The notes beneath the pieces are model-generated. The model did not search any database. It saw nothing but the letters and a program-made list of their open reading frames with translations, and was not told the origin of the DNA. A program made the translations under genes and the position numbers. A stretch of 41,117 bases of DNA from Verrucomicrobiales bacterium (lineage in GTDB: Bacteria; Verrucomicrobiota; Verrucomicrobiia; Verrucomicrobiales; DEV007). Below are positions 1-41,117 of this stretch, piece by piece. The number at the start of each line of letters is the position of its first letter. The stretch's first letter is position 1. The stretch covers positions 1-41,117 of the forward strand of contig JARGOP010000004.1 in assembly GCA_029233965.1 (NCBI GenBank), written 5' to 3'.

Positions 1-208
1 CATCGACGAAGGGAGCGGCGAGTTCGTTTTCTTTCGAAATGGTGATTGCGAGGATTTCACACTGCCTGCGGTCCGCGAGGGTGTGCAGCATCGCGAGGGC
101 AAGAACATCATCGACGTCACCGGTGATGTCGGTGTCGAAGATGACGGGGACAGGAGCGGCAAAGGCGGTCGTGCCCAAGAAAAGCAGGGAAAAGAGCGGT
201 AGTCTCAT
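1..208 (-). CDS. Nucleoside hydrolase (IUNH family), N-terminal part, cut by window edge
   Basis: Reading the minus strand from the ATG at 208-206 gives an open frame that runs off the window at base 1 (69 codons). It starts with a short Sec-type signal peptide (MRLPLFSLLFLGTTAFA) and is followed at once by VPVIFDTDITGDVDDVLALA. The DTDxxxDxDD pattern is the calcium-binding signature of inosine-uridine preferring nucleoside hydrolases, which split nucleosides into base and ribose. The signal peptide suggests a periplasmic enzyme, a form common in PVC bacteria. The family is usually a little over 300 residues, so most of the gene lies outside. The substrate cannot be told from this fragment. 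The family call is firm; the exported location is inference. Confidence 0.85.
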   Translation of the reverse strand, partial: MRLPLFSLLFLGTTAFAAPVPVIFDTDITGDVDDVLALAMLHTLADRRQCEILAITISKENELAAPFVD

Positions 209-367
209 CGGCAAAACGTAGCATTCGGATCGATAAGAACCAACAATTGCGCTCGATTTCGAATGACGGTTTTGCTGGGTCGGGATCATGCGTGATTTCC
301 CGTGTAGAGTTCGAGCGTGAGCGAAAACACAGACCGCGTTTGTCTACTCCCTCATGATCGAAGCTAA

Positions 368-880
368 GTGATTTTCCCGAAAGCTTTCTTTCTCATTCTC
401 GTCACCGTTCCCCTCGGAATCAGCGGCGGGATCGGCGGCCTCTGGTTGCTCAATTCCGTCGGCAGCCTCCTCCCCATGATCGGCCTCGATCCGATTCGCC
501 AGCCCTTCGACATGATCACGATGCTCGGGTTTTTAATTCTGTTAGGAACCGCAGTGAACAATCCCATCCTCATCGTCGACCGGACGATGCAGAACTTCCG
601 GGAGGACAAGTTGTCCCCTCTCGAAGCGGTCAAGGATGCCGTCGCCTCACGCCTCCGTCCCGTCCTCATGACGACGAGCACAACCCTGATGGGACTTGCT
701 CCGCTCGTTTTTCTGCCCGGGGCCGGAACGGAACTTTACCGGGGACTGGGAGCGATCGTGCTCTTCGGGTTGGCGTTCACTGCCTTTGTCACGCTGACTT
801 TTCTGCCGTGTTTGCTGGTGACGTTATTGGAGGTGATCGGACGGTTGCGGGGGTCAGGGGGGAAGCATGGAATCGAGTGA
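368..880 (+). pseudogene. C-terminal remnant of an RND (AcrB/HAE1-type) efflux transporter
   Basis: The 170-residue frame matches only the last membrane segments of an RND multidrug pump: a hydrophobic helix (AFFLILVTVPLGISGGIGG), a loop, the helix MLGFLILLGTAVNNPILIVD, the loop SRLRPVLMTTSTTLMGLAPL and a final helix ending in LTFLPCLLVTLLEVIG. Full pumps have about 1000 residues, so more than 80 percent is missing. An in-frame TAA lies directly before the GTG at 368, and the roughly 160 bases upstream contain no pump sequence, because the divergent nucleoside hydrolase begins there. I infer a deletion or rearrangement that left only the tail; no membrane fusion protein or TolC partner is nearby. 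An intact short protein is possible but would lack the porter domains. Confidence 0.75.
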
Positions 881-1314
881 CGATCCTTTTGGTGAAGGGG
901 AAAAACTGCACACCCTCCCCGGCTTCATCGGCAGGCCCCTGCATCTCGGCTTCATCAGTCCATCCCCCGCATCGAATTCCGACCTGTGACGATGAAGGAA
1001 TTTCACTTCCTAACCGGCATACTCACCTCAATGACGAATCCGCTTTGGAACCGGACCCCGAAACATCGCTCTATCACCACCAGAGAAGGTGCCACCTGCA
1101 ATGAGCTTTCGGGGACGGATCAAGAACTTGCCCGATCCATCGCCCCGGCCCCTCGATGGTCCACCGGGAGCTTGACGCGGGAGGGAATCGGTAGTGCAAT
1201 GACGGGCCGTGCTGCACTTTCATCCCTGCCTCCCCTGGACCCCACCCGCGGGAGATGCGCGATGACAGACCATCCGGATTGAAAAAGCAAAATTTCCGGC
1301 AAAGTGAGAGCTTG
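881..1314. other. Non-coding stretch between pump remnant and lipoprotein gene
   Basis: No convincing gene was found. A 40-codon frame (867-989, ATG overlapping the end of the pump remnant) is the only one with a coupled-start geometry, but its product resembles nothing I recognise and it may be debris of the lost pump operon. Bases 1137-1159 contain a 6-bp inverted repeat (CCATCG/CGATGG, 11-base loop). A promoter for the lipoprotein gene probably lies near the AT-richer bases 1278-1300, but no clear -35/-10 pair is visible. Confidence 0.4.
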
Positions 1315-2520
1315 ATGACTCCTGAATATTCACGCCGCTTTTTTCTCCCCGGACTGGGTATTCTCGCTCTTTGGGTGAGTGTTCTCACAAGTTGTTCGAG
1401 TTATAGTCCTGACCGGTATGATTCTGCGGAAATCATCCAGAGCAGCGCCCTGCTCAAAGAAGCGCGATTGGTGACGAGGGACCGGGGTTTGCTCGCGGCC
1501 CGTGAGCTGGTGGAAGGAGGCCTTGCGAGGACGGATGAGTCCGGCGGCGAAATGGAGCGTCGAATCGTCCGCACCACCGGCGATGCGACCCTGGTCCTTC
1601 CCGATTCACTGGCTGCTCTCCCTGAAGTAAAGCGCAAACGGATCGCCATTGTCATCGTTCCCGGCACCCAGGTGGTTTCCGGTAAATCATCGGCGACACG
1701 GGATGTGCTCCGCAACGCTTCCGGTATGGTCAAAGAGATGGGATTTTCGACCTATTTTATCGATACTCCCCCCCGCGGGGGGGTATCGGAAAACGCCGTT
1801 CAGGTCGCTGCACAGATTGCTCCGATTTTTGCCACGGTAGATCATGTCGTCCTCATCATGTTGTCAAAAGGCGCCCACGATGTCATTTCCTACCTGCAGG
1901 ATCACGCGATGGAATTACCTCCCGCGCATCGCCGGAAAATTGACCTGGTAATTTCCCTGGTGGGAACGGTGCAGGGTTCGGTGGTCGCTGATTATTTCGC
2001 CAATGGAAACCGGCCAATCCCGGTGGCCACCCGCATGAGTCTAGCGCTTCAAGGCCAGCGGAATCAGATCAGGATGCTGGAGACGATTGCGGCTTCACCC
2101 TGGAGAGCCGGAGATGCCTCCCGCATGCGGGAGGCGTTTCCCGATCTTACCTGGCTGAGTCTTGCCATGATCCCCGATGGTAAAAACGGGCGGATCACCG
2201 AAAGACTTTGGTCGCCATTCGTCCGCTGGTGTATCTATCAAAATTCCCCCTACTACAGCCCGGCCGACGGCCTCGTTGAAACCGCCGCTTCGGTGCTACC
2301 CGATGAAGTGGATTTCCCTGAATGGATCGTGCCTGCCTACGGCTCTCATGCCATGGCAAATGGTCATTATGCCGATGGCACTCCGGTCGCACCAAAGACG
2401 CGTAACCAGGGCGATGAGTCGTTGAATCCGGAGAGTGGCGGCGAAGTGATGAGCGCGTATCTCCGCGCTCTCCCGACCTCTCTTCTGAATCATCACGAGG
2501 GGCGATTTGGAAACTTTTGA
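1315..2520 (+). CDS. Putative lipoprotein with alpha/beta-hydrolase-like fold
   Basis: I chose the ATG at 1315 because it begins a classic lipoprotein leader: positive residues (YSRR), a hydrophobic stretch and the lipobox LTSC with the lipid-bearing Cys at residue 27. The mature protein (about 375 residues) contains a strand-like segment RIAIVIVPGTQVVSG and the nucleophile-elbow-like stretch VVLIMLSKGAHDVISYL (Ser about residue 184), then DLVISLVGTVQGSVVADY. A His-containing segment, YGSHAMANGHYAD, lies near the C-terminus. This order (strand, Ser elbow, late His) suggests a serine hydrolase of unknown substrate anchored to a membrane, but the elbow is LSKG rather than GxSxG, so catalysis is unproven. 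A GC hairpin lies inside the gene at 1761-1788. It converges with the degraded hydrolase remnant downstream. Confidence 0.6.
   Translation: MTPEYSRRFFLPGLGILALWVSVLTSCSSYSPDRYDSAEIIQSSALLKEARLVTRDRGLLAARELVEGGLARTDESGGEMERRIVRTTGDATLVLPDSLAALPEVKRKRIAIVIVPGTQVVSGKSSATRDVLRNASGMVKEMGFSTYFIDTPPRGGVSENAVQVAAQIAPIFATVDHVVLIMLSKGAHDVISYLQDHAMELPPAHRRKIDLVISLVGTVQGSVVADYFANGNRPIPVATRMSLALQGQRNQIRMLETIAASPWRAGDASRMREAFPDLTWLSLAMIPDGKNGRITERLWSPFVRWCIYQNSPYYSPADGLVETAASVLPDEVDFPEWIVPAYGSHAMANGHYADGTPVAPKTRNQGDESLNPESGGEVMSAYLRALPTSLLNHHEGRFGNF
1761..1788. repeat. GC-rich perfect palindrome with flanking arms inside the lipoprotein gene
   Basis: Bases 1768-1783 read CCCCCCCGCGGGGGGG, a perfect 16-bp palindrome with runs of seven C and seven G. 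It is flanked by CGATAC (1761-1766) and TATCG (1784-1788), so the arms can extend with a one-base bulge. It encodes the in-frame TPPRGG stretch. The homopolymer runs and very stable potential hairpin make it a candidate slippage or sequencing-error site. Confidence 0.6.
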
Positions 2521-2544
2521 ATACGCGGGAAGGGTTGCATGAGA

Positions 2545-2985
2545 TCATCGCCCGGCCCGCTGCCGGAACTCATCCCGGATCGCGAACCTCGCCGGAGGCT
2601 CTGGCGAGGAGGAAACCGATTCTGGCTCCAGTCCCTTGATGACGAGATTGAAAATGTCAGCGACGACATCCTTCGCCTTGGCAATCGCGTAGCTGAGAAC
2701 CCGGGTGCCCATGCTGTGAGAGATCACAGGCATGTAGTCGATGTTGGTCTTATTCCGGAGGTCGATGGAAACTGCGTCAGATGAGGGATGGAAACCGCAG
2801 TGCGTCCATATTCCGCGGGGCCCTCGGATTGCTTTCGGGACCGTAGTGATGGTTGGAATCGTCCGAGGGAGTTGGTTTCCGGTTGGTGCCGTAGTAGATG
2901 CCAACAGTGGGTAGTCCCTCGACTTCTCCTCGTCCCCCGGCGGCAGACCCGGATCTTGAGGCGCCGGGGTGGAAACGCCGTTCAT
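2545..2985 (-). pseudogene. Degraded alpha/beta-hydrolase (DUF900-like) remnant
   Basis: This 146-residue minus-strand frame begins with an ATG sharing the ATGA overlap with the stop of the metallophosphatase gene (2982-2985), so it could be translated by coupling. Its middle contains NIDYMPVISHSMGTRVLSYA, which closely resembles the strand/nucleophile-elbow/helix of DUF900-type alpha/beta hydrolases (usually IAHSMGNRxLL). The first 70 residues are Pro/Thr-rich and look random, and the end (EPPARFAIRDEFRQRAGR) is also unlike a hydrolase. The catalytic Asp and His regions are missing. I read it as a decayed hydrolase in a reading frame that happens to be open. A real small fused protein is less likely. 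Confidence 0.45.
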
Positions 2986-4334
2986 TCCCGGGCCGACTTC
3001 CCGGTGACTAATCTTCCGGGCTTTTTCGGTTGAAACTGATCAGCAGGGAGAGAGAGAATTGCTTCCCCTCCCGCCTCCCAGAGTTCGACTCCCTCAGGCG
3101 TTTCGAAGGGAGCAGCAGTGTCCACGGCGGGAAAATTGGCGCTGCCCTGCACCTTGATGGTTTTGATAAGAATCTCTTCGGGGGTCACCTGAATCCAGTC
3201 GAAGCCGTTGAAAGAATCTGCGGCGACGGTCCAGGGCTTCGAGTCGTCCGCAGCCCGGAGAGGGGCCCCCCAGCATCCTTCGCCGATGTATACCGTGGCC
3301 ATGGGATCATCCGGAGCGGCGGAAAAGCCCTCGTGCCCGTTCGGGTCCGGTTTCAAAGGAAGGGTCCGTTTCATGACATGGGAGTCGGATTCAATAGCAA
3401 GGTCGAGCCCGTGTTCGTAGAAATTGTCGGCCCACTGCATGGGATTTTCGCCCTCTGATTTTTTGCTGACATGGGGACGCATCGGCTTGTGATATCCCGC
3501 AATGAGATGAGTCCTGATTTCACGGTATTGACCCATGTCGGTATCGAGCCATTCCTCCTGTGCTCCGGTTGCCGGGATTTCGCTGTTGAGGACGTAGTAA
3601 CGACAAAGCTCCCCGCCGATGTCGAAGGCGAAGTAAACATCCACCGGGGTGTCGAAGAATTCGTAGATGCTCTCGATCCGGCGCTCGTGGTTTCCCCGGT
3701 GAGGAACGATCGGGATCATGCGACCGTCTTCGCTGACGGTCTCCTGCCAGTCATCCAGCCACTCGACCCATTCCGGTGCTTCGTCCTTGTTGATCATATC
3801 ACCGGTGAAGGCGATGAAGAGGGGGCGCAGCTTCTCGCTGAACTGATTGGCCAGAACTCTCACATCACGAAAATTCCTCGAATCGCCGCCCGAAATGAAG
3901 GTGAGCGGCTTCGGCTCCGCCGGGGCGGTGCGGAAGTAGAGTCGACGGCTGGTTCCGTTCTCATCGGAAAGGCACAAGTAGTATTCCGTGTCGGGAGTCA
4001 GGTCGGAGAGCCGGACAAAGCAGTTCCGCATGCCGTCATACTCCGAGACGCGATCAGGCTTTCTGGTCTCCCTGTAGGCATCGGAGTCTCTTCCGTGGTC
4101 AACTGTATCGTAGTGCAGGGAGGCGGGTTCACCTTCGACCTGGTTCCAGGCGATCGTCGCTTTTGTCGCCGGATCGGCACTCCAGACGACACGATACTTG
4201 TCCGTCTTTGAGAACGATTGAGCGACCAGGGAAGGAGCCGCCCAGAACAGCGCGGTCAGTGCGATCACAGCAGAAAAGAGGAGAGCGGATTGGGGAGCGG
4301 CGAATCTCGATTTCATCGGATCGATAGGTTGCAT
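2982..4334 (-). CDS. Secreted metallophosphatase, purple-acid-phosphatase-like
   Basis: The start at 4334 is preferred because GGGAAAGAAG lies just upstream; an internal ATG at 4316 (MKSRFAAPQ) is the alternative. A hydrophobic signal segment ends near SLVAQS. Then comes a fibronectin-like N-terminal domain (YRVVWSADPATKATIAW ... LTPDTEYYLCLSDENG ... LYFRTAP), and a calcineurin-type phosphoesterase core with blocks GGDSRNFRD, FTGDMINKD, HRGNHER, AGYHKPMRP and ESDSHVMKR. This block order is that of purple acid phosphatase relatives, which hydrolyse phosphate esters with a two-metal centre outside the cytoplasm. Some ligands differ from the consensus (DxR for DxH, SDSH for GHxH), so activity is likely but substrate and metal are open. 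The inverted repeat at 4383-4411 lies about 50 bases upstream and may control it. Confidence 0.85.
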   Translation of the reverse strand: MQPIDPMKSRFAAPQSALLFSAVIALTALFWAAPSLVAQSFSKTDKYRVVWSADPATKATIAWNQVEGEPASLHYDTVDHGRDSDAYRETRKPDRVSEYDGMRNCFVRLSDLTPDTEYYLCLSDENGTSRRLYFRTAPAEPKPLTFISGGDSRNFRDVRVLANQFSEKLRPLFIAFTGDMINKDEAPEWVEWLDDWQETVSEDGRMIPIVPHRGNHERRIESIYEFFDTPVDVYFAFDIGGELCRYYVLNSEIPATGAQEEWLDTDMGQYREIRTHLIAGYHKPMRPHVSKKSEGENPMQWADNFYEHGLDLAIESDSHVMKRTLPLKPDPNGHEGFSAAPDDPMATVYIGEGCWGAPLRAADDSKPWTVAADSFNGFDWIQVTPEEILIKTIKVQGSANFPAVDTAAPFETPEGVELWEAGGEAILSLPADQFQPKKPGRLVTGKSARE

Positions 4335-4382
4335 GAGCTTCTTTCCCAAAGTACGACATAAATGATCCTTTTGACAGACCAA

Positions 4383-4411
4383 ACAGGGTCATCTTCCTCA
4401 CGTAACCCTGT
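4383..4411 (-). promoter_or_regulatory. Inverted repeat ACAGGGT-N15-ACCCTGT, copy A (putative operator)
   Basis: Two perfect 7-bp arms (4383-4389 and 4405-4411) are separated by 15 bases, a centre-to-centre distance of 22 bases or about two DNA turns. It ends 48 bases before the start of the metallophosphatase and lies in the divergent gap with the PSD1 gene. Read toward the phosphatase, the site is GACAGGGT-N13-TGACCCTGTT followed by TGGTCTG. The same arms, spacer length and much of the downstream flank recur at 31978-32006. I infer binding by a dimeric regulator; a stem-loop in RNA is the alternative. Confidence 0.5.
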
Positions 4412-4532
4412 CCGGTCATTTTGGTTGTCCGCACCGGATCCTGTTGTCTCTCCCAACAAACAGCCGGAGCGGATTCGAGGCGATGCGGGGTAAAGGAAGC
4501 GAGGCCGCAATACGTCATTGCACCGATTCGAA

Positions 4533-4544
4533 AAAACCGGTTTT
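4533..4544. promoter_or_regulatory. Perfect 12-bp palindrome AAAACCGGTTTT before the PSD1 gene
   Basis: The palindrome ends 8 bases before the ATG at 4553 and sits where a ribosome-binding site would be expected; no Shine-Dalgarno sequence is present. It could be an operator for the PSD1-DUF1501 pair, or chance. Confidence 0.3.
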
Positions 4545-4552
4545 CTAGCCGA

Positions 4553-7500
4553 ATGCGTTCTCTCTGTGTTGTCGCAGGCCTCCTGGGACTGTCTGCATCA
4601 GCTCATGCTGACAACGCAGAGCTCTATTCGGAGAAAATTAAGCCGCTTCTGGAGGAGCGCTGTTATGCCTGCCACGGAGCCCTCAAACAGAAGGGCAAAC
4701 TCCGCGTCGATACCGCCGTGCAGATTCGTGAGGCCGGAGTTCTCGACAACGGCGAATTGATCGCCCGCCTCACTTCAGGAGATCTCGACGAAAGAATGCC
4801 ACCGGAGGGTGAAGCACTTCATGCGCAGGAGATCGAAATGATTCAGGCGTGGATCACCGCAGGCGCACCCGGACCGGAAAACGAAAAGCCCGAAGATGAT
4901 CCCGGTCAGCATTGGTCTTTTCAAACAATCAAACGGCCTGAGATTCCGCCCGGTGATTTCGGCAACCCCATCGATGCCTTTCTCGCCGAAAAACACAACG
5001 AACAGGGGTTGGTTCCCCGGGACAGAGCTGATCGGACGGTTCTGATCCGGCGACTCTATCTCGACCTGATTGGTCTCCCGCCAACCACCGAAGAACTCGC
5101 CGACCGGAGATCTTATTCCGCGATCATCGATGAACTCCTCGCCAATCCGCACTATGGCGAGCGGTGGGGGCGGCATTGGATGGATGTGTGGCGCTACTCG
5201 GATGGCTACGGTCTTGGCGCGCAACTTCGCTACAGTCAGAAACACCTCTGGCACTGGCGCGACTGGATCGTGAATTCGCTGAACGATGACAAGGGATACG
5301 ACCGGATGATTCTGGAAATGCTCGCCGGCGACGAACTCGCTCCCGAAGATCCCGATGTCATAGCGGCAACCGGATTCCTTGCGAGAAATTACTATCTCTT
5401 CAACAGAACGACCTGGTTGGACAACACCATTGAGCACACCGGCAAAGCCTTTTTCGGACTGACAATGAATTGCGCCAAGTGTCACGATCACAAGTACGAT
5501 CCGATCAGCCACGAGGACTACTATCGGTTCCGGGCCTTCTTTGAACCTCATCAGATCCGACTGGACCCGATTCCCGGCGAAATCGATTTTGAAAAAAACG
5601 GACTTCCCCGCGCCTACGATGACGACCTCGAAGCGATGACTTACCTCCATCTTCGGGGCAACGATCTGGACCCTGACAAATCAAAAATAATCGCGCCCGG
5701 AGTGCCGGAAATTCTCGCCGACTTCGCCCTCGACCCGCAACCTGTCGACCTTCCTGTATCATCCTGGGCGCCCGGACTTCGCAACTACGTCCAGGAGGAT
5801 CATCTCGCCGCAGCCGATGCGCGCTTGAAAGAGGCACGCGGGGAACTTGCGAAGGCGATATCCGGGAACGCATTGCCATTGGATACCGAACCGACTCCCG
5901 GAAAAGGGTTTGCCCTCACGGATCATTTCGATGCGGAACGGCCGGAGATTTGGAATATCGAAGGCAGCGGATGGCGCTACCAGGGAGGGGCGCTGGTCCA
6001 GTTGGAATCAACGCGGGACAAGCAGTTTGCGAGATCGATGCGCCCCCATCCCGCGAACTTCGATCTCACCGTAAACTTTCGAACCACCGGCGGAGACACC
6101 TACAAATCAGTCGGGATTCGCTTCGATGTCACCGGCGGAGGCAGGGACGCGCACACCGTCTACGCCAGTGCACATGCCCCGGGACCGAAAGTGCAGATCG
6201 CTCACACGAGGGCAGGACAGACCTCCTACCCCGGAACCGGAAGAATCGCCCGCCCCGTCGTGGTGAACGAGGACTACGAGATGCGCGTCCAGGTCCGCGA
6301 TCGCCTTATGAACGTGAGTCTCAACGGAGAGTTTCTGCTCGCCTATCAGCTTCCCGCACGAAATCCGAACGGGCTCCTCGAATTGTTCGCTTTCGATGCC
6401 ACCGCAGAATTTGACTCGATCAGCGTCAGCCCGCTCGCGCCGGAAACATCGCTGAAAGAATCGAAGAATCCCGCTCCAAAAATTGATTCAAAAGAACTTA
6501 CCGCCGTGGCAGAGGCAAAAGTCGCGGAGGCGGAAATCTGGTTGAGAACCCTGAAGGCAAAGATCGCGGCGGACCGCGCCGGGATTGCCGGAAAGGGATC
6601 CGTAAACTTGGGAGAAGTCGTGCGACTGAAGAAGGAACACGCCGTCGCGGCAGCGAAAGTGGCTCTTCTCACCGCAGAAGCTGGAAAACAAGCCGCCGCG
6701 AAGAAGGCTCTCGCCGCTGCCGCGAAAGCATTGAAAAATCCGGGCAACCCGACTGACTACTCTCCCCTGCGGGGAAGTCGCAAGGCACTGGAGACCCCCG
6801 AGCACAAGGAAACGGATTATGCCGCCACCTATCCAAAGACCAGCACAGGGCGCCGGACGGCTCTTGCCAAATGGATCACGGACCGGAAAAACCCGCTGAC
6901 CGCGCGGGTTGCGGTCAACCAGATCTGGCTACGGCATTTCGGGGAACCGATTGTCGGATCGGTATTTGATTTCGGACGTCAAACCGCGGAACCGGAACTT
7001 GCCGAACTCCTCGATTATCTCGCGATGGAGTTCATCGAATCAGGATGGAGCATGAAGCATCTCCACCGTCTCATTCTTACCTCCGAAGCGTGGCAGCGGA
7101 CTTCATCAAACCTCAATGCCGATCCCGCCACTCTCTCAAAAGACTCCGCGAACGCATTTCTCTGGCGGATGAATTCCCGCCGGATGGAATCCCAGGTTAT
7201 CCGGGATTCACTCGTTCATCTCGCAGGGGAATTGGATCTGGCAATGGGCGGTCCTTCCATCGAACCGACTCCTGATGCCCGGAGGCGCAGCCTCTACTTC
7301 CAACATTCGCGGGACAAACAATCGCAACTGCTTTCCACCTTTGACGACGCGGAGATTCTGGCCTGCTACCGGCGCAGCGAAAGCATCATCCCGCAACAGG
7401 CGCTCGCCCTTTCGAACAGCAAGCTTGCGCTGGAAATGGCCGCAAAAATTCCGGCAGCGTTCGGGGAGAATCTCTCCACAACGGAATTCGCGAGGGAAGC

Positions 7501-7636
7501 CTTTCAACTCATCCTTTGTCGCGAGCCCAATCCGTCCGAACTCGCAGAGTGCGTTAACTTCCTCAATGAGGAAAAGGACCGCGGTCGACTCGTCCACGCC
7601 CTGCTCAACCACAACGATTTTATCATGATCCGATGA
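4553..7636 (+). CDS. PSD1 / planctomycete-type cytochrome c protein (DUF1549-DUF1553) with ConA-like insert
   Basis: The ATG at 4553 is chosen because it begins a clean signal peptide ([19 protein letters not shown]); the open frame extends further upstream without it. The 1027-residue product has a haem-binding CYACH (37-41) in a PSCyt1 domain, a DUF1549 domain (about 140-360) with [14 protein letters not shown] (CxxCH at about 307-311), a beta-sandwich/ConA-like segment (about 450-630, [18 protein letters not shown]), an Ala/Lys-rich probable coiled coil (about 645-735) and a DUF1553 domain to the end. These giant periplasmic proteins are characteristic of Planctomycetes and Verrucomicrobia; their chemistry is not established, though links to polysaccharide degradation and electron transfer are often proposed. 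It overlaps the following DUF1501 gene by ATGA, so the two are translationally coupled. Confidence 0.92.
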
Positions 7637-9063
7637 GCCCGGAATTTCACCAGACCATGCAGCGGCGCCGGTTCCTTGGCAGTAGCGGATTCGGCTTGGG
7701 CAGCATCGCCCTCCACTCGCTTCTTCAAGCCGGGACGATTCCCCATCAGACGGGTGATCCTCATTTTAAGCCGAAGGCGAAAAACGTCATCTGGCTATTC
7801 ATGCGCGGAGGCGTCAGCCACATGGAGAGCTTCGATCCTAAACCGGCACTGAACCAGTACGCCGAAAAAACGATCGATGAGACTCCGTATGCCAACGTAC
7901 TCGATCCTGAGCATTTCAAAGACCTCCGCGTCGTTGTCGTCAACGATGCCAACGGCAAGCAACGCACGAAGATTTACCCGCTTCAGACCGGTTTCAAGCA
8001 ATACGGACAATCCGGCACGGCCGTGAGCGACTGGTTTCCCCATATCGGTTCGTGCGTTGATGATCTCGCCGTGATCCGTTCGATGTGGACCACGGACAAC
8101 AACCACGGAGCACAGGTGCAGTTTCATTCCGGCCGCCACATGCTCGATCCGCGAGTCCCGACCATCGGAGCCTGGATCAAGTACGGACTTGGGTCGCTCA
8201 ACAGAAATCTGCCCCAGTTCATCAGCATGGGTCCACGCTTTTTCGACAAACGCGACGGACACTACCTCGGGCCGGCCTACGATGCCGTAACCCTGAAAAT
8301 CGATCCCGAAAACCCGCTCGACTTTGCGAGGCCGGAGGGCGAGATCACGGCGGAACAACAGCGGCGCGGACTCGACCTCACGAATCGTCTCAACCGGCTC
8401 GCCGCCGAACAGTATCCGCAAGATCCCGTTCTTGAAGCCCGCATCAAGTCCTACGAACTGGCTTTTCGCATGCAGACGGCTGTGCCCGACGCGATGGATT
8501 TCAGCAAAGAATCCGGGGCAACCCGGAAGCTCTACGGCCTCGATCAGAAGGAGACTAAAGCCTTCGGTGAGCAACTTCTGGCAGCCCGCCGCCTCTCGGA
8601 GCGGGGTGTCCGGTTCATTCAGATCATGCACGGAGACGGGGCTGCCGGAGCGTGGGATCAACACTCCAGGTTGCGCGAGAAGCACAGCCAACTTGCGATG
8701 CAGGTGGACCGGCCGATCGCAGGTTTACTCAAAGACCTGAAGCAGCGCGGCCAGCTCGAAGACACCATTGTCGTCTTCGCGACTGAGTTCGGGCGGACCC
8801 CCGGTTCGCAGGGATCCGACGGCCGCGACCATCACCCTTTCGGATTCAGCGTGTGGATGGCCGGTGGCGGTATCAAGGGCGGCATCACCCATGGAGCCAC
8901 CGACGAACTCGGATTTCATGCTGTCGAGAATCCGCACTACGTCACTGACATTCACGCCACAATTATGCATCAGTTAGGCCTGGATCCCCGCCGATTGGAA
9001 GTTCCGGGCCACAAGCGGCTTGATCGCGATTTCGGTCACGTCATTCACGATATCCTGGCCTAG
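7633..9063 (+). CDS. DUF1501 family protein (sulfatase/alkaline phosphatase-like fold)
   Basis: The start at 7633 overlaps the PSD1 stop (ATGA); an internal ATG at 7657 begins the Tat-like leader [16 protein letters not shown] and is the alternative. The 476-residue protein shows typical DUF1501 blocks: [20 protein letters not shown] near the N-terminus, [44 protein letters not shown], and the C-terminal [38 protein letters not shown]. The fold is that of the alkaline phosphatase/sulfatase superfamily, but no sulfatase CxPxR signature is present and the activity is unknown. DUF1501 genes are regularly coupled to PSD1 genes as here, so the two products probably work as a pair on the outside of the inner membrane. 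Confidence 0.92.
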
Positions 9064-9127
9064 AAAACCGGCGGAAATCCCCCCAAGTCAAACCGGGCCG
9101 GAAGAGCTGCCGGTGTCCCCGGAACTG

Positions 9128-9586
9128 TCAAAGCGGTCGAATCATCGCGAAGTCGCAACGGTCGGAGCAGTGCGGGCCCTCGAAGGTCCTGAAGCCATAG
9201 CTCTCGTAGAGACGGTGTGCCTCGGTCAGGGAACTCGCAGTTTCCAGCCAGATCCGGGAATAACCAAGGTCTCCGGCTTTCGTGAGGGCATGTTCGAGGA
9301 GTTTTCTTCCCCAACCCTGACCGCGCAGGGCCGGAGCGAGATACATTTTCCGGAGTTCACAAAGTTCCCCCGTGGTTCGGTGAACCGCCACGGTCCCTAG
9401 GATTTCGGCATCGCCGTTCACGAGGACATCAAACGCCCCCCCGTTTTCGGTATAGTGGCTCTCGATATCCTTCAGATCCGCATCAGTCGACTCGGGCGAG
9501 GGTTCGAGGCCGTAGGATCTCAGAATCGGGAAAATCAGCAATTCGATGGACGCTCGATCACGGGAGACTGCCGGGCGGAGTTTCAT
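9128..9586 (-). CDS. GNAT family N-acetyltransferase
   Basis: This 152-residue cytoplasmic protein has the GNAT pattern: N-terminal LRPAVSRDRASIELLI, the beta4 strand ELRKMYLAPALRGQGWGRKL, with the acetyl-CoA pyrophosphate-binding RGQGWG at 88-93, and the C-terminal AHRLYESYGFRTFE motif (about 123-136). The family transfers an acyl group from acetyl-CoA to amines on small molecules or proteins; the acceptor cannot be predicted. It lies 90 bases downstream of the large ceramidase/PVC gene on the same strand and might be co-transcribed, though the functions look unrelated. It converges with the DUF1501 gene, 64 bases away. Confidence 0.9.
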   Translation of the reverse strand: MKLRPAVSRDRASIELLIFPILRSYGLEPSPESTDADLKDIESHYTENGGAFDVLVNGDAEILGTVAVHRTTGELCELRKMYLAPALRGQGWGRKLLEHALTKAGDLGYSRIWLETASSLTEAHRLYESYGFRTFEGPHCSDRCDFAMIRPL

Positions 9587-9676
9587 GGGCGAAATAGAGT
9601 TCTGTCAGGTGAAAGGGGCGGGATGAAGAATCATACGCCGGGCAAAGGTCGGAACCCGTGCGTGGTGTTGCAGTGA

Positions 9677-12600
9677 TCAGCCTCTCGGGGCGAAAACGAT
9701 GTCGCGGATGGCGACCTGCCCATCCGGGAAGTCATGTCGAAACTCTACGCGGACATTGCTCAGGGACTCGTTGAGGCGGATTTCTCCAAAGAGGCGTTTC
9801 CGGAAGCGATTCAACCCGTTGGTCGTCTCGATATCCCCCTCGACCTTTCTCTCTCCGATTGTCAATCCGAAGCGACCGCTGGCCGGATCGAGTTCCTCTG
9901 AGGTCGCGGCGTCGAAGAAAACCGAGTAGCTCCCGGCGGGCAGTTCCGCGACGGACCACTCTGCGGAGTCTCCCTCGGCGATCCAGTTCAGCGAATCGTT
10001 CACGGGGTCTTTTTCGATCGTGTCACCCTTCGTCCGCGCGCTCATCGCGGGAAGGTGAATCTCCCCATCATCGCGGGGACTGATCATAGACTCTGTCGCA
10101 GAGGATTGAAGAAACCCTAACAGGTCCGCCATTTTCTGCCCGTCAAGCGCGGCCTCGAGACCTTCCGGCATCAGGGAAATTCCGGGACTCCTCAGCGAAA
10201 CGAGTTGCGAGCGATTGATCGTCTCCGTGACCCCGCCCGCGCCGAGCAGGGTCACTCCGGTCGCGGTCTCCGAAGCGAGCATCCCCGAAACGGATCGTCC
10301 ATCGGCTGTCTCGGCGAGATACAGGGCATACTTGCTCTCGACGGCGGCATTCGGATCGATGATCGCGGTCATGAGTGGCTCACGGGAAAGATTGGACAGG
10401 GCGGTCAGATCGGGACCGACCTGGAAACCGGTCTCACCGACCTGGTGACAGGAGGCGCAGAGCGAGGCGAAGAGTTGCTCCCCGGAATGGAAGTCCGGCT
10501 CCAAGGTGAGCGCGGGGGCAAATTGCGCGAGAACCCCGGCGCGGCTTGAGGCGGTGTCAGCGTTAAAAAGTGCCCCGGCCGATTTCCGGATCGCTTCGTC
10601 ACGATGATGGAGGAGCCCGGCTCGCTGCGCAGCATCGAGTCCGCGGGCGAGCGAGGGGTCGTCCCGGGCCCGGTCGAGGTAAAGGGTGACCCATTGGCTT
10701 CGCTCCAGAAAGATCGGGAGCGCTTCGGCCCGGATTTGAGATCCCAGCTCACTCCATCGGGCGAGAATTTCCCGGGAGATCCCGGGACTGCCGAGGCGCG
10801 AGCATTGTTGCAAGGCCGCAGACTGGACCGCTGCCGGTTCGCGGGCGTCGAGAAGAGAGAGGAGCAGATCCGTGTCCGGCGTGTGAAGCAGACGGATCGC
10901 CATGGTGCGTTTTTCCGGCGATTCATCGGGCGAGGCCGCGAGCCTCTTCGCTTCTTCGATCACGGGGATGAATTTATCGGGGAACTGATATTGCAAGGTC
11001 CCGGCGAGGAGCGCGGCGGATTCCAGATGCGCGGGAACGGCATCGAGAAGTGCGGCCAGAGCAGTTTCATTTTTCCCGCCGAGAGCGGTTTGCACGAGCC
11101 CGATGACGGCCTCGCCGGGAAAGTCGGAAAAGTGTTCGCTCGCGGCGAGGCTCTCCAAATGCGGCACGGCACTGCTCAGGATCGCGGCCCGCAGGTAGGG
11201 ATCGTCCCCGTCCCGGGCGAGCAGTTGCGCGAGGGTCCGGCCGGCGGCTTCCGACTTCGATTCCCCGAGGCGGTAGGCGAGTTGCTGCCGGACGAAGGCA
11301 TCCTCGTCATCGACCAGAGAGAGGGCCTGATCCGGTGCGGCAAGGCGGACGGCGTGTCTCCGCACCGCAGGATGCCCGTCAGAAAGTGAGGTCGCGATCT
11401 GCTTTCCGGTCAGTTGGCGATGGCGTTCGAGAATGGAAAGGGCGTGCAGCCGGGCCTGCGGGCTCGGTGATGCCGACACGAGCATTGCCACGTGTTCGAG
11501 GGCGGCGGGATCATCGCGCCAGAGTAATTCCCGATGGGCAAGATCTCTTCGGGTGCTGCTTGGGGATTCGAGCTCCGTGGCGAGGTCGACCCCGGAGAGA
11601 GAGGCCACGGGGCGGAGCGTTTCAACGGATTTGCTTTTTGCGACGATCCGGTAGATGCGCCCCCGCTCAGAACCGGATCGCAGATTGAGGCGGCGTTGCC
11701 ATGCTTCGGGAATCCACTCCGGATGCTCGATCACCTGCCGATACATGTCGACAAGGTAGAGCGAGCCGTCGGGACCGGTGCGAACGGCGGTCGGACGGCA
11801 CCAGTTGTCGGTGGACGAGAAAAATTCGGAAGCGGATTCTGTCGGCGTTCGCTTTCCGGTGAAAGTGGCGCCCCGGGGCTCAATCACGATTCGCGAGACC
11901 AGATTGTGAACCGGCTCGGCAACGAAAAGCGAATCGCCCGCCGCATGCAGGCCGCAGGCCGAAGTGAAGCGGCTCTTTTTATCGTAGTCGTTGAAACGGG
12001 CCACGGTTCGGCTCGTGGGAAAAACCCGTCCCGCGATCGGCTCGTCGGTCAGCAACACCTTCGGATCAGGCGACTGGACATGAGGGTTGCGGGCGAGATC
12101 GCGATCATCGAGCACGTAGTGCCACCACGGTTTCGAATTGTTGCACCCGAACCAGTTTCCCCAGTCGTCCCGCGTGATCCCGAACTGTGCTTTCCCCGAA
12201 AGCGCTTCGACTTCCCCCGTGTCGGGATCGAATCGCACATCCCGGGCCCCCAACTCGATCGACTGACCCGTTTTCACCGAGACGAGCGACCCCCTGCTGT
12301 CGCCGTTACCCACGTGAATCCAGTTGTCGAGCCCCCACTGCAGACTCCCCAGTTGATGCTGGGCATTGCCGGACTCGAAACCGGTGAAGAGCGCTTCGTC
12401 CTCATCGGCCCGGCCGTCGCCGTCCGTGTCACGCGCGAATCGAATGCTGTCAGCGGTCACAAAGATGACTCCGTCGCGCCACGGGAAAACACTGTTGGGG
12501 TATTTCAGCCGGTCGAGGAACAGGGTCGATGTTTCGTAGAAGCCATCGCCGTCCCTGTCTTCGAGCACCCGGATCCGTCCACCCGGTTCTCCGTCGATAC

Positions 12601-14158
12601 CGGTCGGGTAGTCGGCCATTTCAACCACCCAGATTCGTCCCCGGGAATCCCAGGCGAGGTCGACCGGATCCATCGTCTGCGGTTCACGGGCGACCAGCTG
12701 CACTTCGTATCCATCGGCGACACGGATCGTCTTGAGAGCGTCTTCCGGTTCGACAGGCGCCGGCATCACCGCGAGGGTTTCCGCGGAATAAAATTCCGGG
12801 GGAAGCTGTCGAATCACTTCATCGCAGACTCGATCTTCCGTGTCAGGCCGGAGACGGGCGGGAATGCCGTAATAGAAGCGTGACCCGTCCACCTCGTAGC
12901 CTCCTTCGTGGTAGATCCGGCGGCTCGTGAGGTAGCACGGGACGTCGTTGCTGTAGGCGTTCAACCAGACGCGATCGGCGTCCAGTTCCCGATAGAGGCG
13001 GTGCGCATAGTCGACGACCACTTCGCCGGCGAGAAACACCATCGCGAGATCATTTCCGAAAATCCAGGTCTGGATCGGGTAGTGGACCGAGGTCGCGAGT
13101 TTTTCCCCCCGATCGAGTTTTTCCAACATCGCAGCCGCGAAATGATGATTCCTTTCTTTCGCCGCGACCTGTCGCTCCCATTCAGCACGATCGGGCAGCT
13201 CGTCGAGGGGAAGGCTGATTTCGTTGTAGTCGCCGACCGGAACCGACCGGAGCGGAACCAGGTTTTCATTGAGCATCCGATCAACTTCGTCCGCGACAGC
13301 CACCCCATGCGCCGCGACCATTTCGAGGTCTCCGCGCGGCTCGGGATTTTGATCCGCTCCGCATCCGATCGCGATCATGGCGGTCATCCCGGGGTGGCGC
13401 TTTTCGATCTCGGCCTGCGCCTCTCCGGCCCAGTCACCATGAATGCGATTGTAGTTCCCGCCGAGGGTGGTGCAATGGCAGGCGTAGTTGACCAACGTGG
13501 CGAGATCCTTTCCGGAGGCATTCGTCACCCGCAAGATCGGCATGGTGTGGTCGACGGGGCCGTCCGCCTGCACTCCGAAGCCTTTCCATTGCCCCTCCTC
13601 GAGAACGCGCCGGTTCGCGGCGAAGGTCAGCTTCCCCTTTCCCCACGAAAGACGCGATGGCTCGCGGGCGGCGATAGCGTCGAGGGCGACTTTTTCCAGC
13701 TTGTCGACAAGGGCGTTTGAATAGCGGCCTACAGCGGCGCCTTCCGCTTCGGTGAATCCTGACGGAAACATATATGGGATCGGGCCCCGCAGACTTGGAC
13801 CGCTGTGAGTGTGGGTCGCCGCGATGACGAATTGTTCACGGGCGACGCCCTTTTTCTTCTCGAGGCGGCCCGCGACTTCCTTCGTCATCCAGGCCGGAAT
13901 TCCGATGGCATCGAGCGTGATGAGAACCGAGAGCGGCTCGTCCTCCGTGCCCGCTCCAATCGCGAGCGCCTTGGCATGGAGCTTCTGGTCGATGCCCTCC
14001 GACGGGGTATTTCTCGACCCGTATCCGCTGAGACGAATCGGCTCGGTCGGGGTCGTCTCGATGCTGGCCACTCCCACCGGAATGGTATCGGATTCTCCGG
14101 GAGCCGCCGCGATGAGGATGAGAACAAGGAGGGCGAGAAGGACAGGGAAAACTTTCAT
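9677..14158 (-). CDS. Ceramidase-like domain fused to PVC-type membrane-bound dehydrogenase, HEAT repeats and haem domain
   Basis: This 1493-residue exported protein begins with a hydrophobic leader. Residues about 25-440 match the N-terminal catalytic domain of neutral/alkaline non-lysosomal ceramidases: RLSGYGSRNTPSEGIDQKLH, the metal-binding AATHTHSGPS (114-122) and VNYACHCTTLGGNYNRIHGD. The usual ceramidase C-terminal domain is missing. From about 470 to 835 it is a PVC 'membrane-bound dehydrogenase' beta-propeller (GYEVQLVAREPQTMDPVDLA, RIRVLEDRDGDGFYETSTLF, GLDNWIHVGNGD, SLYLVDMYRQVIEHP). HEAT-like helical repeats fill about 855-1200, then comes a haem domain with CASCH at 1234-1238, and a C-terminal carbohydrate-binding-like beta sandwich (about 1370-1490). 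It probably acts in the periplasm, hydrolysing an amide- or ester-linked substrate and oxidising a product. The combined function is inference. Confidence 0.88.
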   Translation of the reverse strand: MKVFPVLLALLVLILIAAAPGESDTIPVGVASIETTPTEPIRLSGYGSRNTPSEGIDQKLHAKALAIGAGTEDEPLSVLITLDAIGIPAWMTKEVAGRLEKKKGVAREQFVIAATHTHSGPSLRGPIPYMFPSGFTEAEGAAVGRYSNALVDKLEKVALDAIAAREPSRLSWGKGKLTFAANRRVLEEGQWKGFGVQADGPVDHTMPILRVTNASGKDLATLVNYACHCTTLGGNYNRIHGDWAGEAQAEIEKRHPGMTAMIAIGCGADQNPEPRGDLEMVAAHGVAVADEVDRMLNENLVPLRSVPVGDYNEISLPLDELPDRAEWERQVAAKERNHHFAAAMLEKLDRGEKLATSVHYPIQTWIFGNDLAMVFLAGEVVVDYAHRLYRELDADRVWLNAYSNDVPCYLTSRRIYHEGGYEVDGSRFYYGIPARLRPDTEDRVCDEVIRQLPPEFYSAETLAVMPAPVEPEDALKTIRVADGYEVQLVAREPQTMDPVDLAWDSRGRIWVVEMADYPTGIDGEPGGRIRVLEDRDGDGFYETSTLFLDRLKYPNSVFPWRDGVIFVTADSIRFARDTDGDGRADEDEALFTGFESGNAQHQLGSLQWGLDNWIHVGNGDSRGSLVSVKTGQSIELGARDVRFDPDTGEVEALSGKAQFGITRDDWGNWFGCNNSKPWWHYVLDDRDLARNPHVQSPDPKVLLTDEPIAGRVFPTSRTVARFNDYDKKSRFTSACGLHAAGDSLFVAEPVHNLVSRIVIEPRGATFTGKRTPTESASEFFSSTDNWCRPTAVRTGPDGSLYLVDMYRQVIEHPEWIPEAWQRRLNLRSGSERGRIYRIVAKSKSVETLRPVASLSGVDLATELESPSSTRRDLAHRELLWRDDPAALEHVAMLVSASPSPQARLHALSILERHRQLTGKQIATSLSDGHPAVRRHAVRLAAPDQALSLVDDEDAFVRQQLAYRLGESKSEAAGRTLAQLLARDGDDPYLRAAILSSAVPHLESLAASEHFSDFPGEAVIGLVQTALGGKNETALAALLDAVPAHLESAALLAGTLQYQFPDKFIPVIEEAKRLAASPDESPEKRTMAIRLLHTPDTDLLLSLLDAREPAAVQSAALQQCSRLGSPGISREILARWSELGSQIRAEALPIFLERSQWVTLYLDRARDDPSLARGLDAAQRAGLLHHRDEAIRKSAGALFNADTASSRAGVLAQFAPALTLEPDFHSGEQLFASLCASCHQVGETGFQVGPDLTALSNLSREPLMTAIIDPNAAVESKYALYLAETADGRSVSGMLASETATGVTLLGAGGVTETINRSQLVSLRSPGISLMPEGLEAALDGQKMADLLGFLQSSATESMISPRDDGEIHLPAMSARTKGDTIEKDPVNDSLNWIAEGDSAEWSVAELPAGSYSVFFDAATSEELDPASGRFGLTIGERKVEGDIETTNGLNRFRKRLFGEIRLNESLSNVRVEFRHDFPDGQVAIRDIVFAPRG

Positions 14159-14390
14159 CAGCGTCAGGGGGTGATCTTATGTAGGTGTTGTGTCAGGGCC
14201 GGAAGACGGAGGAAGACGAATCACCGGCGCCGGAACCCCGGGGTCGGCGGAAAGCCTCATGAACCGAGCTTATCGATTTCGAGGGGTGCAGGGGAATCAC
14301 TGATTCAGGGTATGCGGGTCGAATCACGGGGAAAAAACGCCGCAAGAACGGACGTGGACTTTTTTTCCGCGACGGGCGAAAATCCAAGCC
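14159..14390. other. Divergent promoter region between the ceramidase/PVC gene and CBM6-like gene
   Basis: This gap holds two neighbouring 10-bp perfect palindromes, CCGGCGCCGG (14224-14233) and ACCCCGGGGT (14235-14244). Both divergent transcripts must start here. No recognisable -35/-10 pair or Shine-Dalgarno sequence is visible for either gene. Confidence 0.35.
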
Positions 14391-14945
14391 ATGAAGCCCG
14401 CCCCCGTTTTGATTCTGTTTCTTCTCGTGAACCTGTCAGGAATTGCCGTCGCTGAAACGAAGCCTTTTTCAGGAGAGCCCTCGAGGATTCCGGGGCTGAT
14501 CGAGGCGGAACATTGGGACAAAGGCGAAGCGGGAGTCGCCTACTCGGATACCGACGAAAAAAATCTCGGCGAAGACTATCGCGAGCCCACCCAGGTCGAC
14601 ATCGAAAAGCGTCCCGACGCCTCAAACGGCCATGGCCTCGGTTGGACGCGACCCGGCGAGTGGCTCCTCTACACCGTGGAGGTTCTCGAAGACGGAATTT
14701 ATACGATTGAAATTCCTGTCGCCTCGAAGGGACAGGGAGGCACTTTCCACCTCAAGATGGATGGCAAAGATGTCACCGGCCCGATCACGATTCCCGATAC
14801 AGGGAGCTGGCAGACGCTCGTTCTCCTCAAACACGAAGGAGTCGAGCTTCGCCAAGGCACCTACACGATGAAACTCGAGATGACCGAAGGAGGTCCCGGT
14901 GGCGGCATCGGAGACATCGACTATTTTAAGTTTCTCAAATCCTGA
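14391..14945 (+). CDS. Secreted CBM6-like carbohydrate-binding protein
   Basis: The 184-residue product has a signal peptide (MKPAPVLILFLLVNLSGIAVA) and a single beta-sandwich domain of the CBM6/CBM35 type: RIPGLIEAEHWDKGEAGVAY at the start, the aromatic-acid motif GLGWTRPGEWLLYTVEV, then GTFHLKMDGKDVTGPI, WQTLVLLKHEGVEL and the closing GGGIGDIDYFKFLK. Such domains bind glycans and are usually fused to glycoside hydrolases; here the domain stands alone, so it is a binding protein or a domain that acts in trans. The pyruvyl-transferase-like gene starts 70 bases downstream on the same strand, which may mean shared transcription. Confidence 0.8.
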   Translation: MKPAPVLILFLLVNLSGIAVAETKPFSGEPSRIPGLIEAEHWDKGEAGVAYSDTDEKNLGEDYREPTQVDIEKRPDASNGHGLGWTRPGEWLLYTVEVLEDGIYTIEIPVASKGQGGTFHLKMDGKDVTGPITIPDTGSWQTLVLLKHEGVELRQGTYTMKLEMTEGGPGGGIGDIDYFKFLKS

Positions 14946-14956
14946 TGTCTCTGGAA

Positions 14957-14992
14957 GCCACCCTTACCGTCCCTGAAGTCACAGGGTGGGGC
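14957..14992 (+). promoter_or_regulatory. Inverted repeat between CBM6-like and pyruvyl-transferase-like genes
   Basis: GCCACCCT (14957-14964) can pair with AGGGTGGGGC (14983-14992) with one bulged base, and a shorter alternative hairpin pairs CCCTG (14971-14975) with CAGGG (14982-14986). There is no T-run after it, so it is not a typical intrinsic terminator. The right arm contains ACAGGGT, the half-site seen at 4383 and 31978, but no matching ACCCTGT partner is present. Confidence 0.3.
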
Positions 14993-15015
14993 AACACCCA
15001 TCCTTTCCCTCCCCC

Positions 15016-16257
15016 ATGAAACGTCGCCAATTCCTCCAGCAAAGCTTCGCCACCTCCCTCACTGCGAGCCTTTCCGCCCTCCCCGCCGCTGCCGCCGGTC
15101 GGCGTCCCCGGGTTCTCCTTCGCAACGGATGGCAGAGCCTCAACATTGGTGATGTCGCCCACTACCTCGGCATGATGGAGCTTTTCAAAAGACACCGGAT
15201 CGACGCCGAGGTGCGCTTCTGGACGAGCAACATGGAGAACGGGGCCGACGAACTTTTCCGGAAGACGTTTCCCGACGTTCCCTTCTTCACGAGCGGCAAG
15301 CAGGTCGAGGACGCCCTTGCGGAATGCGATTTTCTGCTCCACGGCTCAGGCTCGGGTTTTGTCGCGCAGCGTCATGTCACCGAGTGGATCGAAGAAACAG
15401 GCAGGCCTTTCGGGGTCATGGGGATCTCTCTGACCGAGATCAATGAGCAAACCATTCCCACGCTCAACCAGGCCGACTTTGTTTACTTCCGCGACGGCGT
15501 TTCGGCGCAACGGGCCGTCGAAGCCGGTTGCACCGTGCCCGGTCAGGGCTGGGGACCCGATACTGCCTTCGGGGTCGCCGAAACGCGTGACGATGCCGCT
15601 GCCCTCGCCTTCATGGCCGAACACGGGCTCGAGGAGGGGAAGTTCCTCTGCTGCATCCCCCGCTATCGCTGGACGCCTTTCTGGACCGTCAAACCCGGCC
15701 GCGAGTTCGATCCCGTCAAACACGCCCGCAACGAAGAGCGGAAAGAACTCGACCACGCGCCCTACCGGGAGGCGATCATCCGCGTGACCCGCGAGACGGA
15801 CATGAAGGTGCTCATCACCTGCGAGGACAAAACCCAGATCGCTCTCGGCCGCGAGGTCCTCTACGATCCACTCCCCGACGACGTGAAAAAGAAGGTCGTC
15901 TGGCGTGATCACTACTGGATGACCGACGAGGCGGTCAGTACCTACGTCCGCAGCGCCGGTCTCTTTGGCAACGAGATGCACAGTCCCATCATGTGTATCG
16001 CCAACGGCATCCCCGCGACGGTGGGCCGCTGGGACGAGCAGACCAACAAGGGCTTCATGTGGCGTGACATCGGTCTCGAGGACTGGCTTTTCACGATGGA
16101 CGACCCGGAGCAGGTCGCCCGTATCCCCGAGACCATCCTTGCGATCGCCAAAGACCCCGCCGCCGCGAAGGCCAAAGCGGCCGCCGCCCGTGAGATCGTC
16201 CTGAAACGCCAGGACGATCAGTTCACCGCCTTGCGGGAATCGCTCGCCGCGGTCTGA
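15016..16257 (+). CDS. Polysaccharide pyruvyl transferase family protein with Tat-like leader
   Basis: The ATG at 15016 begins KRRQFLQQSF followed by a hydrophobic, Ala-rich stretch ending AAAAG, a Tat-type leader. The mature protein (about 385 residues) follows the PS_pyruv_trans fold: VLLRNGWQSLNIGDVAHYLG at the start, CDFLLHGSGSGFVA, GRPFGVMGISL, DFVYFRDGVSAQRAVEAG, GWGPDTAFG, then the second half with FLCCIPRYRW, MKVLITCEDK and SAGLFGNEMHSPIMCIANG. Family members move pyruvate from phosphoenolpyruvate to sugars in surface polysaccharides, a cytoplasmic reaction, so an export signal is odd. The exported form may have lost that activity and could be a glycan-binding or otherwise altered enzyme. 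It converges with the PPC-domain gene 19 bases downstream. Confidence 0.82.
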   Translation: MKRRQFLQQSFATSLTASLSALPAAAAGRRPRVLLRNGWQSLNIGDVAHYLGMMELFKRHRIDAEVRFWTSNMENGADELFRKTFPDVPFFTSGKQVEDALAECDFLLHGSGSGFVAQRHVTEWIEETGRPFGVMGISLTEINEQTIPTLNQADFVYFRDGVSAQRAVEAGCTVPGQGWGPDTAFGVAETRDDAAALAFMAEHGLEEGKFLCCIPRYRWTPFWTVKPGREFDPVKHARNEERKELDHAPYREAIIRVTRETDMKVLITCEDKTQIALGREVLYDPLPDDVKKKVVWRDHYWMTDEAVSTYVRSAGLFGNEMHSPIMCIANGIPATVGRWDEQTNKGFMWRDIGLEDWLFTMDDPEQVARIPETILAIAKDPAAAKAKAAAAREIVLKRQDDQFTALRESLAAV

Positions 16258-16276
16258 ACGCACCTGACTCTTCCCG

Positions 16277-17815
16277 CTACTTCGGCTTCTCTTCCTTTTC
16301 GTCGGCTTTCTTCTCCTCTTTCACCGGCGGAAGGGTCAGCCAGATCTCTTCGATTTCGTCGAGGACGTAGGGACCACGGTAGTTGTCGTCCTTGAAGGAA
16401 AAGACAGCCGCTTTTTCGACGGGCTTGCCGGGATCGCCTTCGGCCTTTTTCTCCTTGGCGAGGATGCGGAGGGCAAGGCCGACGGGAGGGGCATCGGCTT
16501 TGGCCTCGAGCTTGAGGATGACCTCCCCGCCTTTTTCCGGGATGGTTTCGGGACCTGTCAGGGTGAACCCGGCGGGCAGTCCGGGCATCGTAAAGACAAG
16601 GTCGTCCTTGTGGCCGTGGAAACGGGTCACGGTCGCCTTGATCTCAAGGGGCTTGCCGCGCTCCATCAGGTAGAGACTTTTGTCGAGGGTCACGGTGAAG
16701 TCGGCCACCGGTGGCGTAACGGAGAGTCGGTAGCGCATCGTGTCACCGGCGCGGGAAAAACGATCACTCACGCGGATGCTGTATTCGCCGTCTTCGGCGA
16801 CGGTCCAGAGGTATTCGGGGTCGGCCGATTTGTTCGTGTCGTCCTCTTTGCGGATTTCGGAGTCGTCGGCTTTGAGAATTCTCAGGACCGGGTCGATGGG
16901 GTAGCCGAGGGCGCGGCCCTCCACTTTGACGAGGAGTTTGTCGCCTTTTTTCGCGGTGATCTTGTATCGGTTGGGAGTGGCGGCGGTCTTGAGGGTCGCG
17001 ACGACGGGCCTGCCGGGGGCGAGGATGTCTCCGGTGGTGTCGGGACCGGGATCGGCGGGACCGAGGTGTTTGGGCAACTGGTCGCGTTTCAGGGCGAGGT
17101 GAAGGCGGTAGTTCGCGCTCTTGGATCCGGTGTAGGCGACGCTTGCTGCGGGCGGATGGGAAAAACCGGCGAGGGAGAGAATGTAGTCACCCTTTTCGGG
17201 GGCGGTGAAGGTGAGGAGAGGATCGAGGTTCTCGGGCCCGTCGTGCTCAAGGAGGAGTCGATTCCCTGCGGCATCGTGGAGATGGAGCGCAGGATCGACG
17301 AGGGAGCGCAGTCCGTAGGCCTCGACGGCGGCGAAGAGAGTCTCGCCTTTTTCGAGGAGGATGCGTTTGGAGTCGAGTTCGCCTCTGGCGGAAAGGGTGC
17401 CGTTGAGGACAAGAGGGAGCGCGGAACGATCGAGGGGAACGGCTCCGGCAACGGTGCTGTTGTCCTTTTCCTCTTCGAGGATCTCGTTCTTGTCACTGAT
17501 CATGAAAAAGACGGGCGCGGTCGCTCCCCCGGCGTTGTGGGCGCGAATGAGGACGGGGCCGGGGGTGGCGTCAGGGGCAATGGTGAGCTTGCCGCTCCCG
17601 ACCTTTTTCGGATCGGGATCGGGAGTGAAGGTGAGACCCTCGCGGGAAAACCAGAGCGAGCAGGGCCAGGGATCAAATTTCCCGTTCAGGGTAAAATCGA
17701 TCTCGCTGCCTTTTTTACCGCCGGGCGGGTAGACGGAGTCCAGTGTCGGCACGGCCGCGGTGGCGGGGAGCGCGATGGCCGCGAGCAGCGCAGGGATGAG
17801 GAACCCGGCCTTCAC
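16277..17815 (-). CDS. Secreted PPC-domain (pre-peptidase C-terminal-like) protein
   Basis: This 512-residue protein has a signal peptide (MKAGFLIPALLAAIALPATA) and then beta-sandwich domains: an IPT-like domain (LDSVYPPGGKKGSEIDFTLN), two PPC-type domains (LLEKGETLFAAVEAYGLRSL ... GDYILSLAGF; YKITAKKGDKLLVKVEGRAL ... DGEYSIRVSDRFSRAGD), a further Ig-like domain (FTVTLDKSLYLMERGKPLEI) and a charged Lys/Glu tail (EEKKADEKEEKPK). PPC proteins of this kind close PSD1/DUF1501 operons in planctomycetes and Verrucomicrobia. Here the gene begins 6 bases after the DUF1501 stop. It has no catalytic motif; a structural or binding role in the exported complex is inferred. Confidence 0.85.
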   Translation of the reverse strand: MKAGFLIPALLAAIALPATAAVPTLDSVYPPGGKKGSEIDFTLNGKFDPWPCSLWFSREGLTFTPDPDPKKVGSGKLTIAPDATPGPVLIRAHNAGGATAPVFFMISDKNEILEEEKDNSTVAGAVPLDRSALPLVLNGTLSARGELDSKRILLEKGETLFAAVEAYGLRSLVDPALHLHDAAGNRLLLEHDGPENLDPLLTFTAPEKGDYILSLAGFSHPPAASVAYTGSKSANYRLHLALKRDQLPKHLGPADPGPDTTGDILAPGRPVVATLKTAATPNRYKITAKKGDKLLVKVEGRALGYPIDPVLRILKADDSEIRKEDDTNKSADPEYLWTVAEDGEYSIRVSDRFSRAGDTMRYRLSVTPPVADFTVTLDKSLYLMERGKPLEIKATVTRFHGHKDDLVFTMPGLPAGFTLTGPETIPEKGGEVILKLEAKADAPPVGLALRILAKEKKAEGDPGKPVEKAAVFSFKDDNYRGPYVLDEIEEIWLTLPPVKEEKKADEKEEKPK

Positions 17816-17821
17816 GGTGGG

Positions 17822-19171
17822 TCAGGCGAAGAGTTCCTTGATAAGACGCCCGTTGTTGACCAGCTGGATGGGGCGGTTGTTGGTGTCGTGCATGATCGTG
17901 GTGGGATCGATGCCCATCTTCGTGTAGAGGGTGCTGGCGAAGTCTTCGGGCGCGTAGATGTTCTCATTCGCGTAGTAGCCCTTCACATCGGTGGCGCCGA
18001 CGATCTGGCCACCGGGGATGCCCGCTCCGGCCATGAGGACGCTCATGGCGAAGGACCAGTGGTCGCGCCCGGCGTCTTTATTGATCTTCGGAGTGCGGCC
18101 GAACTCACCGAGGAGCACGACCATGGTGTTCTCGAGGGTGCCGCGGTCGGCGAGATCCTGAATGAGGGCGCTGACGCCGGTGTCGACGCGTTCGGCTTTG
18201 TCTTTTTTGAAGTTCGCGAACAGGGTGCGATGATCGTCCCAGCCACCGCTGTACACGGTGACGAAAGGCACGCCGACCTCGGTGAGACGGCGGGCAAGGA
18301 GGAGACGCTGGCCGAAGTCATTGCGACCGTATTTTTCCCGGACGGCGTCGGGTTCGTGGGAGATATCGAAAGCTTTCTGGGCTTCGTCGGAGGTGACAAG
18401 ATCGAAGGCTCTCGCGTAATACTCGTCAAAGTCGATCGCGGGATCTTCGGCAGCGGCGTCGGTGATGCGGCGCATCTGATCGAGCGACTTGCGCAGCTCG
18501 ACGCGGGATTTGGCACGACCGTCCTCGAGCTCCGCCGGCAGGGTGACGTCACGGACGCGGAAGCTCTTGCTGTCCGGGTTGTCCGAGATCACGAAGGGAG
18601 CGTGCTGGGCACCGAGGAAGTTCGGTCCGCCCGAGCGCGACATGCGCGGGGTCGAGACGTAGGCGGGGAGCCCGTGCTTGACGGTCCGGGAATGACTCAC
18701 AACCGAGCCGAAGCTGGGGTGGAAGGTGACATAGGCCCCGCAGCCGACCGGGACCGGGGTGGGGCTGCCGGTCATGAGATAGTGGTTGCCGGCCCCGTGG
18801 TTGTTCTGCGCGTGGGCGATGGAGCGGACGACGGTGAATTGGTCGAAGCCTTTGGCGAGTTTGGGGAACTTGTCCGAAAAGTGCACCCCGGGAACAGTCG
18901 TGGGGACGGTGCCGAATTCGCCGCGGATCTCCGAGGGGGCATCGGGCTTGGGATCAAAAGTCTCGTAGTGCGACGGCCCGCCATCGAGCCAGATGAAGAT
19001 GCAGCGGGTGTTCGATTTTGAGAGCGACGATGCGCCCGGGGCAGCCGCAGCGGCATCGCGCAGACCGAGCATGCTGGTGAGACCGAGCCCGCCGAGAGCA
19101 CCCAGACCTGTCTGGATAAAATCCCGGCGGCCAACCCCTTCGCAGTTTCGCATTAATCGTTGATGGCTCAT
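17822..19171 (-). CDS. DUF1501 family protein, second copy
   Basis: The 449-residue protein carries a Tat-like leader (GRRDFIQTGLGALGGLG) and the family blocks CIFIWLDGGPSHYETFDPKP, FPKLAKGFDQFTVVRSIAH, HYLMTG, AYVSTPRMSRSGGPNFLG, EVGVPFVTVYSGGWDDH and VVLLGEFGRTPKINKDAGRD-HWSFAMSVLMAGAGIPGG. It belongs to the alkaline phosphatase/sulfatase-like fold but to a different subgroup from the copy at 7633, with which it shares only the common blocks. The start at 19171 precedes the leader by several residues; ATG 19153 is an alternative. It lies third in the WD40-PSD1-DUF1501-PPC operon, with a 125-base gap before it and 6 bases after it. Function unknown; probably a partner of the PSD1 protein. 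Confidence 0.92.
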   Translation of the reverse strand: MSHQRLMRNCEGVGRRDFIQTGLGALGGLGLTSMLGLRDAAAAAPGASSLSKSNTRCIFIWLDGGPSHYETFDPKPDAPSEIRGEFGTVPTTVPGVHFSDKFPKLAKGFDQFTVVRSIAHAQNNHGAGNHYLMTGSPTPVPVGCGAYVTFHPSFGSVVSHSRTVKHGLPAYVSTPRMSRSGGPNFLGAQHAPFVISDNPDSKSFRVRDVTLPAELEDGRAKSRVELRKSLDQMRRITDAAAEDPAIDFDEYYARAFDLVTSDEAQKAFDISHEPDAVREKYGRNDFGQRLLLARRLTEVGVPFVTVYSGGWDDHRTLFANFKKDKAERVDTGVSALIQDLADRGTLENTMVVLLGEFGRTPKINKDAGRDHWSFAMSVLMAGAGIPGGQIVGATDVKGYYANENIYAPEDFASTLYTKMGIDPTTIMHDTNNRPIQLVNNGRLIKELFA

Positions 19172-19265
19172 GAGTTAGGCAAGATATCGATCAATTAATG
19201 GCAGATGCAACTTGCGCCATCGCGCGGCCCTTTCGGGCGGGATCCGAACGCGGCCCGGTTGGATG

Positions 19266-19294
19266 GCTTCACCCTCGCGGGCAAGCGGTGAGGC
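19266..19294. other. Hairpin in the PSD1-DUF1501 intergenic gap
   Basis: GCTTCACC (19266-19273) pairs with GGTGAGGC (19287-19294), with one G-U pair and a 13-base loop. It lies directly after the PSD1 stop on the minus strand and 95 bases before the DUF1501 start. No T-run follows, so it could protect mRNA ends or set the ratio of the two products. Confidence 0.3.
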
Positions 19295-19296
19295 TT

Positions 19297-21492
19297 CTAG
19301 TGGTTCAAGACAAATTCGGCTGAGTTCAGGAGTGACCAGACGAGGTCCTCGAGGAGCGGCCTCACGGGAGCACCGGCGACGGCGGTGGCGAGATGGGCGC
19401 TGCCGATTTGCTTCTCGTTCTCCGAAGGCATTCGCGAGAAAAGGCGCAGGTAGATCTCGTCAATCGCCTCCGCCCCGGGCTTCTTCGCGAGTTCGTCGAG
19501 CCAGGGGCTCTTTCCGGAGAGCTTCTTCTGAAGGTTGTCCGAATTCATGAGGTGCAGGGCCTGAACAACGCTGCCGCCGGTCTCCCGCTCACAGGGCGGC
19601 GCGGCGCTGGAATCGGGACGGCCGAAGGCGTCGAGGAAGTCACTGGGAAGGAGGTGATTCCACTGCTGCATGGCCCGGGCGTCGGCAGGGAGACCGGTGA
19701 GCTTCTCGGGCTGGCCGGTGATGAGGGAGATGGAGTCGAGGAGAACTTCGCCGGGAAGGCGACGCCGGTAGCTGCGGGAAAAGTTGCGCTTATCCCCGAC
19801 GTTGTGCTCGTTCGGCTCGGAGCTCTGCTGGTAAAGCCGACTGTTGAGGATGAGACGAATCGTGTGCTTCTGGTCGAAGCCATGTTCGGCGAAATCCTTT
19901 GCGAGCCACTCGAGGAGGGGGGCGTTCGCCGGTGGATTGGAGTCGCGGAAATCATCGACCGGATCGACGAGACCTTTACCGAACAATTCGGCCCAGATGC
20001 GGTTGACCATGGCCCGGGCGAAGAAGGGGTTTTCCTTTGTCGTGATCCAGGTCGCAAAGACGGCCCGCGGGTCGGCATCCGGATCCATCTCAGTGAAATC
20101 CGGGGTATCGGGCGGCCTGGGTGTCATGACCGCCCCGCTCACGGGATGCGTCACCTTTCCCCCCGGCTCGAACCACCAGTACTCGGGCTCGCCGGAGATG
20201 GGGGCGGAGATGCCCTGCCCCTTTCGCTTCATCGATCCGAAAAAGGAGGCCATGGAGTAGTAGTCATCCTGGCTCCACTTTTCGGAAGGGTGGTGGTGGC
20301 ACTTGGCGCAGTTGAGCCGGACGCCGAGGAAAAGCTGGGCGATGAACTCGGCCATGTCGGCGGCCTCGCGCTTGTCACGGATGACGGCGACGGGGCCATA
20401 CTCGTGAGTGCTACCGCTGGCGGTGAGGAGCTCGGTCACGAAGACGTCCCAGGTCGTGTTGTCGCGGAATTTTTCACGGATCCACTGATCGAGGAGGTAG
20501 ACGGGCTTTACCCCGACGCGCTGAGTGTTGGGGCGCAGGAGGTCACCCCACTTCGTCGCCCAGAAGTCGGCGTAGTCGAAGCGATGCGTCGGCGAAAGGA
20601 GCCGGTCGGCGAGCTTGGCGCGTTTGTCAGGGCTGGTGTCGGCAAGGAAGGCGCGGGTTTCCCTGATCGAGGGGAGGCGCCCGAGGACATCGAGGGTGGC
20701 GCGGCGGAGGTATTCGTCGTCCCGGCTGGGGTCCGAGGGGAAAAGGCCGAGTTCCTCGAAGCGCGCGTAGGCAAGTTCATCGATGCGGTTGTTGCGCGGC
20801 AGCACGGTGTAGGTTTCGGGCGGGAGGAGCTTGTCGGGCGGGATGACGACCCGCACCGCCGCGACCTGCTCGATGTAGCGCACGATGATGCTGTTTTCCC
20901 CCGGGACACTGCCGGCGGTGATGTTGCCGTCGTGATCGACTTTGGCAAAGGCGGCGTCGTTCGAGGTGAATTCGCTGAGGTGGGTGACGTCGCGGGTCGT
21001 GCCGTCCGAATAAGAGACCGTCACCTGGATCGCCTTTGTCTCATTCTTTTTAAAAAACAGCTTGTCCGGGCTGATCGTGATGCCGGTCGGCTCCGGTTCG
21101 CCGGGGATGCGGCGCGGCGCTCCCTCGGCGATCCACTGTCGGAGGACTTTGTAAAACTCGGAGTCTTTCTCAAAACGCTTTTCGCCCTCGTGCGGGACCG
21201 CATTGGTCGCCTTGAGAAGGAGGAGCGATTGGTCGGGCGAGGCGGGGAAAATACGGCGCCCCCTCGCATCATAGACGATCTCGCGATAGTCCGAATCGGG
21301 ATTGAAGGAAAAGATCGAAAGCTGGAATCCGTTCTGCCCGTCCGCCTTCGCGTGGCAACTCCCGAGCATGCAGCCGGCCCGGGTCATGACGGGGAGAACG
21401 TCGTTCTCAAACGAGATGGTGGCGGGCGACGAGGCCTTGAGCGCGGGGCAGCCTAACAAAGACATAAGAAGGAGTGAGAGGAGCTTTTTCAT
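19297..21492 (-). CDS. PSD1-type protein (Big_2, DUF1549, DUF1553), second copy
   Basis: The 731-residue product has a signal peptide (MKKLLSLLLMSLLGCPALKA) and, unlike the first PSD1 protein, a CxxxxCH motif (CMLGSCH, 41-47) of the GCNxGxCHG subgroup in place of CxxCH. A bacterial Ig-like Big_2 domain follows (about 130-210, KAIQVTVSYSDGTTRDVTHL), then DUF1549 (RIDELAYARFEELGLFPSDP ... NCAKCHHHPSEKWSQDDYYS) and DUF1553 (FARAMVNRIWAELFGKGLVD ... SENEKQIGSAHL). It overlaps the WD40/cytochrome gene by one base (TGATG). The altered Cys spacing means that covalent haem attachment at the N-terminus is doubtful; the CAKCH motif remains. Probably an extracytoplasmic partner of the DUF1501 protein. 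Confidence 0.92.
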   Translation of the reverse strand: MKKLLSLLLMSLLGCPALKASSPATISFENDVLPVMTRAGCMLGSCHAKADGQNGFQLSIFSFNPDSDYREIVYDARGRRIFPASPDQSLLLLKATNAVPHEGEKRFEKDSEFYKVLRQWIAEGAPRRIPGEPEPTGITISPDKLFFKKNETKAIQVTVSYSDGTTRDVTHLSEFTSNDAAFAKVDHDGNITAGSVPGENSIIVRYIEQVAAVRVVIPPDKLLPPETYTVLPRNNRIDELAYARFEELGLFPSDPSRDDEYLRRATLDVLGRLPSIRETRAFLADTSPDKRAKLADRLLSPTHRFDYADFWATKWGDLLRPNTQRVGVKPVYLLDQWIREKFRDNTTWDVFVTELLTASGSTHEYGPVAVIRDKREAADMAEFIAQLFLGVRLNCAKCHHHPSEKWSQDDYYSMASFFGSMKRKGQGISAPISGEPEYWWFEPGGKVTHPVSGAVMTPRPPDTPDFTEMDPDADPRAVFATWITTKENPFFARAMVNRIWAELFGKGLVDPVDDFRDSNPPANAPLLEWLAKDFAEHGFDQKHTIRLILNSRLYQQSSEPNEHNVGDKRNFSRSYRRRLPGEVLLDSISLITGQPEKLTGLPADARAMQQWNHLLPSDFLDAFGRPDSSAAPPCERETGGSVVQALHLMNSDNLQKKLSGKSPWLDELAKKPGAEAIDEIYLRLFSRMPSENEKQIGSAHLATAVAGAPVRPLLEDLVWSLLNSAEFVLNH

Positions 21493-22940
21493 CAGGGGGT
21501 CCCGGCGACGGGAACGGGTGCATCGAGGGTGGACTTCAGCTTACCTTTGTCATCCCAGACGTAGAGTTTCCCATCCTCACCGCCGGCGTAGGACCAGAGG
21601 CTCTCCGGATCAAAGGCGAGGGCGAAGAGGGGCGTTGTGACTTTGTCGTAGGCACGTTCTTTTGCGCCGGTGGAGCGCTGCTCGCCCTCGTGCTCTTTCA
21701 AATCGGTGAAGGCGGAGGGCTTACCTGACTCGGGAACGGAGACGATCAGGTCGGTGTTGATCGCAGCCGCTTTCTCCTTGTCTTTTTCTTCGGCTTTCTT
21801 CTTCGCGTTGGCGGGGTCGATGAGCCAGGTGAGATCGTAGAGAGGGCCGGAGCGGCTACTCGCAAAGGAGCCGGTTTTCTTGCCGGTCGCGACATCCCAG
21901 ACCTTGATCTCCTCGTCGTCCCCTGCGGTGGCGATGCGCTCGCCTTCGGGGGAAAAGGCGGCGGTCATGACGTAGCCGGTGTGGCCCTCAAGCCGGGTGA
22001 CGATCTCGTGGCTGGCGGTGTCGCGTATCGAGATGAGCTTGTCGGCCGAGGTCGTGGCGTAACGCTTCCCATCGGCGCTGAGAGTGATTGAAAAGATGGA
22101 ATCGCGGTGCGCGGTGTCAAAGGTGACGACCTTTTCCGGGTCGAGGGTGATCTCGTGGAGCCGACCAAGCCGGGAGGGAATCGAGTCGGCGACGAGGATC
22201 CTTTTTCCATCGGGAAGGAAGCGCAGGGCGGTCTGCCGACCGAGGAAAGGCTCGCTGATCTCGCGCACCGCCTCGGCCGGGCTTGCGGGATCCCAGAAGC
22301 GGATGGAGCGAAAACCGCCCGAGACGAGCCGTTTCCCGTCGGGGGAAAAGGCGAGGGACTGCACCGCGTCGTTCTGGCCGGGTGAAGTGGCGGTGTGAAC
22401 GAGGGCCGGTTCCGTCCTGCCCGCTTCGCCCGGGGTGAGGCGATACCAGTCGATCATGCTGCCGCGTCCCACCGCGAGGAGGGTCCGGTCGGGCGAGAGG
22501 GCGACCGCGAGGATGGGCTGGTAGCTCTCGGGCAGGGTCCCGAGGACGACCTCTGTCTTCGCGGGCAGGTTCAGTTTGGCCCAGTGCCCTTCGTCCCATT
22601 CCGCTCCCTCGTTGACCCATTTTTCGAGAGCGGCGATCTCGCGGGGATCGAGCTGGCCCTTCGGCGGCATGTGGCTCCCGGCATCGGGGAAGAGAGTCTC
22701 AATGAGATAACTCTCAGACGCCTTTCCCGGGACGATCGCCGCATCGGTCTCACCGCCTTTCAGGAGCGATTCACGCGAGTCGATGATGAGCCCCCCTTTG
22801 CGCTTTGCCTCGGTGTGGCAGCTGACGCATTCCCGCTGCAGGATCGCAAGGGGGTCAGGCTCCGCCGAAGGCTCTGCCACGACCGGCACAAGAGCGCCGG
22901 CCCCCGCGAGCGCGAGGAGGAGACAGCAGGGAAATCGCAT
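21492..22940 (-). CDS. WD40-repeat protein with N-terminal PSCyt1 cytochrome domain
   Basis: The ATG at 22940 is chosen because it starts a signal peptide (MRFPCCLLLALAGAGALVPVVA). A haem-binding CVSCH (38-42) lies in a planctomycete cytochrome domain that ends with GSHMPPKGQLDPREIAALEK. The rest (about 145-480) is a WD40 beta-propeller with recurring blade ends such as VQSLAFSPDGKRLVSGGFRS, SITLSADGKRYATTSADKLI, MTAAFSPEGERIATAGDDEE-IKVWDVATGKKTG and LFALAFDPESLWSYAGGEDG. A Lys/Glu-rich insert (about 365-400) interrupts one blade. It opens the four-gene operon and is translationally coupled to the PSD1 gene. The likely role is a periplasmic scaffold that brings a c-type haem to its operon partners. 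Confidence 0.9.
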   Translation of the reverse strand: MRFPCCLLLALAGAGALVPVVAEPSAEPDPLAILQRECVSCHTEAKRKGGLIIDSRESLLKGGETDAAIVPGKASESYLIETLFPDAGSHMPPKGQLDPREIAALEKWVNEGAEWDEGHWAKLNLPAKTEVVLGTLPESYQPILAVALSPDRTLLAVGRGSMIDWYRLTPGEAGRTEPALVHTATSPGQNDAVQSLAFSPDGKRLVSGGFRSIRFWDPASPAEAVREISEPFLGRQTALRFLPDGKRILVADSIPSRLGRLHEITLDPEKVVTFDTAHRDSIFSITLSADGKRYATTSADKLISIRDTASHEIVTRLEGHTGYVMTAAFSPEGERIATAGDDEEIKVWDVATGKKTGSFASSRSGPLYDLTWLIDPANAKKKAEEKDKEKAAAINTDLIVSVPESGKPSAFTDLKEHEGEQRSTGAKERAYDKVTTPLFALAFDPESLWSYAGGEDGKLYVWDDKGKLKSTLDAPVPVAGTP

Positions 22941-23189
22941 AGGGCAATCATGCCTGCTTAAGTGCCTGATGGTCAAATGGCGCAAGCAAGTCGATCCAGA
23001 CCTTTTTTCCGGGGACCGTATCGGGGCAGCCACCTTCGTCGGACCGCTCCTGTTTTTCTTCACCAAAGTGCTCCCGCCGGAGACGGATACCGCGCTCGAC
23101 TGCTCCCCCTTCCCATGCGGGCCGATGCGCGGTAATGAAGGAACCGGGTTGAAAAAGTGAATTCATGGCAGTCATTCCCCCACTCTCTC
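22941..23189. other. Divergent promoter region: WD40 operon versus sulfatase/dgo operon
   Basis: The promoters of the two largest operons in the window must both lie in these 249 bases. A near-direct repeat (TGCCTG-N6-GTGCCTG) occurs at about 22950-22967. I see no reliable -35/-10 pairs and no regulator gene beside it. The sulfatase start also lacks a Shine-Dalgarno sequence. Confidence 0.35.
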
Positions 23190-24806
23190 ATGACTCTCCG
23201 GCTCTTCATCCCCCTCTACGTTCTCATTCTCACGGGCCTCTCCGCCTCTGCCGCCGGGAAGCCGAACATTCTCTACATCCTCGCCGATGACCTCGGCTTC
23301 AGTGACCTCGGCTGCTTCGGGGGCGAGATCAAAACACCGGTCCTCGACTCGCTCGCCGCCGGGGGCGTGCGTTTGACGCAGTTTTACAACACCGGTCGCT
23401 GCTGCCCCTCCCGCGCTGCGCTCCTCACCGGCCAGTATCCACACCGCGTCGGGCTCGGCCACATGACGACGAACGACCTCGGTCGTCCCGGCTATCGGGG
23501 CATCATCTCCGACGATGCGCAGACCATTGCCGGGACGCTTGCCCCGGCAGGCTATCGTTCCTTCATCGCAGGCAAGTGGCACCTCGGCACCGACGATCCG
23601 ACGAAACACGGATTTGAAGAATTCTACGGCACGCTCGTGAGCGCGAAGCGCTTCTTCGACCCCGACCATCTCATCCGCCTTCCTGAAGGACGTGAGGCAC
23701 GCCAGTATACCGAGGGGGAGTTTTACGCCACCGACGCCGTCACCGATCACGCGCTGGATTTCATTCATCTCGCCCGCGAGACGCCGGAGCAGCCCTGGTT
23801 TCTCTACCTCGCCTACCATGCCCCGCACTTCCCCCTCCACGCGCCGAAAGAGGAAATCGCCAAGTATGCCGACCGCTACCTCGGCGGTTGGGACAAGCTG
23901 CGCGAGGAACGCCTCGTCACGATGAAGAAACTCAAAATCGTGCCTGAGGAAACAAAACTCTCTCCCCGTTCCACCTGGCAGAACTACGGCGAGACTGAAA
24001 CCGGCACCAATCCCGCCTGGGACAGCCTGCCCGAAGACCGCCGCCTCGATCTCGCGCGCCGCATGGCGATCTACGCCGCGATGGTGGATCGCATGGATCA
24101 GCAACTCGGTCGCGTCATCGATGACCTCCGCCGCGCGGGCGAACTCGTCAATACCCTCATCGTTTTCACCTCCGACAACGGTGCCTGCTTCGAGTGGGAC
24201 CCCATGGGATTCGACATCGTTTCGAGCAATCAGAACATTCTCCACACCGCCGACCAACTCGACGAAATGGGGGCGCCGGGCACTTTCCACAGCGTCGGCT
24301 CCGGCTGGGCCAATGCCGGCAACACGCCCTGGCGGATGTACAAACACTTCAACCACGAAGGCGGCATCGCTTCCCCGGGAATCGTGCACTGGCCCGCCGG
24401 GCTGAACGTCGAACCCGGCTCGATCAACCATCACCCCGCTCATCTCATCGATCTGATGCCAACCGCGATCGCTGCAGCGGGCGGCACCTACACCGGGAAA
24501 CTGCCGCTGCCCGGCGTCGATCTCATCGCCCAACTCGAAAACGAAGGAGGCGATGAGCGCACCCTCTTCTTCGAGCATCAGGGCAACCGCGCGGTCCGCT
24601 CCGGTAAGTGGAAGCTCGTCGCCTTCGACGACCAAGCCTGGGAACTCTACAACTTCAGCAATGACCGCACCGAGCTGAACAATCTCGCCGCTCAGTATCC
24701 TGAAAAGGTCGAAGCCATGAACGCCGCCTGGGAAAAATGGGGCGCTGAAAACCAGGTCACCCCCCTCCCGGCCGATCTCGGAGTCAACTATCTCAAAGCC
24801 GATTAA
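23190..24806 (+). CDS. Secreted type I (arylsulfatase-like) sulfatase
   Basis: The ATG at 23190 begins a signal peptide (MTLRLFIPLYVLILTGLSASA); the open frame extends a few codons upstream without a better start. The 538-residue enzyme has the N-terminal metal site NILYILADDLGFSDLGCFGG, the formylglycine signature CCPSRAALLTG (Cys71, CxPSR), GKWHLG, FLYLAYHAPHFPLH, the calcium-site stretch VFTSDNGACFEW and a C-terminal domain with AVRSGKWKLVAFDDQAWELY. Type I sulfatases remove sulfate esters after their Cys is oxidised to formylglycine, so an FGE-type maturase must be encoded elsewhere. It starts the operon with the sugar-acid genes, only 10 bases before the next gene. This suggests a sulfated glycan or sulfated sugar as the source. 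The exact sulfatase subfamily is not resolved. Confidence 0.95.
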   Translation: MTLRLFIPLYVLILTGLSASAAGKPNILYILADDLGFSDLGCFGGEIKTPVLDSLAAGGVRLTQFYNTGRCCPSRAALLTGQYPHRVGLGHMTTNDLGRPGYRGIISDDAQTIAGTLAPAGYRSFIAGKWHLGTDDPTKHGFEEFYGTLVSAKRFFDPDHLIRLPEGREARQYTEGEFYATDAVTDHALDFIHLARETPEQPWFLYLAYHAPHFPLHAPKEEIAKYADRYLGGWDKLREERLVTMKKLKIVPEETKLSPRSTWQNYGETETGTNPAWDSLPEDRRLDLARRMAIYAAMVDRMDQQLGRVIDDLRRAGELVNTLIVFTSDNGACFEWDPMGFDIVSSNQNILHTADQLDEMGAPGTFHSVGSGWANAGNTPWRMYKHFNHEGGIASPGIVHWPAGLNVEPGSINHHPAHLIDLMPTAIAAAGGTYTGKLPLPGVDLIAQLENEGGDERTLFFEHQGNRAVRSGKWKLVAFDDQAWELYNFSNDRTELNNLAAQYPEKVEAMNAAWEKWGAENQVTPLPADLGVNYLKAD

Positions 24807-24816
24807 CCCCACCTCC

Positions 24817-25707
24817 ATGCTCCAAGGAATCTTCCCCGTCATCCCCACGCTCTTCACCGACGACAACGCGCTCGATCTCGAGGCGCAGCGTCAGGTCGTT
24901 CAGTTCGCCCTCAAGGCCGGCTCTCATGGCGTCGTCTTTCCCGGCGTCGCCAGTGAGTACGATTTTCTCACCCCTGAGGAACGCGGCACCCTCATCGCCC
25001 TCGTCGCCGAAGAGGTGGGTGGCCGCATCCCCATCGTCGGCGGTGCCAGCGCCGCGACCGCGGAGGAAGTGATCGTCGCCGGAGAGCAGGCCGCCGCCAG
25101 CGGCATCCATCATTTGATGATCATGGCACCCAATGGACTCGGCAAAGACCTCGAGGCTCATCGCGCCTTCTTCGCCGAAATCGCCGGGGCCCTGCCCGGG
25201 GCTGAGATCATTCTCCAAAACGCACCGACGCCCATCGGAGCCGGGCTCGACGCGGCCGCGATCGCCAACCTCGCGGCCGGGAATCCCTCGATCACCTACA
25301 TCAAAGAAGAGACGCTTCCCTCCGGCCCTGCCATCACCGCTCTGCTGGCCGGAGACATCCCGCATTTGAAAGCGGTCTTTGGAGGCGGGGGCGCGCGCTA
25401 CATCATCGACGAACTTGAGCGCGGCGCACGGGGGGCCATGCCTGCCGTTGAGTTCGCCGACCTCCACGTCGCGATTTGGAATGCCCATGAAGCCGGCGAC
25501 CACGAAGGCGCCCGGAAATTGTATCGCCTCAGTCTCCCCCTTCTTGTCGCGCAGGCGATTTATCGCATGCGCTTCACGAAGTATGTTCTGAGCCGACGCC
25601 AAATCGCCGACGCCCTGACTGTCCGCGCGCCGATTGTCGAGCTGGATGATTTCGCGAGGCGCGACATCGACCAAATGCTCGAGGACCTCCAGGCCGACTT
25701 TCCATGA
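24817..25707 (+). CDS. DHDPS/N-acetylneuraminate lyase family aldolase, atypical
   Basis: The 296-residue TIM-barrel protein begins GIFPVIPTLFTDDNALDLEA and keeps the Schiff-base lysine (K163 in ITYIKEET). The family motif GTTGE is GVASE (43-47) and the catalytic Tyr of the YNxP motif is Gln (Q134 in LQNAPTP). Dihydrodipicolinate synthase itself needs both, so this is not a lysine-biosynthesis enzyme. Relatives with such changes act as aldolases or dehydratases on 2-keto-3-deoxy or other keto acids. It ends with ATGA overlap into the enolase-superfamily gene, so it belongs to the sugar-acid pathway. The probable role is cleavage or dehydration of a deoxy keto sugar acid; the substrate is unknown. 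Confidence 0.85.
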   Translation: MLQGIFPVIPTLFTDDNALDLEAQRQVVQFALKAGSHGVVFPGVASEYDFLTPEERGTLIALVAEEVGGRIPIVGGASAATAEEVIVAGEQAAASGIHHLMIMAPNGLGKDLEAHRAFFAEIAGALPGAEIILQNAPTPIGAGLDAAAIANLAAGNPSITYIKEETLPSGPAITALLAGDIPHLKAVFGGGGARYIIDELERGARGAMPAVEFADLHVAIWNAHEAGDHEGARKLYRLSLPLLVAQAIYRMRFTKYVLSRRQIADALTVRAPIVELDDFARRDIDQMLEDLQADFP

Positions 25708-26894
25708 GCAGCCCCGACTCACAGGACCGGGTCTCGGAGATCCAGATCTACCTCGTCGATCTGAGTCAGGATGAGCCCTACCTCGGCGCCCTGCGTGAGG
25801 GCGAGGCCGTCAACGAAGCGGGCTACTTTGTGCGCAAAGGAAACCGCACCGTGTATCCGCGGAAGAACCGATCCTTGGTCGTCAAGATCGTGACCCGCGA
25901 CGGCGTGACCGGCTGGGGTGAAACCTACGGGCTCGTTGCCCCGCTCGCCACCGCCGCGATCATTTCCGATCTCCTCACCGGTTTCGTCGTCGGCCGCGAT
26001 CCGAACGAGGTCGAAGCGATCCATGACGACCTCTACGACCTCATGCGCGTGCGGGGTTACACCGGCGGCTTTTACCTCGATGCCCTCGCCGCCATCGACA
26101 TCGCCCTCTGGGACGTCGTCGGAAAAATCCAAAACCTGCCCCTCTATGAGATCCTCGGCTCACCGCGGCGCAGCCTCATTCCCGCCTACGTCTCCGGCCT
26201 TCCCCGGCCCACCCTCGCCGGGCGTTTGGAGCTGGCCAGAGAATGGCAAAGCCTCGGCTTCAATGCCTTCAAGTTCGCCCTCCCCGTCGCCGATGAGGGT
26301 GCCCTCGCCGAACTTAGCGCCCTCCGCCTCACCCTCGGTGATGACGCCCGAATCGCCGTGGACCTCCATTGGTCGCTGACCGAAGACGCCGCCGTCCAAC
26401 TCGCGGCGGATCTCCAGCCCTTCGACCCCTGGTTTCTCGAAGCGCCGGTCCCCACCGAGGAAATCGGCACCCTCCGCCGCGTCGTCCAACGCACGGCAGC
26501 CTGCATCGCCGTCGGTGAAGAATGGCGCACCCACTTCGACGCCCGGCTCCGCCTCGAGCGTCTCGCTTGCCACATCGTCCAGCCGGAGATGGGGCACACC
26601 GGCATCACCCAGTTTCTCCGCATCGCCCGTCTTGCCGAGACCTACCGGATCTCAGTAATCCCGCACGCCACGATCGGCTCCGGGATTTTCCTGGCTGCCA
26701 GCCTTCACGCCGGCGCCGTCCTCACGGAGGTCGAGTCCCACGAATTTCAGCATTCGATCTTCGGCGCCTTCCGTCACTTCACGGGCGATGCCCTGCGCTG
26801 TGAAGCCGGCGCCTACTCCCTCCCCGATGGCCCCGGCCTCGGCGTCGAACCCTCCGACGCCATGCTCGCCCGGATGACCCGAATGCTGCCATGA
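25704..26894 (+). CDS. Enolase-superfamily (mandelate racemase/muconate lactonizing) sugar-acid dehydratase or cycloisomerase
   Basis: The 396-residue protein has the capping domain (VKIVTRDGVTGWGETYGLVA) and a barrel with the metal ligands in order: D220 in AVDLHW, E246 in FLEAPVP and E272 in VGEEWR. H222 (DxH, as in D-galactonate dehydratase) and H321 (VIPHATIGSG) are possible acid/base residues, and K190 is in FNAFKFALP. This layout fits an acid-sugar dehydratase making a 2-keto-3-deoxy acid, which is what the downstream kinase and aldolase need. An alternative is a 3,6-anhydrogalactonate cycloisomerase, also an enolase-superfamily enzyme feeding the same intermediate from agar or carrageenan; the neighbouring sulfatase makes this attractive. 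It overlaps both neighbours by ATGA. Confidence 0.88.
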   Translation: MSSPDSQDRVSEIQIYLVDLSQDEPYLGALREGEAVNEAGYFVRKGNRTVYPRKNRSLVVKIVTRDGVTGWGETYGLVAPLATAAIISDLLTGFVVGRDPNEVEAIHDDLYDLMRVRGYTGGFYLDALAAIDIALWDVVGKIQNLPLYEILGSPRRSLIPAYVSGLPRPTLAGRLELAREWQSLGFNAFKFALPVADEGALAELSALRLTLGDDARIAVDLHWSLTEDAAVQLAADLQPFDPWFLEAPVPTEEIGTLRRVVQRTAACIAVGEEWRTHFDARLRLERLACHIVQPEMGHTGITQFLRIARLAETYRISVIPHATIGSGIFLAASLHAGAVLTEVESHEFQHSIFGAFRHFTGDALRCEAGAYSLPDGPGLGVEPSDAMLARMTRMLP

Positions 26895-28576
26895 CCGCCC
26901 CCGACTACATCACCCTGCTGCTCTATGTCGTCGGTCTCTTCGTCATCAGTACGCTCTCGGCGCGACGCACCTCCAACCACAAGGAGATGTTCTCCGCCGG
27001 GCGCAGCTCCCCCTGGTGGGCTTCCGGATTGAGCGGTTTCATGACGATGTTTTCCGCCGGCACCTTCGTCGTGTGGGGCGGCATCGCCTACGAGCATGGA
27101 TTCGTCGCCGTGGCCATCAACACCTGCTACGGCATCGCCGCCCTCCTCGCCGGATATCTCGTTGCGGGAAAATGGAACACGCTGGGCGTCGCGACACCGG
27201 CCGAGTTCGTTCAGCTCCGCTTCGGCACGACCGGCCTGCATTTCTTCACCTGGGCGATGCTCATCAAACGCATCCTCGGCGTCTCCGTCTCGCTCTACGC
27301 CCTCGCGGTGCTGCTTGTCGCTCTCGTGCCGCTCGACCTCACCGTCGCCATCATTCTCTTCGGCACCATCGTCGTGCTCTATACCATGCAGGGTGGCCTC
27401 TGGGCCGTGCTCATGACCGACGTGCTGCAGTTCATCGTCCTCACCGTGGTGGTATTCATGGTCGCCGTGCTCATGATCTCCGGCATGGATTTCGACGGCT
27501 TCGCCGAACGGGTCCCCTCGCACTTCTTCGATCCTGTTACCGCCAAGTACGGCTGGTTCTTCCTCGCCGGTTGGGTCACGATCAACTTCTTCATCATCGG
27601 CGCCGAGTGGGCCTTCGTGCAACGCTACCTCTCCGTCCGCAGTCCGCGCGATGCCAAGAAGTCCGCCTACCTCTTCGGCGTCATGTATCTCGTGACCCCG
27701 CTTTTCTGGATGCTGCCGCCGCTCCTCTATCGCGGCCAGGTCGAAGGCGTCGACAAGGAGCAGGCCTACATCCTCGCTTCGCAATCCGTCCTCCCACCCG
27801 GCATGCTCGGCCTCATGTTCGCCGCCATGTTTTCCGCCACCGCGAGCATGGTCAGCTCCCAGCTCAATGTCTTCGCCGGAGTCCTCACGAACGATTTCTA
27901 CCGCCCCTTCTTCAATTCTAAAGCGAACGAATCCACCCTCGTCAGAACCGGGCGCGTCTTCACCGCTCTCCTCGGCGCGCTCCTCGTCATCACCGCGATT
28001 CTCGTGCCGCGGCTGGGCGGCGCGGAGAAACTCATCATCTCGATCAATTCCCTTCTCGTCGTTCCTCTTTTCGCCCCGACTCTCTGGGGACTCTTCAGCC
28101 GCAAGATTGGCATTCGCGACATGATCATCGTCGCCCTCACGAGCTTCTTCGTTGGCTTGTCCCTGCGCTTCGGAATCGCCGCCAACCCCTGGATAACTGA
28201 AGGCAACGCCCTCTGGCCAATGGCCTCCTTTCTCTCAAAGCACACGCAGAATGTCGAAGTCATCATCGGCGTCCTCCTCCCCATCGCCATGCTCATCGCC
28301 TTCGAATGGCGAAAACACGGCGTCGATCCCGGCTCGGTCCGCGTCGACAAGCATGGCGCCGATACCCGCGCTCCCGAAGAATCCCAAACCCGCCTCTTTG
28401 ATCCTTTCGCCGCGCGCATGGTGATGTTCAGTCTCCTCATCCTCGGCGCATGGATTCTGATCCTTGGTTTCACCGTGACCGCCGAGCGCAACCTGCTCCT
28501 CGGTTTCGGCAGCGTCCTCATGCTTTCCGCCGCCGTCCTCCAACGCCTGATCTCCAGACTTACCCAGCCCTCGTAA
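26891..28576 (+). CDS. Sodium:solute symporter (SSS family)
   Basis: The 561-residue, strongly hydrophobic protein has about 13 predicted membrane helices. Family features include the first helix YITLLLYVVGLFVISTL, the early MFSAGRSSPWWASGLSGFMT loop that carries sodium-site residues in SSS transporters, and AAMFSATASMVSSQLNVFAG in the middle, then a cytoplasmic segment (KHGVDPGSVRVDKHGADTRA) before the last two helices. Overlap with the enolase-superfamily gene (ATGA) and a 13-base gap before the aldolase gene place it in the operon. It presumably takes up the sugar acid or desulfated sugar produced outside. The substrate is inferred from context only. Confidence 0.93.
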   Translation: MTAPDYITLLLYVVGLFVISTLSARRTSNHKEMFSAGRSSPWWASGLSGFMTMFSAGTFVVWGGIAYEHGFVAVAINTCYGIAALLAGYLVAGKWNTLGVATPAEFVQLRFGTTGLHFFTWAMLIKRILGVSVSLYALAVLLVALVPLDLTVAIILFGTIVVLYTMQGGLWAVLMTDVLQFIVLTVVVFMVAVLMISGMDFDGFAERVPSHFFDPVTAKYGWFFLAGWVTINFFIIGAEWAFVQRYLSVRSPRDAKKSAYLFGVMYLVTPLFWMLPPLLYRGQVEGVDKEQAYILASQSVLPPGMLGLMFAAMFSATASMVSSQLNVFAGVLTNDFYRPFFNSKANESTLVRTGRVFTALLGALLVITAILVPRLGGAEKLIISINSLLVVPLFAPTLWGLFSRKIGIRDMIIVALTSFFVGLSLRFGIAANPWITEGNALWPMASFLSKHTQNVEVIIGVLLPIAMLIAFEWRKHGVDPGSVRVDKHGADTRAPEESQTRLFDPFAARMVMFSLLILGAWILILGFTVTAERNLLLGFGSVLMLSAAVLQRLISRLTQPS

Positions 28577-28589
28577 ATCCAAAACCGCC

Positions 28590-29237
28590 ATGGATGCCGC
28601 CCTCCAACAACAAATCGAACGCGCCGGGGTCATCGCCGTCGTCACGGTGGAGTCCGTCGACGCCGCCCTCCCGCTCGCCCGCGCCCTCCTCGACGGCGGC
28701 GTGACCGCGATTGAACTGACGCTTCGCACCGAAGCCGCCATGACCGTCCTGGAAAAACTCTGCGCCGAGGTGCCCGAATTACTCATCGGCGCCGGAACCG
28801 TCCTCACGCCGCAGCAGGTCACCCGGGTCAAAGCCGCCGGCGCTGCCTTCGCCGTGGCACCGGGGATGAATCGCCGCGTCGTCGAAGCCGCCCAAGCCGC
28901 GGAACTGCCCTTCGCGCCCGGCATCTGCACTCCCAGCGAGATCGAAGCCGCACTCGAACTCGACTGCCGCTGCCTCAAATTTTTCCCCTCCGAACCCCTT
29001 GGCGGCCTGCGCTATCTGAAGACCATGGCGACCCCCTACGCGCACCTCGGACTCCGCTTCATCCCGCTCGGCGGGGTCTCCCCCGACAACGCCGCCAGCT
29101 ACCTGACCGAACGTACCGTTCTCGCCCTCGGCGGATCCTGGGTCGCTCCGGCGGACGCGATTCGCGCCGGCGATTGGACCGGCATCACCCAACGCGCCCG
29201 TGAGGCGATGGAAATTGTCCAGGCAACACGCGCATGA
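28590..29237 (+). CDS. dgoA: 2-dehydro-3-deoxy-6-phosphogalactonate (KDPGal/KDPG-type) aldolase
   Basis: The 215-residue TIM barrel shows the KDPG-aldolase family pattern: VIAVVTVESVDAALPLARAL, the acid/base glutamate E42 in AIELTLRT, IGAGTVLTPQQVTRVKAAGA, PFAPGICTPSEIEAALEL and the Schiff-base lysine K130 in CLKFFPSEPLGG. It splits a 2-keto-3-deoxy-6-phospho sugar acid into pyruvate and glyceraldehyde 3-phosphate in the cytoplasm. Because the next gene encodes 2-dehydro-3-deoxygalactonokinase, the galacto-configured substrate is more likely than the gluco one. ATGA overlap with that kinase gene indicates coupling. KDPG-specific or dual-specificity forms cannot be separated by eye. Confidence 0.9.
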   Translation: MDAALQQQIERAGVIAVVTVESVDAALPLARALLDGGVTAIELTLRTEAAMTVLEKLCAEVPELLIGAGTVLTPQQVTRVKAAGAAFAVAPGMNRRVVEAAQAAELPFAPGICTPSEIEAALELDCRCLKFFPSEPLGGLRYLKTMATPYAHLGLRFIPLGGVSPDNAASYLTERTVLALGGSWVAPADAIRAGDWTGITQRAREAMEIVQATRA

Positions 29238-30136
29238 GCACCGACCCCATCGCCTGGATCGCCGCCGACTGGGGCACCTCGAACCTCCGTTGCTGCGCCA
29301 TGTCCGCCGACCATCGCGTCGTCGACCGCGCCGAATCGGGCCGCGGGATGCAAGCCATCTCCACGGGCGGCGGTGACTTCGAAGCCGCGCTCCTTGAACT
29401 GATCCAACGCTGGCTCCGTCCCGGCGAAACCATTCCCATCTCCGCCTGCGGCATGGTCGGTGCCAAACAGGGCTGGATCGAGGTGCCCTACGTCACCGCT
29501 CCCTGCTCCCCCGGCACCCCCACGCATCGCGCCCCGACGCGCAGTGCCCAGATTTCGGTTTCCATCCACGCCGGAGTGAGGCAAAACGATCCCGCCGATG
29601 TCATGCGGGGCGAGGAAACTCAAATCGCCGGGCTCCTCGCGCTCCAACCCGGCTTCGAAGGCCTCGTCGGCCTCCCCGGCACCCACACAAAATGGGCGAC
29701 CCTCGCCGACGGAAAGATCCAGTCCTTCCAAACTTTCATGACCGGCGAAGCCTTCGCCCTCCTCTCCCAACACTCCGTCCTTCGTCTCACCCTCGCTCCC
29801 GAAAGCTGGGACGAAACCGCCTTCCTCGAGGGCATCCACCGTTCCCTCGCCTCTCCGGCCGACCTCCTTTCCCACGCCTTCCGCCTCCGCGCTGAATCCC
29901 TCCTCAACGGACTTGACGGCACCGCCGCCCGCTCCCGACTCTCCGGTCTCCTCATCGGACAGGAACTCGCGGCAGTCCGTCCCTCCGGCCACGTCAGCCT
30001 TATCGGAGCCGGGGCCCTCACCCGTCCCTATCAAACCGCTCTTGAGGCTCTCGGCATCAAGGCCACCCTCGTGGACTCCGAAGCTGCCACGATCGCAGGC
30101 CTCGCGGTCGCGCACCTGAGCAGTGACGGAGGCTGA
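29234..30136 (+). CDS. dgoK: 2-dehydro-3-deoxygalactonokinase
   Basis: The 300-residue protein matches DgoK motifs in order: the phosphate-binding AADWGTSNLRCC (11-21), ACGMVGAKQGWIEVPY (71-86), DVMRGEETQIAG, GLPGTHTKWATL (147-158), the FMTGEAFALLSQ segment and a C-terminal nucleotide-fold region (LIGAGALTRPYQTALEALGI). The enzyme phosphorylates 2-keto-3-deoxygalactonate with ATP to give the substrate of the aldolase encoded just upstream. It is the last gene of the operon, and the hairpin at 30229-30247 follows. Together with the aldolase it defines the lower De Ley-Doudoroff pathway. Confidence 0.93.
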   Translation: MSTDPIAWIAADWGTSNLRCCAMSADHRVVDRAESGRGMQAISTGGGDFEAALLELIQRWLRPGETIPISACGMVGAKQGWIEVPYVTAPCSPGTPTHRAPTRSAQISVSIHAGVRQNDPADVMRGEETQIAGLLALQPGFEGLVGLPGTHTKWATLADGKIQSFQTFMTGEAFALLSQHSVLRLTLAPESWDETAFLEGIHRSLASPADLLSHAFRLRAESLLNGLDGTAARSRLSGLLIGQELAAVRPSGHVSLIGAGALTRPYQTALEALGIKATLVDSEAATIAGLAVAHLSSDGG

Positions 30137-30228
30137 GGATGGTGCGGTGACTGGTGGGCTCTCCCTGTCCAACCCATGGAGTTTGGTGAAGAATTTCGAG
30201 TTCCCGGTGCCCGGGATCAGGCCGCCAT

Positions 30229-30247
30229 TCCACGATCCGTGGATTTT
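30229..30247 (+). terminator. Putative intrinsic terminator of the sulfatase-dgo operon
   Basis: TCCACG (30229-30234) pairs with CGTGGA (30238-30243) around a 3-base loop and is followed by TTTT. It lies about 90 bases after the dgoK stop and 35 bases before the next gene. The T-run is short, so termination may be partial. Confidence 0.45.
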
Positions 30248-30281
30248 CGTTCCCGGAAATTGATGATACGATTGGCTCAGC

Positions 30282-30899
30282 ATGTCACTTCCACAGAACC
30301 ACAGCAATCATCGTTGTCGCATCGTCCTCACCGGTGGTCCGGGCGGGGGAAAAACGACAGCCGTTGACATGTTTCGACGTGAGATCGGAGACCGCGTCGT
30401 GATCGTTCCGGAAGCGGCGACGATGATGTTTATGGGCGGGTTTCCCCGGTACGAGGAGGAGTATGCCGTACACGCCGCCCAGCGTGCGATCTATCATGTG
30501 CAGAAAAATCTGGAGGATGTGCAGGCGGCGGAGTATCCGGGCCGGATTCTGCTGTGTGACCGGGGCACGATCGATGGAGCCGCCTACTGGCCGGGCCCGT
30601 CGGCAGGGTTCTTCGAGGCGATGGATACCACGCTGGAACGGGAGTTAGCGCGCTACGATGGAGTCATTTTCTTCGAGAGTGCCGCCGTGGGAGGTCTATC
30701 AATCGAAGGAGGAAACCCGGCCCGTCTTGAATCGATTGGCAAAGCGGCGGAGCTCGACGCGGAGTTGCGGGCGGTCTGGTCGCAGCATCCGAATTTCCGC
30801 CTCGTCCCCCATCAGGAATCTTTCCTCAAGAAAATCACGACCGGATTCGCAATTCTGGAGGATATGGTGGGGGACCTCTTCCGGGTTTCGGAAGATTGA
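30282..30899 (+). CDS. Small P-loop ATPase/kinase-like protein (AAA_28 / NadR-like)
   Basis: The 205-residue cytoplasmic protein has a Walker A motif GGPGGGKTT (18-26), followed by FRREIGDRVVIVPEAATMMF, and a strand ending in a conserved acid and Arg (GRILLCDRGTIDGAAYW), as in the AAA_28/thymidylate-kinase-like proteins related to the kinase domain of NadR. These bind ATP and phosphorylate, or bind, a small molecule; no substrate is evident. It stands alone: the dgo terminator lies before it and a convergent gene after it. A longer frame does not improve the start. Confidence 0.8.
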   Translation: MSLPQNHSNHRCRIVLTGGPGGGKTTAVDMFRREIGDRVVIVPEAATMMFMGGFPRYEEEYAVHAAQRAIYHVQKNLEDVQAAEYPGRILLCDRGTIDGAAYWPGPSAGFFEAMDTTLERELARYDGVIFFESAAVGGLSIEGGNPARLESIGKAAELDAELRAVWSQHPNFRLVPHQESFLKKITTGFAILEDMVGDLFRVSED

Positions 30900-30965
30900 T
30901 TTCCGGTCCCGGGGTGAGGCGGAATTCCCCAACACCTTCCTCGACCTGATCGACCGGTGATTGGC

Positions 30966-30982
30966 AGCGAACGGGCTTCGCT
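30966..30982. terminator. Hairpin between convergent ATPase and EEP genes
   Basis: AGCGAA (30966-30971) and TTCGCT (30977-30982) form a 6-bp stem with a 5-base loop, 67 bases after the ATPase stop and 51 bases from the end of the facing gene. There is no clear T-run on either side, so a bidirectional terminator role is only suggested by position. Confidence 0.3.
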
Positions 30983-31032
30983 TCTGCAGCGGATAATTTA
31001 TCCCTGACAGGAAAGCAATCGCCCCGACCCTC

Positions 31033-31842
31033 TTACTCTGCTGCTTTCAGCTCGATCACGGAAAAAACGGGCAGGTGGTCCGAAGCCATTTTTTCGTCGA
31101 TCACCCTCGCTTCTTTCGTGAAGAGCGGGTCTCCTTTTCTCGTGAGGATGTAATCAATTCTGGAGCGAGGTGCCTTCGCCGGTGCTGTGGGGGCGAGTCC
31201 TTCGTCTTTCGAAATGTCCCAGTGTTTGAGGAGAATCGCCATCGGCTCTGAGTCGGGTAAAGCATTCATGTCTCCCGCGAGAATGGTCCGAATCGGACTC
31301 TCTTCCTCTTCCACAAAAAGGCGGTTGATTTCTTTCGCCTGCTCGATGCGATCCGCCTCGACGTTATGCTGAAAGTGAGTGCTGATAAATCGCAGCGGTT
31401 TTCCATCCGGAGCTTCCACCGTCACGGCGATGGCAGCCCGGGGGTAAGTCACCAGTTCTTCAGTGGACTCCGTGTAGGGCAGGGGGTGAATCACCACATC
31501 CAGAACGGGAAGCCGGCTCAAAACGCCATTGCCATAGAGGCCACCCTGATAATGCTGAGTCGGCCCGTAGCGCGAAGCCATCCCAGTCAATTTGCCCAAC
31601 TCCCGAATCTGGTGGACGCGACCGGAGCGTTCCACCATGACATCGATCTCCTGCAGGGCGACAAGATCCGGCTTCGCAGCCTCGATCACCTTTGCCAGTC
31701 GCTCGACGTCGTAGACCCCGTCATTCCCCTGCCCATAGTGGATGTTGTAACAGAGAATACGGATCGATTTTGCCTCTTCCCCGTTGCCTACCCACGTGAG
31801 GCAAAGCAAAAGGAGAGCGATTCCAGGTTTTTGCAGTTTCAT
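31033..31842 (-). CDS. Secreted endonuclease/exonuclease/phosphatase (EEP) family protein
   Basis: I prefer the ATG at 31842, which starts a signal peptide (MKLQKPGIALLLLCLTWVGN). An upstream in-frame ATG at 31962 has GGAAGG before it but adds 40 residues without a leader; it remains an alternative start. The 269-residue mature-plus-leader protein has the EEP motifs: RILCYNIHYGQG (Asn33), DLVALQEIDVMVERSG (metal-binding Glu65), RFISTHFQHN, TILAGDMNALPDSEPM and the catalytic ASDHLPVFSV at the C-terminus. Such enzymes hydrolyse phosphodiesters or phosphomonoesters of nucleic acids, inositol phosphates or sphingomyelin. The substrate is not visible. The inverted repeat at 31978-32006 lies upstream and matches that of the metallophosphatase. 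Confidence 0.88.
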   Translation of the reverse strand: MKLQKPGIALLLLCLTWVGNGEEAKSIRILCYNIHYGQGNDGVYDVERLAKVIEAAKPDLVALQEIDVMVERSGRVHQIRELGKLTGMASRYGPTQHYQGGLYGNGVLSRLPVLDVVIHPLPYTESTEELVTYPRAAIAVTVEAPDGKPLRFISTHFQHNVEADRIEQAKEINRLFVEEEESPIRTILAGDMNALPDSEPMAILLKHWDISKDEGLAPTAPAKAPRSRIDYILTRKGDPLFTKEARVIDEKMASDHLPVFSVIELKAAE

Positions 31843-31977
31843 AATCTTCAGGGGATTTCCCGCAACAAGGGGGCAGATGACCAGTGTTGAATATTTCCCT
31901 CCTTGCCGCAAGATCGGGAAACAGATCTTGACTGTTTCCGGGCCGTTTGGCGAGACCTTCATTTTCCTTCCGCCCGA

Positions 31978-32006
31978 ACAGGGTCAGGTCGCCCATCCTA
32001 CCCTGT
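31978..32006 (-). promoter_or_regulatory. Inverted repeat ACAGGGT-N15-ACCCTGT, copy B (putative operator)
   Basis: Arms at 31978-31984 and 32000-32006 are identical to those of copy A (4383-4411), with the same 15-base spacer. Read toward the EEP gene it is GACAGGGT-N13-TGACCCTGTT followed by CGGGCGG, so flanking bases TGA, TT and GG are shared too while the spacer differs. It ends 135 bases before the start at 31842, or 15 bases before the alternative start at 31962. Both copies precede secreted phosphoesterase genes. Confidence 0.5.
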
Positions 32007-32090
32007 CAGATCCACTTCCCCTTTCATTCGTTTCAAATGAACCACTCCCAATTTCCCGGCCGAAAATGGTGAGCGCGAGCTGATTCGATC

Positions 32091-34583
32091 TCACTTCGGC
32101 AACGGACGATGCAGAGTCGAGATCAAGGCGTCTGCGATCGCGGCCATTCCGGCATCTCCGGGATGATTCGCTACTCCGGCGTGTTGAAAAGGCCGTTCAG
32201 ACCGGGCAAAGTTGCTTTCGTCTTTGCTCAGTTTACTGATGTCGACAAAAGTCCCGCCGACCGAATCACAAGCCAGTTTCAACGCTTCGTCTTTGGCGGG
32301 ATTTGCCCAGAAGCAACTGCGGACGAGAATGGTCGGATTCCGATCCGCCTTCAGTTTTTTCAGCAACTGAGTGACACTTTTTTGAAACGTCTCCTGATCC
32401 TCCGCGGTTTTCAAGGCGGGAACATTTTCGCCAATCGCGACGATGACTAAGTCAGCCTGAAAATCGAAGGCGTCTTTCAGTTTGCCTTGAATGTCATACC
32501 CGGCATGACCCCGTTCGAAGTCAGCAATATTTTTCACGAGGGTATCGGGCGCGCTGCCTGATGGTGCGGTGAGCGCCTCCGTGACGAGATGCACGTAGTC
32601 CCTGGATTCCGCGCTTGCTGCCATGCCCCAGTTCCCTGCCCAGTCGATCTCTGCTTTGGGGCCATGTTTCGTGATGCTGTTTCCGAGGAAAAGCACTTTC
32701 CGATAGGCGGCCTGTTGTGCCGGTTGGCTCACGACCCAGTCCCAACGTTCCCCTGCAGTCTCAAGCTGAGATGCGAGGTTCTCTTCACTCAGGTAACGCT
32801 GCCGAATGAGGGCCTCGAGAACCTCTTTCACTTTCCTGAGATAAGCCTCTTTCGAGGTATACCGTGTCTCGATGGAGGGTCGTGGATCCTTCGTTTTCTC
32901 CCGCTGAGATTCCGTCACAGCAAAGGGAATCCAGGCCCCGCGCAGCAGAACCAGTTCATGCGGAGATCCCATGGAGTCGGGGCGAAAGACCCAGCCTGTA
33001 GCCGTTCCCAGCGGGACCGCGACCCCGGGCATACGGATGCCGGCGATGTCATTCCCATCGTCATCCACTTGCGGGACGAGGAGCGGGAGCTCAGCACCCT
33101 CTCCGGCACCATCAGGCCACTGCGGATTGCGGACACGGCCTCCAGCCTTGAGGGCATTTGGCTGCGACATGCCGGGGATATCCGGAAACTTCACCCCGGC
33201 GACCGGAACCAGAGTGCCGTCTTTGAATTTCGGATAGGCACTCGGCGGGGGTGCAATCCCTTCACTCACCCAGCGATGCATCGCCAGGCGGAGTGCGGTG
33301 ATGACATCGTTGCCATTCACGGGGTTTGCCATCGGAGCACCCGCGACCAGTGAAGTGGGAGGAAATGACGAGGGACCGTGTTGTGTCCCCGCGAGGAAGT
33401 AGGACCGGACATTCTCCGGAAACTCCACGTCCTTCGTTCCCGCAGGATCGGTGTGAGTGAGGGCGGCAACCCTTCCCGCGCCCCAATACTCGGCGGCGGT
33501 TGTGGTATAGAAAACTTTGGGCGGATGTTTCACGCGCGGATTTTCAAGAACTCCCTCCGTGTGATTGCTGACGGGATCCGTCATTGCTGTATCGGCAAAC
33601 GGGAAGGAAGTCGTGTAGAATCCGGCCACCCCGCGCGGGGTCGACCAGCGCTGATTCAAGACGAGGCGTCCCGCTCCCGCAATGTGGGCCATGACTCCGT
33701 CGAGCACCTGCCTGCCCTCCTCATCGGTATTGAATCCGAGATACATAAAGTCGCGCAGAAACCGCCCGCACTGCGATGACCCGAAGGCGTAGGCATGATC
33801 AACCGGAGCGGGCGAATCTGAACCATGCTTCAGCCAGGACACGGCATCGCGAATCGCGGCATAGCCGAGGCCTGCGATCGGTGGGGCTTCGGCCAGGTAA
33901 AAAATCTCGTAGTTTTTCCCTGCTTCAAAACCGCCCTGGAGACGGATCTGATTGTCTTCCCAACTCCATTGCTCCCGCGGTACCTCGGTCCCTTCGGGAA
34001 AGGCAGCGCGTGTTCGCACAATCAGGCGGCTCTCCGGTCCGTCCATGTCCACCGGCGGGTAGTCTGCCAAATCGGTGAGCATTTGCCGGTCTGTCGTTTT
34101 CGCGGGGGTAAAGTTTGCCCTCACCACTCCACGAATCGGGGTGCCGTCAGGGTTCTGAGCGGACGGCACTTCGATCCGCATTTTGTCATCCTGCTCCGGC
34201 ACATCAAATTCCCAGCCGACGTTCAGAACGGTGAAGCCGTTTTCTGTGACCCAGTCGGCAAGTCTTGCCTTGCCGCCACGATTTGGAATCTCGACCCAGG
34301 CAGCACCGTTGCTTTGCTTCGCATCCTTCGGTTTTAAAATACGAAGATCCGAGGAAAAACTCACCTTACCCGCTGTATTTTCCGGAGCGAGTTCGACATC
34401 TGCGATGATGGCGTTTTCAGGCCGTGCCGGATCGATTTCGAAATGCAAATGACCAACGATTTCTTCATACCCCGACGCCCCGACATCTTTACGCTCAGAA
34501 ACTTCCACGCGCACAACCCCGGCGCTGGCGACCGTGGAGAGACACAAAAAAAAGAGGAAGAGACGGAAACGTGAAAAAATCAT
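32091..34583 (-). CDS. Secreted Abhydrolase_10-type hydrolase fused to SGNH/GDSL domain
   Basis: The ATG at 34583 begins the signal peptide MIFSRFRLFLFFLCLSTVASA; the frame extends 12 codons further only with a TTG start. The first about 600 residues match 'alpha/beta hydrolase domain' proteins: AWVEIPNRGGKARLADWVTE, FEAGKNYEIFYLAEAPPIAG, the nucleophile region AYAFGSSQCGRFLRDFMYLG (about 262-281), VKHPPKVFYTTTAAEYWGAG and SYFLAGTQHGPSSFP. The C-terminal about 210 residues form an SGNH esterase with KVLFLGNSITKHGPK (Ser about 633), the ADLVIVAIGENV block and the closing HAGVANHPGDAGM. SGNH enzymes remove acyl or acetyl groups from glycans. The two hydrolase domains in one chain suggest a polysaccharide-modifying bifunctional esterase; this is inference. 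Confidence 0.85.
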   Translation of the reverse strand: MIFSRFRLFLFFLCLSTVASAGVVRVEVSERKDVGASGYEEIVGHLHFEIDPARPENAIIADVELAPENTAGKVSFSSDLRILKPKDAKQSNGAAWVEIPNRGGKARLADWVTENGFTVLNVGWEFDVPEQDDKMRIEVPSAQNPDGTPIRGVVRANFTPAKTTDRQMLTDLADYPPVDMDGPESRLIVRTRAAFPEGTEVPREQWSWEDNQIRLQGGFEAGKNYEIFYLAEAPPIAGLGYAAIRDAVSWLKHGSDSPAPVDHAYAFGSSQCGRFLRDFMYLGFNTDEEGRQVLDGVMAHIAGAGRLVLNQRWSTPRGVAGFYTTSFPFADTAMTDPVSNHTEGVLENPRVKHPPKVFYTTTAAEYWGAGRVAALTHTDPAGTKDVEFPENVRSYFLAGTQHGPSSFPPTSLVAGAPMANPVNGNDVITALRLAMHRWVSEGIAPPPSAYPKFKDGTLVPVAGVKFPDIPGMSQPNALKAGGRVRNPQWPDGAGEGAELPLLVPQVDDDGNDIAGIRMPGVAVPLGTATGWVFRPDSMGSPHELVLLRGAWIPFAVTESQREKTKDPRPSIETRYTSKEAYLRKVKEVLEALIRQRYLSEENLASQLETAGERWDWVVSQPAQQAAYRKVLFLGNSITKHGPKAEIDWAGNWGMAASAESRDYVHLVTEALTAPSGSAPDTLVKNIADFERGHAGYDIQGKLKDAFDFQADLVIVAIGENVPALKTAEDQETFQKSVTQLLKKLKADRNPTILVRSCFWANPAKDEALKLACDSVGGTFVDISKLSKDESNFARSERPFQHAGVANHPGDAGMAAIADALISTLHRPLPK

Positions 34584-34625
34584 TGGAGGGCAATAACTGA
34601 GCGGAAATTCCTTTCTCAAGTCCGC

Positions 34626-34660
34626 AAACCGGAAATTTCAATTCCGCCGCTTTCCGGTTT
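34626..34660 (-). promoter_or_regulatory. Perfect 10-bp inverted repeat AAACCGGAAA-N15-TTTCCGGTTT
   Basis: Arms at 34626-34635 and 34651-34660 pair without mismatch and are separated by 15 bases. The element ends 42 bases before the start of the Abhydrolase_10-SGNH gene (34583) and lies in the divergent gap with the small membrane protein gene. No plus-strand gene ends nearby, so a terminator role is unlikely despite the T-run at 34658-34662. An operator is the better reading. Confidence 0.45.
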
Positions 34661-34789
34661 TTCGACAAGACCGGGGATTGCGATGGATCCCACAGAGATC
34701 GAGTCCTACATTCCGGCTATCCGCTCTGCTTGCCGTTCCGGGAAGTCCTGCCACCGTCGACTGGAAACAACTCATGTCCGTTCAAACAT

Positions 34790-35059
34790 ATGATTCCCTT
34801 TCTCCGCGCTGCATCGCTCCTTTTCGCTCTCGCTTTTCTCCTGCTCGGTTTGGTTTGGACATATTGGATCGCATTGCTAGGCTGGCTTGCGGGAGCGCTT
34901 GCATGGGCGGCACTTGCCCGGGCTCGCCGATTGGAGCGCAGCGCTGAAATTGAGCGGACGACAGGCCGGGCGCGGTTCGATGCAATGGTTCTCTGGCTGC
35001 TCGCGTTGTCGGCTCTCGCCTCGGTGGTGTCTCTGGTGGCTGTTCTGATCCGCAATTGA
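34790..35059 (+). CDS. Small membrane protein of unknown function
   Basis: The ATG at 34790 gives an 89-residue protein with three hydrophobic segments (about 4-24, 25-43 and 66-87) and a basic/acidic loop between the second and third (RARRLERSAEIERTTGRARF). It has no recognisable motif. It lies 125 bases upstream of the nucleotidyltransferase gene on the same strand. The frame extends upstream to a TTG at 34730, which adds a segment without hydrophobic character. Support comes from the clean membrane pattern; the opposite-strand frame over the same bases looks non-coding. Confidence 0.55.
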   Translation: MIPFLRAASLLFALAFLLLGLVWTYWIALLGWLAGALAWAALARARRLERSAEIERTTGRARFDAMVLWLLALSALASVVSLVAVLIRN

Positions 35060-35184
35060 ACGGCGGAAAAGAGTGGCACGGTTGAGAATTTTGAAGAGCT
35101 CTCGTACGCTTCCGGGATTCTCTATTTCATCCGGAGGTGTGGAAAACCGTCACGCATCGCATATTATTGAGTAGAGTGTAGAAA

Positions 35185-36111
35185 ATGGAACGGATCCCGA
35201 TTACCATTATGGCCGGAAGCGACCACGCGCCCGGCCACCTCCCGGAATCAAGCTCCGGCTTGCACTCCCTCTCGACGTTTTACAAAGGTGTGGAGGTGAC
35301 GGTGGGTGACAGGCCGTTGATTGCCCTCCTCATCGAGGAAATCGAGAAGTCGGGCAGTTTCGGCCCGGTGACGATCGCAGGTCCCGCCGCGATCTACAAG
35401 CCACTCGGACTGAATGCAAAAATTCTCGATACCAACGGCAGTATCGGCACCAACTTGAAAGCGGCGATGGATGATCACCGCAAGAGTCAGGGAAGCGCGC
35501 CGATCGCCCTGCTCGCCTACGATGTGCTCCTGAATGCTGACGATTTCGACGAGCTTCGCCGCAGTTACGAGAAGGACAAATCCTGCGCCGTGTGGGTGCC
35601 CTTTGTCCGGAAGCCTGAAAACAGCGAGGAACTGGGGGCCTTCGGATGGAAACCCACCTACCGCCTGCTTCCCACGAAGGGCGAAGTTCCGGTGAATATT
35701 CTGCCGGGACATCTCGCCATTCTCCAGCCTGAGGCAATGCGATTGCCCATCCTCTACGAACTGCTGAATCTGGCGTATCAAACGAGGAACCATCCGGTAG
35801 CGACCAGGAAAAAGGTCATGGTTCGTTCCGTGATCGGAAAACTCCTCCTCAATGATCTGCGCACCCTGGCTTCGCTCCGCGTACCGCGTCTCACGGTCTC
35901 GGTGATCGCGAACGGTCTCAAAATCGCGGAGCGTCTGAGGAAAGGCGACCTGACGATCCCGGAACTGGAGGATGCCATTGGCGGGATCTTTTTACATCAT
36001 GACCACGAGGCCGGGCGTTCAGGCAGCGGGGTCCGCCATCCCATCGTCGACATTCTCCGCCTCGCCGAAGACATTGATACCCGGGAAGAGGCGGCTGACC
36101 TCAATCTCTGA
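35185..36111 (+). CDS. Nucleotidyltransferase family protein (MobA-like fold)
   Basis: The 308-residue cytoplasmic protein starts PITIMAGSDHAPGHLPESSS, resembling the nucleotide-binding N-terminus of NTP transferases of the MobA/GlmU type, though the classic LAGGxSxRMG loop is altered to MAGSDHAPG. It continues with YKGVEVTVGDRPLIALLIEE, the strand GPVTIAGPAAIYKPLGLNAK, the acid-containing strand APIALLAYDVLLNADDFDEL and NILPGHLAILQPEAMRLPIL. The C-terminal 100 residues are helical (MVRSVIGKLLLNDLRTLASL). It probably transfers a nucleotidyl group to a sugar phosphate or cofactor precursor, but the loop change makes activity uncertain. A promoter may lie in the AT-rich bases 35150-35180. Confidence 0.7.
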   Translation: MERIPITIMAGSDHAPGHLPESSSGLHSLSTFYKGVEVTVGDRPLIALLIEEIEKSGSFGPVTIAGPAAIYKPLGLNAKILDTNGSIGTNLKAAMDDHRKSQGSAPIALLAYDVLLNADDFDELRRSYEKDKSCAVWVPFVRKPENSEELGAFGWKPTYRLLPTKGEVPVNILPGHLAILQPEAMRLPILYELLNLAYQTRNHPVATRKKVMVRSVIGKLLLNDLRTLASLRVPRLTVSVIANGLKIAERLRKGDLTIPELEDAIGGIFLHHDHEAGRSGSGVRHPIVDILRLAEDIDTREEAADLNL

Positions 36112-36140
36112 GGGCGGATGGAAGTTCGGATGAATGGGGT

Positions 36141-36153
36141 CCCTTGGGAAGGG
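36141..36153. terminator. Short hairpin between convergent genes at 36.1 kb
   Basis: CCCTT (36141-36145) pairs with AAGGG (36149-36153) with a 3-base loop, 30 bases after the nucleotidyltransferase stop and 26 bases from the end of the facing PVC gene. There is no T-run, so a bidirectional terminator is only a suggestion. Confidence 0.25.
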
Positions 36154-36178
36154 TTGCCAGACGCCGCGAGACTGAATC

Positions 36179-39100
36179 TCACTTCCCATACACCTTGCTC
36201 TCCGGATCGCCACCGGCCATGAGGTAGGCCATGAGATCGCGGAGTTCTTCGGGATTGATCATGTTGATGAGCCCGGGAGGCATTTGGGAAACGGGAAGTT
36301 GCTTCACTTCTTTCACCTCACTTTTCGCCACTTCAGTGGGAGCGGCGGTGTGGTCCGGAGGATAGATCGAAACCCGGTCCCCGTTCTCGACGTAGAGTCC
36401 GGTCGTGACGGTGCCGTCCTGCAGGGTGACCTCAAACATGCTGTACTGGTCGGAGACGTCTTTGCCCGGATCAATGATCGCTTCGAGAACATAGGGGGCG
36501 TCGAATTTGTTGGGGATTGTGGTCAGGTCAGGACCAATGTCCCCGCCGAGGCCGTTGAGACGGTGGCAGGCTCCACAGCTCGTGGCATGGAAGAGGCTGC
36601 GACCGTTTTCAAAATCCGCCTTCCTGAAGTTCAGGTGTTTCCCGGCCGACTCGAGGGTGTAGACCTGGCCCGGGCCGACGATGGGCCGGATCTCGAAATC
36701 CGGAACCGGATTGAAATTTTCCCCGGAAATTTCAGCGAGGGCGAGGCGGTCCTGATTCGACATCGCGCCGAGATGGAGATCGCGGATATTGGCCAGGAAA
36801 CCGGGGAAACTGGCTCCCCCTTCGCCCTTCGCCGCCTCGTTGAGGAGTTCAATGCAGGTGCGCCGGTCTTCGAGGGTCCACCCCGTGCGGACGTTCGCCA
36901 GCATCATGGCATAGTAGACCTCGCGGCTGGGGGGATGGTTGTCGAGAAACGACTTCACCTTGCCTCCATAGCCGGCGTTACGGGCCGCGATTTCGGCCCA
37001 GTCGGGCACTTCGGGGGCCCCGCGGCTCGCGATCAGTTCGGTCGTTTTCTTCACGACGGTGGGCGACTGCAGGTAGACGAGGACACGGATCAGCTCGGTA
37101 TTGAGATTGGGGCTCCCGGCGGGAAGGAAAGGGTCGAGTTTTTCAATGACGGCGGGGCGCTGCGCTTCGGACGGGCTCCCGAGGCGGATGAAAGTGAGCG
37201 CGTAAGCGCGAAGGAGGCCGAGCTTCTGGCGTTCGGTCAGGGCCGCGAAATCGACTCCGAGAAGCGCCTCGACCAGTCCCGGCTGATGACTCTTGTCACC
37301 GCTGCGGGCGAGGGCCACGGCGGCGGCAATGAGCGCCTGCGGGTTGCGCTCCGAGAGGGCCCGCGCATCCCAGCTTTCGACCGGCTGCGATTCGATCGCG
37401 ACCCGGGCGGCATGGCGGAGAAAGACGTCTTCGGAAGCGAGATACGGCCAGGCTTCTTCTACGGCCCGGTCATGAGAAACGCCATGATAGGCTTCGAGGG
37501 AACGGGCGATCTCGCGATCTTTGGTCGGAGCGAGAGCGGGCACCTTCCCAGTGGGATCGGAACCGGTGTAGCGCACCCGGTACATCGCCGACTGCGTTCC
37601 CCGACCGCCGACGAGAAAGTAGAGATTACCGTCCTCTCCAATGACACCATCGGTCACGGGGAGCGGGACTCCGGCGACGAAGACTTCCTTGGTGCCAACG
37701 TAGCCGGCGCCTTTCTGTTCAGGGTGGATCGCCCAGATCGTCCCGAAGGTCCAGTCGAGGGCAAAGAGCGCGCGCTGGTATTTTTCGGGAAACCCGGCTT
37801 CGGTTCCGGAAAGGAAACCGGTCGGGGAGCCCGGGCCGATTTCGACGACCGGAGGGAGACTGTCCTCGTAGTAGGTCGGCCATTTTCCGGTTCCGCTGCG
37901 CCATCCGTGATCCGATCCGCTCGCGACAAAGTTGATCCGGGTCGGGCGATACCAGTAGCTGCCCATGTCCCACTCCATGTCAGCGTCATAGGCGAAGAGA
38001 TCGCCGGCGGAATTCAAAGTGGCGTCATATTCGTTGCGGAATCCCATGCTGATAAGATCATGCATTTTCGTCTTGGGATCGTAACGGGAAATCCAGCCTC
38101 CGGGCGCAAGGCGTCCGCGCGCGTGGCCCCGGGCATCCCACAGGCGGGGAAGGAGGTGATCTTCATCCCAGGACTGGACACGATTTCTCGCGGTCGCTTC
38201 TTCCGGGGGAATCGGGGAACTGTTCCCTCCCACGAGATAGAGTTGCTCGCCAGTTTCGTCGAGGAGGACGGCATGATTTCCGTGCTCCCCTCCCCCGGTG
38301 CTGGAAGGCTGCGCTTCGACCGTATCGAGTTGGCCGTCTCCATCGGTGTCGGTGATGCGGTAAAAGTGTCCGCCGTTCCTATGAAACCAGAGACTATCAA
38401 ACGCCCAAAGGAGCCCCTGGGCGCCGGAGAGAGGCTCGTCCGATCCGGGCATCTTCAGGCCCGTGGGCTTCACCTCGACACCCCCTTCGCTCACGGTGAT
38501 ATGAAAGAGTCCCTTGTCCCCCTGATCGCAGGCGTAGAACCCGCCGCCCGGTTCATTGCAGAGCGAGACCCAGGATCCCTCCTCGTCTTTGGGAACGGTG
38601 TAGAGAAGCTCGGCGGCAAAGTCTTTCGCGACCGTCAGTTCCCCGGCATCGGACAGAGACTTCCCGCCGCCGCCACCTCCGCCCGGCCCGTTGAGTCCCG
38701 CGATTCCCCAGGGCGAGACACCGAAGGCTCCGAGGGTTTTCAATTTGGCGGTCCAACTGGAATCATCGAAATCCGGCTTCTCCCATCCCGGCGCCGACTC
38801 GAGGGAGAGCTTCCAATCCGGAGTCGAAATGACCTGCTGTTTTTTTCCGTCGGCGGTTTCGATTTCCAGTTTCAGCACGAAAGCAGCGGTCCCTCCGCGG
38901 TTGCGGGCTTCCGCAGCGATCGTGTTTTTCCCCGGCTTGAGAAACTGCTTCGCATCGAGCCTCATGACGGGGTCGCCCCAGTCTTTCGCGACTCCCGCTT
39001 TGACTCCGTTGAGCCAGATCGTGGCTCCGTTGTCGCAAGTCATGTAAAGCCTCGCGAGCTTGATCCCGCCGCCGATCTCGAAGCTGTAACGGAGGTAAAC

Positions 39101-39940
39101 CGGTTCGTTGTCGGTTTTGTCCGCGCGCCAGATCCAGTTCGGCTTCGGGGCTTCGCTGATCCACTGGTAGGCAAGATTGGGACGCGGGGCATTGGCTGCC
39201 GCAACCGGCGCTGCTGAGGGAAACTTCGCGGCGGCATCGGTCAGGGTTTTCTTCGCCTCATCCCCGGAAAGCGCGCGATAGCGGAGATTCCTGAACTCCA
39301 CTTTCATGGGGGGACCGGCATGGAGCTGCAGGCCGAGCTTTCCGGAAGCAAGGGAAAGAGGATGATCGTCCGTGAGATCGACGGTGACGACATCGTTCAC
39401 CAAATGAACGAGCCGGTTGCCGACGGCGACGATGCGCAGCGTGTTCCATTCGGTCGATGTCAGGGTGGTGGAAGGGGCGGTTTCCGCGACGACCTTTTTC
39501 GACTCGTCCTTCGCATACTCAACCCGCTGGTGGCGGGTCGCGATGATCCCCCGCTTGCCAAGCTTCTCGCCGTACATCATCCCGAAGTATTCAGGCTTGG
39601 GGTGAAGGTCCGCCTGGTAGCCTTTTAAGACAACGCCGGCGTCATCGACCGTTTCGCTGCGGTACTGCACGCCGGAATTGTTGCCTTCGAACTTCACTTC
39701 ACAGGTGAATTCAAAATCGCTCACCTCGCCTCCCTGCCACACGAGGAAGGTGTTTCCTTTCGTCGGATTCTCCGCTGTGGTCTGACCGACGATGGTCCCC
39801 CCGCTCACGGACCAGAAGCCGTCCGCGCCTTTCCACCCCTCAAGTGATTTGCCATCGAAGAGGGATTGAAAATCGGCCGCCGGCAGCCTTGCCGGAATGA
39901 TACAGAATAACGCGGAGAGAAATAGATTTCGGAGGAACAT
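36179..39940 (-). CDS. DUF1080-PVC beta-propeller-HEAT-haem domain fusion protein
   Basis: This 1253-residue exported protein has a signal peptide (MFLRNLFLSALFCIIPARLP), then a DUF1080 (3-keto-disaccharide hydrolase-like, LamG-fold) domain (about 22-230: FQSLFDGKSLEGWKG, NSGVQYRSE, GYQADLHP, WNTLRIVAVGNRLVHLVND), a galactose-binding-like domain (about 255-395, ATIWLNGVKAGVAKDWG), a GPGGGGGGGKS linker (about 420), a propeller of the PVC dehydrogenase type (about 430-830: RITDTDGDGQLDTVEAQ, YDADMEWDMGSYWYRPTRIN), HEAT-like repeats, and a haem domain with CGACH at 1122-1126 and a C-terminal SQMPPGLINMINPEELRDLM. DUF1080 proteins can cleave 3-keto-glycosides, so a linked oxidation/cleavage of a disaccharide is plausible. 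The direct repeats at 39968-39992 lie just upstream. Confidence 0.9.
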   Translation of the reverse strand: MFLRNLFLSALFCIIPARLPAADFQSLFDGKSLEGWKGADGFWSVSGGTIVGQTTAENPTKGNTFLVWQGGEVSDFEFTCEVKFEGNNSGVQYRSETVDDAGVVLKGYQADLHPKPEYFGMMYGEKLGKRGIIATRHQRVEYAKDESKKVVAETAPSTTLTSTEWNTLRIVAVGNRLVHLVNDVVTVDLTDDHPLSLASGKLGLQLHAGPPMKVEFRNLRYRALSGDEAKKTLTDAAAKFPSAAPVAAANAPRPNLAYQWISEAPKPNWIWRADKTDNEPVYLRYSFEIGGGIKLARLYMTCDNGATIWLNGVKAGVAKDWGDPVMRLDAKQFLKPGKNTIAAEARNRGGTAAFVLKLEIETADGKKQQVISTPDWKLSLESAPGWEKPDFDDSSWTAKLKTLGAFGVSPWGIAGLNGPGGGGGGGKSLSDAGELTVAKDFAAELLYTVPKDEEGSWVSLCNEPGGGFYACDQGDKGLFHITVSEGGVEVKPTGLKMPGSDEPLSGAQGLLWAFDSLWFHRNGGHFYRITDTDGDGQLDTVEAQPSSTGGGEHGNHAVLLDETGEQLYLVGGNSSPIPPEEATARNRVQSWDEDHLLPRLWDARGHARGRLAPGGWISRYDPKTKMHDLISMGFRNEYDATLNSAGDLFAYDADMEWDMGSYWYRPTRINFVASGSDHGWRSGTGKWPTYYEDSLPPVVEIGPGSPTGFLSGTEAGFPEKYQRALFALDWTFGTIWAIHPEQKGAGYVGTKEVFVAGVPLPVTDGVIGEDGNLYFLVGGRGTQSAMYRVRYTGSDPTGKVPALAPTKDREIARSLEAYHGVSHDRAVEEAWPYLASEDVFLRHAARVAIESQPVESWDARALSERNPQALIAAAVALARSGDKSHQPGLVEALLGVDFAALTERQKLGLLRAYALTFIRLGSPSEAQRPAVIEKLDPFLPAGSPNLNTELIRVLVYLQSPTVVKKTTELIASRGAPEVPDWAEIAARNAGYGGKVKSFLDNHPPSREVYYAMMLANVRTGWTLEDRRTCIELLNEAAKGEGGASFPGFLANIRDLHLGAMSNQDRLALAEISGENFNPVPDFEIRPIVGPGQVYTLESAGKHLNFRKADFENGRSLFHATSCGACHRLNGLGGDIGPDLTTIPNKFDAPYVLEAIIDPGKDVSDQYSMFEVTLQDGTVTTGLYVENGDRVSIYPPDHTAAPTEVAKSEVKEVKQLPVSQMPPGLINMINPEELRDLMAYLMAGGDPESKVYGK

Positions 39941-39967
39941 GATTTCAGGAGGGGGTCGGATTTATCG

Positions 39968-39992
39968 GCGCAAAAGGGATCGCGCAAAAGGG
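39968..39992 (-). repeat. Tandem copies of GCGCAAAAGGG upstream of the DUF1080-PVC gene
   Basis: Two exact 11-base copies (39968-39978 and 39982-39992) are separated by ATC, a 14-base period. They begin 28 bases before the start codon at 39940. An inverted partial copy, TTTGCGCC, lies at 40054-40061. The spacing puts them in the likely promoter or leader, so they could be an activator or repressor site. Confidence 0.4.
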
Positions 39993-40122
39993 CGCGGCGC
40001 CGTCGTTAATCTGGACAAAGGATCGTTCCCCGCACAATCCCTATTCGCGTCCGTTTGCGCCGGGAAAGTCATCGCAACGGGAACAAATCCTGCCGCAATG
40101 CTGAGATGAATCGCATCCCTGC

Positions 40123-41117
40123 TTACCCTTTCTCCGGCGAGTGGGTTGAGTCGCTCCTGCCTCCGGCAGGTTCCGGCGCGGTCAGGAGCAAACGGAGAAA
40201 AGTGTCATCGGAAAATCGATCCCGCTCTGTATCTCCCATGCGAAGGGCAACCATGTCGAGGGAGGGAATCACATACATCCGGCACTTCCCCGCGCCGAGC
40301 GCGGCGAAGAGGTCGGTCGCGCCGCCCTGAAAAATCCAGCCGCCGGGGGAACCTTCTGCAGTGACCTGAAAGGACTGCGATCCCTGCCCCTCCGGATGAT
40401 TCAGCCAGAGCGCGAGGCCGTGACCCGGATTGGCCTCACTGGGAACGACCAACTCGTCGAGGAGGTCTTTCCGTACCACTTGCTTTCCCTCCCATTCGCC
40501 ACCCTGAAGGAGCCATTGGCCGAATTTCACCCACTCTCTTGCCTGGAGATGGGCGCCGTTGGGAATGTGCGGATTGCCGGAGGCATCGTGCACCCATTCC
40601 CCGGTCGTCACTCCGATAGGATCAAGGATGCGTTGCTTGAGATACTCCAGTGGCGTCTGCTCTTTCCCCGCGAGCTTGCGCTTCATGATCTCGCCGAGGA
40701 CGTAATAGCAACTCGGACCATACTGAAAATTCACGCCCGGCTCCCGCAAGGCTGCGACCCCGATCGCATGCGCATAGAGATCAGGAGCGAGAGTATCGCG
40801 CTTGTGCCCCTGGAGATTATTCACATCCTGGACCAGGCCCGCGCTCAAAGTAAGAAGGTGACGCAGGGTAATCTGACTCTTCCGCGGGTGGACCGCCCAT
40901 TCCGTCAAGGTCTTTGCAGCGGGCTCGTCGAAAGAGTCGATGAGACCGTCCTCGATCATCGCGGCAATGACCGGCCCCCAGAACCCCTTGGTTGCACTGT
41001 GCAGGTGGGTGCTTGTCTCCGCATCGAAGCCGTTGTCATACCGCTCAAAAACGACCTCGCCTCCTTTCATGATAAGGACAGCGCGACCGTTGTGTTCGGC
41101 AGAGTAGTCGGCGGCCC
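40123..41117 (-). CDS. Serine hydrolase, class C beta-lactamase/penicillin-binding-like, cut by window edge
   Basis: The frame is open to base 41117, so the true N-terminus lies outside; an internal ATG at 41070 is not the start, because the preceding residues (YSAEHNGRAVLIMKGG) are family-typical. Visible motifs are the active-site SATK in HLHSATKGFWGP, NFQYGPSCYYVLGEIMKRKL (the YxN-like block), and a C-terminal segment YVIPSLDMVALRMGD. The layout fits beta-lactamase class C / esterase EstB relatives (Pfam Beta-lactamase), which in these bacteria are more often esterases or peptidases than resistance enzymes. At least 331 residues are present. The last codons contain a CCTGCC/GGCAGG hairpin near 40157-40171. 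Confidence 0.85.
   Translation of the reverse strand, partial: AADYSAEHNGRAVLIMKGGEVVFERYDNGFDAETSTHLHSATKGFWGPVIAAMIEDGLIDSFDEPAAKTLTEWAVHPRKSQITLRHLLTLSAGLVQDVNNLQGHKRDTLAPDLYAHAIGVAALREPGVNFQYGPSCYYVLGEIMKRKLAGKEQTPLEYLKQRILDPIGVTTGEWVHDASGNPHIPNGAHLQAREWVKFGQWLLQGGEWEGKQVVRKDLLDELVVPSEANPGHGLALWLNHPEGQGSQSFQVTAEGSPGGWIFQGGATDLFAALGAGKCRMYVIPSLDMVALRMGDTERDRFSDDTFLRLLLTAPEPAGGRSDSTHSPEKG

Follow-up and report, generated by a model that had tools for sequence, protein, structure and literature searches.

Six genes on one strand in a Verrucomicrobiales bacterium combine an exported sulfatase with a De Ley-Doudoroff-type route ending in the kinase DgoK, as the first-pass annotation had proposed, and the balance of the evidence tips towards this operon degrading a galactonate-type hexonic acid derived from a sulfated galactose-containing glycan. 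The general sugar-acid route is already known, and sulfatases together with De Ley-Doudoroff genes have a precedent in carrageenan loci. For two of the products, a DHDPS-family protein and an enolase-superfamily enzyme, no joint reaction was found in the open-access literature. The genes for this pair lie side by side at 59 of the 62 related loci analysed, which come from distant bacteria of several phyla, and the dehydratase side has solved structures under generic names. The DgoK and DgoA neighbours, along with the residue pattern, appear to confine the likely substrate to acids of the galactonate type, and the chemistry of the DHDPS-family protein is directly testable. Working out the reaction of the pair would assign a pathway in rhizobia and sulfatase-rich bacteria alike.

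Gene order and related loci

The window, meaning the whole stretch analysed, comprises 41,117 nt of contig JARGOP010000004.1 (assembly GCA_029233965.1), with the operon at approximately 23,190-30,136. Open reading frames and Pfam matches bear out six colinear genes on the plus strand, and all six products score over their family cut-offs. A gene for an exported S1-type sulfatase (23190..24806) is followed by those for a DHDPS/NAL-family Schiff-base enzyme of the Gln134/Lys163/Glu165 type (24817..25707; PF00701, 87.7 bits), an MR/MLE enolase-superfamily enzyme that is probably an acid-sugar dehydratase (25704..26894; PF13378 MR_MLE_C, 154.4 bits, and PF02746) and an SSF sodium:solute symporter (26891..28576; PF00474, 119.8 bits). 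The last two encode an Eda-type KDPG/KHG aldolase (28590..29237; PF01081, 210.3 bits) and the 2-keto-3-deoxygalactonate kinase DgoK (29234..30136; PF05035, 313 bits against a cut-off of 25). Three of the five junctions are 4-bp ATGA overlaps (25704-25707, 26891-26894 and 29234-29237), in agreement with the description of most junctions as such, and the symporter and aldolase genes lie 13 bp apart. The sulfatase, said to be tied in by overlap, is not, because 10 bp separate it from the DHDPS-family gene. A promoter and terminator scan gave a number of sites no higher than in shuffled sequence.

DgoK, 35% identical to its E. coli counterpart over 292 columns, and the aldolase support the De Ley-Doudoroff end of the route. 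The aldolase had been called KDPGal-type; it is instead Eda-type, scoring 226.9 bits with TIGR01182 (eda; cut-off 156.05) and 99.9 bits with PRK09140 (phosphogalactonate aldolase), under the cut-off of 207, and it is 30% identical to E. coli DgoA. The reported lack of a sugar dehydrogenase holds for the families searched, the window giving no match at 1e-6 to E. coli AldA or to the SDR and SGL lactonase of related loci.

The 62 related loci, each with a dehydratase reading frame of at least 250 bits, were drawn from 80 stretches kept of 186 confirmed; 18 of them have less than 3 kb of flank on one side. Of the 18 stretches left out, 16 are distant homologues; L070, with a split frame, and L072, which is cut, seem to belong to the family. 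Because the DHDPS and MR/MLE genes are so regularly adjacent, and because the nearest relative (L011) retains at the same place an upstream sulfatase 79% identical to that of the window, the operon seems to be more than a chance assembly. At two loci (L059 and L061) the DHDPS protein touching the dehydratase is 26-29% identical to that of the window, and one of 44-46% identity is found about 8 kb downstream.

DgoK is present at 24 loci, six of which also have a DgoA-type aldolase (42-46% identity to E. coli DgoA), which makes 2-keto-3-deoxygalactonate the likely hub; at the 38 loci showing no DgoK, the step after dehydration may in fact belong to the DHDPS enzyme. At 24 of the 62, an SSF homologue follows the dehydratase by no more than 400 bp. 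Proteobacterial versions add an SDR and an SGL lactonase, absent from the window, as expected for conversion of a sugar through its lactone to the aldonate. In relatives from Agrobacterium-type genomes, the sulfatase and symporter are replaced as neighbours of the dehydratase by an ABC transporter, an NAD-epimerase-like protein, an IclR-SGL fusion and an SDR. A reading frame at another locus (L042:1633-2418), taken by eye for an IclR regulator, was dropped when Pfam gave no family at 1e-6.

A candidate pathway and the DHDPS-family partner

The gene families suggest a direction of flow. The exported sulfatase would act outside the cytoplasm to strip sulfate, the SSF symporter is presumed to import the sugar or its acid, and oxidation of the sugar to the aldonate would fall to enzymes encoded elsewhere. 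The enolase-superfamily enzyme could then dehydrate the aldonate at C2-C3, using a DgoD-like acid/base pair (His222 as acid, His321 as base) and Asp220, Glu246 and Glu272 as metal ligands. The product, 2-keto-3-deoxygalactonate or a substituted derivative, would be phosphorylated by DgoK to a compound that the Eda-type aldolase would split to pyruvate and glyceraldehyde 3-phosphate. The host also has a galactokinase-family gene, and free D-galactose may therefore not need this route. Catabolism of the L-fucose type was set aside, as DgoK, recurrent at 24 loci, would be expected to need a 6-hydroxyl.

The place of the DHDPS-family partner in this scheme depends on its catalytic residues. Lys163 and Glu165 are kept in all 61 rows of the alignment and Gln134 in 60, the exception being an Arg in a row cut by a contig end (L017). 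These three are in register with Gln143, Lys171 and Glu173 of the A. brasilense L-KDA dehydratase. Aldolases of the YagE type combine a Schiff-base Lys174 with a catalytic Tyr145, according to a review (PMC9795676); the lysine is kept here as Lys163, but the position of the tyrosine is the Gln found in 60 of the 61 rows. The earlier description of the protein as a DHDPS-like lyase is sound as to family, while an ordinary aldolase is unlikely given the absent tyrosine, and identification with an ordinary KDGal aldolase is weakened for the same reason. Lys163 would form a Schiff base to the 2-keto acid, and because the aldolase tyrosine is absent and Glu165 present, proton and leaving-group chemistry at C3-C4 is most likely, rather than plain retro-aldol cleavage.

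These residues bear directly on a non-phosphorylative route, in which the partner would be a 2-keto-3-deoxy-aldonate aldolase yielding pyruvate and glyceraldehyde, and DgoK and Eda an accessory branch. The DHDPS gene touches the dehydratase gene at 59 of the 62 loci, DgoK is present at only 24, an AldA-like dehydrogenase able to finish a different product is near the pair at only two, and KDGal is known to take both kinds of route, as stated in PMC11219438. Such a route is nevertheless unlikely, as it requires retro-aldol cleavage from a protein with Gln for the YagE tyrosine, and the review of these enzymes describes the Gln143/Glu173 type as dehydrating only, without aldol cleavage (PMC9795676).

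Somewhat less likely still is a Weimberg-like double dehydration, with the partner acting as an L-KDA dehydratase, its 2,5-dioxo acid product oxidised elsewhere, DgoK a side branch and the substrate perhaps a pentonate or other acid. L-KDA dehydratases are the best solved relatives by sequence (83.9 bits), and the Gln/Lys/Glu set is shared with them. A model predicted from 44 DHDPS rows (pLDDT 95.5) also matched 7c0c and 7c0d best (Z 39.4, 1.9 A over 290 residues, 27% identity), but ordinary DHDPS chains tie with the 7c0c match within 1 Z, and the fold is therefore not decisive by itself. The A. brasilense enzyme (7c0c) and the window protein have in common the DHDPS fold, the Gln in place of Tyr, the Schiff-base Lys and the Glu two residues on. 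However, the second catalytic base of L-2-keto-3-deoxyarabonate dehydratase, Glu200, corresponds to Gly192 in all 61 rows, and the neighbouring genes include a hexonate-type kinase, not a semialdehyde dehydrogenase. That AldA-type dehydrogenases are so seldom near the pair also argues against this route, and DgoK with a DgoA-type aldolase at six loci would be hard to explain for a pentonate.

The preferred pathway, to a galactonate-type acid and DgoK, can be given a more specific and decidedly speculative form, in which the DHDPS step lies between the dehydratase and DgoK. Glu165 would take the C3 proton, the substituent at C4 (a hydroxyl, a sulfate or a sugar in 1,4-linkage) would leave and water would re-add to give 2-keto-3-deoxygalactonate. 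Re-addition is suggested by the Gly that stands in place of Glu200, the residue that carries the arabonate enzyme on to a 2,5-dioxo product. The pair might then clear or epimerise C4 of galactonates in the cytoplasm by oxidation and elimination, from rhizobia to algal-polysaccharide degraders, with flanking PSCyt/DUF1501-DUF1552 modules perhaps supplying the sugar oxidation in a planctomycete-like group.

The enolase-superfamily enzyme and its clade

The closest solved relatives of the enolase-superfamily enzyme are 2nql, 4dn1, 2ppg and 4h1z, which match near full length at 464-490 bits (2nql/4dn1 at 490 bits, over residues 10-393 of 2nql; 2ppg at 464 bits, over residues 7-385). They belong to the same family, and their molecule names in the PDB are generic ('Isomerase/lactonizing enzyme', 'Putative isomerase', 'Enolase'). 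Placement of the enzyme in a family acting on unrelated acids was not found, because these relatives yielded no assigned substrate: titles and abstracts of the open-access literature on the four structures assign no function. Six terms sought for this dehydratase family were likewise absent from a lambda-carrageenan paper (PMC12549532).

The phylogeny suggested by the first-pass annotation, run with 26 of the 63 family rows, three DauB rows and two ACI rows, put the enzyme in neither the galactonate dehydratase (DgoD) nor the cycloisomerase clade. All 26 family rows form one clade (support 100/100, stem 1.86), apart from DauB, ACI and DgoD. In agreement with this, the enzyme is 29.6% identical to E. 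coli DgoD, and the NCBIfam galactonate dehydratase model gives 173.2 bits, under its cut-off of 311. Asp183, His185 and His285 of DgoD, the D183-x-H185 and His285 positions whose roles we take as catalytic, align with Asp220, His222 and His321 of the window enzyme. Asp220 is kept in all 63 rows, His222 in 60 and His321 in 62 of 62, one row being cut; the position of DgoD Asp258 is Glu295. His222 is replaced by Leu or Gln in the remaining three rows, two of which are Colwelliaceae with a galactan-like context. The window enzyme is a probable non-DgoD dehydratase with DgoD-like catalytic positions. A conserved N-terminal loop carries Arg44, Asn47 and Tyr51.

The earlier proposal that this enzyme could be an anhydrogalactonate cycloisomerase is not supported. 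At the general-base position of the cycloisomerases (Lys166, the second Lys of K-x-K in AtGCI and DauB) the family has Ala in 61 of 63 rows and Pro in two; the window residue, Ala192, maps to K166 of a DauB orthologue (L096). Zobellia barbeyronii encodes, besides the family enzyme, a DauB (828 bits to 5olc), an ACI (622 bits to 5xd7) and a galactonate-dehydratase-like paralogue. Identity with Zobellia DauB is rejected by the tree, by the residues and by the true DauB and ACI of this genome. A route in which a 3,6-anhydro-galactonate cycloisomerase feeds DgoK, as with dauA-D of Zobellia galactanivorans, is accordingly very improbable: its simple form is refuted by the missing Lys, and no AldA-like dehydrogenase occurs in the window or at 60 of the 62 loci (18 with less than 3 kb of flank on one side), even though the window family shares a side of the tree with the cycloisomerases against DgoD (95/94) and the dau cycloisomerase, kinase and aldolase genes adjoin sulfatases in Z. 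galactanivorans, as described in PMC5698469.

In the dau system, and probably in the window, an MR/MLE enzyme feeds a KDGal kinase and an aldolase, with S1 sulfatases encoded nearby. No gene like dauA, whose product is an AldA-superfamily member, matched in the window, and the Lys166 of the cycloisomerases is missing from the window family.

The sulfatase and known systems

The sulfatase combines PF00884 (198 bits) with the C-x-P-S-R formylglycine motif, present in the translation as CCPSR, and so belongs to the S1 sulfatases. From the ATG at 23190 its N-terminus appears by eye to be hydrophobic and signal-like; an alternative GTG start lies at 23157. Its best solved relatives are 7all (352 bits) and the arylsulfatase 1hdh (284 bits), both of which we take to be S1_4 sulfatases. 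With at least 154 matches to sulfatase domains across the host genome, finding such a gene next to an operon says little by itself. After that of the nearest relative, the next best copy in another locus is 40% identical (L041). Alphaproteobacterial loci have no homologue of three sulfatase queries, one locus (L060) excepted, and sulfate therefore seems to lie outside the core pathway.

The notion of a single sulfatase marking a single polysaccharide was rejected, the sulfatases near related loci being of several kinds. Two relatives nevertheless suggest a connection with galactans. The Z. barbeyronii locus has two GH2 genes, one GH97 gene and sulfatases. In Colwellia echini, a sulfatase whose match to the exo-4S-kappa-carrageenan sulfatase 6prm scores 673.7 bits, a GH16 gene and the family dehydratase are all found inside 12 kb; the GH16 product is equally near to beta-1,3-glucanase (46.7 bits) and kappa-carrageenase (47.3 bits). 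The other four members of the cluster to which this sulfatase belongs are 27-36% identical to it, and the Colwellia protein is therefore the only one to which a close relationship with the kappa-carrageenan enzyme can be ascribed.

Carrageenan loci carry sulfatases with genes for galactonate dehydratase, lactonase, SDR and KDGal kinase and aldolase, according to PMC6262041 and PMC6923384. Pseudoalteromonas PUL 7 / CarPUL resembles the window in bringing sulfatases and De Ley-Doudoroff genes together, but also has dauA-D, while the window operon has no cycloisomerase, matched dehydrogenase or lactonase, and has the DHDPS-family partner in addition. The E. coli dgoRKADT genes share with the window a DgoK homologue, an MR/MLE dehydratase in which the Asp-x-His and His positions agree, and a KDPG-type aldolase. 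By contrast, the window dehydratase belongs to another clade, its aldolase is Eda-type, the SSF symporter replaces DgoT and the operon has no regulator, while the sulfatase and DHDPS-family genes are extra.

Operon layout and the dehydratase family

The 41,117-base window forms the beginning of contig C20 in a host genome of 4.83 Mb that is 96% complete. The six colinear genes described in the first-pass annotation are borne out, each over its own Pfam cut-off: a sulfatase (23190-24806), a DHDPS-like protein (24817-25707), an MR/MLE enolase-superfamily enzyme (25704-26894), an SSF symporter (26891-28576), an aldolase (28590-29237) and DgoK (29234-30136), all on the forward strand. Most junctions had been described as ATGA overlaps; three do overlap by 4 bp, but the sulfatase and the next gene are 10 bp apart, and the symporter and aldolase 13 bp. 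The number of promoter-like and terminator-like sites is not above chance.

The MR/MLE enzyme had been suggested as a possible anhydrogalactonate cycloisomerase giving 2-keto-3-deoxygalactonate, a reading that neither its own clade nor its residues support. In a 45-row tree, the 26 rows of this dehydratase family form one clade (support 100/100, stem 1.86), apart from those of DauB and ACI (the D- and L-3,6-anhydro-galactonate cycloisomerases) and of DgoD, the E. coli D-galactonate dehydratase. Furthermore, Lys166, described in PMC5698469 as the predicted general base of DauB and a further cycloisomerase, AtGCI, is replaced in the family by Ala (61/63) or Pro (2/63). The family's Asp220-x-His222 motif retains the histidine in 60 of 63 sequences, with Leu in loci L030 and L042 and Gln in L057, while His321 and Glu295 are each found in 62/62, one row being cut. 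These align with Asp183-x-His185, His285 and Asp258 of DgoD, of which His185 and His285 are the acid and base. Zobellia barbeyronii, which holds a window-type dehydratase, encodes orthologues of DauB (828 bits to 5olc) and ACI (622 bits to 5xd7) elsewhere in its genome, as well as a 3rr1-type galactonate-dehydratase homologue (502 bits). The tree, the missing Lys166, the DgoD-like residues and the presence of all three other types in this one genome together mark the window-type enzyme as a fourth kind, most likely an aldonate dehydratase. Contrary to this, the family falls on the cycloisomerase side of the tree, not that of DgoD (95/94).

Among solved structures the window's enzyme scores best against 2nql/4dn1, at 490 bits, followed by 2ppg/4h1z at 464-465 bits; these carry only the molecule names 'Isomerase/lactonizing enzyme', 'Putative isomerase' and 'Enolase'; it scores 131 bits against DauB (5olc) and 87 bits against the L-cycloisomerase (5xd7). 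No substrate for the family was found in the open-access literature. At 1e-10, the enzyme's only match in the host is itself, although the same query detects Zobellia DauB and ACI (2e-36 and 2e-25); hence no anhydrogalactonate cycloisomerase is recognisable in the host as far as it is assembled.

Matches at 1e-60 occur in 5 of 387 sampled genomes of the phylum, the host included, one being merely 34% identical. Scanning a single genome for each species gave 186 confirmed stretches; 80 loci were kept, and in 62 of these a dehydratase ORF reaches 250 bits or more. These come from Verrucomicrobiota, Lentisphaerota, Planctomycetota, Bacteroidota (Zobellia, Algibacter), Gammaproteobacteria (Colwellia, Thalassotalea, Agaribacter, Granulosicoccus), numerous Alphaproteobacteria and a single Betaproteobacterium. 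In L024 (7712-9013), and at the corresponding place in L026, L032, L036, L038, L040, L041, L045, L047, L056 and L073, the DHDPS-dehydratase pair is preceded by a second MR/MLE protein that shares about 27-31% identity with the window's; the L024 copy has, by eye, a twin-arginine-like start. Often a protein of roughly 1,090 residues comes before it; the single example put through Pfam (L026) gave nothing at 1e-8.

The DHDPS-family partner

In 59 of the 62 loci the dehydratase gene has a DHDPS-family gene touching it on its own strand; that gene is about 6 kb away on the opposite strand in L030 and L042, and L065 is cut by a contig end. The touching protein is distant in L059 and L061 (26-29% identity), with a closer homologue about 8 kb downstream. 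The Schiff-base Lys163 and Glu165 are each conserved in 61/61 partners, and the position of the aldolase tyrosine (Tyr145 of YagE) is Gln134 in 60/61. In the L-2-keto-3-deoxyarabonate dehydratase of A. brasilense the residues in register with Gln134, Lys163 and Glu165 are Gln143, Lys171 and Glu173; for that enzyme a review (PMC9795676) describes Gln143 in place of Tyr, a Glu173 not conserved among other members, and catalysis of dehydration only. The partner is thus probably a Schiff-base enzyme acting at C3-C4, and unlikely to be a plain aldolase. However, the second base of the arabonate enzyme, Glu200, corresponds to an invariant Gly192 (61/61), and we read the partner as not simply that enzyme. 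Its predicted structure (pLDDT 95.5) best matches 7c0c (Z 39.4, 1.9 A, 290 residues), with ordinary DHDPS chains within one Z unit.

Sulfatase, intermediate and substrate

Translated from the ATG at 23190, the sulfatase has a hydrophobic, signal-like N-terminus by eye, and its CCPSR formylglycine motif is intact. Its nearest solved relatives are 7all (352 bits) and the arylsulfatase 1hdh (284 bits), both of which we take to be subfamily S1_4; one S1_4 enzyme, BT4683, is described in PMC10154612 as having endo-activity on 3-O-sulfo-galactose. A genome search of the host gave at least 154 sulfatase-domain matches (about 3.5% of genes, assuming 900 genes per Mb), combined with one GH16 match, one galactokinase-family match and no DauB/ACI homologue at 1e-10. 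With so many sulfatases, a single such neighbour proves little; the link to the operon is supported by its conservation in L011, where a 79% identical sulfatase occupies the same place. Homologues occur in 16/62 loci, and in L012 the aldolase gene is overlapped at its end by that of a sulfatase only 26% identical to the window's. Three sulfatase queries found no homologue in the alphaproteobacterial loci except in L060.

The coupling of desulfation to De Ley-Doudoroff catabolism is already known, because PMC6262041 and PMC6923384 describe Pseudoalteromonas carrageenan loci in which sulfatases occur with genes for a galactonate dehydratase, a lactonase and an SDR, and propose that this pathway joins the anhydrogalactose one at 2-keto-3-deoxygalactonate. 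The part for which no assignment was found in open-access literature is the DHDPS-dehydratase pair.

The best evidence for 2-keto-3-deoxygalactonate as the intermediate is the recurrence, in Lentisphaerota and Alphaproteobacteria, of DgoK beside an aldolase of the DgoA type (L012, L027, L029, L033, L044 and L054), which shares 42-46% identity with E. coli DgoA. In the window the aldolase is instead of the Eda type: it has 30% identity to DgoA, and TIGR01182 scores above its cut-off but the DgoA-type model below. DgoK is present in 24/62 loci. Given the 38 showing none, the failure to find a substrate for the family, the host's galactokinase-family gene and only one GH16 match, and the alphaproteobacterial loci that, L060 apart, gave no hit to the three sulfatase queries, D-galactonate, its C2 epimer and substituted galactonates are all candidate substrates, red-algal galactan being just one possible source.

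Neighbouring genes in related loci

In alphaproteobacterial clusters (Pfam on one representative per gene cluster), the pair is followed by a binding-protein ABC transporter, an NAD-epimerase-like protein, an IclR-SGL (regulator-lactonase) fusion and an SDR. Pfam identified the fusion, an IclR regulator joined to an SGL/gluconolactonase domain, in L051 (17350-19104); counting L051, proteins from 24 loci can be aligned across 546 residues or more. The Colwellia echini locus (L042:2572-14549) clusters GH16, SSF, a separate SGL lactonase, an SDR and two sulfatases with a dehydratase whose His222 is Leu. Its SDR shares 64% identity with the Thalassotalea SDR and 48-54% with those of 15 loci, of which 14 are from Alphaproteobacteria and one from Granulosicoccus. 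With SDR and lactonase both present, the natural order in the alphaproteobacterial and Colwellia-type groups is for the sugar to be converted to a lactone, then to the aldonate on which the dehydratase acts. The Colwellia GH16 is remote from solved enzymes (47.3 bits to kappa-carrageenase, 46.7 to beta-1,3-glucanase); one of the sulfatases, lying 2 kb downstream of the dehydratase, reaches 673.7 bits against 6prm, an exo-4S-kappa-carrageenan sulfatase. Around the Zobellia barbeyronii pair lie two GH2, GH97, a GH43-like protein and sulfatases.

Loci of the planctomycete-like group contain no homologue of the proteobacterial SDR/lactonase pair. In L012, L013, L014, L016, L019 and L021, a cytochrome-like PSCyt/PSD protein and a DUF1552 or DUF1501 protein are encoded co-directionally just upstream of the DHDPS gene (assigned by Pfam in L012, L014 and L021 and, for one of the proteins, in L016 and L019; by homology for the rest). 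A WD40 protein intervenes in L021, and in the Lentisphaeraceae locus L012 a 3-keto-disaccharide-hydrolase-domain protein (8240-8947) lies immediately ahead of the DHDPS gene. In the window, genes for DUF1501 (17822-19171), DUF1549/DUF1553 (19297-21492) and WD40/PSCyt1 (21492-23066) proteins lie on the reverse strand, divergent from the sulfatase and about 0.1 kb from it; L011 has a PSCyt/DUF-type pair downstream. Among nine loci of the group with an upstream flank of at least about 5 kb (L011, L012, L014, L016, L019, L021, L066, L072 and the window; L013 omitted as a near copy of L014), such genes lie within about 6 kb in seven, and directly upstream and co-directional in five. If the chance is taken as 0.2 to 0.35, the tail probability of 7/9 is 3e-4 to 0.01, and 5/9 directly upstream at a 1.5-3% chance is far less likely still, both figures being post hoc and ignoring kinship. 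Such genes are common in the host (18 DUF1552 and at least 51 DUF1501 matches). Outside this sample, among loci with short upstream flanks, a pair of this kind lies downstream on the opposite strand in L018, whereas L015, L017 and L020 show none. As the group lacks the SDR/lactonase pair, it is thinkable that these genes form a substitute oxidation module outside the cytoplasm.

Elsewhere in the window, a reverse-strand gene (32091-34619) encodes an Abhydrolase_10 domain fused to a GDSL-lipase-like C-terminus, the latter below its Pfam cut-off.
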